Shown: one piece after another, positions 1 to 64,000 of the stretch | Layout: every line of letters starts with the position of its first letter | How positions within the stretch are numbered: the first letter of the stretch is position 1 | Assembly (NCBI GenBank): GCA_035236585.1 | Contig: CP141135.1 | Location: forward strand, 61,472,190-61,536,189 | Length of the DNA stretch: 64,000 nucleotides | Reading direction: 5' to 3' | Source of the DNA: Warburgia ugandensis | Lineage: Eukaryota; Streptophyta; Magnoliopsida; Canellales; Canellaceae | The notes under the pieces: generated by a model | Told to the model about the DNA's origin: nothing | The model's database searches: none | Seen by the model: only the letters and a program-made list of their open reading frames with translations | Made by a program: the position numbers and the translations under genes

Positions 1-2866
1 TCTTTCATGTACTTGAATACTATCTTCTACTTCTCATGTGAGACCTAGTTCCTCAACCAGAGCTCATGTCTCAATATATCTGTATATATCTAAAAGATTC
101 TCAATGATAGATGTCACTGTCAGGTTTGCAATGAGTAATTTACTTAATTACTACCTTGCCTATATCAAGCTACTTCTTTTCACCTCTCAGAAACATTTCT
201 CTTTTCTCATTCTATATCGATACATTCTTCAATCATTTATCAAAGACATCTTCGACCACTATCAAACCTCAACTACCTAAAGGAAATGTAAGTATCAATG
301 AATGGCTGGCTTGTTCAATTTTTAAAAACTTGTCCTTGATTTGTCAGCTCATACTAATTTTATGTCCTTCCTCATTCACTTAGGTAATCACTAGGTGGTA
401 GTCTTTCAACACACCTATTGTAATACCCAATAAGGTTTAAGAAACTTCGTATTTCTATCATTGCTTTAGATATTTTCCTACTTCACTTCTGTGTATGTTT
501 TCATTGAATCCACTACGATTACCTATTCAGAAAAATTGTGGTGCAAAAGGTTGACTTCCTCTAACTAAGACATATGTGTACGCATTTCTAATGTTCCTTT
601 TAACATATTATATAGATGGGGTTGTTGCTTAATACTATAATAACAAATTTATTAAGAAATCATTGAAATTCCCTATTCGCATGTCCTTTGAATTTAGTTG
701 GAGTATTTATCAACCTAAACAATATTATTCTAAGGTAGTGATGCTTAAATCCATATCTATGTAATGACCTTGAGATGTCTCCTATTCTAATTCCCATCTA
801 AATACTAGGACCTCATATTGATTCTTAAGAAGACTCTAGTTGATGAAGATTGATTGAATATGTCACTTATATTGAATAGAGACCTCTTATTCTTCATAAT
901 GACTCCATTCAAGAATTATCAACTCGTCTCATTGTAAACAAGAATAGCTAGTGCTTCTTGGTAACACGAGCGGTCCAATGAATTCTAGTTTCAATTATTC
1001 ACCTTATCATTTTCTTAAGATTCTCCAATTATATAAGCATCCTGAGATGAGGAATTTTTGAAGTAAAACTAGTTTTTGAGTTTAATTACACATTGGACAC
1101 AAATTCCATTATGGTAATTCTAGTCATTCTTCAGAACATACTGTCTATTCTTAATTTTAGCACTTCATCCCTTTCAAAATCTATTTTATTCACCTATTTT
1201 ACCTCTCCTATACTCACTAGCTCGATCTTGTTTAATCTTTCAATTTGACTAGTTCATCTTTTAATTTGGCAAAAAAATTCAAGATCTTTGATGTCTGGGC
1301 TTAATCTATGGTCATCCATAACTATGCTACATCCATGATCTTCTTGCTTCAACTATTTAATGTCTATTAAATATAATTATTTACATTTTATGTTTTCTTG
1401 AAATAAAATCTTTCTTCTTTGTCCACTTAGATTAATCTCTCTACATAATTTGTCGTATATAATGGACACTATTTTCATTCTTTTAGTTAATAGATATTAT
1501 GAATCAGACATTCCTAAGTAATGTTAGGATCCTTTGATAACAATACCTTAATCTTCAGGTATTTGTATTTTCACTATAATATTTTAAGAAATTCATTAAA
1601 CTTGTTCTTAGTCTATTATTTCTATGAACACGTCCAAAGTTCATAATCAAATTATCATCATAGATCAATCATTTTCATCTCAAATATCATTAGAATCTTC
1701 TAGTATCAATGCTCTCATCAATTTTTTTGTAGTATAACTCAAATTCGATTGTTTACATCCACTAACATGTTCATGATCATGTCATAATCCTCTTAACTAC
1801 ACAAGAATTCATTTATCGTGTTCATTTTTTGATCTCTTCTATTATCATTAGATGTTGTTGTAGAATTGTAATTACTTCTCACAAAGTTTCATGCAGTCCA
1901 TCCAAGTTTGAGCTAAATTCTCCAAAATTATCAATTTAATAGCTCTAGCATAAGTTGAAGTTATCTACTAAAGACACCATTAGTATAATCTTGCACTCTC
2001 ATTCTTTGCTCTTAGAATTATATTAATCTGAGGGCCTTACTCTTTTTTTTCCTTACTCATAAAATGGCTATTAACTCCTTGTTTCTTTGACTGTTTATGA
2101 CTCACATTGAGTCAATCCCTATGTAATTTGAACTTGGTCTTGACATAATTTGCATTCTCCAATGTTCAAATATTTGCTCAATCTAACTCATTCTTTTCCT
2201 TAAAGTGTCAATGACAGGTTAGCACATCTCTGGTTTGCACTCTTGGATGCTCTCCTAGGCGGTATATATTTTCACTTTCACCAATATTGCCTATACAAGT
2301 CATTTATATAACTCATATCTAGAAAATTAGTTCTTCTTGTTTTAATTGTATATGACTTTTGGACATATAAGATTGGGTGTGAAAGGATAAACTAGCTCTA
2401 ACACGAATTGTGATGGCTTGGGTTTTCAGAAGCATTTTTAAATGTTAAATTATTTTCCTAATGCAAGATCAATCCCTATTTAAAAATAATTTTATAAAAA
2501 CAATGCAAAAGAAGAATATTTTTCTTTTAAATTCAATTTGAAAATCTTTAGTGTCATTTACTATCAAAGAAAATAAAATAACTGAAAATATTTTTTAATT
2601 ATAAAATTAAAATAGAAATATATGCATCCCAAATCTAGCCTATCATAGCTTGCAATCCAACTATATAAATTACATTTACATGTCCAAAAAAGATAAGTCA
2701 TATACTTGCATTCTTTATACAGTCTAATACACCATTGTCTTTACCCAGAATTGCACCATCTCGAATTGCTTTGTCTCAAGTCAAATTCTTCAAAGACATA
2801 AGGTATTGTAAATAATTTACAATGTCTCAGTAAGCATGTGCTAGTGTAATTAGCTTCACATCTACT
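1..2866. other. AT-rich stretch, no gene recognised
   Basis: I see no open frame with family motifs here on either strand; the two short frames near the left edge have no recognisable domain. On the minus strand around 2391-2402 there is a sequence resembling the retrotransposon primer-binding site complementary to initiator tRNA-Met (about 9 of 12 matches). This allows an old LTR element running leftward, but no gag or pol motif follows it legibly. Confidence 0.5.
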
Positions 2867-5857
2867 ATACCTGTGAAAACCCCAAAATTTTTGGAATTAA
2901 TTGGAAATTTTACAAAAATCGAGGTGAAATATTATATTTAATATAATATTAATTTTTAGAAAAAGAATTAGGTCTTGAAACATAGATATTTGGAATCATT
3001 CACTGAAAACCAGTCAAAATGATTGTAAGCATGCTAAAATTTGAGCTCGGGTGAAAAATCTCTATTTTTTGTAATTTTTGTGAATTTACATTTACCCATA
3101 GGGTTAAAGTGGTCATTTCACTTTTTGTGGGGTCCACAAAAGTTAGATAAGCTAGTGGACAACCATATCAGAAAATATCAATGATGAGGAATAAACATGA
3201 TGAAGAATATGCTTTTAATTTTATAAGAAAAGTGAAAAAAAATAATTAAAATAAGGCAAAAATAACCCCATAAATACCTCTCCCATAGAATGCACGAAAT
3301 CCCACATACTCCTAGACTCTCTCCCTCCCTTTCCCTTTCTCTTTCGCTCTCTTTTTCTTTTCTTTTCTCTTTTCTCTTTCCAGCAGTAGCAGCGGTCCCC
3401 ACATACACCCAACATAGGAACCAGCCTGTGCTGGGCTGGCGTGTCCCAGGACGTGCCTTCCACCTGATGCCTGCTACTAATAGGCCGACTAAGGTTTTTT
3501 CCCAGCTGGCCAAATCATCCCCAATCTCTCGCCTCCAGCATAAAAAAGACCCTAGGGAACCCGGAATTAGGTTCCTCTCACTCCCCTCTTCAAAACCCTT
3601 CTCTCATTCCTCCTCTTGGCACCAGCAAGCACCCCGGTAATAAGCAATTTACAAAAACCCTAACCGTCTGGCTAGGGCTTCATATTTTGACAAGGAAACC
3701 TCTTCTCAAGCTATCCTCTCTACTCCAAACCAGATTCAAGTAGGTCTCTGACATCTCCTCTTCAAAAACCCCATGTTTTTTTGCTAGATCACTGTTGAAT
3801 TAGGTTCATCAGCAACTGGATCACTGGTGAACCATAATCCGGTGACCTAGGTGGAAATCACCACCAAATCAATCAGCTTTGGGAATTTTGAACCTTTCGA
3901 TCAGTTCAAAGGGTCCCAAAACCCCAGGATCTGAAATCTGGGCCCTTAACATGGTTAGATCTAGGAAAGAGTTGATCTGACAATCCAGATCGAACTGTCT
4001 CAGCTATCCCAAGTTACCCCTCCCCGTACACTGGCTATCACCGGTGGAATGTGGCGTGGGTGGGCCGTTGATCAGTCCATCAATCTGTGAACCCAGAATG
4101 AATTTGGGCCCTTGTTTTGATATGAAATCTTGAAACTTAAATTCAAAGCTCATTTTAACTCCAAATCAAGATTGGAAAGAAGCTCTGGATTCCTTGTAAA
4201 GATTAAAGTCTAATGGAAACCTAAAATTTATGTTTTATTCACTGTAAAATTCTATAAATTACAAAAAGAAGTACTAATTTCTAAGATCAGTCAAATCTGA
4301 CATGATCAGACCTTGGATTTTTTATCCGTCAGTGATCTAGTAATGAGAGAACAATGAATCAAGAGTTAGATGTGACTAATCTAGGATGAATTAAGAAATT
4401 TAACCTTAACGGAAGAGAAATATTTAAAATGATCATGGATCTACTTGATCTAAGTAATCAAGCATGATCAAAAACTATAAAATAGTATGGATGATGATCT
4501 AGTAATTAGATAATGAGAAAAGAATGGCCTGATGTAACTAATTTGGGATAGATTGAAATCTATACCCTTGATTTGGATAAATTGACTTAAGATCTTCTTG
4601 ATCGTTTGGATCAAGAAAGATCAGATCATATGATGAGATGCATCAATGATCTAGTGATGATATCACATTGAGAGAATGTGATAGATCTAAATAAAAATGA
4701 AAGATCAAGATCTAAAACCTCAATGGGATGAAAAATGAATAGAAATCAAAATATGATCAATGGATCAAAATGAATAAATATGATGTATTCAAATGAGCAT
4801 GTGAATTATTATTGTAAATATTCTTTTATTTGTTTAGTAGATGTAATTGTTAAATTTGTTTATTTATGTTTTAATTGTTCATGTTATTAAATTAAATGAA
4901 AATTATAATTAAATAAAAATAGATATTGATGAACATTTACAATGAATATGGACATGGACTTAATAATAATTAGGGCTATAATTAGTAGGACAATATAAGG
5001 AATATCATTTCCTTGGCCCAAATTAGGAGAATAATAAACCCCATAAAAGACATTTTAAATGTTCATGAATTTAATTAAAATCAAATGGCAAGAGTACTTA
5101 GGGTTTAAGGCTAATAGGAACTTTATGAAAGTTGAGTTAAGGTCACCCTAGTAAATGCTGAACATGGTGGTTAAAGGGTTCTCTAATAAAGCCTCGCTCT
5201 TCCCCTACGTACTAACAACGTTTGTGAGGTCTAAATGCCTCCTTACATGAGGATTGAATTAACCACTCTATGAGAAGCTCTTAACTAGTAAGCCTTAGTC
5301 AATTCTGAAATAAGGAGCTGTCTAGAATTAGGAGTGCATAAATTATCTTCAATCAGTAAAACATTAACTAGTTGAATAATAATAAGATCATAAAAGGATA
5401 GTAAACCATCTAATCCAAATAAAAATGATAATTAAGATAATCAAAGATCAAACAAGATCCATGGGGAGATCTTGAATGATCAAGAATGATAAAAATCATA
5501 ATATTGTATGTATGTTTTGAAGTACTATAAATATTATATTCAAATGTTAATCAATATATTCGAACTTTGATCAATATGGTCCAAGGAACAACATCCAACT
5601 CATCCTATGTAAGGATGATCAAAAGAAAAATTAAAAAGTATAAATGAGTTGAGGAATGACTATATATATATATATATATGATTTGACAAATACATGAAGG
5701 ATATGATGATCAAGATCAATGAGAAGATGGATGGTTGAAAGTAAAGGTAGGAGGACCTTAAGAATATATTCAATATATACAATGCATGTATTTTACACAT
5801 GATCTTATCCTGATGAATGAGTTTTGATTATAATTGCCTTGGAATTGTTATGAATCA

Positions 5858-5982
5858 ACAAGTGATGTTGAAATGAATACAAAAGGATTGATTAAGTAAT
5901 TATGAAATTACTTAAGACAACAAATGATGTTGAAATGAATACGAAGGGATTGATAAAGTAATTTATGAAATTACTTGATCAA
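5858..5982. repeat. Two-copy 62-bp tandem repeat inside the LTR
   Basis: Two adjacent copies share GATGTTGAAATGAATAC and then AGTAATT-ATGAAATTACTT, starting at 5858 and 5920. They differ at only a few bases. Confidence 0.75.
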
Positions 5983-6358
5983 TCCCTATTATAACCAGAC
6001 ACACAGTCTATAAGTATGAATTAATATTTTTCATACAAGCATGAAAGCTAGTGGTTTTCTTTTAAGACAGGATGCATGGGGATACCAATGCTATGAGAGT
6101 TATGAGGGTTTGGCCACCCACTCTTTGAAACAAAATATGATGATGATATTGTACTCAAAGAGAGGCAAAACGTCGGGTGGGGCAATTATGGAAGGCCACC
6201 ACTGTGACAACCATGGTTCCCCCCATGCGAACATGGATATGTATTTTCCACCATGGTATTAGTGGAATATTATGCAATTATCCGAGCATGTTGTACGGAT
6301 TGATACTGTGAACATGGTAGTCCTTTGATATTTTGCATTATGATGTAATTGATTATGG

Positions 6359-6448
6359 TATGATGAGATGCTTTATGTTATGACATGATGAGATGCTTTA
6401 TGTTATGGCATGATAAGATGCCTTATTTTATGGCATAATGAGATGCCC
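6359..6448. repeat. Short tandem array, unit about 25-30 bp, inside the LTR
   Basis: Roughly four imperfect copies of a unit containing ATGATGAGATGCTTTATG lie head to tail here. Confidence 0.7.
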
Positions 6449-7184
6449 AGTAAAAGTTATTACTAATGTTCTATTTGAGGATGATTCCCAATACAGTATG
6501 ATTATGTATTAACACATAGTGTTAATATTGAAATCAGTTTAGAAATGAGATATTATTGATGATATTGACTATATTCACGATTTTCAATGGTTATATATAT
6601 GTAATATATAGATATAATTCATATGATGAGTGAAGGATAAAATGGTTATCCAATTGTATAAATTGATTTATATCATGGATATAATGAAATATTGATTTTG
6701 AGATATATTGAATATATTTCTTAAATCCCTTACCAAGCATAGCTTGTTGACATATTATAAATGTTTGAATGTTTATAACATCTCAAATATAGTTAAGAAA
6801 GATTGAAAGCTCAAGACTTTTGGATAATCATCACCGAATTACGACTCAGGGTATTTACTTTAAGGAAGACTGTATTAATTGTTTTGTAATTTGAATTGTA
6901 ATATTTGGACAATGTATGTAATGATTACCAAGGCTGTATATGTGAACCACTAGATCGATCCTAATTTTAATAAAAGTATTTCTATTGATATTTAATAGAA
7001 ATTTTATTTTATGCAAAAATCTATGTATGATAAGTAATTTGAGGTGGCACTTGGGTTTTTAACAAATCAATTTCAAAGAAAATATGTTTTTGCTATTTGT
7101 GTTTTAAAAATTTTCAAAATCAGGGCCCTACCTTTGCAAATATTTATGAAAATGTGTTTTAAAAACCCGGGTCGTCACAATACC

Positions 7185-7696
7185 AATTTTAAAAGTCCAA
7201 TTCTAAACAATATTTTGAATTATTTTTAATGCACTTCTAAATAACAAAATGTTCAATTCAAAGACAAGAAATATAATTTGAAATCACATATCAACTCAGT
7301 ATTACAATTTCATGCTAAGACATTTTAGATAATATCAACATAAAACATGCACAACTCTGAATATATATTTTTCAAATGACCAAATTCACACAGTAACCTC
7401 AAGTAAACTGTAACATATAATATATTATAAAGTCACATATATGCATAACTTTTAAATCATGCAAAGAATCTACCATCTCACTTAATTATTCAAATATCAT
7501 AAGATTCCTAAAATATTAAAGTAGTAATCAGTTAAACCACAACGCTGGCAATCATAAACTAACAATATCATCATCTGCACATATGCACCTCGACGAATAT
7601 ATCAATCGATTATCTTTTAATAATACATGTTAGGTAGATGAAACATATAGGGTAATCATCAAGTCATTTTGCACTTATGCAAGGCGATTAACTAAT
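7185..7696. other. AT-rich spacer, nothing recognised
   Basis: Between the solo LTR and the minisatellite I see no coding motif, repeat or RNA gene. Confidence 0.5.
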
Positions 7697-7875
7697 AATC
7701 CTCATGCACACAGCAAGGCAAATTCAGCCAATGGTCTCTTGTGCACATAGCAATTCGAACCAACCAAATGTCTCTTCGCAACACATGCAAGTGGACTAAT
7801 AATGGTCTCTTATGAACACAGCAAGGTGCACTAGCTAAACATCCCTTTACAACACATGCAAGCAAACCAACCAAT
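7697..7875. repeat. Minisatellite of about 35-bp units, split by the CACTA insertion
   Basis: Units start near 7697, 7731, 7768, 7799 and 7838. They share a core like AATGGTCTCTTRTGCACACA followed by GCAAG and a CCAACCA or similar end. A further unit, beginning AATTGTCTCTTATATATAAAGCAAGG, resumes at 23995 immediately after the CACTA element. Joining the two flanks restores a continuous array. Confidence 0.75.
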
Positions 7876-7892
7876 CACTACTAAACAGGGAG

Positions 7893-8230
7893 CTTTTAAA
7901 GTCAGTTAAAAGTGATAATCAAAGTCACTTAATAAGCGACTTCTATGAAGCCAACTTGGAAAGTTAATAACTTTTAATGTCGTTTAGATAAACAACTTTA
8001 AAAATCAAGGACCTTTATAGTCACCTGAACAAACAACTTCAAAAGTCACAAACTTTTGAAGTCGTTTAATATAAGCAACTTCAAAAGTCCAACTTTTTTG
8101 AAGCACTTTTGAAGTCGCTTATATTAAATTACTTAAAAAGTCACAACTTTTGAAGCCTTTTAGCCCTAAACAACTTCAAGAGTCCAAACTTTTGAAGTTG
8201 TTTAGGGCTAAACAACTTCAAAAAGTATTT
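7893..8230. repeat. Left subterminal palindromic repeat array of the CACTA element
   Basis: About seven dyads of roughly 35 bp. Each has a left half like CTTTTGAAGTCGTTTAG, a few bases of loop, and the complementary right half like CTAAACAACTTCAAAAG. The clearest lie near 8053, 8105, 8149 and 8190. In known CACTA elements, subterminal repeats bind the element's own TNPA-type protein; that role is inferred here. Confidence 0.85.
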
Positions 8231-8254
8231 TTTTTTTCAATTTTCCATCTGAGC

Positions 8255-8610
8255 ACTACCACTTGTATCCAATTGAATAACAAACATCCTATATACACCC
8301 GATGCTTCAAAAAATCTTTAGAAATGTGCAAAACCCATTTCAATACAACATGCATCCACGCCTTTCTTCATACAATAGCACCTGTATACATTAGCTAACA
8401 AACTTCATATACACCTAATACTTCAATCTCTATAAACATGAAAAACCAACATCCACATCTTTCTTAATACACTACCACGTGTATAAATTGAATAACAAAC
8501 ATCCTATATACCTAATACTTCAAACAATCTTTATAAACATGAAGAAGCAACATCCAATATAACATTCATCTACATCTTTCTTGATACACCAAATCGTTCT
8601 TATAATATAA
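8255..8610. repeat. Imperfect tandem repeat, unit about 95-120 bp
   Basis: Three to four copies contain TACCACNTGTATA...AACAAACATCCTATATACACC...CTTCAA...CATCTTTCTT. The CAC-GTATA landmarks fall near 8261, 8380 and 8475, with a partial unit near 8605. It lies just inside the left palindromic array. Confidence 0.65.
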
Positions 8611-10879
8611 CACCTAATATATCCATGGGTACAAAACATCCAAACTCATCAGTGTACATATATATATATATATATATCTATATTAAAAATAGTTTACAAA
8701 AGAAACTACAACGCATGCATTCTCTATAACATTCACATTCACTTCATTTGTAAATCTATACACATTCGCATTTACTTTCACACTCTAAATAACCATCTCA
8801 TTCATCATCTCATAAAAGTTATATAATTCAATGAACATATTGAAAACTAACCGCCACATATTCATTTCATGTACAAGCTTCATATTCACTTCATATATAC
8901 TCATTTGTTCCCATAATCCAAGTTTCCACTCATTCATCACTTAAAAAATATATATTTCAAAGAAAATAATAAAAAATAAAGAATACACATAAGTGAATGA
9001 AAAAAATACTTTATTTTGTATTCCAGGTTCATGTAGTTACTCAAAGTGATCTAATTGATACTCATTATATACTCAGCCAATGTTGTTTGTATTTCATTGA
9101 GATTTACTCTGGAATAACTCTTCTTGTTTGCCCACTCAGAAAGCACAGCAGCTTAAAATATAACATATTTAATTAAGCTCACATTTTTTTTAGCTAGATC
9201 CATAAAAACTGTAGAAAAATATAATATAATGAAAAGTAAAAAGTGACCTACCTTTCTTAAATGGAAGACATGAATACTACAAATATGAGGGTCCTCATAT
9301 ATCTCAAGATATAGTACTCGCACTCCCAATCAAACTGTTGTTTAGGGCACTGTGTATCAAGGACAACAAAAAAGAACAATAAATATCATTTGTAATATTA
9401 TAGGTTTAATTAGTGGAAAATTAGAGTAATTAATTATTTCCTATACCTTGACATTCTTCAAAGTGAGTTTTGGTAGTTGCATAGCCTTAGTCATATTAGC
9501 CTATTCAAACCATACTCTATAAATTTAAATTTCAAATGCATTATAGATGAATAACAAATTACTTATCTACACATAACACATGAAAATTATAAAAGCTTGT
9601 TTATTAATAATTTCTATGAGGACAAGACGAATGTGCGATCCACAAGAATAAAAAAAGAAAGCATGCCCACCGTGCACATCTAAAATGAGTAGCATCCAAT
9701 GAGACCTACATAGATAGTTATATGAATTGTAATGAAAGTTGACAATCCTTAAGTATAGAATAAGTTGGCAAGAAAATTATGACTGGCCCACTATTGTAAG
9801 GAATCATTAATCCTTGTCCTTAAGAGCAATGAAAGAAGCTTGATAAAATATCATGCACATGCCTCTCTATCGACCATTGCATTACCACTCCTGAAATGAT
9901 GCCAGGGTCAAGGAATTGATTTTAAAAGTTTACCGTCACCATCAAAAAGGCTATTTGTATCATTTAAGAAGCTGCTGCATAAAAGATATAATTATTACCT
10001 ATAACATGTAAATGCTAAAAAATGTATAAGCAAGTATGTGCATATACCCCATATTGGAGATAATGTGAGGGTGCTCGAGTTGATCCTATAAGCAAACTGA
10101 TAATAGATCCTCTACCATAAGTGGCACTTCAATAACATCCTCGACAAGCACTTTCCTTGATTCGTTTGGGGTTGATTGATAAATCATTGTTGATGAGACC
10201 ATAGATTAACGTTAGGGATCGAGGCATGTTAGGTGGGACTTCCACACACTCCTTGGACGGTTGCTCTAAAAGATGTAAAAAAAATCAACTAAATAATATT
10301 AATCAATGAAGAGGACCTAATTTATGATGGGGAAAAAAAACAAAAAACAAAGATATATAGAAGTACATGTTCCATTGGTGCAGCAGTAATAGGTGAAGCA
10401 AAGGCGGCCGACCTCAGTGCCATATGTTATTGTTGATTAACTGTATAAAGTTATTAAACAATTAATTTGAGGTCTCTAGCTAAAAAAATTTGATGAGGAA
10501 GGTAGTATAATAAGATACATATCATGAACTTTATCGGAATGACTAATGCCTCCATCCAAGCAATGTGATATGCAACTATTTGCCCAATGGTTATAATATT
10601 TTCCATTTCTATTCAAAATGGTAGGCAGGCATTAGCATTCAAAGCCATGGAAATGGACACTTGCTTAGTATGTGATGGCATACTAATTTCGTGCAAAACA
10701 CTTGATTCATGCTCATAGCATGAACCAACTACCACGATGTTTTAATGGAAATCAAGGGCTAACAGGCATTGACCTACCTACAAATCAAATGTACAATGGA
10801 GAAGTTGAGATAGAGAATTATTACAGAAAGACAATAAAATTTTTTAGTTTTGTCTATGTGTGTGTGTGTACCTCCTGGG
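8611..10879. other. CACTA internal sequence without recognised gene
   Basis: AT-rich sequence between the left repeats and the second transposon gene, including a (TA)n tract near 8660. I recognise no protein motif on either strand. It may hold 3' exons or the 3' untranslated region of the minus-strand second gene. Confidence 0.4.
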
Positions 10880-12209
10880 CAAGAATTTCCTTTCAGAGGG
10901 CTCTGAATGTCCTTCATGATCTTCTTCAGCTGCGAAATTGTAGCTCACATTTGGAGGTATAGGCCATTGCGAGAATTATGTGCAGGGGATGGAGTAACAA
11001 TCATCAAACCTCCCGCACGCAACTAACTAAATATATCAGTCTTTATTTTCTCAACGAGCTCATTTTAGGCCTCCTCATCATCTTGAACTATAAGTAAATG
11101 TCCTATACCAAAGAATTTAGAAAGAATAACATTGAGACCCATACCCCTAACTTGACTAGGATGGTCCTTATTGCTCATAGCCCTATACAAGATGTTCTCA
11201 TTGGAGGCAGTGCTACTTAGAGTTCCTGTAGTTGTTCTTTCTTAGGTAAGAATATCCTGCAAAATTTAATTAGAAAGACATGATCATGTCATCTATTTAA
11301 TTGTATAAAATGTATTGACAAGTGGAACCACTTACTATACGAGAAGCAATTTGTGTAGTGCTTTCATCTGAGAACTTGTTACCAGTGCGGCCCACTGAAT
11401 GCGTCATCTTCTAGAGGATGGAGCGATCAATGGGTTCAGCAGTCTCAGCTTTCTTTTGTTGTCAAGCAAAGACACTATAGTTAGACAAATACATTTATAT
11501 CCCTATAGTAGCATTAAATTGCAAGGGATAAATTGTCATAAATGCTTACTTTGCACTCTTCTAAACGAGCATAGCTCAACCTAGATAGGTGGTGATGCAT
11601 ATTTGTTTGATGCACCTTCCTTCCCCTTTCACTCTTCGCCTTCTCATTTGTACATGCATGATCAATTGCAATAATTGAATGTTACATGTAATTAATTAAA
11701 TGAAACATTGTTTCTGCACATACCTCAAATTTGGCAAAAGTGTGATTTTGTACAAATGCATTCCAAACCTCCTTGTCAATGAAGTCAGAGTAAATGGATG
11801 GAACCATGTACAACCTTGATGGATCTTTGACATATGAAGCTATGTAATTACTAACAAGGTAGTTTTTCCATTTTCCCCATTGCTCACCAGCCCCTTGTAA
11901 AGTAGACATCTTCTTGCCATTAGGCACATTAAAGACAATCTGCAAAGTACATAGCAAATTACTATATTTGAAAAATAAGATAAGTTATAAATTATATAAT
12001 ACATGTACTTAATATTTACATGCCTTCACCATTTACCAAATAGAATCTTTTATCGAGGATGGCACAAGTCTCCAATCCTCAAATGCGATAGGAACATGCT
12101 TCTTATTGTAGAGTAGAGAAAACTACAATAAGCAGCTGCACTCTTACCAATCTCTTGCCCTCTGTTGTTATATTGGATAGTTTCATTAATTCCCCTAAAC
12201 TTTCTCTTG

Positions 12210-12855
12210 ATAACTGTTGAGTCCTTAATTTTTCCAAAAATAACCTTAGATTACTATTTTATTAGATAATTTAATAAGGTAATTTTGTGGTTTTAAATCA
12301 ATTTTAGCTTTAATCAATCATCCAACCATTAATTTGAAAAGTTAACGATCGGATGATCATTATAGCTAATTGTTCACATAAGTTAATTCTAATTTTATAT
12401 TTTTGCTTTGTAGATAATTCAAGATACGTTGGATGGTTCAGATCAGCTTAGTTTGATGGATCCCACACCAAAAATCTAGGCAAATCTGACAAATGATGGC
12501 AAAATTTGGCAAATCTAGGCAATGATGGCAAAGTTGACCAATGGCAAATCCTCTTATAAAGGAAACATGGGTTAAAATGAGGAGACTCTTTTTTTCCCTC
12601 CCCTTCTTCTTCTTCTTCTTCTTCTTCTTTCTTCTTGCCTCTTCCCATTTTCTCATTTTTTTCATTTTTTTTCTCTCCTCCTTTTCATAGAGTAGAGGTG
12701 GAAGGATTGTTCCTCTCCACCTCTCAGTCACATTTTTTTTTTGTTCGATTAGAGCAAGCAGTTTCCCTTTTCCTCTTCCCACCTTCTTCTTCTTCCTTTG
12801 GTTGTTTTTTCTCGTTTTTTCTTTGGACGGAAGAGGGTTGGGAGGACTATTCCTC

Positions 12856-12946
<91 letters not shown>

Positions 12947-13061
12947 GGTTCACTGCACCTTCCCGTTTCTAGCCTCCCTTCTCCTCCTCTGCCCCAAGCA
13001 GCTCTTCTCTTCACCCACCTAGGCTGGAACCATAGAAGCAGATTGGCTAGGGCGCACACCG

Positions 13062-13099
<38 letters not shown>

Positions 13100-14150
13100 T
13101 ATCTCATCCTCTCTCCGGCCAGCCGACCCAGCCAGGGCTACCCTACGGCTTCACTACCACCCATCTCTCCACCTTGTTCACACCCTCGCCAGATCTCCCT
13201 TTTCCGGCAAGACCCATCTCCTTCACACCGTTCCCATCTTCTCTCACTTTATCACTAACCTTGGCTACACAATTTTTGCCCCAGTCACCCTTGTTCACCA
13301 ATCTCTACCAGTCGTTGATCTAGCACTACCCCAGGCCAAGCCGCACCCATCTCTCTCTCTCTCTCTCTTGCTCCCTCATTCACTCTCTCACCAGATTTCT
13401 CGTTCTCCGGCAAACCCATTTCCCATTGTCCCGCTCTCTGGCAAATTCCCTTTCCACTTTTCTGCTCTCCCCTACTCACCGTTTGATTCAGGAGAGAAAA
13501 CCCAACTCGGGTTTTCTCCCAACCCATCTTCTCCTGCGTTCCCACTTCTCTCTTCCCTCTTCTTCCTCCTTCTTTCCCCTCTTCTTCCTCCTCCTTTTTC
13601 TTTTTCTTTTCTTCTTCCCGTTTGATTTCCTCATTATTGTTCACGAACAGTACCGGGTACTATTCACGACACAGTACCCCCGTCTTGATTTTCTCAAAAG
13701 TTTTCTAGTTTTTTCGTTTAAAAACCAAAACCCCAAAAATTACAGTTATGCCCCTTGCAGATCTCTGAAATTCCAACTGTGTCCCCTATTTAATACCATT
13801 TGTGTCCTCATTTTAATTCCATTTGGGTCCCTAGTTTAATTCCATTTATATCCCTAACTAATATGGTTTTTACTTTATCTTTATTATGCCTATTCAAGGA
13901 CAGTGTTGTCCAGGACTGTTATTTAGCTTCATTTTCTGTTTTTCTTTTAGAATAAATAAGTCTATACATTCCAGCAATTAAATAAAGTTGAATTTTCTTT
14001 TATTGTTAGTTTATTTATGTTATTTTTATTTTTATTAATTAAAATTTGTGTAAACTCCACATTTAAGTCGAGTCCCCAAGGAAATCGACCCGGACTTGTA
14101 CTAGCTAGACTACAACAGCCGTGCACTTGCAGAAAACTCTCAACAATAAC
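12210..14150. mobile_element. Solo LTR of 1.93 kb with TSD ATAAC, inside a CACTA exon
   Basis: The unit 12215-14145 begins TGTTGAG and ends CTCAACA, perfect 7-bp inverted ends, and is flanked by ATAAC at 12210-12214 and 14146-14150. A TATA-like CTTATAAAGG near 12553 precedes a long pyrimidine-rich leader with CT microsatellites. The 3' end contains a GTCGA...CTTG...ACTACAACAG...GTGCACTTGC block typical of some gypsy LTR ends, and a related block occurs near 56360. No internal coding region is present. The long Ser-Leu or Arg-Glu frames here are translations of the CT repeat. Confidence 0.88.
12857..12944. repeat. (CT)n microsatellite
   Basis: About 88 bp of almost pure CT/TC dinucleotide inside the solo LTR. 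A second run of about 33 bp follows at 13063-13095 and a short one near 13350. Confidence 0.95.
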
Positions 14151-14245
14151 CTTTTTCATTGTTTTCGTCCTTTGCCATTTCTCTTTGGTGTAGTGCTCAT
14201 GTTGGCCTCTTGTTTGTGCTCTTTATCATGGCTGTATTTTTTAGT

Positions 14246-17200
14246 TTGATGTTCTTCTCGTTCCATCATTACTATAAAGAAGAACACATTGATATTAGAA
14301 CAATGACATAAAAATAGGCCATGTAAATTCATTTAAAGAAAATAAATCAACATGACATATGCGGCAATGAACCAAAAGCAAATCAAATAAAACATGGAAG
14401 AAAATAGGAACTTTCTAAAGTATAAAAAATTTTAAAATTAAAATTTCCTAAAACTAAACCTAGAAACTAATTTGCATAATTCTAAGTAAAGCAATGTTAA
14501 CTCGCATGATTCTAAGTAAATCAGGATATAAATAAAGCAATGTTAACTTGTATGATTCTAGCCATCACATAGCACATGTATATGTACATTTATTTGCACT
14601 CATATAAACATGACTAAAACAATTTAGCTTTATGTAAGCAACTACTACTGTTCGACAATCAAGAGATACATCTTAAACTATTTACTAGAAGGCTTGCATG
14701 TATGTCTTGTTGCGTCTTATTTGTGCCCATTTCTAAAAACGAATTGTAAATCATTCTTATCAAATTGATCAAGCATGTACTATGACGACCCATTGATTAG
14801 TTATGAGAAACACACATGTATTTGCTTCAATTTTTAATCCCTTTTAGTCCATCTATATTCTTAAGAATTTAGTTACCACTTGTCCTTAAGCACATACACA
14901 CACCCATCTTTTGTTTTTAAACATGTTTAGCTGAGATAGCATTTAAAAATCTTGAGTGTCATGTTTCTTTTCTAAATATCAATATTTTCAGAGAAATGAG
15001 GGCAACATTTCTACTGAAAATTTGGAAGAATCTTCATCCATTCATATAAACGTACAATATCTGACATATGTGGAAAATAAACCACAAGCAAATCAAATAA
15101 AGGATCCAAGATCATATAAGTCTGCTTAGTATAGATATTTGTAAGAGTAAGGGCTACAAATCCCATGGACCTTTCACTAGTCTTTAACTCGACTACTTCG
15201 AGTTCACTTCTCTTAGTGGGAAAGATGCATCCTACACTAAGTCTGTAACATAGCTTGCTAATGGTCATTCATAAGATTTCTAGAGGGTTGAACTTTTTCA
15301 TTCTAAACGACTATATGTATTTGGTTGATAGTAAGCTTCCAAAGTTTACTTGTGCCACAAAATATTGTAGAAACAGACTCCTATAGAACTAAAGAAATGT
15401 GATAACCAAAGAATTAATAAAACTGTAGTAATAAAAGAACTTTAAGCAAAATAAGATGATTAAATTATAAGGTGGGAAGTGTGTGTGTGTGTGCGCGCGC
15501 GCGCGTGTGCTTGTAAGTTTCTTTCTTCCTCTCTGTCTAATGATAAAACATAACCAACATGTAGTTCTTACAAATACTTGGAAAACTTTATAAGAACAAG
15601 AGAGTTATTGCTCAAATACAAAGAAGTTTGGAAGAAGAAGAATGCTCTCTCTCCAAAATAAAGCTCAAGTGTAAAGATTAGACAAAATGAAGTTAAGCTT
15701 AGTGTTTCTTCTTAGTTCCTTGTTTTGCTACCTTTGTTTGATTGTTTGTTTAATCTTTGATTCCATACTTTAGTTTCCTAGAGTTATTGTCTTGCTTTCT
15801 TTGATTCTTACCTCTTATTTTGTTCCTCAGAACCTTGAATCTAAAGGCTACAACTCTCTTGTAGTGATAACCAAGAGATCATAGTTCTTAGATTAAGTAC
15901 ATTGCCATCTTTCTCCTTAAATTTTCCTATCCATTTCATGCTTTCTTTTCTCATTTTTTTCCCCTTTCTTTTTCATATGCAACTTCGTTTTTTATATGCA
16001 TGTTCATTCCTGCTTGATATTTGGATGATTGAAGGTAGATTAGAAGTTGATTTTGGGGATTGTAATTAGTTCTAAGTAGGGTGCGCGCACCCCTTGGAGA
16101 GTGTGCATTACCCTTGTACCTTTATTCCTTCAATCAATGAAAAGTTTATGCTTCAATAATGAATTGCTCATAGTTATGGTTCTTTTGTTTGTTTTTAATT
16201 TACTTATTCATGGATATCAGTTGTTCCTTTTGAGCTCAATTACTTATGTTTCATCCTAGGTTAGTTACAATTGAATCTCATACAAATTAAACACTTGAAC
16301 CATATGCACAAACCCATGGTTCATGTGAACAGTTTTGAAGTGTTTCTCCTTAAAATTTTAGTTTGTTTTGGTTAGTTGTCCATGCATTCTATTCATATAT
16401 TATATCTAGGTTAATTTGCAACTTATTCCATGCTTTTAGATCTCATAATCATGTGCACCATGCTTTCCATTCTTGCCTCTAATTAATTGATTATCAATGT
16501 AATGAATCATTCACATTCCACACAATTAGTAAGGAATAATCTAGCACGATCATATAAACCAAATTATATATACCTTCAAATACTCATTTTTTACTTTTTG
16601 TCTTCTCTATCTTCATTCTATGCCTCAATATGGGTCTAATTGTAAAGCTTTCTATCATCCATTTTGTGTGGTATGTTATGAAGGATTATTCCATACAATT
16701 ATCAAGGAATAATCCAACATAATTGCATAACATGATTATATAAGCCTTGCCAGTTGTGGCCTTTATTTTGAATGTTTTTCATAAAGTATATGTATTGTTT
16801 TTAGCTTAGAGATGGATATCCTTCTACCAAATAAAGTTCTCCTTAAGGGGGTCAAAAATAGATTTAGTGGTTTAAGATTATATATGGTGAACTTTTACTA
16901 GTTTAATGTGGTAGAAAACATATCTTAATAGGTATATACATCAACATCATACTTGATAGTATTTTTCTTCTCCTTTGGTCCCTGTAGTTATACCATTTAT
17001 CATAATAAAACCTACTAGGAGAGCCTCTTCAATGTCCTCTTTAGCTAGTCCCTAAGTATATATATCTTTAAATCTTTAGGTACAAAATAGAGACAGTCCT
17101 TAAGTATACTAACAACAATCAAAGCTAAGGATATCAGAGACAAAACATGGCCTACTGGTAGAATGCATCTCATAGTAAAATAATCACGTCTCATCTACTC

Positions 17201-18344
17201 AAATCATGTTCATATATCCAAACGAAATCAGAAACATTCCAATCATAGTCATCCATGCACAAATCCATCAAAACCATGAACTAGATTCAGAAGATCAACC
17301 TGGAAAAGCTTTCTTTTTCTTTTTCTCCTCTTTCTTCTCCCCCTTCTTTTGTCAAATAGGGTTTTAGCACCAACATGGCTCTGGGCGTCATCAGCGGTGG
17401 CCTGGTCAGCCCTCTTTCTCCTCCTCTCTTCCTCTCCTTCTTCTCTTTCTTCTTCTTTTTCCTCTTTTTCTTCTCCTCTTTCTTATCCCCCTTCTTCCCA
17501 CCATCGGTTTTTTCTCACCTAAGTGCTAGTCTAGGCGTTGTCAAAGTCAAACATCATCGACAGCCTGAATTGTCCTCTTCTTCTATTCCTCTTTTTCTTC
17601 TTCTCTTTCTTGTCCCCTTTCTTCTCACTACTAGTTTTCCTTAGTGTGCACGTAGGTCTAGGCATCATCAATCAGCGTCAAATGGGTGTTATCAGCATCA
17701 AATGGGCACCATAAGTGACAATCCTCTCTTCTCTGTCCTTTCTTCTCTCTGACCAGCTCTGCTAGGTTTTTTCCTTTCCTGTCGGGCTTTTGAGAATAGA
17801 CTTGGTCTCTGTTCTTTTCGTTGACTAAGACTTTAGTGGGAGGGGGTGCCATTATTAAAATGACCCCCTCCTTTAGTTTATTAATAAATTTAACTTTTGA
17901 GAATTTTACTGTTAAAATTATATTGCCTTTACTACTTAATTATTTATTTATACAATTATAGCAAAAATATATATGAGAGCTACTCAATTCTGAAATTTTT
18001 GCAAGTGGGGCATATTATGTGAAATTACCAAATTGTCCTTTTTAAGAAAATCAAAAAGTATTTGTCCAAATTTCAATTTTAGCAAACTTAATATCATTGG
18101 AATTGTTTTTTTTGTTTTTAGTACAATCCAATATTGAGTTATTAACATTAGATTTGATGTCTATAAAAGTTTCTCTTTCTAGAACTTTAAAAATTGAGAA
18201 TTTCAAACTTATTCTCTTTTGACTCCGATTCCATATAGTTCAAAAATTTTGTACATTGCTATTTAAAAATCAAAGATGTTACATAATAATTAGCATAAAT
18301 TTGGTTGATCATTCTTGGTGTTAAATTTAATTGTACATAATGAA
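14246..18344. other. CACTA internal region without recognised gene
   Basis: No coding motif recognised. It contains a diverged short direct repeat (around 14350 and 15060, sharing AAGCAAATCAAATAAA), a GT/GC microsatellite near 15480-15506, and a perfect 14-bp palindrome GGGTGCGCGCACCC at 16079-16092. There is also a weak duplication about 173 bp apart (near 16518 and 16692, sharing AAGGAATAATC) and pyrimidine-rich tracts at 17300-17640. It may hold introns of the two transposon genes or older insertions. Confidence 0.45.
17300..17645. repeat. Pyrimidine-rich tract with internal duplication
   Basis: CTT/TTC-rich sequence in two similar blocks (17395-17520 and 17575-17645), each ending in an ACTAGT/CATCGG-TTTTCC-like stretch followed by GTCTAGGC. 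Frames across it are low-complexity Phe/Ser/Leu and not credible proteins. Confidence 0.5.
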
Positions 18345-18500
18345 GTCATTTAGTGTAAACAACTTTAATAGAGTCGTTTAATGATAAACGACTTTAAAAG
18401 TATATATTACTAAAGTCTTTGCTTTTAAAGTCATTTAGTACTAAACAACTTTAAAAGTAATAGACTTTGGAAGTCATTTACGCTAAATGACTTTATAAAT
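18345..18500. repeat. Internal cluster of CACTA palindromic repeats, 3' of the transposase
   Basis: Four dyads of the same family as the terminal arrays, for example AGTCGTTTAATGATAAACGAC and GTCATTTAGTACTAAAC. They lie just beyond the 3' end of the minus-strand TNP2 gene. Confidence 0.8.
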
Positions 18501-18713
18501 TATTTTTAATTCAAATTATATATATTATGTTGGTACTTTACAATATCTAACAATTAATACACAATGAAACCTATTTTTTATAATAGTCAACATTGGATTC
18601 ATGCATTCTTTATACACATATAGCTCATGACAAAAGAGCTAATTATATATATGGAAATATATATATATATATATATATATTACAACTCACTAATACAATC
18701 CACATACCCCCAT

Positions 18714-21700
18714 CTAAACATAGTTTTCAAACATAAGCACCCCCTCACCATTGTCATGCACATAATCCTCATTCTCACCTAGGACTACTTCGATTGATGT
18801 GATTGTTTTGGTACTAGAAGTGTAATCTATTTCAATATCTCCTAAGTCATCTTCATCATAAAAATCCCTTGAATAGAATGATAAAACAGTTGACCATGAC
18901 TTATCACGTTCGTCTTGCACATAAAACACTTTTTGCTTAAGATGCAAAATAAATTGATTGTTTTTATAGCTGATCCTGTTGAGGTCAACCAATGTCAATC
19001 GAAGGGCATCAATTTTGATGCTGTCTTTGTTGTGTTCCACCTAATAGCACTTAAACACAACCACAATTCTAAAAATATAATCCAATGCCCATATCTCTCT
19101 TATAACCCCGTAATAAATATCATCTACCACTATTGGTTTGTTATCCGTTGAATTGGAAAAGAATATAACATTGGCAACTAAGCTAACTCCACCATTCTGT
19201 TGCACTATTGAGTTATCACAGTTTTTTGTGTAAAAGAAATAACCATTGATGGCATATCCGGCATATTTTATTACTTCTAGTTGGAGTCCCATTGCCATCT
19301 AGCCCAAGGTTTTAGATAAACCGTTTCCTACTACTTCTCATTGATCTTGAATCTGTGTATACACATATTAAGAAGGATATGAGATTATTGCCATTAAGTA
19401 AGATTGTGCACGCACACACGCACACACATAATGTATAGTTTATTAATATTAAGGGAGAATTCTTTCATTTACCTTCTTATGGAGCCAAGTATTGAAAGTG
19501 CACCAATGTTCAAATTGTAGCCACTTCTGTTTCTTTACGTAACTTGGATTCTTTGCCTTGAGTAAATTCATGTGTTGATTACACACACACACACACACAC
19601 ACAAATTAATGGAGTGATCAAAGAAAATATAACCATCAATAATTAAATTTTACCTAAGTGCATGATTAACTTACTCAATGTATGTTTGGAGTTCATCAAT
19701 ATTTAACAAAACATAAAGATGAACATGGCCTCGCTCTTTATAGTCAACAGTGGATACACAACCACTCGATAGAGGTTCGACAACCTTGGAATCATGAAAT
19801 GCAATTGATTATTTCTTTCTTGGGATTCCAATCACATCCACTCTTGAAAAGTATATGCGAAACTCTATTGCTTCCTTTGCAATATAACATTCGACTATAC
19901 ATCCCTCTAGTCAGTTGTGATTACGTACATACCCTTTTAAAATTTTCATGTACCTATCAAACAGGTATATTCATCGTAAGTAAACTAGCCCACAAAGTTT
20001 GACCTCATCAATGATGTGTATTGTTAAGTGTACCATGATGTTAAAAAATGATGATAAGAAGTTTGTCTCAAGCTCACATAAATTTGTCACTATATAACCT
20101 TAAATTTCTTGTAATTTTGAAACATCAACCACCTTCTAGCACAAAGCATTAAAGAAGTAGAATAATTTTATAATAGCTCCCATAACTTTGTCTGATAACA
20201 CCAAAGGTATTGCTACCGGTAGGAGTTGTTGCATCAATGCATGGCAATCATAGAACTTCATCGCCAACAATTTCATCTCTTCCATAGAGACAATGATTTT
20301 AAAGTTTGAAGAGTAGCCACCTAGGACTTTGAGCTTGGACAAAATTTTACACATTATTCTCCTCTCTTCTCTACTGAGGGTATAATTTGCCTTAGGCACG
20401 TATGTACCTCAACGGCCCTTATTCTCTAGATGCAACCTCCCCTTCAAGCCCATCTTTGTAAGACCCATTCAAGCTACAAGTCCATCCTTTATTTTTCTTA
20501 GGATATTAAGTAAGTTACTGATCAAGCTTTGACACGCGATCTTCTCAATGTGCATGACATTAAGCACATACCATAGATGCAGTGATTTTCAGTATGTCAG
20601 CCGAAAGAATAGTGATTTTTTCTTCCAATAACTTCTACAATTACTCTCACCTATATCTTTACGTGATTTCTTCTTTCTCCATAAGATATTAATATCTTCA
20701 ACCTATTCCAATACTTGTCATCTTGTCAACATATGAGGAGGTGTCTTTGTTTCTACACTACTGTTAAATTCTCCACTCTTAAAATGATATGGATGGTCTC
20801 TGTGCAACCATCTCCTCTGCCCAAGGAATGTCATTTTCCTGCCTTGTTTAAGTCGTACAGCACATGTTTGATCATTATGGATAGGACAAGCATTTTATCC
20901 CTTCAAGTTGCATCCAAACAAATTATCATATGCAAGGAAGTCGCTTATTGTCCACAATAGTATAGCCTTTAGGCTGAACGACTCTTTCTTGTATGTGTCA
21001 TATGTTTCAACACCTACGTCCCATAATATCTCAAGATCATTGATCAAGGGAGATAAGTACACGCCCATGTCATTTCCTAGTTGCTTTGGAATCAATATCA
21101 ACATAGTTAACATCAAGAACTTCTTCATGCACAAAAATGGTGGGAGATTGTAACAAACTAATATAATGAGCCAACAACTATACTTGTTGCTCATATAACC
21201 ATAAGGATTAATCCCATCTGCAGATAATACAAGTTGTAGGTTTCTAGGTTCTTCATCAAAATTAGGCCACATGAAGTCTACAAGCTTCCATACTGGGCTA
21301 TTTGTTGCATGGCGTGAAAAGCTATTAAATACTCTATCTTTGGCATGCATACTAGTTTCTTTGCTATTTTTGTTATACAGAACATTCTTTTGAACCTTAG
21401 AATAGGGAAAAGTACCATAGAACCTTTACAGGAACATATATAATTGTCTCAGTTGAATTCTTCTTTAACTTCCATCTTAACTGTCCACAAAGTGGGGCAT
21501 ATAGTTTTATCCTTATGCTCCTTCCTATACAAGGTGCAATTATTGCTGCACACATGTATCTTCTCATACTTCAACTCTAGTACAGTTAGGATTTTCTTTG
21601 CCTCCCATGTAGAACTCACCAATTTATTATGCTTTGGTAGCATCTTACCCACTACTTTTAAGACTTCTATAAAACCGTGATTTGAAAAACCAAATCTTGA

Positions 21701-22150
21701 TTTCACGTTGTAAAGTTCTACTATTGCAAACAGCTTGATATAATCTTTACACTCAGGGTACAACGGTTCATCGGCTTCCTCTAATGTAGCATGAAATTTT
21801 TCAAGGTCATACTAAAAGTCATCATATGCATTTCAAAACATTGGTATAGTTGTACTATCTCCAAAACTTCCTACAATGTCTTGATCATATCTTCCAAGCC
21901 TTGTCAAGAGCCTATGCTGAAGTTCTTCTCCATGCCAAATCCATGAGTGATAGCTTTCATCGATTCTATTTAAGCACAAGTGTTCTCTCAACACCCCTAC
22001 AATTACTTTTTTCAAGTTTACACATTTTGAGCATGGACAACACATGCGATTACGGTCAACACATGCCCTAAGTACGAACTCTATGAAATTTTTTGTTCCC
22101 TCCTCATATTCTTTTGATGTTCTTGTCGCAGTCATCCAAGCATATTTATC
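18714..22150 (-). pseudogene. CACTA TNP2-type transposase, decayed
   Basis: Reading the minus strand from about 22150 leftwards: a transposase-associated N-terminal domain (WMTATRTSKEYEEGTKNFIE, then CPCSKC and a HSWIWHGE motif; 22150-21830); the TNP2 catalytic region (LYPECKDYIKL, TWEAKKILTVLEL, CSNNCTLYRKEH, then LVLSADGINPYGYMSNKYS and FLAYDNLFG; 21765-20895); a DUF4218-like part (NVMHIEKIACQSL, YTLSREERRIMCKILSKLKV, YDCHALMQQLLPVAIP, IMVHLTIHIIDEVKLCGLVY; 20590-19880); and a DUF4216-like C-terminus (YAINGYFFYTKN, DDIYYGVIREIWALDY, FYVQDERDKSWSTV; 19298-18714). Domain order is that of intact CACTA transposases. Stops and frameshifts break it in several places, some of which may be introns. 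It would catalyse cut-and-paste transposition if intact. Confidence 0.88.
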
Positions 22151-22609
22151 TATTATCACAAGAAATTGAAGCAAATCTATGTGAAGACTTGTTAGACATG
22201 AAAAGATTAGGTTAGGTATTTTACCAAACACTAGGTATACAAGAATTACAAGTACTTGAAATAACAACATTTCAAGTAATTTTTCAATTAATAATGAAAA
22301 AAAGCAAAATACGATAGACACATTCAAAAACAAAATTAACTTTAAAAAGAAAATTTTCTAACCCATAACCTTGTAAAAATTCTTCAAATTTGCATAGTAC
22401 ACATGAGACAAATAAAGAGATACTAACCATCACTCAAAAATCAATATCGACCACAAATTTATGAATGTTGTTCCAATTCATAGCTAGGATTTTGTTGAGG
22501 ATAAACAAATAGAAATTTGACGTAGTTTTTGAGTATAGATCATGAACAAAGTAAAAAAAAGTATGACAGAAGCTACTAAATAATTCTGAAGACAGACTCC
22601 TAAATTGAA

Positions 22610-22680
22610 GTTGTTTATTGTAAATGACTTTAAAAGTCCACATTTTTAAAGTCATTTGCAGCAAACGACGTTAAAATTTT
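22610..22680. repeat. Internal CACTA palindromic repeats upstream of TNP2
   Basis: Two dyads (GAAGTTGTTTATTGTAAATGACTT and AAAGTCATTTGCAGCAAACGAC) about 460 bp upstream of the transposase N-terminus on its coding strand. Position suggests a promoter-proximal regulatory role; this is inference. Confidence 0.65.
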
Positions 22681-23419
22681 CACTTTAAATATATATTTAT
22701 TTGATTTTTGTAAATTACAATATCTCACATAAATACACAATAAAATCGATTTTACAAACAAAAAAAATATAATATATATACATGAACAAATAGGTGAACA
22801 AAGAAATCAAATTATTTTTTATTACATCCAATGTTACACATATCAAATGTTATATATTATTAGATCTTATTAATACAAGATCAAAGAGCAAATATGCTCT
22901 TTTTCATTAAAATCTAACTCCTAGTATTCATGTGACACAATTCTATGGAGGGAGAGTGTCCTACAATTTTTTCGGCCAAAAGTTGATGGTATTACCACCA
23001 CTCTTCATGAAACCCTAATTTTGGATGAGAACCACAAGTTATAATGTTCTCCCTTTCTCCAATAGTAAGGGTTAAAGACATAAGCAGTTGTTATTTGTAA
23101 TGAAATTATACAATTTTTGCAAAATTTGAGTGATCTAACACACTTCTTAACCCCATCATCTGTAATGAGAAAACCCACATGATCTACAAAATGAAAACAG
23201 AAATAGTTAGTAATAAGAAAGCAATTTATGTTCAAAAGAAGTTATGGTTTACTTATAGTTTTTTCATGGCACAAATAGTCAAAATATTTAAAATGGAAAG
23301 CAAGAAGAGAAAAAAAAGAGAAACATAAGGACTAGAGGAGGAAGCTATCATGCCACCTGTGAGAAGAAGATGATACAAAAAAAAATGATATGTGGTCGAC
23401 TATTTATAAATAAACAAGT
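22681..23419. other. CACTA 5' flank of TNP2, no gene recognised
   Basis: AT-rich sequence between TNP2 and the right subterminal array. Short minus-strand frames show no known motif. It may be the transposase promoter and leader. Confidence 0.4.
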
Positions 23420-23994
23420 ACTTTAGAAGTTGTTTAGTACTGAACAACTTTAAAAAACAATACCTTTTGAAGTTGTTTAGTAGTAAACAATTTCAAAAGC
23501 ATAAGCGGGAATAGACTTTTAAAGTCATCTGACTCAAACGACTTCAAAGGTCATTGATAGTTGAAGTCATTTAGAGTCAAATGACTTTAAAGTCCATTCC
23601 CAAGTAAAAATAATCTTTGCACAAAATTTATTGGTATACTTTTGAAGTCACTTAGTCTAAACGATTTCAAAAGTTGACTTCAAAAGTTATTGACTTTTAA
23701 AATCGCTTAACTTAAACAACTTCAAAGTTATTGACTTTTAAAGTAGTTTAGTTCTAAACAACTTCAAAAGTCAATAACTTTTGAAGTCATTTAGAACTAA
23801 ACAAATTTAAAAGTCCTTCCCACAAAAAATTTCCACTTCACACCAAACTTTAAAGTCATTTACAACTAAACAACTTCTTAAGTCTATATTTTTAAAGTCA
23901 GTTATTTCTAACTGACTTGTAAAATATTTACGAAGTCGGTAGTCAATATAATGACTTCTTTATGCCAACTTTAAAAGCCTCATGTGTAGTAGTG
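23420..23994. repeat. Right subterminal palindromic repeat array of the CACTA element
   Basis: About ten dyads of roughly 35 bp, with half-sites CTTTTGAAGTCATTTAG and CTAAACAACTTCAAAAG, near 23427, 23462, 23517, 23559, 23640, 23694, 23734, 23779, 23850 and 23895. They end at the terminal TAGTAGTG. Confidence 0.88.
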
Positions 23995-24699
23995 AATTGT
24001 CTCTTATATATAAAGCAAGGTGGACCACCTAATGGGTACCTACAACCAAAAGATCAAAATCATATATTTCAAATCAATATCAGATAATTTGCATACTTTA
24101 TACAAAATTATGTATCTCAAGTATTCATTTCAAATTATTGAAATCACGTATATACAAATCACATTTTTCTCATGTCTTACTAGTAAGGTAAACATTTGAA
24201 TATCTTATAACAGAATGATTCACCATTCTATCAAAATCAGTATATGTATTATCAATTTAAAACCATATATCAAGCTTGCCCCATATAAGAATGTATGTTT
24301 TCAAAATATAAGAAACATACAGTAAATCATGGATCTACGTGAAAATTATATACACGCAAATAACATGGATGAAAAAATACCAACATAGAATGCACGACAA
24401 TCAAATAATTTGTATTATTCAATTATTTAAAACTAAGAAATTTTTAATAAAGTTGATGAATGTGAAAAATCCATATGACAAATAGATGTTAAAACTACCT
24501 ATCTCCTATGACGCTATTTAAGTTTTAGTTGTATCTTCCTTCAACTAGGATCTTAAATCACCTTTATAATTTTTGTAGGGGCCCACATATTGTGTGTGTG
24601 TGTGTGTGTGTCCTATTATTAGTTCTAATTCTTGTGTTTACGTTGGATACTAATGAGTTTTACTTGATAATCAGCATATAGAACAGATCTTGTATAAGT

Positions 24700-24984
24700 A
24701 AGGTTGTGTTTGTAATGGAGCTCCACGAATACTTGACTAGAACAAGAGAAAATCTTGTACACGTCCAAACTCAATCAGTAAATGAATATTGAAACTACAT
24801 AGCAAACTTGAAACACCTAGATCAAACTCAAAACTTAAAATAAAATAAAATAAATAAATGTAAATAAGGAATCACATCTCAAGTTTTTTATTAGAAAAGA
24901 AAAAAAGGAAACAAAAATCACTTCTCTATTTTCTCTGGTTCCCTGTCTTCATATTGAGTAAGTACTATTAGATTTTTTACGTGC

Positions 24985-25026
<42 letters not shown>

Positions 25027-25383
25027 GATAATAATTGTATATCATACGCTATCATATAGGTTTGGCCTAAATTAAAATGATCTAATAAGTTTTAAGGTTA
25101 AATGGGCCATAGTCATCTCAAAAGGTATGGGTTTTATTATGTGTAGATACCTAATATCTTGTTTCTAATTTATGATGGGCGATAATTAGAAATAAGAGAA
25201 GTATATGCAGTTATAAATGGTTATGGTCCCCAAATTATACATATGATTCTTTTCTAATATCCCATCATCAGAAAAGAGAGAACACAATCTCCAGGAAATT
25301 CATACGCATCAATTTGGAAGATTAGGAACCGCAAGACTTAAGAATCACATCTAGTTTCATGGATTCAAGTACGCTTCCACATC

Positions 25384-25437
<54 letters not shown>

Positions 25438-26075
25438 GGTTGATAATTTTCATGGAGGATCTTGGTGTGATGAAAGTTTTCATCAATAAAGTAAGATTAC
25501 AAGAAGTACACCCTTCAACAACTAGGTAGTCAGACAAGATGATAAATTAGAGAAGCGATGGACGAGAACATACAAAGGAGGGCACGACAGTGGGTGCACT
25601 CTTCTCACTCTTTTTCTCCATGGCCATCTTCTTCTTCTTGCTTTCCTCCTCCTCCTTGCTTTCGACTACTTCGGAATGCAATGAAACATCAGCTACTTTT
25701 ATTGGAGAAGTCTTTGAATTCGATAGGCACGATAACTTTGGCCCCATTTTTTCCTATCTTGTTATTATTGGTAGAAAGAGAAGCTCAATTTCTCCCTGAT
25801 GTAGTTTGGTTGCTCTTGAAATGTGGATTTGAAGCTTTTCTACGTGCGTTTATATCAACCTTTGGCTGCTGATAGAATGCGTATATTGCCAAAGGCAGGA
25901 AATGACCATGATGGTTCATCATTATGCTATCAAGAGTGAGTGGATTCAATGGTTTTTATCATTTTCAGGTCTACTTGGCGCGCAAGCATTAGAATTGAAA
26001 AGTCAATTTAGGTTGCAACACGGAGAAAATTACATTTCTCATGATCGATGCCACATTAGACCCTTCTTGACTAGT
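24700..26075 (+). repeat. Diverged duplicated segment, copy 1 (partner at 33240-34020)
   Basis: Shared blocks, in the same order and orientation as the partner, include GAAACTACATA, GAGAAG-GATGGACGAGAA, CTACTTTTATTGGAGAAGTC, TGTGGATTTGAAGCTTTTCT, CCTTTGGCTGCTGATAGAA, TGCCAAAGGCAGGAAAT and TTGAAAAGTCAAT. This copy is longer because of (GT)n near 24990 and (ATT)n near 25383. Plus-strand frames from 25558 (ending near 25870) and 25590 have a hydrophobic start but are not conserved as one frame in the partner, so I do not call a gene. It could be an old transposon or a duplicated gene 5' end. Confidence 0.7.
25383..25437. repeat. (ATT)n microsatellite
   Basis: About 55 bp of ATT trinucleotide. 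The poly-Asn frame on the minus strand is only its translation. Confidence 0.95.
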
Positions 26076-26228
26076 AGGTTCCTTGTCCCTTTGTCTTTTT
26101 CAGGGTTATTTGGCATAGGGATGATTATCCATCATGGATACGCTTCTTCATAGATTGGCTTATCTAAGGCCTAACCTTTTCAAGAAATTGTTTCCATCTT
26201 TTATACATTGACACCCTATGGTAAGAGA

Positions 26229-26400
26229 TGTAGTCATGGCGCAACGGTAGATTTATCATCACCTAACTTTGAGGTCAGGGGTTTAAAGCATAGAAATATT
26301 CTCTTGCAAAATGCAAGATAAGGCTGAGTACTATTGACCCTTATGGTGTGCCCCTTCTCCGGATCCCGCATACGCAGGAGCTTTGTGTATCAGGGCTTTT
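26229..26400 (+). mobile_element. Au-type SINE, old copy
   Basis: Diagnostic order of the plant Au SINE: a GGCGCAACGGTAGA-like A box, a TTGAGGTCAGGGGTTTAAAGC-like B box, CTCTTGCAAAATGCAAG, CCCTTATGGTGTGCCCCTTC, and CAGGAGCTT-GTGTATCAGGGC. These are tRNA-derived pol III elements. Many substitutions and no clear target duplication indicate age. Confidence 0.85.
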
Positions 26401-28738
26401 ACCTAGAATAACTACTTTCTTGTTCACATCCAATGGTTAAGAGTGATAGAGTAGTATGGGTCAAGCCTTACTTGTGATGATGCATACCATTCATCTAATG
26501 AGGGGATTCGATCAACCAAATGCTGGGGCCTCCGATAGTAAAGTGAGGAGCAACACCCTTCTTGTTTGCTGCACTTAGGCGTCGAGCATTTCTTTTACCA
26601 AAACACCCCTGACCTTCTAACTTCATTAATTAACCGTTAGGATTTATATTGAAATGATAATGTTAATGTTGTTTGGAAGAAACAAAACAAGATGGCAGTC
26701 ACCGCCTCTCTTCCTTACACAGCCTTCTGGTCTTCTTTATCTACAAAAGGTTAAATAGGATAGCAGTCACTGGTTCCCTTCATCGAGAACAGCAATTTTG
26801 AATAAAACAACCATTACAAAAATTAATGAAACCCAAAAGAAAATTACATAGAATACATGTTTTGATTCAGCAAACAAGAAGTAGATGTAATTGGGTTCTC
26901 TCTTTGGTAGATAGAGAGAGCTGGTTGGCTTTGTTTTCTTCTTCTTGTCGGATGATTCTGACCGTCTGGTAGGTCTGTTATGACATATCTGTGTCCTTCA
27001 TCGTTTTTCCTGCCATCTCTCTGAATAATCAAGCTAGAATTTTAGTTTCTGTAATATGAATGCAAACCCAATTACACCCTTTTCCATTCCTTTATATATA
27101 AGACTTTATAAAGAGGTTATTTTTAATTATCATAACAAAGGTTGGGGATTCTTAACAAGATATCGAGTTAGAGGGATTCTTCAAGTTTCATGAAAATCAT
27201 ATCACCGATTATTGTTCTTTATGAAATCCATCCTAGAATGTCATGAATGGGAGAAATTCTAGAGATCTATTTTTGATAGCGGTTGTTGCACTTGAATGGA
27301 AGGACAAAAGCGTGAACTTGTAACTAAACCAGTGTCACACAATGGAACCCATTAAGTGCGCTCAAGAAGAAGAGAATAGATTATCTGACCCATCTTCATT
27401 TTCCCCTAGATAGGGCACGTGCAACAACTCATATGCATTGATTACTTTTAGCAACTAGTTTTCTCAATTGAGAAGTCCACCGTCAAGATTAAAGTACATT
27501 TCAACCGAAAAAACTAGTAGTTGAAAGCATCTAATGAATATGAATTTTTGCAGCTCGCCTAAGTAGGTATTGGTTAAGAAAATAAATAGGTTAGATCATT
27601 CAAAGTTGAGGCACAGAGGAAGAGTTTGCAGAAGTAGATAACAATAGACCAAGTTGATAAAGGACATGTATTAATTTAGTGTGCATCTTATAGTTTCTAG
27701 ACATTCAGTTGTACTTTGACTGAAATTGAATCATCTAGGTGAAATGGCAATTATAGATCATAGTATCTTCCCAAAATTAAACAATATAGAAAAAATATCA
27801 GACACCTATCAAATTTTTATTTTCACTCTTTGACTGTTGAACACACACCCAAACATGAGCATCTCGACCCATGACCTACTAGGTACCAGAGGAGCAACTC
27901 CTCTTGCACCACCACGCTAAACGACTATCAAAATTACATAGGAGGACAGAGAATGCCTTGTGTATATAGAAGAACCGAAATCACCACTCTTGGTTAATGA
28001 ATCTAGCATATCATTGGCCGATCGTAAATCTGAGACGGACCTCAATTTTCAGAGGCTGGGTTTTGATCATTTAGCCCATGAAGAATTTCCCTGCAAAGGA
28101 AGAGAAGAACCCATCTCAAGCGAAACCTTGAGACCAATAAGAAGAGTACAGATCATGGGCCTTTGAGATTTACTGTATACTAATGTAAGGAATCCAATGA
28201 AAAAATTCTAAGAGCAAACCAACCAGTACTACTTCCACCAATAGAAAAAGAAATGAAAGCCTACTAATGTGTCATTGTCCCTCTTCTTCCCCTTCCTTTT
28301 CTTTTCTCTTTCCTTCTCGTTATCCTTTATTTTGGAGCACAATGAATTTTCTGCTGCTTTATTTACTAAAGCACTAAGAATTGGAAAGCAGGAGGGAGTG
28401 GAATCCATCTTTAATCCTTCTACCATGCATCTGAATTATGGGCTTCTCTGACTTAATTATTTATAAAGCCTATGAACCACAAAGGGAGTATGGCATAGAA
28501 TTAGATCATAGTTAGGATAACTTGGCAACCAAGCAAATCATCTGATGGAAATTATTTCTTGAGCAAGAGAAAAAATTTGACACGATACTGACTGTTTTTA
28601 AAGTTTTCATGAAACTTGTGGTCTGATTTGAAGAGAGACGTTGAAATATTATCTGAATATTGACTAAATCTTTGAAACTATGACTTTTGAAGCAGGGTGG
28701 AAATCATGCTATAGAAAACAAAAAGAGTGGGTACAACA

Positions 28739-28741
<3 letters not shown>

Positions 28742-28832
<91 letters not shown>
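28742..28832. repeat. (CT)n microsatellite
   Basis: About 91 bp of uninterrupted CT/TC. Confidence 0.97.
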
Positions 28833-28836
<4 letters not shown>

Positions 28837-28935
28837 TTATATTTTGCAATTGATCCCATTAATATTGCATCATAGATGTTTTTAAAAGTGGGTGGTGGAA
28901 CCACTTTTTCTATTTTTTGTAATCCAATCTGAATG

Positions 28936-29040
<105 letters not shown>

Positions 29041-30639
29041 CTAATTTTTATGTATTTCTCAATAAGAAGAAGCAACTTATGTATGAATAGGTTCTCAAAT
29101 GGAGTGGAAATAGATGAAAAATAATAGAAAAACTATACAAAGTCACTAAAAATTAGTTGGCCCTTTTCAGCCTTTAGGTGTTGCTTCATTGTTTGAAAAC
29201 AAAAGACTATCTACAAATCAATGCAAAGAGGAGTCGACTCTGCACTACTTATGCATGGTTAGCCCATATAAGAAAAAGCATTAGCTACGATACTGGACTT
29301 TTTCTCCCAGTGTCTACCACACACACCCTCACATGGGAGGCCATGACTCTTTAGGTTAGTAATTTGCCATTTGACCTAAAAGCATAAGATGATGGGAAGT
29401 AAGCCAACAATATTTATAAGTCTGTTAGAATTGAGAAAAATACACAACAATAACTATGAAGAAGCAGCCAAAAAAGCAAAGCAATACCCCAGCCTATGGC
29501 TACTTGTAAGATATTTCTAGATTCCATGTGTCATTAAAATCCCTTATACTACGTTGGAGACTTTCGTTGGAGTCGTGCATTGTCAACAACTAGCAAAGCA
29601 ACAACAATGTAAGAATAGAAATAGTTCATCCCAGTGGTTATTATAGTTTATCACTCAATACTTCAGCATGGAGAACCAGTCTGAAGTATTGGGAGGCGAC
29701 TCCAAAATAAACACAGTAGTCTAAAACAAACTCACAATTACTACTCCCAAGCTAGCTAACCTAAACCTACTAGATGGTGAGAGTTTCTCCTTTAGAGGAA
29801 GAAAGTCAGTATTTATAGGACAAATATTGTACTTTAGGATTAAATTTGGGAGAAAAAGAGTGGCATTGTCCCGTAAGTTGTACAGATGGGCATGGCTATG
29901 ATGAAAGATGATCTGGGAAATGGAATACTTGGTACTCATGAGACTTTGGGATAGAGGAAGGACAAAAAAGATATCATCACCATAAATTGGCCACAAAAAT
30001 AGGTTTTTTTGTATTTTCAAAAATGAAATTTTTACAAACATATTGAAAATTGCATGTTCAATTTCTTACTATGATGAAAAGAGAAACTTGGACAAATAGA
30101 CCCAAAACTCAACTGGACTTGACTCAGATGGAAGACAATTGAGTTAACTAATTGGCTAGTTGAAAGGGTTTCATTTAGTATTTTCAAGTGGTTTGCACTA
30201 ATAAACCTCAAACATAACTTTGATTTAAAGCGCGTTACATTAGTATATCGTAAGAAATTTCATCATTCCACATATATTTCTTCGGCTAGCAAGTTTGGAA
30301 TCCTTCTACTTTGGAGGGTTTCAGGGATCAATATCATAGGATAACCAAACAAAAACTTGATTTTTGCTACCGAGCCAACTCAATCGATTTTTGCACACTC
30401 ATCATGTTTTAAGACTATCCCTTGTTTTTTGTTTCTCTTTCTTTCACAAGCAAAGCATTATCATGCAAATTGCTCTCACACACACACTATTAAATTTAAT
30501 CCTCTGCCAAAGGAGAAAGTGGTGACTCGAACCTATCACCAAGCATACTTCAAGGGAGATGCTGAGTTGTTTGCAACCAATTGTGCTAAACATTTGTTGG
30601 CTAACTATCCTGTACATTAATCATAGCTTAAAAAAAGTA

Positions 30640-33000
30640 TTCTATTTTTCCTTTTCTGAATGGTAAAATAATATTTAAGGAACAAAAGTTACATGATTGA
30701 CCAAAAGGTCAATAGCTAAAAGCAATTAGGCAAAGAGAAGAAACAAAAAAAGACAGAACAATCACTAATTAAGGCCAAGACAAAGGATTGTGATCACTCA
30801 TCATCATCTGGGATATAATCATCAAAGAACATAGTTAGATAGATGACTCCCATTTTAGCCAGACGGTCAGCCTTGTTGTTGGCCAATCTATTCATGAGAG
30901 AGAATTCCATGTTATGATCTATAAGGCAAGCATGAGTATGTGTGATTAAGTTGTGGAATCTCCACGAGTAAGAGTGTCCTCCTTTAATCCAACAAATAAT
31001 ATTAAAAGAATCATCTTCAATTATAATTGGCGAATTTGGTATCTAGTTGAATTTCTTGACCTCAGAAACATCTGATTGTAATATGACATCACTGGAATCG
31101 ATGCATGCTCTGATGACCTATCACTCGTGGTTTCTAAACACTCACCTGGTTTCTAAACATTCGCCTAATGCCAGCAAGCCCTGTATTTCCAAGAGAACTT
31201 CCATCAGAGTTGTTTTTAGTTCTGCCTCGTCTTGGAGGCCTTAATCAATGCCCTGCGAGAAAAGATATTTAGGTGGATTTTCCAATTCCTTTCGATGTCA
31301 TCCGCTGAAATGCCGTTGGGATTCTGCTTGTCAGCAATCCAAGAGGCCGCATGATGGAAAGAGCTATGCCACACTTGTGTTGGGTCATTAGTCTTGCTCT
31401 CAGAGGTTCTTCGATTTCTTTCACCCCACACCAATGCATCGCAAAGAAAATAGAATATCACGTCATTTTGCCTCTAGCAAAAAACTTGAGAATGCACCGG
31501 CATGAGCCAAGAAACATTGAAAAGGTATAAGAATTTCCACCATAGGTTGGCAATAAACCTTTTGGGTAGTGATGTAATATATTGTTTCTTCATGTTTAAG
31601 ACAAAGTATGCAATGTTAATGATCACCCATCCACGTTTCCTAAGGTTATCAAGTGTTAGGATGGCTCCACGGACTGCTGTCCTTGCAAAGGAAACAATAC
31701 GCGGGGGAGCAATGGAAGACCATAACCTGTTGGAGTTGAAGTTGCCATGAGGAGCATTAACGATTGTCATGCGCCGATATGACTTAACAGTAATTAACCA
31801 ATAGGTTCCAAAGTTCAAATCCCAGTGTCCTCTTTATCCGGGTTCCTGTAGGAATCATCATGAGATTCTTCCAAAGAACATCACCTTCGATACAAAGTCT
31901 CCAAAGCCAGTTTTGGAGCAATGCTCAATTGAAGACTCTCAAGTTGTAGATCCCGTATGCTTAGGCAAGCAACACCTCTCCCACCTAACAAGGTGATAAG
32001 AATGGCGGTCCTTTTTTCCATCCCAAAGGAAGTCCTTTTTCTTTCTTCTCCAAGATACTAACGATGGACACGAGGCACTTGTATAGTGAGAAAAGTAAAT
32101 CGGCAAACTTTGAGTTCACGGGTTTAATAAGAATCTTCTGGACAAGCATAGATATGTCCTCTTCCACCCGGTTAATCTTTTGTCCACTCAAGACATAATG
32201 TCATCAACGACTAATCAGGCTGTTTTCCCACAATGATTGGTAGATCAAGGTGCTTAAAATGGCATCTTGTTAATGTTGCACCCAAGATAAGCAATAAGGG
32301 ACACAATTGAATCATCCCACCATATAATGCTAAAAATGCAGTCCCGGTGCACGAAGCTCCAGCGTATGCGGGGTTTTGGAAAGGGACAGACTACAAGGGT
32401 CAATAGTACATAGTCTTACCTTGCATTTTACAAGAGACTGTTTCCACTCCTTAAACCGGGAACCTCAAGGTTACATGACGACAACTCTACCGCTGCACCC
32501 AAGACGACCATGTAATGCTGATGAGAGAAAATCTATGGCTAACCCTCTGCCTAGTAGATACTTCATAGCAACGGGTCGTGGCTTTCAAAAACCATATTGA
32601 TTCTTTTTCCACCTTACAAAACATGATCACATCGTCAGCATATTGGAGGTGAGATACGAAAGGACCATCATGACACACCCGAATGCCCGAGAAGAGAGAC
32701 ATGTCTTTAGCTTTGTCAAGCATAAGGTTCAGTCATTCAGGGAGGATGGAGAACAGAAATCCCGATAGCGGAAGAGTTAAAAACTCATTTCGTTGTTCTT
32801 TGCAATTGGTTAGTTTAAATTATTAGGCAGTAATCAAGTATATCTTCCATCCTCAGGGCAAAGTCAAAAATAGCCACCCAGAAGCCTAGGGGTACTAGGA
32901 GAGACACCCTCCCCCTCTTGTAGTCATGTCTCTGATCATAATATGACCTACTAAAAGGCACAATTGGAGCACCATTTGTTGGGATCCAATTATTCATCTT
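30640..33000 (-). mobile_element. L1-type LINE, 5'-truncated and decayed
   Basis: Minus-strand fragments in the correct LINE order. Reverse transcriptase pieces (LALRMEDILDYCLI-like near 32830, then HLQYADDVIMFCKVEKES at 32720-32600) come first. A post-RT region follows (IAYLGCNINKMPFKHLDLPI near 32280, RLTGWKRTYL, KKDFLWDGKKDRHSYHLVRW near 32000). Next are a zinc-binding RT domain (SIAPPRIVSFARTAVRGAIL, LDNLRKRGW; 31740-31620) and an RNase H domain ending MNRLANNKADRLAKMG...DYIPDDE and a stop near 30800. A T-rich tract near 30640, A-rich on the coding strand, marks the 3' end. Multiple stops and a SINE at 32343 make it dead. Confidence 0.85.
32343..32505 (-). mobile_element. Au-type SINE inserted in the LINE reverse transcriptase
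   Basis: Minus-orientation Au SINE: CCCGGTGCACGAAGCTCC at one end, then CTTGCATTTTACAAGAGACTG, a GGGAACCTCAAGGTTACATG B-box region and CCGCTGCACCC. LINE reading resumes on both sides (CYEVSTRQRV before, IAYLGC after). Flanks share TAATGCT, a possible worn target duplication. Confidence 0.87.
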
Positions 33001-33239
33001 TTTGCGTCTGCTTCGATGCGGTATTCCACAAATATCTCATCAATGGATGATCCTAACATTTCATTCTCGCATTGTTACTTCTTTTCTATCTTAACAGACA
33101 TCCTTTTCCATGTAACTTAATAGCCACCGGTGCAGATGGCCACCGAAACACCTGATTCCTTTATCTTTTCCACACCGAAGCATGCCTTATTATTCGACAG
33201 AGACCTTGTTTGATCAGTTCATTCGTCTATCAATTTGCA

Positions 33240-34020
33240 TGAATATGAAATGCTTTTTGTTACAAATTAACCTCGACATAAAGTGCATTTAGCAGAGCTC
33301 AAGCTCCTTCAAATAATTAATTAGAACGAGAGAAATTCTTATGCAGGATTTGATCTCATTCAACTAAATGAACAATAGAAACTACATAATGAATCTTAAA
33401 GGACCTCAAACAAGCTGAAGAAGAATAAACAGATCTCAATTTCCTTTCTTCACTGGGCCTGTATCTCTTTATTCGGTACGCACACCTTCAACAAGCAACA
33501 ACGACGATTATTTAGAGAAGAGATGGACGAGAATATGATGGAAAGTTCGGCAGGACAATGGGTGCTCTCTCTTCGACAGTTTTCTCCCTCTCTCTCCTTG
33601 CTTTACTCTAGTTTGGAGTGTGATGAAACATGAGCTACTTTTATTGGAGAAGTCCTCCAATTAGAAAAGCAGGACAACATGATTGGACACATTTTTCCTC
33701 ACTTGTTATTGTTGGTAGAGAGAACAGCTATGTTTCTTCTCTGGTTGTTTGTTTGCCCTTGAATTGTGGATTTGAAGCTTTTCTCAATGGGTTTATACAA
33801 ACCTTTGGCTGCTGATAGAACGCGTACAGTGCCAAAGGCAGGAAATCGTCACGATGGTTCATCGTTATGCTGCACGTAAAGAATGAGTAGATTCAAATCA
33901 TTTTCAGTTCTACTTGGTGATCAAGTATTACAACTGAAAAGTCAATATGCAACAGCATGCCAACGTAAGTAATAATACACGGAAAGAGCAAGACTTCTCA
34001 TGACTGCGACGTGCAAGAAA
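33240..34020 (+). repeat. Diverged duplicated segment, copy 2 (partner at 24700-26075)
   Basis: Matches copy 1 in order. It starts from a GAGCTC...TTAGAACGAGAGAAA block, then has GATGGACGAGAATATGATGG, GAGCTACTTTTATTGGAGAAGTC, TGTGGATTTGAAGCTTTTCTC, CCTTTGGCTGCTGATAGAACG and GTGCCAAAGGCAGGAAAT, to CAAGACTTCTCATGA. An in-frame stop and frameshifts relative to copy 1 argue against a conserved protein. Confidence 0.7.
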
Positions 34021-34230
34021 TGACGCTGAAACAACACAGAAATGGTTGTCAAGCTCGGTTCTTATCGCGGAAGGGCCACTGTGGCATGTGGCCGGACCGT
34101 CATGGATGACCGTGGTGGATGCAGAAAGGCATGCTGGGAATATTAAAAATGTTGAACAAAACAGTGACTTGATTCTTTGAAATTTATGACTTGAGAAGCT
34201 AGGCAAAAAGGCACCCCAGGCAAAAGAGCA

Positions 34231-34388
34231 GCTTCGGTGCACGAAGCTCCTGTGTATATAGGGTCCAAGGACGGGGAGGACCACAAGAATCAATAGTAGG
34301 CAGCATACAAGAGGCTGTTTTGACACCTTGATCCCGTGATCTCAAAGTCACACGACAACAACTCTCCCATTTCGCCAATGCTCCCCTT
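34231..34388 (-). mobile_element. Au-type SINE, old copy
   Basis: Minus orientation: TTCGGTGCACGAAGCTCCTG, GAGGACCACAAGAATCAATA, ACAAGAGGCTGTTT, a GATCTCAAAGTCACACGAC B-box region, and CCAATGCTCCCCTTC at the tRNA-related end. It is diverged, with an internal deletion around the TTGCATTTTGC block. Confidence 0.82.
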
Positions 34389-36129
34389 CCCACAGGAAAG
34401 TCATTGTTATAGAAATAGAGCCACTGCAGAGAAAGTCACCGACGAATCTACAATGACGGCTCAAATTCAAGGGTATATGAGCTACCCACATCATTTTTGC
34501 AAACAACGATCTAGTACAACTGATCACAGATAACTTGTCATCTCGCCAGTAAAATCGCAATCGCTCTAAAGTCGACATGGATACAAGGGATGGGACCTAT
34601 AATCTCATAGACTGTGCCCCACCAGATCATCGGCCTGGATTCCCCACCTTCAAAATCTAGGTCTATATGTACAGCAAACGGCATCTCTATTTCACAATAG
34701 TCTCAGCTATGAACAGACCCATTTTCTTTTTGCCATCAAAAGCTAGTTCTGGGGCTGTAATTCATTAAATGACCTTTTCTGGTGGACCGAATCATCAAGT
34801 TATCTCGGTACACATGCTATCCACTTCCATAAAATATGCATAAGATGCTTAAAAGCAAAAGTGAATAGTTTGTTTATTGCTGTTAGACTTATAGATATCG
34901 ACAGCTCACTTTCTATCAACTTAAGTTTTTATATGAAAATGGTAAGATAAATATTATTGGCCGACTTCCTATTAGATTAAGCTTTTAGTCAATATGGTAC
35001 GATAGCCTAAGAGGTCATGAGTTTGAATCCTAAGAATCGGTCGAAATCTTGATTCTTGATTGCCTTCTTCGTTTCTTTTCTTCGCATTATAGGTTGGCAA
35101 TATCATAGCTTGGCAATTCTCATACTTTTCCTCTTTACTCCACTTAGAATTGGGTAAAATCCTCGCTTCTCATCCTTTCATCTACACTATGTTTATCAAG
35201 CTTTAAGTTCATATCGGCCCACCGAGCCAGTGATCTACAGATTCTAGACCATTCACAACCTGAATTGACAATGCTCATGCCCTTCCGGTTTTGGTGCCTA
35301 TGAAGTGATGTCCTAGGGAGCAATGAAAGAGTCCAAGGAAGAAGAGATCTGGTTAGAATTCTTTCACAAGCTTCCATCAAAAGAAAATCATTAACTATTG
35401 GTATCATTTGGTAGCAGAGACATGTTTCCATAATTTGGTGTTAACTATGGTTAAAGTTACATGGTTGTAAGCAGAATTAATTGTGGACTGACCACGTGAA
35501 ATTCCCAAAGCCAATTTTATTTCATCGTCACCTATGCACTTTGGTCTTAAAGATTCTTCTCAGCTATTTTTAATCTTCATCTCTATATAAACTTTTTCTT
35601 GTCCCAAATTATAATATTTGGAACAACGCAAGCATAAGAAGAAACAAGTACCACAGAACAGAAACTTCTGTGCCAAACTACAAGCAAAGGAGTGAAACGA
35701 AACCCAAAAAACCAACAAAAACAGTAACTAGCAGCAGCAATATCCGTAAACAGTGAAAAATAACCAGAAAACCAGGAAAGAAATCCCTCATTATCTCGGA
35801 TCAAATATTCCATCACCTTCTTGGCTGGGATAATTTTGCTGAAAGAAAAGCCTCAACAGTTCGCGGATTTGCTTTAACAGTTCCTTTAAAATCCTCAGAT
35901 CAGCAGTCTAGAATTATCAGATAGGTTCGAGTTTTGATGGATATCCCGTCTACTACACGCCCTACTAGATAGATGGTCTAGATCATTGGAAAGAGTAGGG
36001 CTTACGCAAATCTTCGAAGTGCAAATATGTGCATCCCAGTATTACAGCTCACAAAACTGTAACTTCCAGGGCTCGAGTTTGACGGGCATTTACTTGTTAC
36101 GAGGGATGTTCCAGTCTGAATTTGGCACC
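34389..36129. other. Intergenic stretch, no gene recognised
   Basis: No protein motif recognised. Near 34990-35030 a GGTACGATAGCC...GGTCATGAGTTTGAATCC stretch resembles a pol III B box and may be a fragment of another tRNA-derived repeat. Confidence 0.45.
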
Positions 36130-36490
36130 TTCGTAGGGAGCTACATCTGACGATATGGAACTGTTGGGGTCTAGGATGAGAGTGAGGTTGTGGTTGAGGA
36201 TTTGAGATCAGCTTTGATCTTAGATGGCGATTCTAAGAGCATAGTCTCTTGGTTTGTTGATCATGATTCTGATTTTGCTGATGTGCTTGGCGTGTGCTAC
36301 TCATGGCATCATGAAGCAGCGGGTAGACTCGAATTCAGCCCGAGTTGACACGGTTTTAGAATTTTGCATTTTGAGTTTTGGTACTATGGCTAGGGATGAG
36401 CAGGTTGAGCTTCGTCTTATTCCTAAAGAGGCAAATAATAATGTCCACAAGCTTAGCCAGGGTCTTCGAGTGATGAGAGCTTGCTAGACT
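36130..36490 (+). mobile_element. Non-LTR retrotransposon RNase H remnant
   Basis: Plus-strand frames read LRSALILDGDSKSIVSWFVD (36200-36260) and, after a frameshift, VELRLIPKEANNNVHKLSQG (36410-36470). These match the central Asp motif and the C-terminal 'EAN..A..L' motif of LINE-encoded RNase H. No reverse transcriptase is left nearby on this strand. Confidence 0.6.
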
Positions 36491-36616
36491 GGCTGCTGAA
36501 TAGCATGTTTGAATATTATATATAATGTATTTTCGTAGTCAAATATATTCATTTTCTTTTCTTCTTCCATGATTCCTGTTGATGGGTACAGTTCACTTTC
36601 AAACCATGAAGAGATC

Positions 36617-36730
36617 AAAGTATCCAGTTGCTTTCACATCGATGAATAATGTGGGTGGAACGTCAGAGAGCCCTGTGTGATCTCCAAGAACTTGAGCTTC
36701 CACGTCAAAGAAGCATTCATAGTTCTTTCT
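36617..36730 (-). pseudogene. Duplicated, broken 3' end of the phospholipase D last exon
   Basis: On the minus strand this reads ECFFDVEAQVLGDHTGLSDV, closely parallel to [20 protein letters not shown] at the true C-terminus. The matching extends past the stop into the 3' flank (GGATACTTTGATC here, GGATAGGTTTATC there). The offset is about 141 bp. The copy lacks the stop at the equivalent position and has no splice acceptor. It lies in the presumed 3' untranslated region. Confidence 0.75.
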
Positions 36731-36787
36731 GAAAGCTTGGAACTTTCAGAGTGATAAACCTATCCAATTGCTTTTTCTTTGATAAAA

Positions 36788-37081
36788 TTATGTGGTCAGA
36801 ACATCAGGGAGCGTAGTATGAGCTCCAAGAACTTTACCACCCACATCAGGGAAGCATTCATGTCCAGGCAATGCTCCCACTCTCCCATCTCTGTTCACCT
36901 GAATCGGGTATTTTACCAGGTGCCCCTTCATTTCCTTCATGTCATCTGACACATATGACTTCCAATTATCTTCTGCTAGCTCATTTACACGCCTAACACA
37001 CTTGAGTGATTGGGGTTCCCGAAAAGAATCCTCCAAGGTACCCAGATGCTCAGCCCAAAGTGACATTCTGTATCCAAATAC
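36788..37081 (-). CDS. PLDDELTA: PLD last exon, C-terminus and stop
   Basis: 97 codons plus [26 protein letters not shown] near mid exon, [20 protein letters not shown], then [20 protein letters not shown] and LTT. The acceptor is GGCTGTAG. The C-terminal end has a broken duplicate 141 bp downstream. Confidence 0.93.
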   Translation of the reverse strand, partial: VFGYRMSLWAEHLGTLEDSFREPQSLKCVRRVNELAEDNWKSYVSDDMKEMKGHLVKYPIQVNRDGRVGALPGHECFPDVGGKVLGAHTTLPDVLTT

Positions 37082-40000
37082 CTACAGCCATATCACAGAG
37101 ATCAGTTACCAAAGGAGACATGCATGAACATGTAGAATTAAAATCTCAAAACATCTGAATATTCATAATAATCAAATCAGAAGATGAGGTTCATTCTCTA
37201 AAGTACAATATGCAACATTAGTCTTTGTGCTTATTGTGAAACTTATCCTAGATTTGTAACTACACAATGTTTGCTTTCTTTGCATTTTTAAATTTTCTAG
37301 TCTGAGGATGGAATTTGATGTCCACATGTTTGAAGTTGCCTGCCATTTTTTTTTGAATAATTCAACTTCTAACTTCTTCAAACCACAGTAGTTAGTTTTG
37401 ACTAGTCAACAGCCTGGCTTTCGGATGATTTAGTTAAAAAATTATAAGCAAATAGATGTGTTTTCGGGGTATCTTAGTCATTATAACTGTAGGTAAAAGA
37501 GCATTTCGGTATTTCAGAATTTCATTTTATCCTTAGAATAATAAGTGATCCATGAGGTATCTTAGTGTTATAGTAATGCTGACATAAACAGATCACACAT
37601 TTGCATGTTGGATTTCCACTGCTTGGAGTAAGTCAAATGTTCCAAACCTGGCCATGTGGATGACTCTGCTTTCCAGCCCATGTGTGTTTTGGTTGGTAAG
37701 CACCCATAGCAATTTCAGTATCCCTTGAACCATCCAAAGATCTTTGGTTTATGTTGGCAGATCCCAGAAGTACATACTCATCATCAACTATCATTCCTTT
37801 GGCATGAACGTAAATCATAAATCTTCGAAACTTTTCAGACATTGATATATTCTGAGAAAGAAAAGTTCTAGGGTAAGATATTTTAGTACTGAGCATAAAA
37901 GAAGATGCAAAGAGGAGCATAGGATTGAACTCATGTAGTACAAACAGAAATGCCAATTGTCCTGGCAGGCTAAAATCTTTCAGTTCAGAGTGGGTTCAGC
38001 AAAACATGGAAGCTAAAGATGAATAATAGATAGGCCTACAGAACAATGGAATCAAGAGATGAATAATAGATAGCCTACAGTGTAGAAAAATTTATTTGCA
38101 TTCGCCTGTTTCCATATAACAAAAGAAAGTAGCATGTAGCAAAAAAACTTACCAAGTAGCTTCAAATAGAGTGGAGTCCACATGGCGGGTAAAATGTATT
38201 TAAGATCCAATTATGTGAGTAGTTTTCTCTACACATTTTCATGAGCACTTGGAGCTGTTGATTAGCGATTCAAGTTCTGATTCTTCATCGAATTATAAGA
38301 TTGTGGTAAGAGACTAACCGGGAAATCCTAATTTTGTGTATGAGTGGCATAAAGAAGAACAGATAAAGGCAGAGGTTTCAATTTCTAGTGGAGCTGTAAA
38401 AGTAGACTAATTTATGTTGTTCTAGTCATATTATGAAAGTTTAGCACCAAAACTGTAGATAACAAATATCCTATGAAGCATGGAGTTACAATTTGAAGTG
38501 GCCCCGCATTCCAAAATTTAAAACTAGTGGGATCAATTAAAAGCTAAGAAGAAGGGCCGCAAGCAAAGACAACAAGTACATCTAGGCATCCTTTTCATCT
38601 AGGTGCATTTTCACCTTTAATTTACCCATTTTCATAAATAAGAGGATTTTGGGCATCTTCCATAAGTCATCTTAAATAGAGGCATTTTTGTCTTTTTCTT
38701 ATCTTTTATACTTGAGTAGTGATAGTAGGGATCTAAGTCATCAATATTGGGTTTATTATAACTAGCAGCCAATATTGGGTTCTTTGCACACTCTTTAAAG
38801 ATTTCAGTTAGTAAGTGATGCATTGAGTGCCATCAAGCTTTCCCTGTAACGGCTAGAGGTGGCCATGAATGAGTTGCTAGTTTGCAAGAAAACAATTCCA
38901 TCATGAGGACAAGGAAAAGGCAAGAGCAATTAGGGATTGGCCTACACTAGGGAATGTGTGGTGTTGCCATATTTTACAGGTGTTTTGTTTAAAATTTCAA
39001 CAGCATAGTCAGTCTCATGACAGAATGTCTGAAAGACAAATTTGAATAGACTCTTGAGGCTAACAACGGCTTCAATTTGACTAAGGACAGACTCAACTTC
39101 ATGATTATTCTTGCTAGTTCCAATCCAAGGGCGGAGTATGACACCTCCAGCCTTGATATTGGAGCAGTTTCCATCCCAAGAAGGCCAACTGACTAACAGC
39201 TTTCTATAATAAGAAGCTTAGTGATGCAAGGAAGAAATTATCAACTTATGTGCAGAAGGTGTATGTAACAGTACAAGCTCTCAAATCTAGGACACATAAT
39301 TTGGTGCAAAGAGAGTTTATTCGCAATACCAATCATCAGGCTCTAAACATTTACTAATAGTGCCACAAACTCTAGCAAGATTCATGCCGAGTGAATTGCC
39401 TTTTTTCAGGAATTTATGCTCCTAAAGCATAAATCAAGTGAACAGAACAAGGTAGTTGATGCCTTAAATAGAAGGGTAGCACCAAAGTCACCAGATTAGA
39501 TTGTCTAAAAAAGCACTGCACCACAGATGAAAACATTTAGAAAATAGGGTAAGAATGCAAATTAAGCAAGCCAAACGAGTTCTTGATCCAAGACGGCATT
39601 TTTTTCTTGGGAGCTCGCCTTTGTCTTCCAAAGAGTTCTCTCAAGGAGCTGATCCTCAAAGAACTTCACTGTGGGAGCTTGGATAGTCAATTGGAGCATG
39701 ACAAGATGGTTGAAATGGTGGAGAAGTGCTACTATTAAACACACATGAAACAAGATGATGGCAAATGTCTACAGCGGGATTCCAAATGTCAAACATCAAA
39801 AAGGCATGCGCAAAACACAGGGTTGTATATGCCACTACCTGTTCGATCTAGTCCTTAGGAAGACTTATCTATGGATTTTGTATTAATACTTTTCACACAC
39901 AGATATGGTGATTTTATGTTAGTTGCGATTGATCAATTTTGAAGATGGCCCATTTTGTTTCTTACCAAAAGACTAGATGCCACGTCTGTTGCCATTTTCT

Positions 40001-43000
40001 TCAAGTGGTTCCTTTGCATTGGGTTCAGAAGTTTATCACTTCCATTGTGACTCTAAGTCCTTGAGTTACTTCTAGTGCACTTTGTAGTGCAAATTATTTC
40101 AAACTATAGTTTCACAGCACTTTCAATCCAAAAAATTATAGGTAGACCTCTGTTAGTGGCAATTTTCAGAACATGTTCTGTGGTCTCTCTAGTAACTAAC
40201 CAATGCAGTGGGATGTGATTTGGTACAAGTAGAATTTGCCTACAACAAGAAGAAAATGTCGACAGGCAAGACTCCCTTTGAAGTTATTTATGAGAGGACA
40301 CTCAAACATACTCTGGATTTGGTTCAACTTCCTGAGAATCATGGTTTAATATTGCAGCTAAGCATTTTTGCTGCACACTTAATTCAGTCCATGATGAAGC
40401 GAAGCAGTATGGGGAACCAAATAATGGTAAGGAGAAAGCAGCGGCTGACCAACATCAGTGAAGTATTTCAGGATGCAGACTAGGTACTGGTGTTTCTCTG
40501 AAAGGGACAATTTACTAATAGTACCTATGAGATGTTGAAGCCAAGGAAGATAGGCCTCACACACCATTCTTAGGGAGATTAACTAGAATGCTTATGTCAT
40601 TGATAGTCCTCACTTTTTGGGCATCTAGAAGACTTTTAATGTTGTTGATATTTTTCAGTACCACCCACTAGAGAGTCAAGACTCCTCTAGTGAACTCAAG
40701 GTCAAGTTTTCTTCAGTTGAGGTGACTGATATAGCGCCACATGCCCAGACCTATATAAACAAATTAGATCAATCCAAAGATAAGGACCGAAAGTAAAGAG
40801 AAATGCAACTAAGCATCCTCTTTAACTAGGTTTTTCCTTAAATTTAAGGACAGGTGTATTGTTCTTTTGCTTATGTTCAATGTTAAGTAGCAAAAGTAGG
40901 GTTTAATGTGACATTATAGAATTCTACAGAAAGAAGCATCCACCCAGGATCTAGGATTTCTTCGTGTACTCTTTTTATATTTCAAATAGTAATTGGAGTC
41001 TTGCTGCATTACAAAATTTCATATACAAGGACTTTTACAAAAGTTAGGCTTGTTGGACCAGCATCACTAGTGCTTGACTTTGTATTTATTGATTAAATGA
41101 TAACTTCAATGACCTTTCTATGCGGATCTAGCAAGCTAAAACATAAATAATAACCATTCGCATTGGGTAAACAGGTTATGAATCTTATTTTCTTCTGCTT
41201 TTTGGTCAAATCTAAGACTTCACATTCCTATCAAAGTAACCACAATTTTCTTGCTATTGTGTCCTAGTCTTACTCGTGGATCTTCCCTTATTGTCAATAA
41301 GAAATTTAAGTTTCGAGAGAAAGGAAATGTTATTTTAGCTATGCGGGGCTAAAGAATCATCCTTCCTAAATGGATGTGACCTCCATCTTAAAGTCTGTCT
41401 CTAGAGGCAAGAAATGTTAGAATATGTAGTTTGCCTAGTTAGTTTGTGAAGGAAAGAGAAAAAGAAAGGTGTAAAATGAATAGTCAGAATTGTCCAAGAA
41501 TCTTAACTGAATCTAATGCTACTATAATAGTGGGAATCAATAACCATAGTTAAATCACAACTTGTAAAATTAAAAGGAATGGAATTATGTACAAATTACA
41601 TGCTATTTAGAGCATTCCCCCTAAAGCTAAGAATTCTAGTTGGAATGTATTTAGCTTGTAAACACTTGTAAACAAGTAGCCATTATGATCTCCCGTATGG
41701 AATCTTTTCTATGCTTAATAACTTTAGATTCATCCTTATGTCTTAATTCATTGGCAACTCCATGAAAATATAATAAAAGTGAATTCACTGATCACTCCAT
41801 CTACATCAATTAAAAAATATATGAAAGCTTTATTCCTTCCATTCTCATTTATGAATTGATTAAAGAATATATTATTAGCAGAGTTCAAGGAAGAAAAAGG
41901 ATTTGTTTCCCACCTTCCTTCTTTTGTCATTTTCCCCCTATATCAGTACCTCAATAAAGATGAAATGATCTCGAATAATGAAATTTTTTGCTTTCATTTT
42001 CATTTTCACAACCCCGGTGCATGAAGCTCCCGCCTATGCGGGTTCCGGGGAAGGAGCAGACCACAAGGGCCTATAGTAGGCAGCCTTACCTTACATTTTG
42101 CAAGAGGCTGATTCCATGCCTTGAACCCGTGACCTCAAGGTCACATGGTGGCAACTTTTAAGATTCATGTTTGTCTGTCTTAATTCTGTGCTTCATCCAA
42201 GTAAGCTTCTCTTTGTGAACTTGCAAACATATATCAACATATATCCTGATTGGAACTTCTCTTTAGTTAAGCAACCAATATGTGCTTAATTCTGTGTTAT
42301 GAACTAGATTTTCTGTTATAACTTATAATAATTGATGTTTGTCAGCATGGCACAATCACATTAGATTTTTAACTTGGACAACTAGTCATCTCAACAAAGT
42401 TTCAAGTACTAGAAGCTCACAAACCCTATAAACTATGGAGCAGAACTTGGCTCGTAAGATCTAGCAATCAGCACCTGCTTGAACTTATACATGTCCCTGG
42501 GTTACCCCTAACAAGAGTGCAAAGGTTTATTTATTATCTGTACTGCCCTGGTCCAATCTGCATCAGTGAAAGCTTCTACCTTGACACGATCTGGAGTTGA
42601 TTCAAATACTTCAAAATTATATGCAGCTACAGGATGTCTTGTGTATGTATATGTGTCTGTGCACACACGCACGCACACACACACACACAGTTTAAGTAAA
42701 ATAGAAAGGAGGCACTTCTTGTTAGTTCATAAATATGATTTTTGTTACTATAATGTTGGCAAGATGATGAGTAGTCACCAGAGAAAATGCAAAATGATAT
42801 TCTACATAAATGAAAGACCTTCTTCTTATTCCAGTAGGGATTGAAGTATCAACTTTCAGTAATATAAATGAAATTGACATTTTCTCGCCTAGGTAAAATA
42901 TGTTAAGTAATAAATAAAGGGGTAGCTACAAGGAAAATGTATGACTACCCAATGTTGCTCTTCAGAAAAAAGAAAAAGAAAAAGCATACCAAACTGCTGG

Positions 43001-46000
43001 TTTCACTAGGACTTGTTGATTCAGATCCTTCAGAATAACATGGTTCACGCTTTCCTAGACAGTAAAAATTCAAATAATCTTCTGGATGGATATTACTCGA
43101 CAAGCCAGCTTTCTCAAGAGCCTGACCAACAATAGTATACATCATATGCATTGTTTGCCCCTGTGACACCACACAACAAGTCAAGCGTTGCATTGGAGTA
43201 GATTTCAAAGTCCACAGATGATGAGTTTGAAAGATAAATTATGTTAAATATCTATAGGGCAAAAAGATTTACTGTTGAAGTATGAAAGAAGCAGTGATTT
43301 TTCATTTTTTTCTGATGGGAAGGAAGCAGTGATTTGATATTTTAAATTAATCAAGTTCATTTAACACCACAGATTGATCTTGCATATGACCAGTGCCAAG
43401 TCTATAAGTGGCAAAAGTTTCCGTCACGCTAACTGGTGAGCAGGTTTACTTTGACCAAGCTTCAGAGTCTTATGACTCTTATGATCTTAGCACTCACAAG
43501 AAAGGTCTTCAGAGTATGTAGCAATAACAAGACAACACATGAGACTACCATGGAGATTGTTCAGAAACTATAGGATATTTCTTTCTAGAGGACACTAAGA
43601 TCTATGACAAGCTGAGTTCAGGTGAACTGGTTCTTGCCATTAACTGCTTTTTTTCCTTCGACTGTTGATGACAAATCTGGTGAAGAGGATGAAATTTGGG
43701 TGCGTGTGGGTATATATATATATAGACACACACACAAGTAAACACCTCTATGTACAATTAGGAAACAGCAGTGAACTTGTCAGCATAGAGATACATTACA
43801 TAATACACTAGTAAAAAAACTTAGAATAGTTTCATCCTTTATCACAATACCCCTCAAATTGATGCGGATCAGAAAGCATGAATTTGGCAACCAAGAATTG
43901 ATGATGTACCCATGCCCTGGCTTTAGTGAAAAGATCCGCAAGTTGATAATGAGAAGAGACATGATGAAGCAATATGAATGGCACTGATAGTCAACCTAGA
44001 TTTTGTTTCATCCGTTCATGAAAATGAATTTGGAAGCCATATGAATGGCACTATTGTTGTCAGCATACAGGGGTAGAGGAGTCTCAAGAACAACTCCAAA
44101 GTCACCAAATAACCAAAGAATCCAGACTATCACCAAATAACCAAAGAATCCAGACTATCTCAGAAGAAGCAGAGCTCATGGCATGATATTCTTCTTCAGC
44201 AAAAGATTTGGAAAATTAGTCCTGTTTCTTGCATTTCCACAAGACATAGGAGTCTCCAAGAAAAAACAAACCAACACTAGTAGAACACCAAGTATTGCAA
44301 CACCCTGCCCAAATGGCATTAGGCATATGCAGGAAAGGTGAATGGCAATGAGGAAGGTAAGAAAGTGCACGACCAAGAGTACCTCTGAGGTAACATAAGA
44401 TACTAAGAGCAGCAGTCCAGTGAAGACAATGTGAATCCCAGACAAACTGATGAACTATGTTGACTGTATGAGAAGAATGCGATCGGGGTCATAGTTAAGT
44501 AAACTAGACTCGCCACCAACTGTTAAACACGGTTGGATCAGTGAATGGCTCCTTGTCATCCTTACCGAACATTCGACACAAGGTGTGCCAACTGATTTGT
44601 CATCAGTATGCGTAACTAGTGTAAGAAGATCATGTGTGCACTTTCGTAGAGTGATTCCAAGTCAAGATAAGAGATTTCCAACCCCAGAAAATGTTAAGGC
44701 CCCTAAATCCTTCATTTTGAAGTGAGATTGTGAGTGAGTCTTTAATCGACCAATTCCAGCCATTTGATCTACCGAAATGATGATGTCATTCACATAGACT
44801 AATTGAATAGTGATCCCTTGAGTGTGGAACATTTATACATGGAATAATCAATGAGGCTATGAGTAAATCCAGATTCTATAAGAACTTAGTGAAAACGTTC
44901 CAACCAGGCATTAGGAGCTTGCTTCAACCCATATAAGGCTTTCTTCAAGCGACATACCATAGGCTGATTTCCAGGAATGCAAAAGCCAAGCACAGGTTTC
45001 ATGTAAACAGTTTGCTCCAGTGGACAATAGAGAAAGAATATTTCACATCCACTTGAAGAATGGACCAATGCATAGTTGCTGCCACAGCAACAAGAGTATG
45101 AATGGACTCATCTTTGAGACTGGTGCAAAAGTCTCCTCATAATCAACCCTAACCCCTGTTTACAACCAAGCGGGCCTATTTTCATTCCAACATTCTCTCA
45201 GATCAAAGTTTGATAGAAAAGAACCATTTACTTCCAATGAAATGAGAACCCTTAGCCCATAGTTTTAAGTCCCAAGTATCATTAATCTTATAATAGCTTC
45301 TTCTCAGTGGCATTGTTCCAACCCTCATCCAGAATCGCTAGTTGAAAAGTACTAGGAACAGAGGAGGAATCAAAGAAACAAAGAAAGAAGTAGAAGGATT
45401 AGAAGGAAACCACGATGACATGGCTAGTCCTTAATTTGGCAGGAGGTGCAGAAGGGACCGGAATACCTGGAGGTAGAGGAGCATCTGGGCAGAGGCCGTT
45501 ATCTTTTCCTTTGATAGACTTGAAGAGTATCATTTCCATAGTCCAGAGGCAATTGGCTGAGGGAAGATAAGAAACATTGGAGACTGATGGGGAAATTGAC
45601 ATATAATAGCACAGATTCTCATAGAAAGCAACATGATGAGGAATGCGAGTTTTACATGCAATACGATCATAGCAGATGAATCCTTTCTAATGATCACCAT
45701 ATCCTAAAAGAAATTGCTAGCTGATTGAGAATATGGCTTATCAAGCTCAATCTAAAATGTGCAAGGGACTTGAGATTCTAAAAGAAGAGATTGGAACACT
45801 TCAAGAATGTAGGGATTCTTTATTTCAGCAACTCTATTCTGTTGAGTAGTATGAGAAAGGTTCCTGGATGAACTATGCCCTTATCACACAACAAAGATTG
45901 GAATTAGGCAGATAAGTACTCTCCCCAAGTCGAAGTGTAAAACTTTGATCATCATCATCATCAAGACCTTATCCCAATTAGCGATCGGCCAAATGAATCT

Positions 46001-49000
46001 TGTTCCTCCATTCCCCTCTATTAAGTACCATGGCTTCATTTAGTCCCAAAGTTTTTAGATCTTTTCTCACCACTTTTATCCACGTTCTTCTGGGCCTTCC
46101 CCGTGCCTTTTTAGAACCTTCTACTTGCATTGCCACACTCCTAACCAGTGCTGTTTTAGGTCTCCTTTGGACATGTCCAAACCATCTAAGTCTAATCTCC
46201 CTCATCTTGTTACCTATTTCAGAAATTGCATATGAATCATAGTAAAAGTCGCAAAAGATAGAAAATACTAGAGATTTAAGATGCACTAGATCCAAGTATA
46301 CCTGCTGCAGTCATTAATGAAGATAACAAATTACTTATGGCACATGCGAGATAATGGAGGTGTTGTCCAATCATTAGTATGAATTAAATCAAAAGGAGCA
46401 GCAGTTTTAATCTCATTCAATACTTGTAGCAACTTCACAAGTAGTACAACGAACATTAGAAGTAGTAGAGGGACAAACCAGAATTAATCATTGTTTTGGG
46501 TCTTTTGTCCTTCAAGTGACCTCATCAATGCTATAAAGACAATACATGATTTGCTAAAGTAATATCAAAATCACAAGGGGCAAAAAACAAGTGTTAGAAG
46601 TAGCCTGGTCAACATTCCTATCCAACTGCCTAAGCAATATGGGGCCATCTTAGTCAAGTTTATCAACAGAAGAACACTACTATACAGTTCCAACTTGAAA
46701 AGTCGATTGCTGATCTCCAGAAGGGCTACATAGATATATAGTCCTATTTATCCCGGGTTTATGAATCTACTAATAGAGTAGCTGATGTTCAATCTTTCTA
46801 CTCCTCCTAGTGCTGCAGTAGAAGGCATGTTAGAGCTTCAAGAACAGCAAAAAATCATGCAGCTCTTGATGGGTCTTCGGCAGAGTTTCCTGCTCTGTTC
46901 GTTACACACTTTCTTGGATACAATGCAAGCGTAAAGCACATAGGAGGGGAGGCCATTATATACTGGTTTACTCTTCCACAGATGAAACTGCTGAGGCTGC
47001 AAGGCAGTTCTAGCTAGCATCTAAATGGTGAGATAACTTATACCATAGATATTGTCCTTTCAAAATTGTTGACTGAAGAAAATAAATAGAAAGAACAGCC
47101 TAAATTGGATTCTGTTGTTCTAAAGGCCTTCTATACTCCTAAAGGTCTTGGAGCTACGACCTCTAGGGATCTTAGTAGGGTAGTGTTATCAATGCAAGGG
47201 TTTTTGGCACTTGGCTGTTAATTGTTTGATGAAGGGGAAATTTTGTAATTATTGTAGATGTACCAATCACACAATTTATGAGTTGACTCATGACCCAGAA
47301 AATAGGGCGAAACAGCCTCCTTCTTCTTCCAAAACAATATCATACATATACAGCAGCCTCTGCGGATACTCAACTCTTCTCTCAAATCCTGTGACTACAA
47401 AGGCCATCTAACAGTTGATCCAAGTTTCATTTTAAGTGTCCTTTCTGCTACTAGGTTCTCATGTAAGTCTATCCCGATACATTCATATGCCCAGTCCCAT
47501 TAGCATTTAAATTCTGGTGATCCAATCACAAGACTGGAGTCCATAGTCATATTACCAGTGTCCAACCCTATTTGGGTCACAAGAAAATCTTAACTGTGTG
47601 GTAATAACTTACCTATTATAGATATTGGTTCAGTCTCATTTTCAGTTGGTCCATCCCATTCTTTCACTCTTGGCAATGTCTACATTGTTCCTAATTATCG
47701 GCTAACCTTATTTCTGTGGGTCAATTAATTGACAATAACTGTCTAGTTCTCTCATGATAGTTGTATTATCCTGGACCTTCAGATGGAGACGCTGATGGAA
47801 GGGGGCGTAAGCCGAGAGCAATTTTGGTTTCAACAGTACATAAATTCCACGACATTGCTTTAGCATTATAGGATCTACACATGCAACTACTTTGGATCCT
47901 CTAGTATGTTTTCATTGTCATCAATGTACCCAAGAAGGTTTTTCCCTTCAACAAAGAGAAGAAATTGCAACTTCCATAATGAGTAGCTTTCACCAGTAAA
48001 CTTGCTTGACAAAATTGTTGTTTTCTCCTTGGTAACGATGAACCAACTCGCTGAGACAAATTCCAGCTGTTCCTGGCTCACCAAAACCACAGTTGTGACT
48101 CAACATTTCAACTAAACCACAAGATTGCAGCATCCAGTTCAGTTTTGCAAACGCCAAACACTTTGTGTGCATAAGAAACTCAACAATATTGAATGCCCAG
48201 AAATAATCTTAAAAAATACTTGATTCTGAACCAGCTGATGCAGTTTTTAGTAGGGTTTCACTAGAAAACAAAGCAAATAACATGGATATAGATGCCCCAA
48301 CCCAAAAACTCAAAAACCCAGATCAAATTTCTGCATAGAAAAGTTTGCAAAACTCTACAATGCGAGCTTCTAATGGATTTCTCACAGCTTCTCACAATCA
48401 GCAGGAAACCCCAGCTCTAGAAAGTCTGTTGCCAATTAAAAATCCCATATTGGAAGCTTCAAATGGGTTTAAAGAAAGCTCTAAACTAGTACCTGATGAG
48501 ATGCTTCTCAATGAAGGACTGTCCATGCTAAAAAAGTATTTCTTCCTCGAAAAAACCACACCCTGTCTCCAAAATGTGTCTTAACATTGTTGCACCCCAA
48601 ATCACATCAGAATTAACTATCTCTTCACCAAAACTAGTTTCTAGAACTCTTGCTTCAATCGTGAGAACATACTCGTGAAGAAGAAGATATTTGAGTGAAA
48701 AGCTGAAGGCTTGAATCAGCCCCCCTTCTTTATCAATCGTTTGTGCATACCCCGTCCATATACAATTAGGAGACAGGTAAAATAGTCAACAGAGAGATAC
48801 ATTACATAATAAACTAGTAAATAGACTAAGAATAGTCTCATCTTTCTCAAAGTTAAGATATATTAGAGTTTTATGAAATTTTACCAAGACTTTTTCCATT
48901 TATTTTTTAGTAGCACTTGTATGGTGGAAGCAATTTGGGAATGATTTCTGCTAATTCTAGATGCTGCTAAAAGGATTTTGTATCAAAATTGTAATTTGGT

Positions 49001-52000
49001 GGGATGTGAATGGAACTAAAGTGCTTCAAATATATGCAGTACTAATAAAGAATAAACTAAAGCTTTAGGAATTGAAAGATCTGCCCTTCAAAGTCAAACA
49101 TTGCAACACTAAGTTTGAAGAAAAAAATAGATTTTTCTAATGTGCAGAGTGTTTTGGTCATGAATTTTTACTATAACACAAAGTTTGAAGGAAGCCTTAA
49201 CATATTCTGTTAAGATATATAAAAAGACAAGATGAAAGTATCATATAGCTCCTCCACCTTGAAAGATTTTATGTAACACAGGAGGTACTTTACAACTTGG
49301 TGTCATTAGAGCAAGGATGATTTCAGCTAACAATTTATAGAACAACAAAGGGTTACTGCTAAAAGAGGAGGCTGAAGAGAGTGGGATTGGAAGTTGGAAC
49401 TAACAATAGTGGAGATGACGAAGGTAAATTGAAGACTATGTTTTAGGTATATACAAAAACAGATTGAAAAGATATACTTAAAATTTCACTATGATTTTTA
49501 TTGGGATATTTATATGCACTACTTAGTTTCTCTTCCTCTTTATACTTTATTTCTTTCACACTTAGTTTCTCTTGCATTTTATACTTATTACTATGAAGTG
49601 TGAACTATGATATTGTTTAGGTTTAGTTTCTCTTCCATTTTATACTTTATTACTATGAAGTGTGAACTATGATATTGTTTAGGTCAAGAACAGGCAATTT
49701 CATTATCCCACCATGTGATGAACATTTATACTGGAGCAAGATATCACGAGGTTCTCCAAATGCCTCTCATTTTTAATATTGCCAAAATCAGAGACAAGTA
49801 AGAATATAAAACCTGCCAGTATAGGATTTCTTGTACTGCAGAACTAGTTGGAACACCTTCTGGCCACATTGGCACTACCACGTACACTGTAAAACGTTCA
49901 TTTGCACTGATTTTGCTAGCAATCTTCAAGGCCAATTCCATAGGCACTAAATTGTCAGCACCTGCTTAAAGAAGACCAAAATTATAACTTCAAATTTTGA
50001 TACAGGAATAAGCCAACTGAACTCATCATTCAGCAAATTCAGAAAGGATTCTTCAGGAGTAATGAAGCCGAGTGATTGAGTCTAGCATTTGCAAACACTA
50101 GAATTAGAAATCACATGAAGGCAGAGGAAGAGTCACAATAATGAGACCGTAAAATATGCTTCATTGAGACTACTAAGCGTGCCACAAGGAGCATGTTCTC
50201 TCTAATCTTTGGTAGATATACCAAGGAAGCAATCCTAGAAACCACATCCATAGACAGCATGATAAATATATTTCAGAACATATCAAAGGCTTCGTGAGAG
50301 CTGCCAAGACATCTCAGATTGCAAATCAAACACAACAGATTAACAGAGAGAATAAATTAAATAAATAATGGAAGGAGTTGAAAACCATCACAAGCAACCT
50401 CTTCCATTTCAATGAGAGCAACTAATAGCACTAGCTCTCTAATTTCCTCCATCAGATAGACAAGACTAATCCTTTCTAACCAAGTTTGACAAAACCTTAA
50501 CCACAAATGAAGGAGTTACTTATGAACTTTTTAAGAGTGGGTACCAACATTAATCAATCAGACACTCAGTCGCTAGACATCCCAGCAGAGGTTGGCACTT
50601 GAACATAGACATGGATCACATAATTAACACATAGAGAGAAGGATAAAAATACAGGGACCAAAAATTAGCAGAAGAAGATTTTTTAAACGGAAGATCTGGA
50701 GACCAGAAGTATTTTCTTAGTGCATAAATCTATAGAACCAAGATATGATTAATCTCAAAAAACATATATAATAGGTCAATCAACAGATTTAGTACAGCTC
50801 TTAAGAAACCAATAAGTTTCCCACGCATCTACAACCAAGCAAGAAAACTTAAGAAACAAAATCAGGGATCTTTTAGGCTACTGCTATGGTTGGAGCATTA
50901 CACTAGCTGACACTCACGACATCTGATATACAGTGAATCAGGTATATCAATATTTACATGTTCCTAGAGATGAGCATCTAAAGGCAGGCAAAGGGACCAC
51001 ATGGATATCTCAGAGGGACACTAAAAGCTGCTGGAGCTGAATTGCAACCTCATTGTGCAAAAATTACTACAAGATAGATCCACAGTATGCGGCAAGCAAG
51101 GTGCAAGTAGCTGATATACTCATAAAGGCCCAAGTAACAGAAGGACATCACTATTTGATGGTTAAGTTAAGCAAGACAGACATCAAATGATTAGGTTGAG
51201 GAGGTTTGAGAATTATACCCTTTATAGTCATTGATTATACATAACTTGGGAAATGTAAGCTGCTACCTTTCAAATGTCCATATGAGTCTGTGAGAATATG
51301 ATTCAAAAGGATGTCCACTTGTTGGTGTTTCAAAGGCCTAAAAAATAGACCTTTCAATTTCCATATGGAAACATAATTGTCGCTACAGGTCTGCGAAAAG
51401 ACTTTCACAGTTCAGATTTGAGGATTTAGGACTGAAGTTCCACTTGACTTCAATTATCTCAGGTTATTTGTTATATAGTTATGTACTTCCTTTTAATGAT
51501 GATTCTCTGCTGATGCATAGTTGAAAGACCAAGTCATTAAAGCTATAGAGAACTAATTAATCAAATGAAATATAACCTTGAGTCTTATATCATAATAGAT
51601 ACATGTTTGAATGCTACTTCAAACTTTGAATTGTCAATACCCAATTTGTCATTGCTAGAAGTCAAATGTCAGTATGAGATAATCATTCAGAAGGAGAAAT
51701 GCACTTGTTGGTGTTTCAAAGGTCTTAAAAATGGACCTTTCCATTTCAAAAAAAAGCCTTCCACTACAAGTATAAAGATAGACCTTCAAGGTTCACATTT
51801 GAAGGTTTTACGGCTGAAATTCCACTTAACTACATTTTTCTTTTGGTTATTTGTGACGTAGTCATGTACTTCCTTACAATAATGAATATTTTTGTATGGA
51901 CAATCTGTAGACAAGTCATTAAAAGTATTGAAAAGGGCAACCCCGGGGCATTAAGCTCCCATGTATACGCGGTCTGGGGAAGGGACGGACCATAAGGGTT

Positions 52001-55000
52001 TATAGTGCGCAGCCTTACCTTGCATTTTTGCAAGAGGCTGTTTCCACGCCTTGAACCCATGACCTCAAAGTCACACGGCGACAACTTCACTGTTACACCA
52101 AGGCTCCCCTTCAAGTCATAAATAGTATATAGAAGTAAAATATCAAATATATGATAAATTTCAGCCATATTTCATAGTAAATATATGTTTGGCTATAAGT
52201 TCAAACTGCAAATTGCCAATATCCAACTGTTTAAAGTTCTTATGGAATGATAGGAATTAAGAAGTTTGATGTACACTAGAAATCCATGATCCAATTCTAT
52301 GATTTGATTCAACCACCCACCATAGTTATTCAAGTGCAATTCTAGACTCTAGCACTATATGTTTTCAATCTTTAGTTTTGTTTCCCTTTTTAGTAATCAT
52401 ATGTTTTCTATCTTAAGAAGGGGGGAGCCTTCACGCAACGGTAAAAGTTGTCATCATGTAACCTTGAGGTCACGGGTTCAAGGCGTGGAATCAGCCTCTT
52501 GCAAAATGCAAGGTAAGGATGCCTACTATTGGCCCTTGTGGTCCGCCCCTTCCCCAAACTCCACATAGGCAGGAGCTTCGTATGTTTTCTATCTTACATA
52601 GATAAAAACATTTTAACAAATACAATATGGTAAATTATGAGCACTGACTCAACTGAAGTGAATTGAGCAATTTGATCCAACGGGCAAAGTTTGATCTGTA
52701 TTTTGTTTTCTCTCAAATCATTCACTCTAATCCCTCAGAACACCTCGGTTTGGAGGTAAATTTTTCTTTCCTCATTAAAATTTTTAAGTTGCCATTCCGA
52801 AAAAGAAGAAGAAATCAACTAAAGAGAGTCACCATTGTGAAATACAACCTCCACAAAGAATAGTCTACGTATAAAGTTATTTTTTGTTCTAGGAATGGAT
52901 ACAGTAAGAAACACCAACTAAAGCAGGTGAAGGGAAAAAAAAATAGATCACAAAATTTCTTACCAGAAAAGAAATGATGAGGAACAAAATTATCTTTGGA
53001 GTCGTTAGATGGGGATAGATAAAAATTCATTTACATGAAAACACAAATTTAAGTAATAAATTTGATGAAAGGTTATACTAGAAGTGCACTGCATTGATAA
53101 TTTATAAATGGCAGTTGCAATGGCCGGAGAATTTATGGACCTGCATTTTTGTACGATGGCCAGGAATAAGAAGATCCAATGAAGTACTGGTTCTCGATGT
53201 AAATAAAGTGCTGGGCAGATCTTATTGCCTTCACATAAGCCACATGTATGCTCTTGTCTATTTTCAAGTTCTTCGCGCAAACAAGATTCTGCAGAAAACG
53301 GGATCCATATAGAAGGCCATAGTATTATATCTACATAGACTTTCCAGAAGAAACTCAGAAGTTAAGCCTATAAAGTACAGAATGAATGGAGATATGGTGC
53401 CTCAGTGTATTCTTCCAAACCTTTGCCTGAGCTTCTTGAACAGTTTTTGGGAATCCTTTAACTGATCCAGAATCAATTGATCGGAACACCTTACAAAGCA
53501 GGAGAAACTACAGGTTCAAAATTTATAATGGACCTTCATTCAGAAGAAAACAAAGAACAACACACCTAGTGCTACCCAGAGAATTTCTAATTCCTACCTG
53601 AACATGCCAATTTTCTTCAAGATCTTGTTCACTGTTATCATGTGAATCATAATCATCAGAAGAGGGAGTCAGTATCCATGAAATGCGTTCGAGCTTTATT
53701 AAAGCATCATCATGCCAATGTGTAACTTTTCTCCCAAGATCTCGCCACTTTGTAGCTTTTTTCCACCTTTGCTCAAAATTTATCACTATATCATATGCAG
53801 CAGGCCCGTCTATTTTACAGTGTAAATCATGCCATGGCTGCCGTGGACCTTTGCACCGAGACTGTACATATCATTACAGATAAAGAGTAGTCAAGAGTCA
53901 ATTACATAAGGTAATCCAACTACACAGATTTAGTTCCTTTTTTTCTCGTGCCGGGTGTTAAACTTCACCAGTTTGGTTTACAAGCCAAGGGTTGCACATA
54001 TTACCTTAGCCAAGAAGAATATTAGAAAGTAGAGATACTAAAAAGTTAATCACTTCATGATAAAAAGTATAAAAAAAAAAACATGTAACACCATAATAAC
54101 ATGAACATCTCCATATTCACTTGATGAGATACTGAACATAATAGTGAATAGTAATGTACACTGATTCTCAAGGCATTTCACATACATGGCATGTTGGAAA
54201 ACATTTCTCTTCATCTCTCTGTAAAGTTATCTATTTATCTCTGCCTTCCCCATTTTTGAACCCCGCACCAAATTTAGAACAAGATTGTAAAAGTGAATAA
54301 ACAAATGGTCTTGGATCTAAACTAAGGAAAAAGATAAAATAGATATATTCATGCAAAGAATTTGAAACCAAATCCTTTCTCCCCCAACAAAAATATCATC
54401 GATTCTCTCTCTCTCGTTTATTGATGGAGAGCTGAAGAATATAAAAAGCTGTGACTACAGAAATATGATACAGTGAATGAACTACAGTATTTTGCTACAG
54501 TATCAGCAGCATTTTAGCATTTCTATCAGTTTTATTTGTTCATTATGGGTCCAAGTTGGTAATAAAGCTGCAGGTGAGTGTTTCTAGAAGTTAGGCTAAA
54601 ATAAATCTATTTAGATTGTATATGTTATAGTTCAACCAGAGTGAGCTTGGACAACTTGGATCAAGTTAATTGGTACCAGAGTAGCCTCATGGATCAAAAG
54701 GATGCAAGGATCTCACAAAAGCAAGATGGACCCAAGAGATGGCCAATGAGAATAAAGTGCACATGAAGAAAGTTTCAAATGTGATCCAGAGAGAGATCCA
54801 TATAAGGAAGAAATGTTGGATGCTATTGGATGAAAAGGAGAAGGTTTCCTAATAACTTGGGGAATTGTTTCCTGATTGTAAACAAAATCTTAGCTAAAGG
54901 CATGTTTTGGACTGTTTCTAGTTCAGGAGCTAGAAGGAAAAAGGCCATAAAAGAATGGGGGCGACGAATATGATATACGAAGGCTGAACCATACTTAGGA

Positions 55001-57333
55001 GGGAGAAGGAGAAGCTTTAACTGAAGCAAAGGGCATTCCTACAAGGAAGAGGGAGAACCGAAGTAGGAAACCCTGAACCATAAGAGAAAAGACCGAAGAA
55101 GGAAGGAACCCAAGCCTTCTCTCCAAGCCTCTTTCTCTCAATTATCACCATTGTTTTTCCTTTGTTCAACTTTGTTCACAATTTCCTAATCCACCATTCA
55201 CCATAATTTTTTTTTTGGTTCGTTTTTTTTCCCTACATTCATCACCTGTATTTCTTCTGTCTTACCAATTGGGTTCCATTCCTTGTTTTACACCATTTTT
55301 CCCCGACTTCCACTTCGTTACGAGTTTCCTGTTTCCGATAATTCACTGTTGGGTGTCGGTTTCCTGTGTTTTTTATGTTTTTCTCCCGTGCTTCACCATT
55401 CTAGACTCCCTTAAGCTTCGTTCTCACTCTCTATTTTCATCACCATCCCAACTGTTTTCCAGCTGTTCACTGGCATTTTCTCAATTGTTTTCCCCTATTC
55501 TTCACTGTTGTTTACCTTCATTTCTACTGATTTTCCTCAAATCTCTTCTTCTCTAAACTTCTATTGTTTCAGGCAAAAACCAATTTGGGTTTCACCACGA
55601 TTTCTCTCTTCTCCCTTCATTTAAGCATTTTCAAACAGCAACAGAAAGCAACTCCCTACATCATCATCTTCTCCTATCAGCTATAGTTAAAAGAAGGAAG
55701 TTTCAGGAAAATTTTCAATTTTGCTCTTAGTCCATTTTATTTAATTCATTGTGTCCCTAATTTGTCTTTTTGCCTGTTTTGCCCTTTTCTTAACAAGTCC
55801 TTGAACTATGCATATTCAGTCCCTATTTGGTTTTAATTAACCAAATCAATGGTTGAGTTTCAACCAAAAGAATCTTCTTCATTCCTTTTTTATTTCTTTT
55901 CTGATTTAAAATCCACCTTTATATCTTTATCTAAATTCCAATTCCTAGTTGATCCATAAGCTTTAATCTTACATTTGGTGTCCATACAAGTTCAACCATC
56001 CAATTGACAATTTCATCCATCAATCCAGGTCATCCTGTTTTTGGAAAATTTGCATAATTCATCCGTTGAATCAATGATCAAGGACATCAGTGATTGATTG
56101 ATGTGGGCTGGATCTACTTGGATGTAATCAGATATGGAGAATTTCACTGTGTGACACAATGATCGAGCTAAGGAAGTGAAAATTCAATTTTTATTTTCTT
56201 TAATTTGTTGTCCATTAAATTTCAGAATTTTATAACTTTTAGTTAAGTAATAAATCTGAGTTTTTTTTTGGTGCACTGTTATTTAACTGTTTTAATTTTT
56301 GTTAATTTTAGTGATTAAATTTTATTTCAATTCCTCCTTTTCAAATCGAATCCCCATTGAGTCGACCTATACTTGCACAAACTATACTACAATAGCATGT
56401 GCACTTGCAAAAAACAACAACATTTTCCCAAGATTTTTGTTTTGAAAATGTAAAAGGCCTAGTCCAGAGTGTACATAAGGACTGCTAGGTATGTTGTTAC
56501 GATAGAATGTAAACTGGAATGTTGAAATTTATGTGAAATAGATTGAGATTAGGAGTTGTGCTTTCATCTCCATTCTATCTTGCAAGCAATTTGGGTCCTT
56601 TCTTAGGGGCAAATGTAACCCATCAGTTAATTCCTAATAAATTTAGAACCAACGGAAGAACGTAGCACCAACTGCCTCTGACATTCTTTTCTCAAAACAT
56701 CTGCTCCCTTGGTTACTCATGATTGCCAGCACTGAGTTGCTCGTGTGAGTTCACCTTTTCCAAATTACCACTTCATTACAGAAAGAAAAGGTTCAAGGCG
56801 ATTCCAGAATCTTGATTTGCTGAGTGTCATTAAGATAGAGAAATGATTATGAGTGAGGAGAAGAGAAGACTTACTGTCTAAAAAATATGCAACATCATTG
56901 AGGTTTCTACTGTTTAAAGCAATGAAAAGTCTCAGAACATAAATCAACAAAATTAAAAACTAACAAAAATCTTCAGAATTTTATTTATTTTACAAACTAC
57001 TAACACAAATTCTTTGAACCCACAGAAATTATCATGGATTAAGATGAATAAATCTCACAAATGAACCAGGGTCACCCATTAAAACATGACAGAAAAAATT
57101 ACAAAAGGATGGAAAAAGCTGTAAACTTTGAGTCTTACTGCAATTGAAGGATTGTGGAAATCATCCACAAAGATGCTGTCTAGATCACGAAAAAGCCTGT
57201 GCTCAGGTGTGTCATAGCGGCCGTCACACAGGTCAAGACCACCAATAAAAGCGGTGACTTTTCGGTTATTTCCAGGAGCTTGGGTATCTACAAGCACACA
57301 CTTCTGATGGTGGGTAAACAATGTTCCTACAAC
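36788..57333 (-). CDS. PLDDELTA: Phospholipase D, delta class (C2-PLD), 3' eight exons, N-terminus not in window
   Basis: Hydrolyses membrane phospholipids such as phosphatidylcholine or phosphatidylethanolamine to phosphatidic acid. Plant delta isoforms act at the plasma membrane in stress signalling (family knowledge). Eight exons were joined by GT-AG sites: 57333-57139, 53861-53598, 53489-53421, 53288-53141, 49961-49813, 43160-42990, 37851-37648, 37081-36788. They total 1494 bp with no stop before the final TAA, giving 497 residues. Both catalytic HxKxxxxD motifs are intact (H9-K11-D16 and H348-K350-D355 of this part), as is IYIENQYF between them. Delta rather than beta/alpha is favoured by [30 protein letters not shown] and the ending [17 protein letters not shown]. 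Full delta proteins are about 850-870 residues, so about 360 N-terminal residues with the C2 domain are missing. They should lie beyond 64000. The introns are 108 bp to 6.7 kb and TE-rich. Confidence 0.9.
37648..37851 (-). CDS. PLDDELTA: PLD exon with second HKD motif
   Basis: 68 codons in phase 0: [40 protein letters not shown], then [10 protein letters not shown] and [14 protein letters not shown] is the second HxKxxxxD. Acceptor TTTCTCAG, donor GTTTGG. Confidence 0.93.
39000..40720 (+). mobile_element. Ty3/gypsy pol fragment in a PLD intron
   Basis: Plus strand, opposite to PLD. RT/RNase H remnants ([18 protein letters not shown] near 39210, [10 protein letters not shown] near 39325), a chromovirus-like [12 protein letters not shown]-type link, and a zinc-binding integrase N-terminus ([12 protein letters not shown]...[11 protein letters not shown], 39640-39740). 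Then [11 protein letters not shown] and DLSMDFVLI (39820-39890), and the integrase C-terminal [20 protein letters not shown] (40220-40290) with KPRKIGL near 40545. Several stops. LTRs were not resolved; similar AT-rich blocks near 38530 and 40760 may be LTR or tail remnants. Confidence 0.85.
42012..42158 (-). mobile_element. Au-type SINE in PLD intron
   Basis: Minus orientation, well preserved: CCCCGGTGCATGAAGCTCCC, GGAAGGAGCAGACCACAAGG, CTTACATTTTGCAAGAGGC, GAACCCGTGACCTCAAGGTC. The tRNA-like 5' end is truncated after GGTGGCAAC. It lies in the same intron as the gypsy fragment. Confidence 0.9.
42990..43160 (-). CDS. PLDDELTA: PLD exon, [12 protein letters not shown] region
   Basis: 57 codons in phase 0: [35 protein letters not shown], then a Ser-rich linker ending SETSSL at donor GTATGC. 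The acceptor is GTGTCACAG. The variable Ser-rich linker before the second HKD is usual for the family. Confidence 0.92.
45943..46243 (-). mobile_element. RTE-type LINE 3' tail inside the copia integrase
   Basis: Minus-strand frame [36 protein letters not shown] and [14 protein letters not shown] is the conserved C-terminus of plant RTE-clade LINEs. It ends in a short (GAT)n tail at 45960-45945, as RTE copies do. It is 5'-truncated and separates the integrase motif DCSRYTWI from the later GEYLSA-like motif. Confidence 0.85.
46600..47830 (+). mobile_element. Inverted copia block: gag middle to protease/pre-integrase
   Basis: Plus strand, opposite to the surrounding copia: [20 protein letters not shown] (46635-46700), [13 protein letters not shown] (46850-46890), a zinc-knuckle-like [14 protein letters not shown] (47230-47275), then SVSQLTDN-like and [13 protein letters not shown] (47700-47810) corresponding to the region before integrase. 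It contains exactly the part missing between the minus-strand gag N-terminus and the integrase. Confidence 0.75.
49522..49684. repeat. Tandem repeat, unit about 61-62 bp
   Basis: Two nearly identical copies (49562-49622 and 49623-49684) contain TTAGTTTCTCTT and ATGAAGTGTGAACTATGATA, preceded by a shorter third copy at 49522-49560. It lies just 3' (intron side) of the PLD exon at 49813. Confidence 0.85.
49813..49961 (-). CDS. PLDDELTA: PLD exon, PMWPEGVP region
   Basis: 149 bp completing the split Gly codon: [18 protein letters not shown], then [17 protein letters not shown] and [11 protein letters not shown]. Acceptor TTTAAGCAG, donor GTTTTA. Confidence 0.92.
51250..51930. repeat. Old tandem duplication, offset about 386 bp
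   Basis: Two blocks (about 51250-51545 and 51630-51930) share CACTTGTTGGTGTTTCAAAGG, GACCTTTC, TTCCACTT, TATGTACTTCCTT-type text and ACCAAGTCATTAAA, in the same order. By eye they are roughly three quarters identical. The second block ends where a SINE is inserted. Confidence 0.75.
51912..52128 (-). mobile_element. Au-type SINE with target duplication, PLD intron
   Basis: Element at 51929-52111, minus orientation: CCCCGGGGCATTAAGCTCCC, GAAGGGACGGACCATAAGGG, CTTGCATTTTTGCAAGAGGC, GAACCCATGACCTCAAAGTC, CAAGGCTCCCC. The flanks CAAGTCATTAAAAGTAT (51912-51928) and CAAGTCATAAATAGTAT (52112-52128) match at 15 of 17. Confidence 0.92.
52401..52596 (+). mobile_element. Au-type SINE with perfect 15-bp target duplication, PLD intron
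   Basis: Element at 52416-52581: GGGAGCCTTCACGCAACGGT, TTGAGGTCACGGGTTCAAGG, TCTTGCAAAATGCAAGGTAA, CCCTTGTGGTCCGCCCCTTC, CAGGAGCTTCGT. Flanked by identical ATGTTTTCTATCTTA at 52401-52415 and 52582-52596. This makes it the freshest-looking SINE of the six in the window. Confidence 0.95.
53141..53288 (-). CDS. PLDDELTA: PLD exon, IYIENQYF region
   Basis: 148 bp, 49 codons plus one base; acceptor TTTTCTGCAG, donor GCAG/GTCCAT. Reads [20 protein letters not shown], then [20 protein letters not shown] and [17 protein letters not shown] is a hallmark of eukaryotic PLDs. Confidence 0.92.
53421..53489 (-). CDS. PLDDELTA: PLD short exon, [15 protein letters not shown]
   Basis: 23 codons in phase 0: [20 protein letters not shown] then QAK. 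The acceptor is TTTGTAAG and the donor GTTTGG. It is too short to appear as an open frame on its own and is supported by perfect continuation of the PLD alignment on both sides. Confidence 0.9.
53598..53861 (-). CDS. PLDDELTA: PLD exon, [15 protein letters not shown] region
   Basis: 88 codons in phase 0, from acceptor TGTACAG to donor GTAGGA. Reads [20 protein letters not shown], then [32 protein letters not shown] and EENWHVQ. It is a conserved core segment between the two HKD motifs. Confidence 0.92.
54814..56422 (+). mobile_element. Possible gypsy LTR related to the 12215-14145 solo LTR
   Basis: The right end (56350-56422) has GTCGACCTATACTTG, ACTACAATAGC, GTGCACTTGCA and ends ACAACAACA, matching the same ordered block at the 3' end of the other LTR. 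The tract 55100-55560 is similarly pyrimidine-rich and the 55740-55850 text is similar ('...TCCCTAATTTG...GTCCCTATTTGG'). The left end at TGTTGG is a guess: the adjacent pentamers AGAAA and TTTTC do not match. The frame at 55215-55556 is low complexity. Confidence 0.45.
57139..57333 (-). CDS. PLDDELTA: PLD exon with first HKD motif
   Basis: 65 codons in phase 0, from acceptor ...CATCCAG to donor GTAAGA. Begins [16 protein letters not shown], the first catalytic HxKxxxxD, and continues [20 protein letters not shown] and [11 protein letters not shown]. An upstream intron of at least 6.6 kb reaches the window edge without a recognisable preceding exon. Confidence 0.92.
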
Positions 57334-57828
57334 CTGGATGGATACATGCAGAGGAGCATCAGGACAGAAATACTTCTAATACAAAAAAAGTGATCTAATG
57401 AGCATGATTCTGTAAGTAAATTTTAATTTTTATGGACAAACCTCAGTACTGATGGATCTCCTTTTTACTACATGGTAAAGTATCATGGAGGAAAAACAGT
57501 TTATGCTAAAACAGAGTAATAGCCTCATCCTATTGCACTCTAATGTTAGGTATCTTTTATAAAGAAATCAAAAAATAATGCAGACAAACAAGATAGTTCT
57601 GTGGCTCCCTATTGGGTTAAGAAGACTCTATATCCAAGACGAGCATGGAAGAGTGAATATCAAACACAATGTGATTTTTCTTTTATGGTGCAAGTGAAAA
57701 TTACAAAGGGAAACCACTTGCATAGTCTTCAAGATCTGTCCATCCACTAATGTGGAGGGCGCCAACCTCAATAGGAGATGCACCTCTTTTCACCAAGCCA
57801 CTGGGTTACTAGGCTTTTTGGCAACAAT

Positions 57829-58606
57829 AATGTGATTGCATCAATAAAACAGAACATATCAAACACTCACAAAGACAAACAAATGCAAGTAACACATCAT
57901 TTGAACCCTCATCTAGCAGAGCCATTATAAGAGATCACTGCACTTTGTTTTAAAGATAACCTTACATAGACAGTTAAAATGATGTTACTCTAAATCTCAA
58001 TAGCGCTAGAGAAGTATTTATTCAGAGATCCAGTTGAAAGTCTTAAAATCTGCTATAAAGTGCATCCAGTAATGTGTTTATAAAGGTCAAATTTTTTCTG
58101 AATTTTTGGATAAATGGAATCCGAGGATCTGGAACCAATGGATAAATTTCATTTATTTTGGTAAGACACATGAACAGCTATGATAGGTGCCATAACTGCA
58201 TCAGTTAATAATGTGATTGCATCAATAATGTGATTGCATCAATAAAACAGAACATATCAAACACTCACAAAGACAAACAAATGCAAGTAACACATCATTT
58301 GAACCCTCATCTAGCAGAGCCATTATAAGAGATCACTGCACTTTGTTTTAAAGATAACCTTACATAGACAGTTAATATGATGTTACTCTAAATCTCAATA
58401 GCGCTAGAGAAGTATTTATTCAGAGATCTAGTTGAAAGTCTTAAAATCTGCTATAAAGTGCATCCAGTAATGTGTTTATAAAGGTCAAATTTTTTCTGAA
58501 TTTTTGGATAAATGGAATCCGAGGATCTGGAACCAATGGATAAATTTCATTTATTTTGGTAAGACGCATGAACAGCTATGATAGGTGCCATAACTGCATC
58601 AGTTAA
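57829..58606. repeat. Recent tandem duplication, period 398 bp, nearly identical copies
   Basis: Copy 1 runs about 57829-58208 and copy 2 about 58227-58606. Offsets of 398 bp hold at both ends (57831/58229 and 58201/58599). Only three differences were seen in about 380 bp (TTAAAA/TTAATA, GATCCAG/GATCTAG, GACACATG/GACGCATG). A repeated AATGTGATTGCATCAAT motif sits at the junction, consistent with microhomology. Non-coding. Confidence 0.93.
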
Positions 58607-61113
58607 TCAGCTAATGATGAAAATCAAGTTAGATTTGAGGAAAGGAAATATAGAAGGTTGGAATTACACATATATATTGACAGAGGAAATGTAGATCAAA
58701 AACGTAAACAGCTGAAAGAGCAGTACAAACTAGATGACAAGGCTCAGCAATCCAAAGACTAATAATGTGACTCATGATAGAGTAGCCAGTGATAATGCAC
58801 AGATGAGGGTAAACTTTGGAGTATTCCAAACAAAAGATTCGACTATGGACAATAAACAGGACTGCCTCCAAACACGTGCATAGAAAACCACAAGCAGCTC
58901 CATTAGTATTGTTGTGCCCACCAAAATCAACTTGAACAGGTCAAAAATCCAATTGATCATAAACTCAGGAATGCACAGATAAAGGATATTTCTTAATTCA
59001 GTTCATTCAAATACGCCGTCTGGGGTTTGCACAACACCATAACATGATAAATAAATGCTAAAAATATCCTTAATTGCATTGAAAATAAAATGCAAAGATA
59101 CAAAACAAAAGCATGACAAAACTTCAACTGTACTACTTGAACTGTTAGATACTTGGTTCAAACTCCAAATGGGTTCTGAATGAAATGATCCTTTCGTATT
59201 AAATATGTAATACAATGGTATTCGATCCTTCTTGCAATGTGAGTGGTGATGTTTTGCCCTGCAATAATTTTACTTTTTACATAAAAGATATATCTAACAA
59301 ATGTATGTTCTAATTGTTGGATGCATCTATGACTAGGCTAAACTCTGACAAAGAAGTGGCTGCCTGTGTAACAATGAAGTATAGAAGTCCAATGCTTCCC
59401 ACAAGCCAAGAAAACAGGAAAAACTAAATAGTGTTTTCTCATCCCATGAAATAGCATATAATCATATCCAACATGTTAGCAGTATCAATTGCAACAAAAC
59501 AGTCACACTCTCTGTGAAGATTACCTTCACTTCATTAGCATATGATTTTAACATAGAAGTTCAAGTTATTTGGACCAACAACAGATGTTCCTAGTATAGG
59601 TGTTGATGAAAGTCAGAAACACTCTTTATCTAATTTTGCTTCTCTGAAGAGCATTTGGTGCACTTGCATCAAACGAGTCACTTGTAAGAGTTCTTACTCT
59701 TGAGACAACTTAGCAAGTGACTTAGCTGGTATGTGAAGCATAAAGAGTAGGAAAATGGCTCAAAAATAGGCATCGCAATGATGCAACACAACAATCATCT
59801 TAATGTCAGCAAAGGCATTAAATGTTCAAAGAACAGCATTTACTTTCACAGACTCTTTTTTTCTCTGAGAGTCCTCAGCCATTAGCGTACACAATTTAGG
59901 TCTCTAAGTTTACAACTGACTATTTGGAAGTTGGTTACATATTTTGACAAAAAGGGAGTTATAGGAATCAATGCAGAAAGAGGCAGAGCATAAGCCTCTC
60001 AAGGGTCTTTAATAAGTGAAATCCTTTCGCTGAATGTGAGAATTGTGAGGAACTGGCACATTACTACTATGTACATACATTAGAAGTAAATTATGGTATG
60101 TTTCTAGACATGACACAACTATGGTACATAAAGGTGTCAATCGGCAGATCTTTTGGATACTACCAAAAGGAAAAGTTACTAACTGTTTAAAATTACAAAC
60201 AAAGGTTGTATTCATTATACTTACACATTCGATGATTTATCAAAGCCTAATAAATCATTAACTAAAAATCCCAACATATGAAAAAATTATTACAGCAAGC
60301 CCAATAGATATTACAAGTTTGCTATGCTTATGAGATGTTTTCTGACATTTTGGGAATGTGTCAACTCATTTTCAAGACATTTCTCAAAAGTTCGAACACC
60401 ATTTAGTACCACTTCTAATAGTGGTATATACAGAAACTGTATGATGACTGGCTGAATTCATATTTTGAGATGTCTTTCTGAATGAGAATGGCAGGTAATA
60501 AGAGTCTACATTCACTTCTATCCATATCTTGCTAAATACAGAGAAGGGATTTATATAACCCAAACTCTAAGCCATGATCAGCAAGGTTGTTGTGAAGTTA
60601 GATGTGACTCATCAGTCTTTTTCATTTTTTTATTAAAGGAGATGTCACTTCATCTTTTAAGTTATGAACATACCACAGAGCCCATTGTCAATGCCACTAG
60701 TTGTAATTTTCTAAAAGCTATTAATATAGTTAATTTATGTTCTTAGATTTAATCAAGAAAGATGGATTTAGAAGAAGAAATGCAAGAGGATGAAAAGAGA
60801 AATCATGTGGAAACAGAAGCATATGAATTCTCTTGTTTTATTGAGTGCTAAAGTCATTTTACACTAATACCTAATTTCCCTTTAAGTGTGGTTTATGATT
60901 TATCACACTTCTCTTTCTAGAATCTGTGCCTGACATGTATCGACTCTGACACCTATGTCGACACTTGTGAGCACACGCATAAACATACGCAGCATTAATA
61001 AGGAACTTCTGACTCACATTCATATAGATACCAGCAAGCATTCAGAGGAATTTCCTCCTTTGTCCCCCTTTTCGTATGCTCTTTTTCTTCCTCTCCCTAT
61101 TGGTACATAACTG
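58607..61113. other. Presumed PLD upstream intron, no exon recognised
   Basis: I searched the minus strand for the PLD segments that should precede the first HKD exon (GWSVYHKV-, THDEETRKFF-, C2-domain-like text) and found none. The short minus frames at 58629-58960, 59003-59215 and 60009-60215 show no PLD or other motif. Confidence 0.5.
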
Positions 61114-61255
61114 CATCATCATCATCATCATCAAGACCTTATCCCAATTAGGGTCGGCCACATGAATCTTGTTCCTCCATTCCCCTCTATTAAGTACCAT
61201 GGCTTCCTTTAGTCCTGGCATTTTTAAATATTTTCTCACCACATCTATCCACTAC
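61114..61255 (-). mobile_element. RTE-type LINE 3' tail, second copy
   Basis: Minus-strand frame [33 protein letters not shown] followed by a (GAT)n tail at 61133-61115. Nearly the same sequence as the tail at 45943-46243 over the last 130 bp, but more severely 5'-truncated. Confidence 0.88.
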
Positions 61256-61712
61256 GAGGGCCAAATCCTCCTTACAAAACTCAACTTTTCTCTCTACTTT
61301 CTCTTAAAATTCCGCTATAGTATTTTTAACTATACCAATATCTTTTCCCCAAGCAATTTATTTAACCAATATCTTTACTCTAGGTAATTTTCTAAGAGAA
61401 AACCACATCTTCTCCACCAAGTAATGTAATAGATATAGAATATCCTATCTAATCTAACAAATTCCAATAATTCCATCGCCCTCAAAATCAACATTTTTTT
61501 GCAACATTCTTATCATCTATCACTCCCAAACCTTCATTCAGAAAAGTGCTATGATACTAATTGATACATATCTGCATAAAAAATAAAGAGATACACTTTA
61601 AAATAAATTAATTGACAGAGCCACCTCGAGGGGGTTAAACCTCCATTGATGCCACTTTGAGGGGTCAAATAAGACTTTCCTCTCTGCTTTCTTATGAGAT
61701 CCTAACATCATA

Positions 61713-62777
61713 TTTATAATAGGGAAATGATATTCCTGCGCTTTCATTTTCACATATCCCACACCTTTCTTTTATTATTATTGTTTTAAAATATTATTTT
61801 CTCAAATGACAGAAGTATCCTTAGATGCCATTCCAATTTTTAGTATCAGATGTTTTTTCCCTTTCCCTTACAGAATCTAACCCCACTTCCTGCAGTAATG
61901 ATGTGCAGAAGTACATCTTGCAGTAATTAAATCTCCAATCACCTTAACCCACTCCATGAAAAGGTGATGCACATCACCTTGTTGCTCTTGCTTTCACAAC
62001 GTTGAGCTCGTTAAAGCTCCATACTGGTAAATAAGAAGAATCTCAACAGAAAAGGAAGATGGGGAGCTCTAAAAGTGCATATTTCAACATGGAAATTCTA
62101 TTACAAGCCAAAAGTTGGTCAAGTATGATAGAAGACAAAAACCCTCAAAATATGCAAGATCATAACCAAAACCCATCAATGCATGGGAATCAGTGGCTAG
62201 ATTAGAAGATGATTACAGCATCTACAACTTCCTGTCTGCAACTGCATATCGCGATTCATTCTCTTTCTATTCCTTTGCTACACCAAAGCTGAAACGAGTG
62301 CAGAAACCACAATCCTCCTTCCTTGTTTGGCCTGTTCACCAAAACCACTATGGGCCCACATGAGTCATCTGATTCAATTGTTGCAAGTTTTAATCAAGAG
62401 GTAATCTCTACCTTCCATAAACCCAGTCATCCAGAGAATCACCTGCCAGATTAACAGATCAAAGTGATCATTCAATCTAGGTGAACATGTTCCACAAGAT
62501 GATCAATGCAAGAAAGGCGGTCAAAGCGGTGAATGCTCTATAATTCACAGAGACTATGATAAGAATCCATCACTATGATCTAAATGAGAGGGTAGGTTAT
62601 AGATTTATAGTAGTTGCAGTAGAAGTCTTCATTGAATCGGATGATCCACTTCTTTCTCTCTTTCTCCAAAGGTTAGTTTTATCATTAAAAATAAAATATT
62701 AAAGAAATCTAACCAAAAGGAAAAGGGGTAGGGAATGGTGATATAAAGGAGAGGGAATATCATTTCTCTTTATAAAA
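61713..62777. mobile_element. Mutator-type non-autonomous element with TIRs and 9-bp TSD
   Basis: Element at 61722-62768 (1047 bp). Left end GGGAAATGATATTCC; right end read inward GAGAAATGATATTCCC, followed by weaker terminal similarity of some tens of bases. Flanks TTTATAATA (61713-61721) and TTTATAAAA (62769-62777) match at 8 of 9, the duplication size of Mutator-like elements. No transposase. A 48-codon plus-strand frame starting MGSSKSAYFNMEILLQAK at 62060 is the only notable internal frame and could be captured host sequence, but it is unrecognised. Confidence 0.72.

Positions 62778-64000
<1,223 letters not shown>

Follow-up and report, generated by a model that had tools for sequence, protein, structure and literature searches.

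An old, broken CACTA transposon with exact ends and a probable LTR remnant inside it in Warburgia ugandensis

Does a 16.1 kb stretch of Warburgia ugandensis DNA that opens and closes like a CACTA transposon hold a complete element, fit to stand as the reference copy of its family? The question arises from a window of 64,000 nucleotides (GCA_035236585.1, CP141135.1:61,472,190-61,536,189, forward strand), which corresponds to C10:61472190-61536189 within a 1.12 Gb assembly of 14 contigs. Overall, we conclude that positions 7876-23994 of this window are an ordinary plant CACTA (En/Spm) DNA transposon with exact ends, and that the copy is old and broken, with a probable LTR remnant inside. The whole explanation, to which we give a probability of about 0.95, is that of one CACTA insertion, with its terminal inverted repeats (TIRs), target-site duplication, subterminal arrays and tnp2, followed later by segmental duplication and a nested insertion, the genes now being dead.

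The borders are drawn by four features.

7873-7875, no strand: left target-site duplication AAT, read from the sequence; duplicate copies A and C, described below, have AAT at their two ends as well
7876-7905, plus strand: left TIR, beginning CACTACTA, 24 of 30 positions matching the right TIR
23965-23994, minus strand: right TIR, ending TAGTAGTG, 24 of 30 positions matching the left TIR
23995-23997, no strand: right target-site duplication AAT, read from the sequence

An initial annotation had placed the ends at 7876 and 23994, counted 24 identical positions of 30 in the TIRs and named AAT as the target duplication, and all of this was recovered on recomputation. The window offers 3,450 CACTA/TAGTG pairings (69 CACTA and 50 TAGTG words), among which the 7876/23994 pair has the top score; the runner-up reaches 20/30 with no duplication, and the best other pairing that does have a 3-bp duplication reaches 18/30. 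From the AAT onward, the right flank takes up a tandem unit seen in the left flank, agreeing with it at 30 of 38 positions with a score of 44 (at most 32 in 500 shuffles), and the element thus interrupted a short tandem array. This continuity of the target array supports the right border without need of another copy.

Other copies in the genome lead to the same two positions. The left terminal 300 bp returned 1,953 first-look candidates and the right terminal 300 bp returned 2,923; 40 places were scored for each end and all 40 matched in both cases, the best match beginning at the first base in 39 of the 40 on the left (the window copy counted) and in 33 of the 40 on the right. Junctions were inspected at 20 small stretches, comprising nine independent left ends, ten independent right ends and the right end of duplicate copy C. 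At every independent junction, 9/9 left and 10/10 right, unrelated sequence lies outside, with 11-22 of 60 bases identical, and a CACTA-like end opens the inside; at one right place, L042, the second base is altered and the junction was read two bases off. In longer stretches from contigs C7 and C2 the alignment begins at 7876, and on contig C3 the two ends of an independent copy stand 20.9 kb apart, each flanked by ATG. A pair of ends on contig C5, 13.1 kb apart with TGA on either side, encloses a copy that is without 17375-21409, i.e. most of the tnp2 region. On contig C1, where the ends only were read, a pair 14.2 kb apart is flanked by CCT and CAT, which is no clean duplication, and these unlike triplets count against our explanation. 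The genome search that the initial annotation had proposed, with the terminal 300 bp, thus bears out its borders: independent copies lose similarity at 7876 and 23994, not at other positions, and because they break at the same two ends both the CACTA identity and the exact boundaries are supported. For a CACTA family that is apparently abundant in this genome, exact borders are now fixed, which is useful for annotation. At L021 (C7:30576154-30586153), about 1.4 kb separates two ends that belong to this CACTA family, a right one (TAGTAGTG, position 571) and a left one (position 2001).

The repeats just inside the ends were scored with the motif AACTTTTGAAGTCGTTTA, allowing up to 5 mismatches, on both strands.

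7876-8250, no strand: left subterminal array, 12 motif matches in 375 bp vs at most 1 in 200 single-base shuffles
23400-23994, no strand: right subterminal array, 18 motif matches in 595 bp vs at most 5 in 200 single-base shuffles
18320-18520, no strand: array of the same motif in the interior of the element, 7 matches, density equal to that of the ends

Counts so far above the shuffles confirm the subterminal repeat arrays that had been claimed for this element, and in the flanks the density is 0.20-0.25 per kb. Four further matches lie at 22250-22680, and the remaining 14.5 kb of the element hold one. Four marks of the CACTA superfamily are found together here: CACTA-type TIRs, a 3-bp duplication, a tnp2-type gene, and subterminal arrays in direct and inverted orientation. 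Neither the size nor the exactness of the borders is unusual, since exactly bordered CACTA elements as large as 13 and 20.5 kb have been published, according to the parts of the reports available to us (PMC8978399, PMC2613891, PMC8195511, PMC4219821, PMC4938662).

The window copy does not stand alone on its contig. Four other C10 copies, at 60.77 (copy A), 61.07, 61.11 and 61.32 Mb (together A to D), lie within 0.71 Mb and have the left flank in common with it (K2P 0.074-0.090), and copy A has the right flank in common too, at K2P 0.073 up to 27915 and at 0.048 where the likeness resumes from 28.8 kb. The fetched 30 kb of B, C and D stops short of the right flank; among these three the right end was read in C, where the outside is shared with the window at 56 of 60 bases. 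Because flanks and AAT are shared, we take the five C10 loci to be segmental duplicates of one insertion, and these alignments mark C10:60.77-61.50 Mb as segmentally duplicated, holding at least five related loci. Separate local transpositions would also have placed five copies within 0.71 Mb, local movement being frequent among DNA transposons, but such events do not account for a left flank held by all four other copies, a right flank held by A as well, or the identical AAT at both ends of A and C, and we give this alternative next to no weight. A recent independent move of the window copy was likewise rejected, on the common left flank and on the same AAT. Copies B and C are near-identical (K2P 0.008), and the other C10 loci are older. 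Plant substitution rates are 7e-9 to 1.3e-8 per site per year, by which a K2P of 0.075 would date the duplications to roughly 3 to 5 million years ago, a figure that serves as a guide only. Between the same loci, the divergence of the element (0.084-0.137) is mostly above that of the flanks, which we attribute to transposon DNA decaying more quickly.

Several other features were seen in the surroundings of the element. The left flank holds an insertion of 4,308 bp at 2872-7179, whose ends read TGTGA...TCACA and around which ATACC is duplicated (2867-2871 and 7180-7184). This insertion is missing from duplicate loci A-D and has the look of an LTR with no internal pair; similar pieces sit inside copies B, C and D, close to their right ends. 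Minus-strand exons of a phospholipase D gene lie at 36788-37995 (PLDc at 37636-37995, 4.4e-9; PLD_C at 36791-37081, 1.7e-33). A weak zf-RVT match at 31477-31833 (3e-5, below the cut-off) is probably the remnant of a non-LTR retrotransposon. A 398-bp unit stands in tandem at 57821-58607 (2.0 copies, 98%), and a perfect CT microsatellite of 87.5 repeats at 63192-63366.

Whether the element is complete turns on its genes, which lie on the minus strand and run, from the right, through Transpos_assoc, tnp2 and DUF4216 to a second gene.

21836-22357, minus strand: gene 1, Transpos_assoc (PF13963) frame, Pfam E 9.4e-19
20721-21425, minus strand: gene 1, tnp2 (PF02992) in two frames with a stop at 20895-20897 between them, Pfam 4.3e-52 and 1.3e-12
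18717-19298, minus strand: gene 1, DUF4216 (PF13952), Pfam match, with an in-frame stop at 19041-19043
14151-14332, minus strand: piece of gene 2 on the upstream side of the nested insertion, without a Pfam match
11685-12214, minus strand: pieces of gene 2 on the downstream side of the nested insertion, unmatched in Pfam at E up to 10

The two tnp2 matches agree with the TNP2 gene on one strand that had been described, and DUF4216 passes from 1.1e-5, below the cut-off, to 2.7e-8, above it, once its stop is read through as X. The transposase-24-like gene described beside it found no such backing: the gene 2 pieces of the window and of copies A, C and F match no Pfam family at E up to 10. The pieces at 11685-12214 nonetheless resemble what we take to be Transposase_24 proteins, and the fragments on the two sides of the nested insertion would originally have been continuous, to judge from the copies without it. 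DUF4218 and Transposase_24 are often present in CACTA elements; DUF4218 gave no match in the frame at 20139-20408, picked by eye as its place, and the missing matches to both families count against our explanation.

Copies A to D carry both stops of gene 1 as well, the first of them next to a one-base gap in A and D, and at these two positions F, an independent copy, has sense codons. The damage to gene 1 thus predates the duplications and is not common to F. Could the element even so be a complete, potentially autonomous 16.1 kb CACTA, usable as a family reference? Its ends, duplication and arrays show no damage, and the domains Transpos_assoc, tnp2 and DUF4216 can be made out, but the unbroken transposase gene of an autonomous CACTA is not what we find, the two stops standing where copy F has sense codons; no minus-strand frame of gene 1 is longer than 176 aa, gene 2 is split by an insertion missing from all six comparable copies, and we regard autonomy as very improbable. 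Both genes being disrupted, the description of the element as structurally complete does not hold. Since its genes carry stops and a split, the window copy of this broken CACTA is very probably unable to encode its own transposition, and its ends might be putatively movable in trans. No unbroken member of the family was found among the five fetched copies examined, in which the frames are short too.

The split in gene 2 is due to a second, later arrival.

12215-14145, plus strand (inferred): nested insertion of 1,931 bp with ends TGTTGAG...CTCAACA, and ATAAC at 12210-12214 and 14146-14150

Alignment skips from about 12214 to 14146 in 6/6 comparable copies (A, B, C, D, F and G; E is unaligned there), each of the six has a single ATAAC, and among the seven copies compared over that stretch the insertion is in the window copy only. 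Because A-D are without it, it is later than the duplications. From its anatomy, with TG...CA ends and a 5-bp duplication, we read it as a probable solo LTR. Among the fetched copies compared, a 169-bp, 76% match to its last part came from L023 on contig C7, where it falls at the end of a CT-rich stretch; what follows that stretch resembles, we presume, an Athila-type primer-binding site, and a gag-like frame, recognized by eye, lies 1.7 kb beyond it. Gene-fragment capture by CACTA elements has been published, in the available parts of two reports (PMC8978399, PMC8195511), and a captured fragment, rather than the LTR of a nested retrotransposon, would fit the higher G+C here (0.41 for 12001-14000). 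We hold this to be improbable, however, given the ATAAC duplication and the TGTTGAG...CTCAACA ends, two longest plus-strand frames with no Pfam match above the cut-off (best DUF2070, E 0.65), and the likeness of its end to that of the CT-rich stretch before the gag-like frame in L023. The C+T-rich region at 12.4-13.9 kb was considered as a gene of the element and rejected; it falls within the nested insertion.

The preferred reading, a solo LTR inside a CACTA element, bears directly on how this copy may be used. The 16.1 kb are not the single unit that had been described, and less the nested insertion and one ATAAC the element measures about 14.2 kb. Nor can we endorse the window copy as a reference for its family, as the initial annotation had suggested, with its nested insertion, its disrupted genes and its place in a set of five segmental duplicates. 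Perfectly paired ends are not the same as a clean reference, and the window copy would carry a foreign LTR into the family consensus.

The internal array raises a question of its own, as it lies in a block that resembles one upstream of gene 1.

22605-22878, no strand: block upstream of gene 1, resembling 18425-18698 in the same orientation (66%, E 7e-23)

The region at 18.2-18.76 kb is kept in duplicate copies B, C and D (88-89%) and in the independent copy F (75.5%). Outside the arrays, the two blocks of the window score 41 vs at most 31 in 1000 shuffles; the same test in copy F found no likeness (19 vs shuffles up to 28), the internal block found no match at the left end of the element (16 vs shuffles up to 26), and these two results weigh against the idea of a duplicated block. 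We take the region of the internal array to have arisen by an old duplication, within the element, of end or promoter sequence. A decayed terminus at 18.3 kb was rejected, with no CACTA-like end across five aligned copies. It is rather unlikely that the family's third array, between both genes, is a duplicated promoter or control region through which the element's own putative repeat-binding protein controls both genes, and a control role for the internal array is speculation.

Regardless of the role of that array, a general history of the locus can be proposed. A CACTA (En/Spm) cut-and-paste transposon inserted into a short tandem array in a plant chromosome, duplicating AAT. If the En/Spm paradigm applies, its tnp2 transposase would cut at the CACTA ends, and a second element-encoded protein would bind the subterminal arrays during transposition. 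The locus, with the element in it, was then multiplied by segmental duplication, and of the seven copies compared there the window copy alone subsequently gained the 1.93 kb nested insertion of solo-LTR anatomy. The family itself has dispersed, leaving the same ends at unrelated sites.

Such an element has close counterparts among known CACTA transposons. Maize En/Spm, outlined also in the background of one report (PMC2613891), likewise combines CACTA ends, a tnpD-like (tnp2) transposase and subterminal arrays of a type bound by TNPA. It has TNPA, whereas gene 2 of the window element is without a Pfam match and the search yielded no TNPA-like protein. Jozin of Chenopodium, in the accessible portion of its description (PMC8978399), is likewise a CACTA element with Transpos_assoc (TAD), tnp2 (Transposase_21) and DUF4216 in one gene; the Jozin genes described there also have DUF4218, and some have Transposase_24 and Peptidase_C48, none of which was detected in the window element, and unlike Jozin the window copy is broken. 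The soybean elements Tgmt* (20.5 kb) and TgmR* (13 kb) were compared through those sections of their reports that we could consult (PMC2613891, PMC4219821). Tgmt* is described there as putatively autonomous and expressed, in contrast to the window copy with its stops, split second gene and nested insertion. At the same time, both are large CACTA elements with 3-bp duplications and a tnp2 gene, like the one described here, and the arrangement of their subterminal repeats, asymmetric and in direct and inverted orientation, is also that of the window element.
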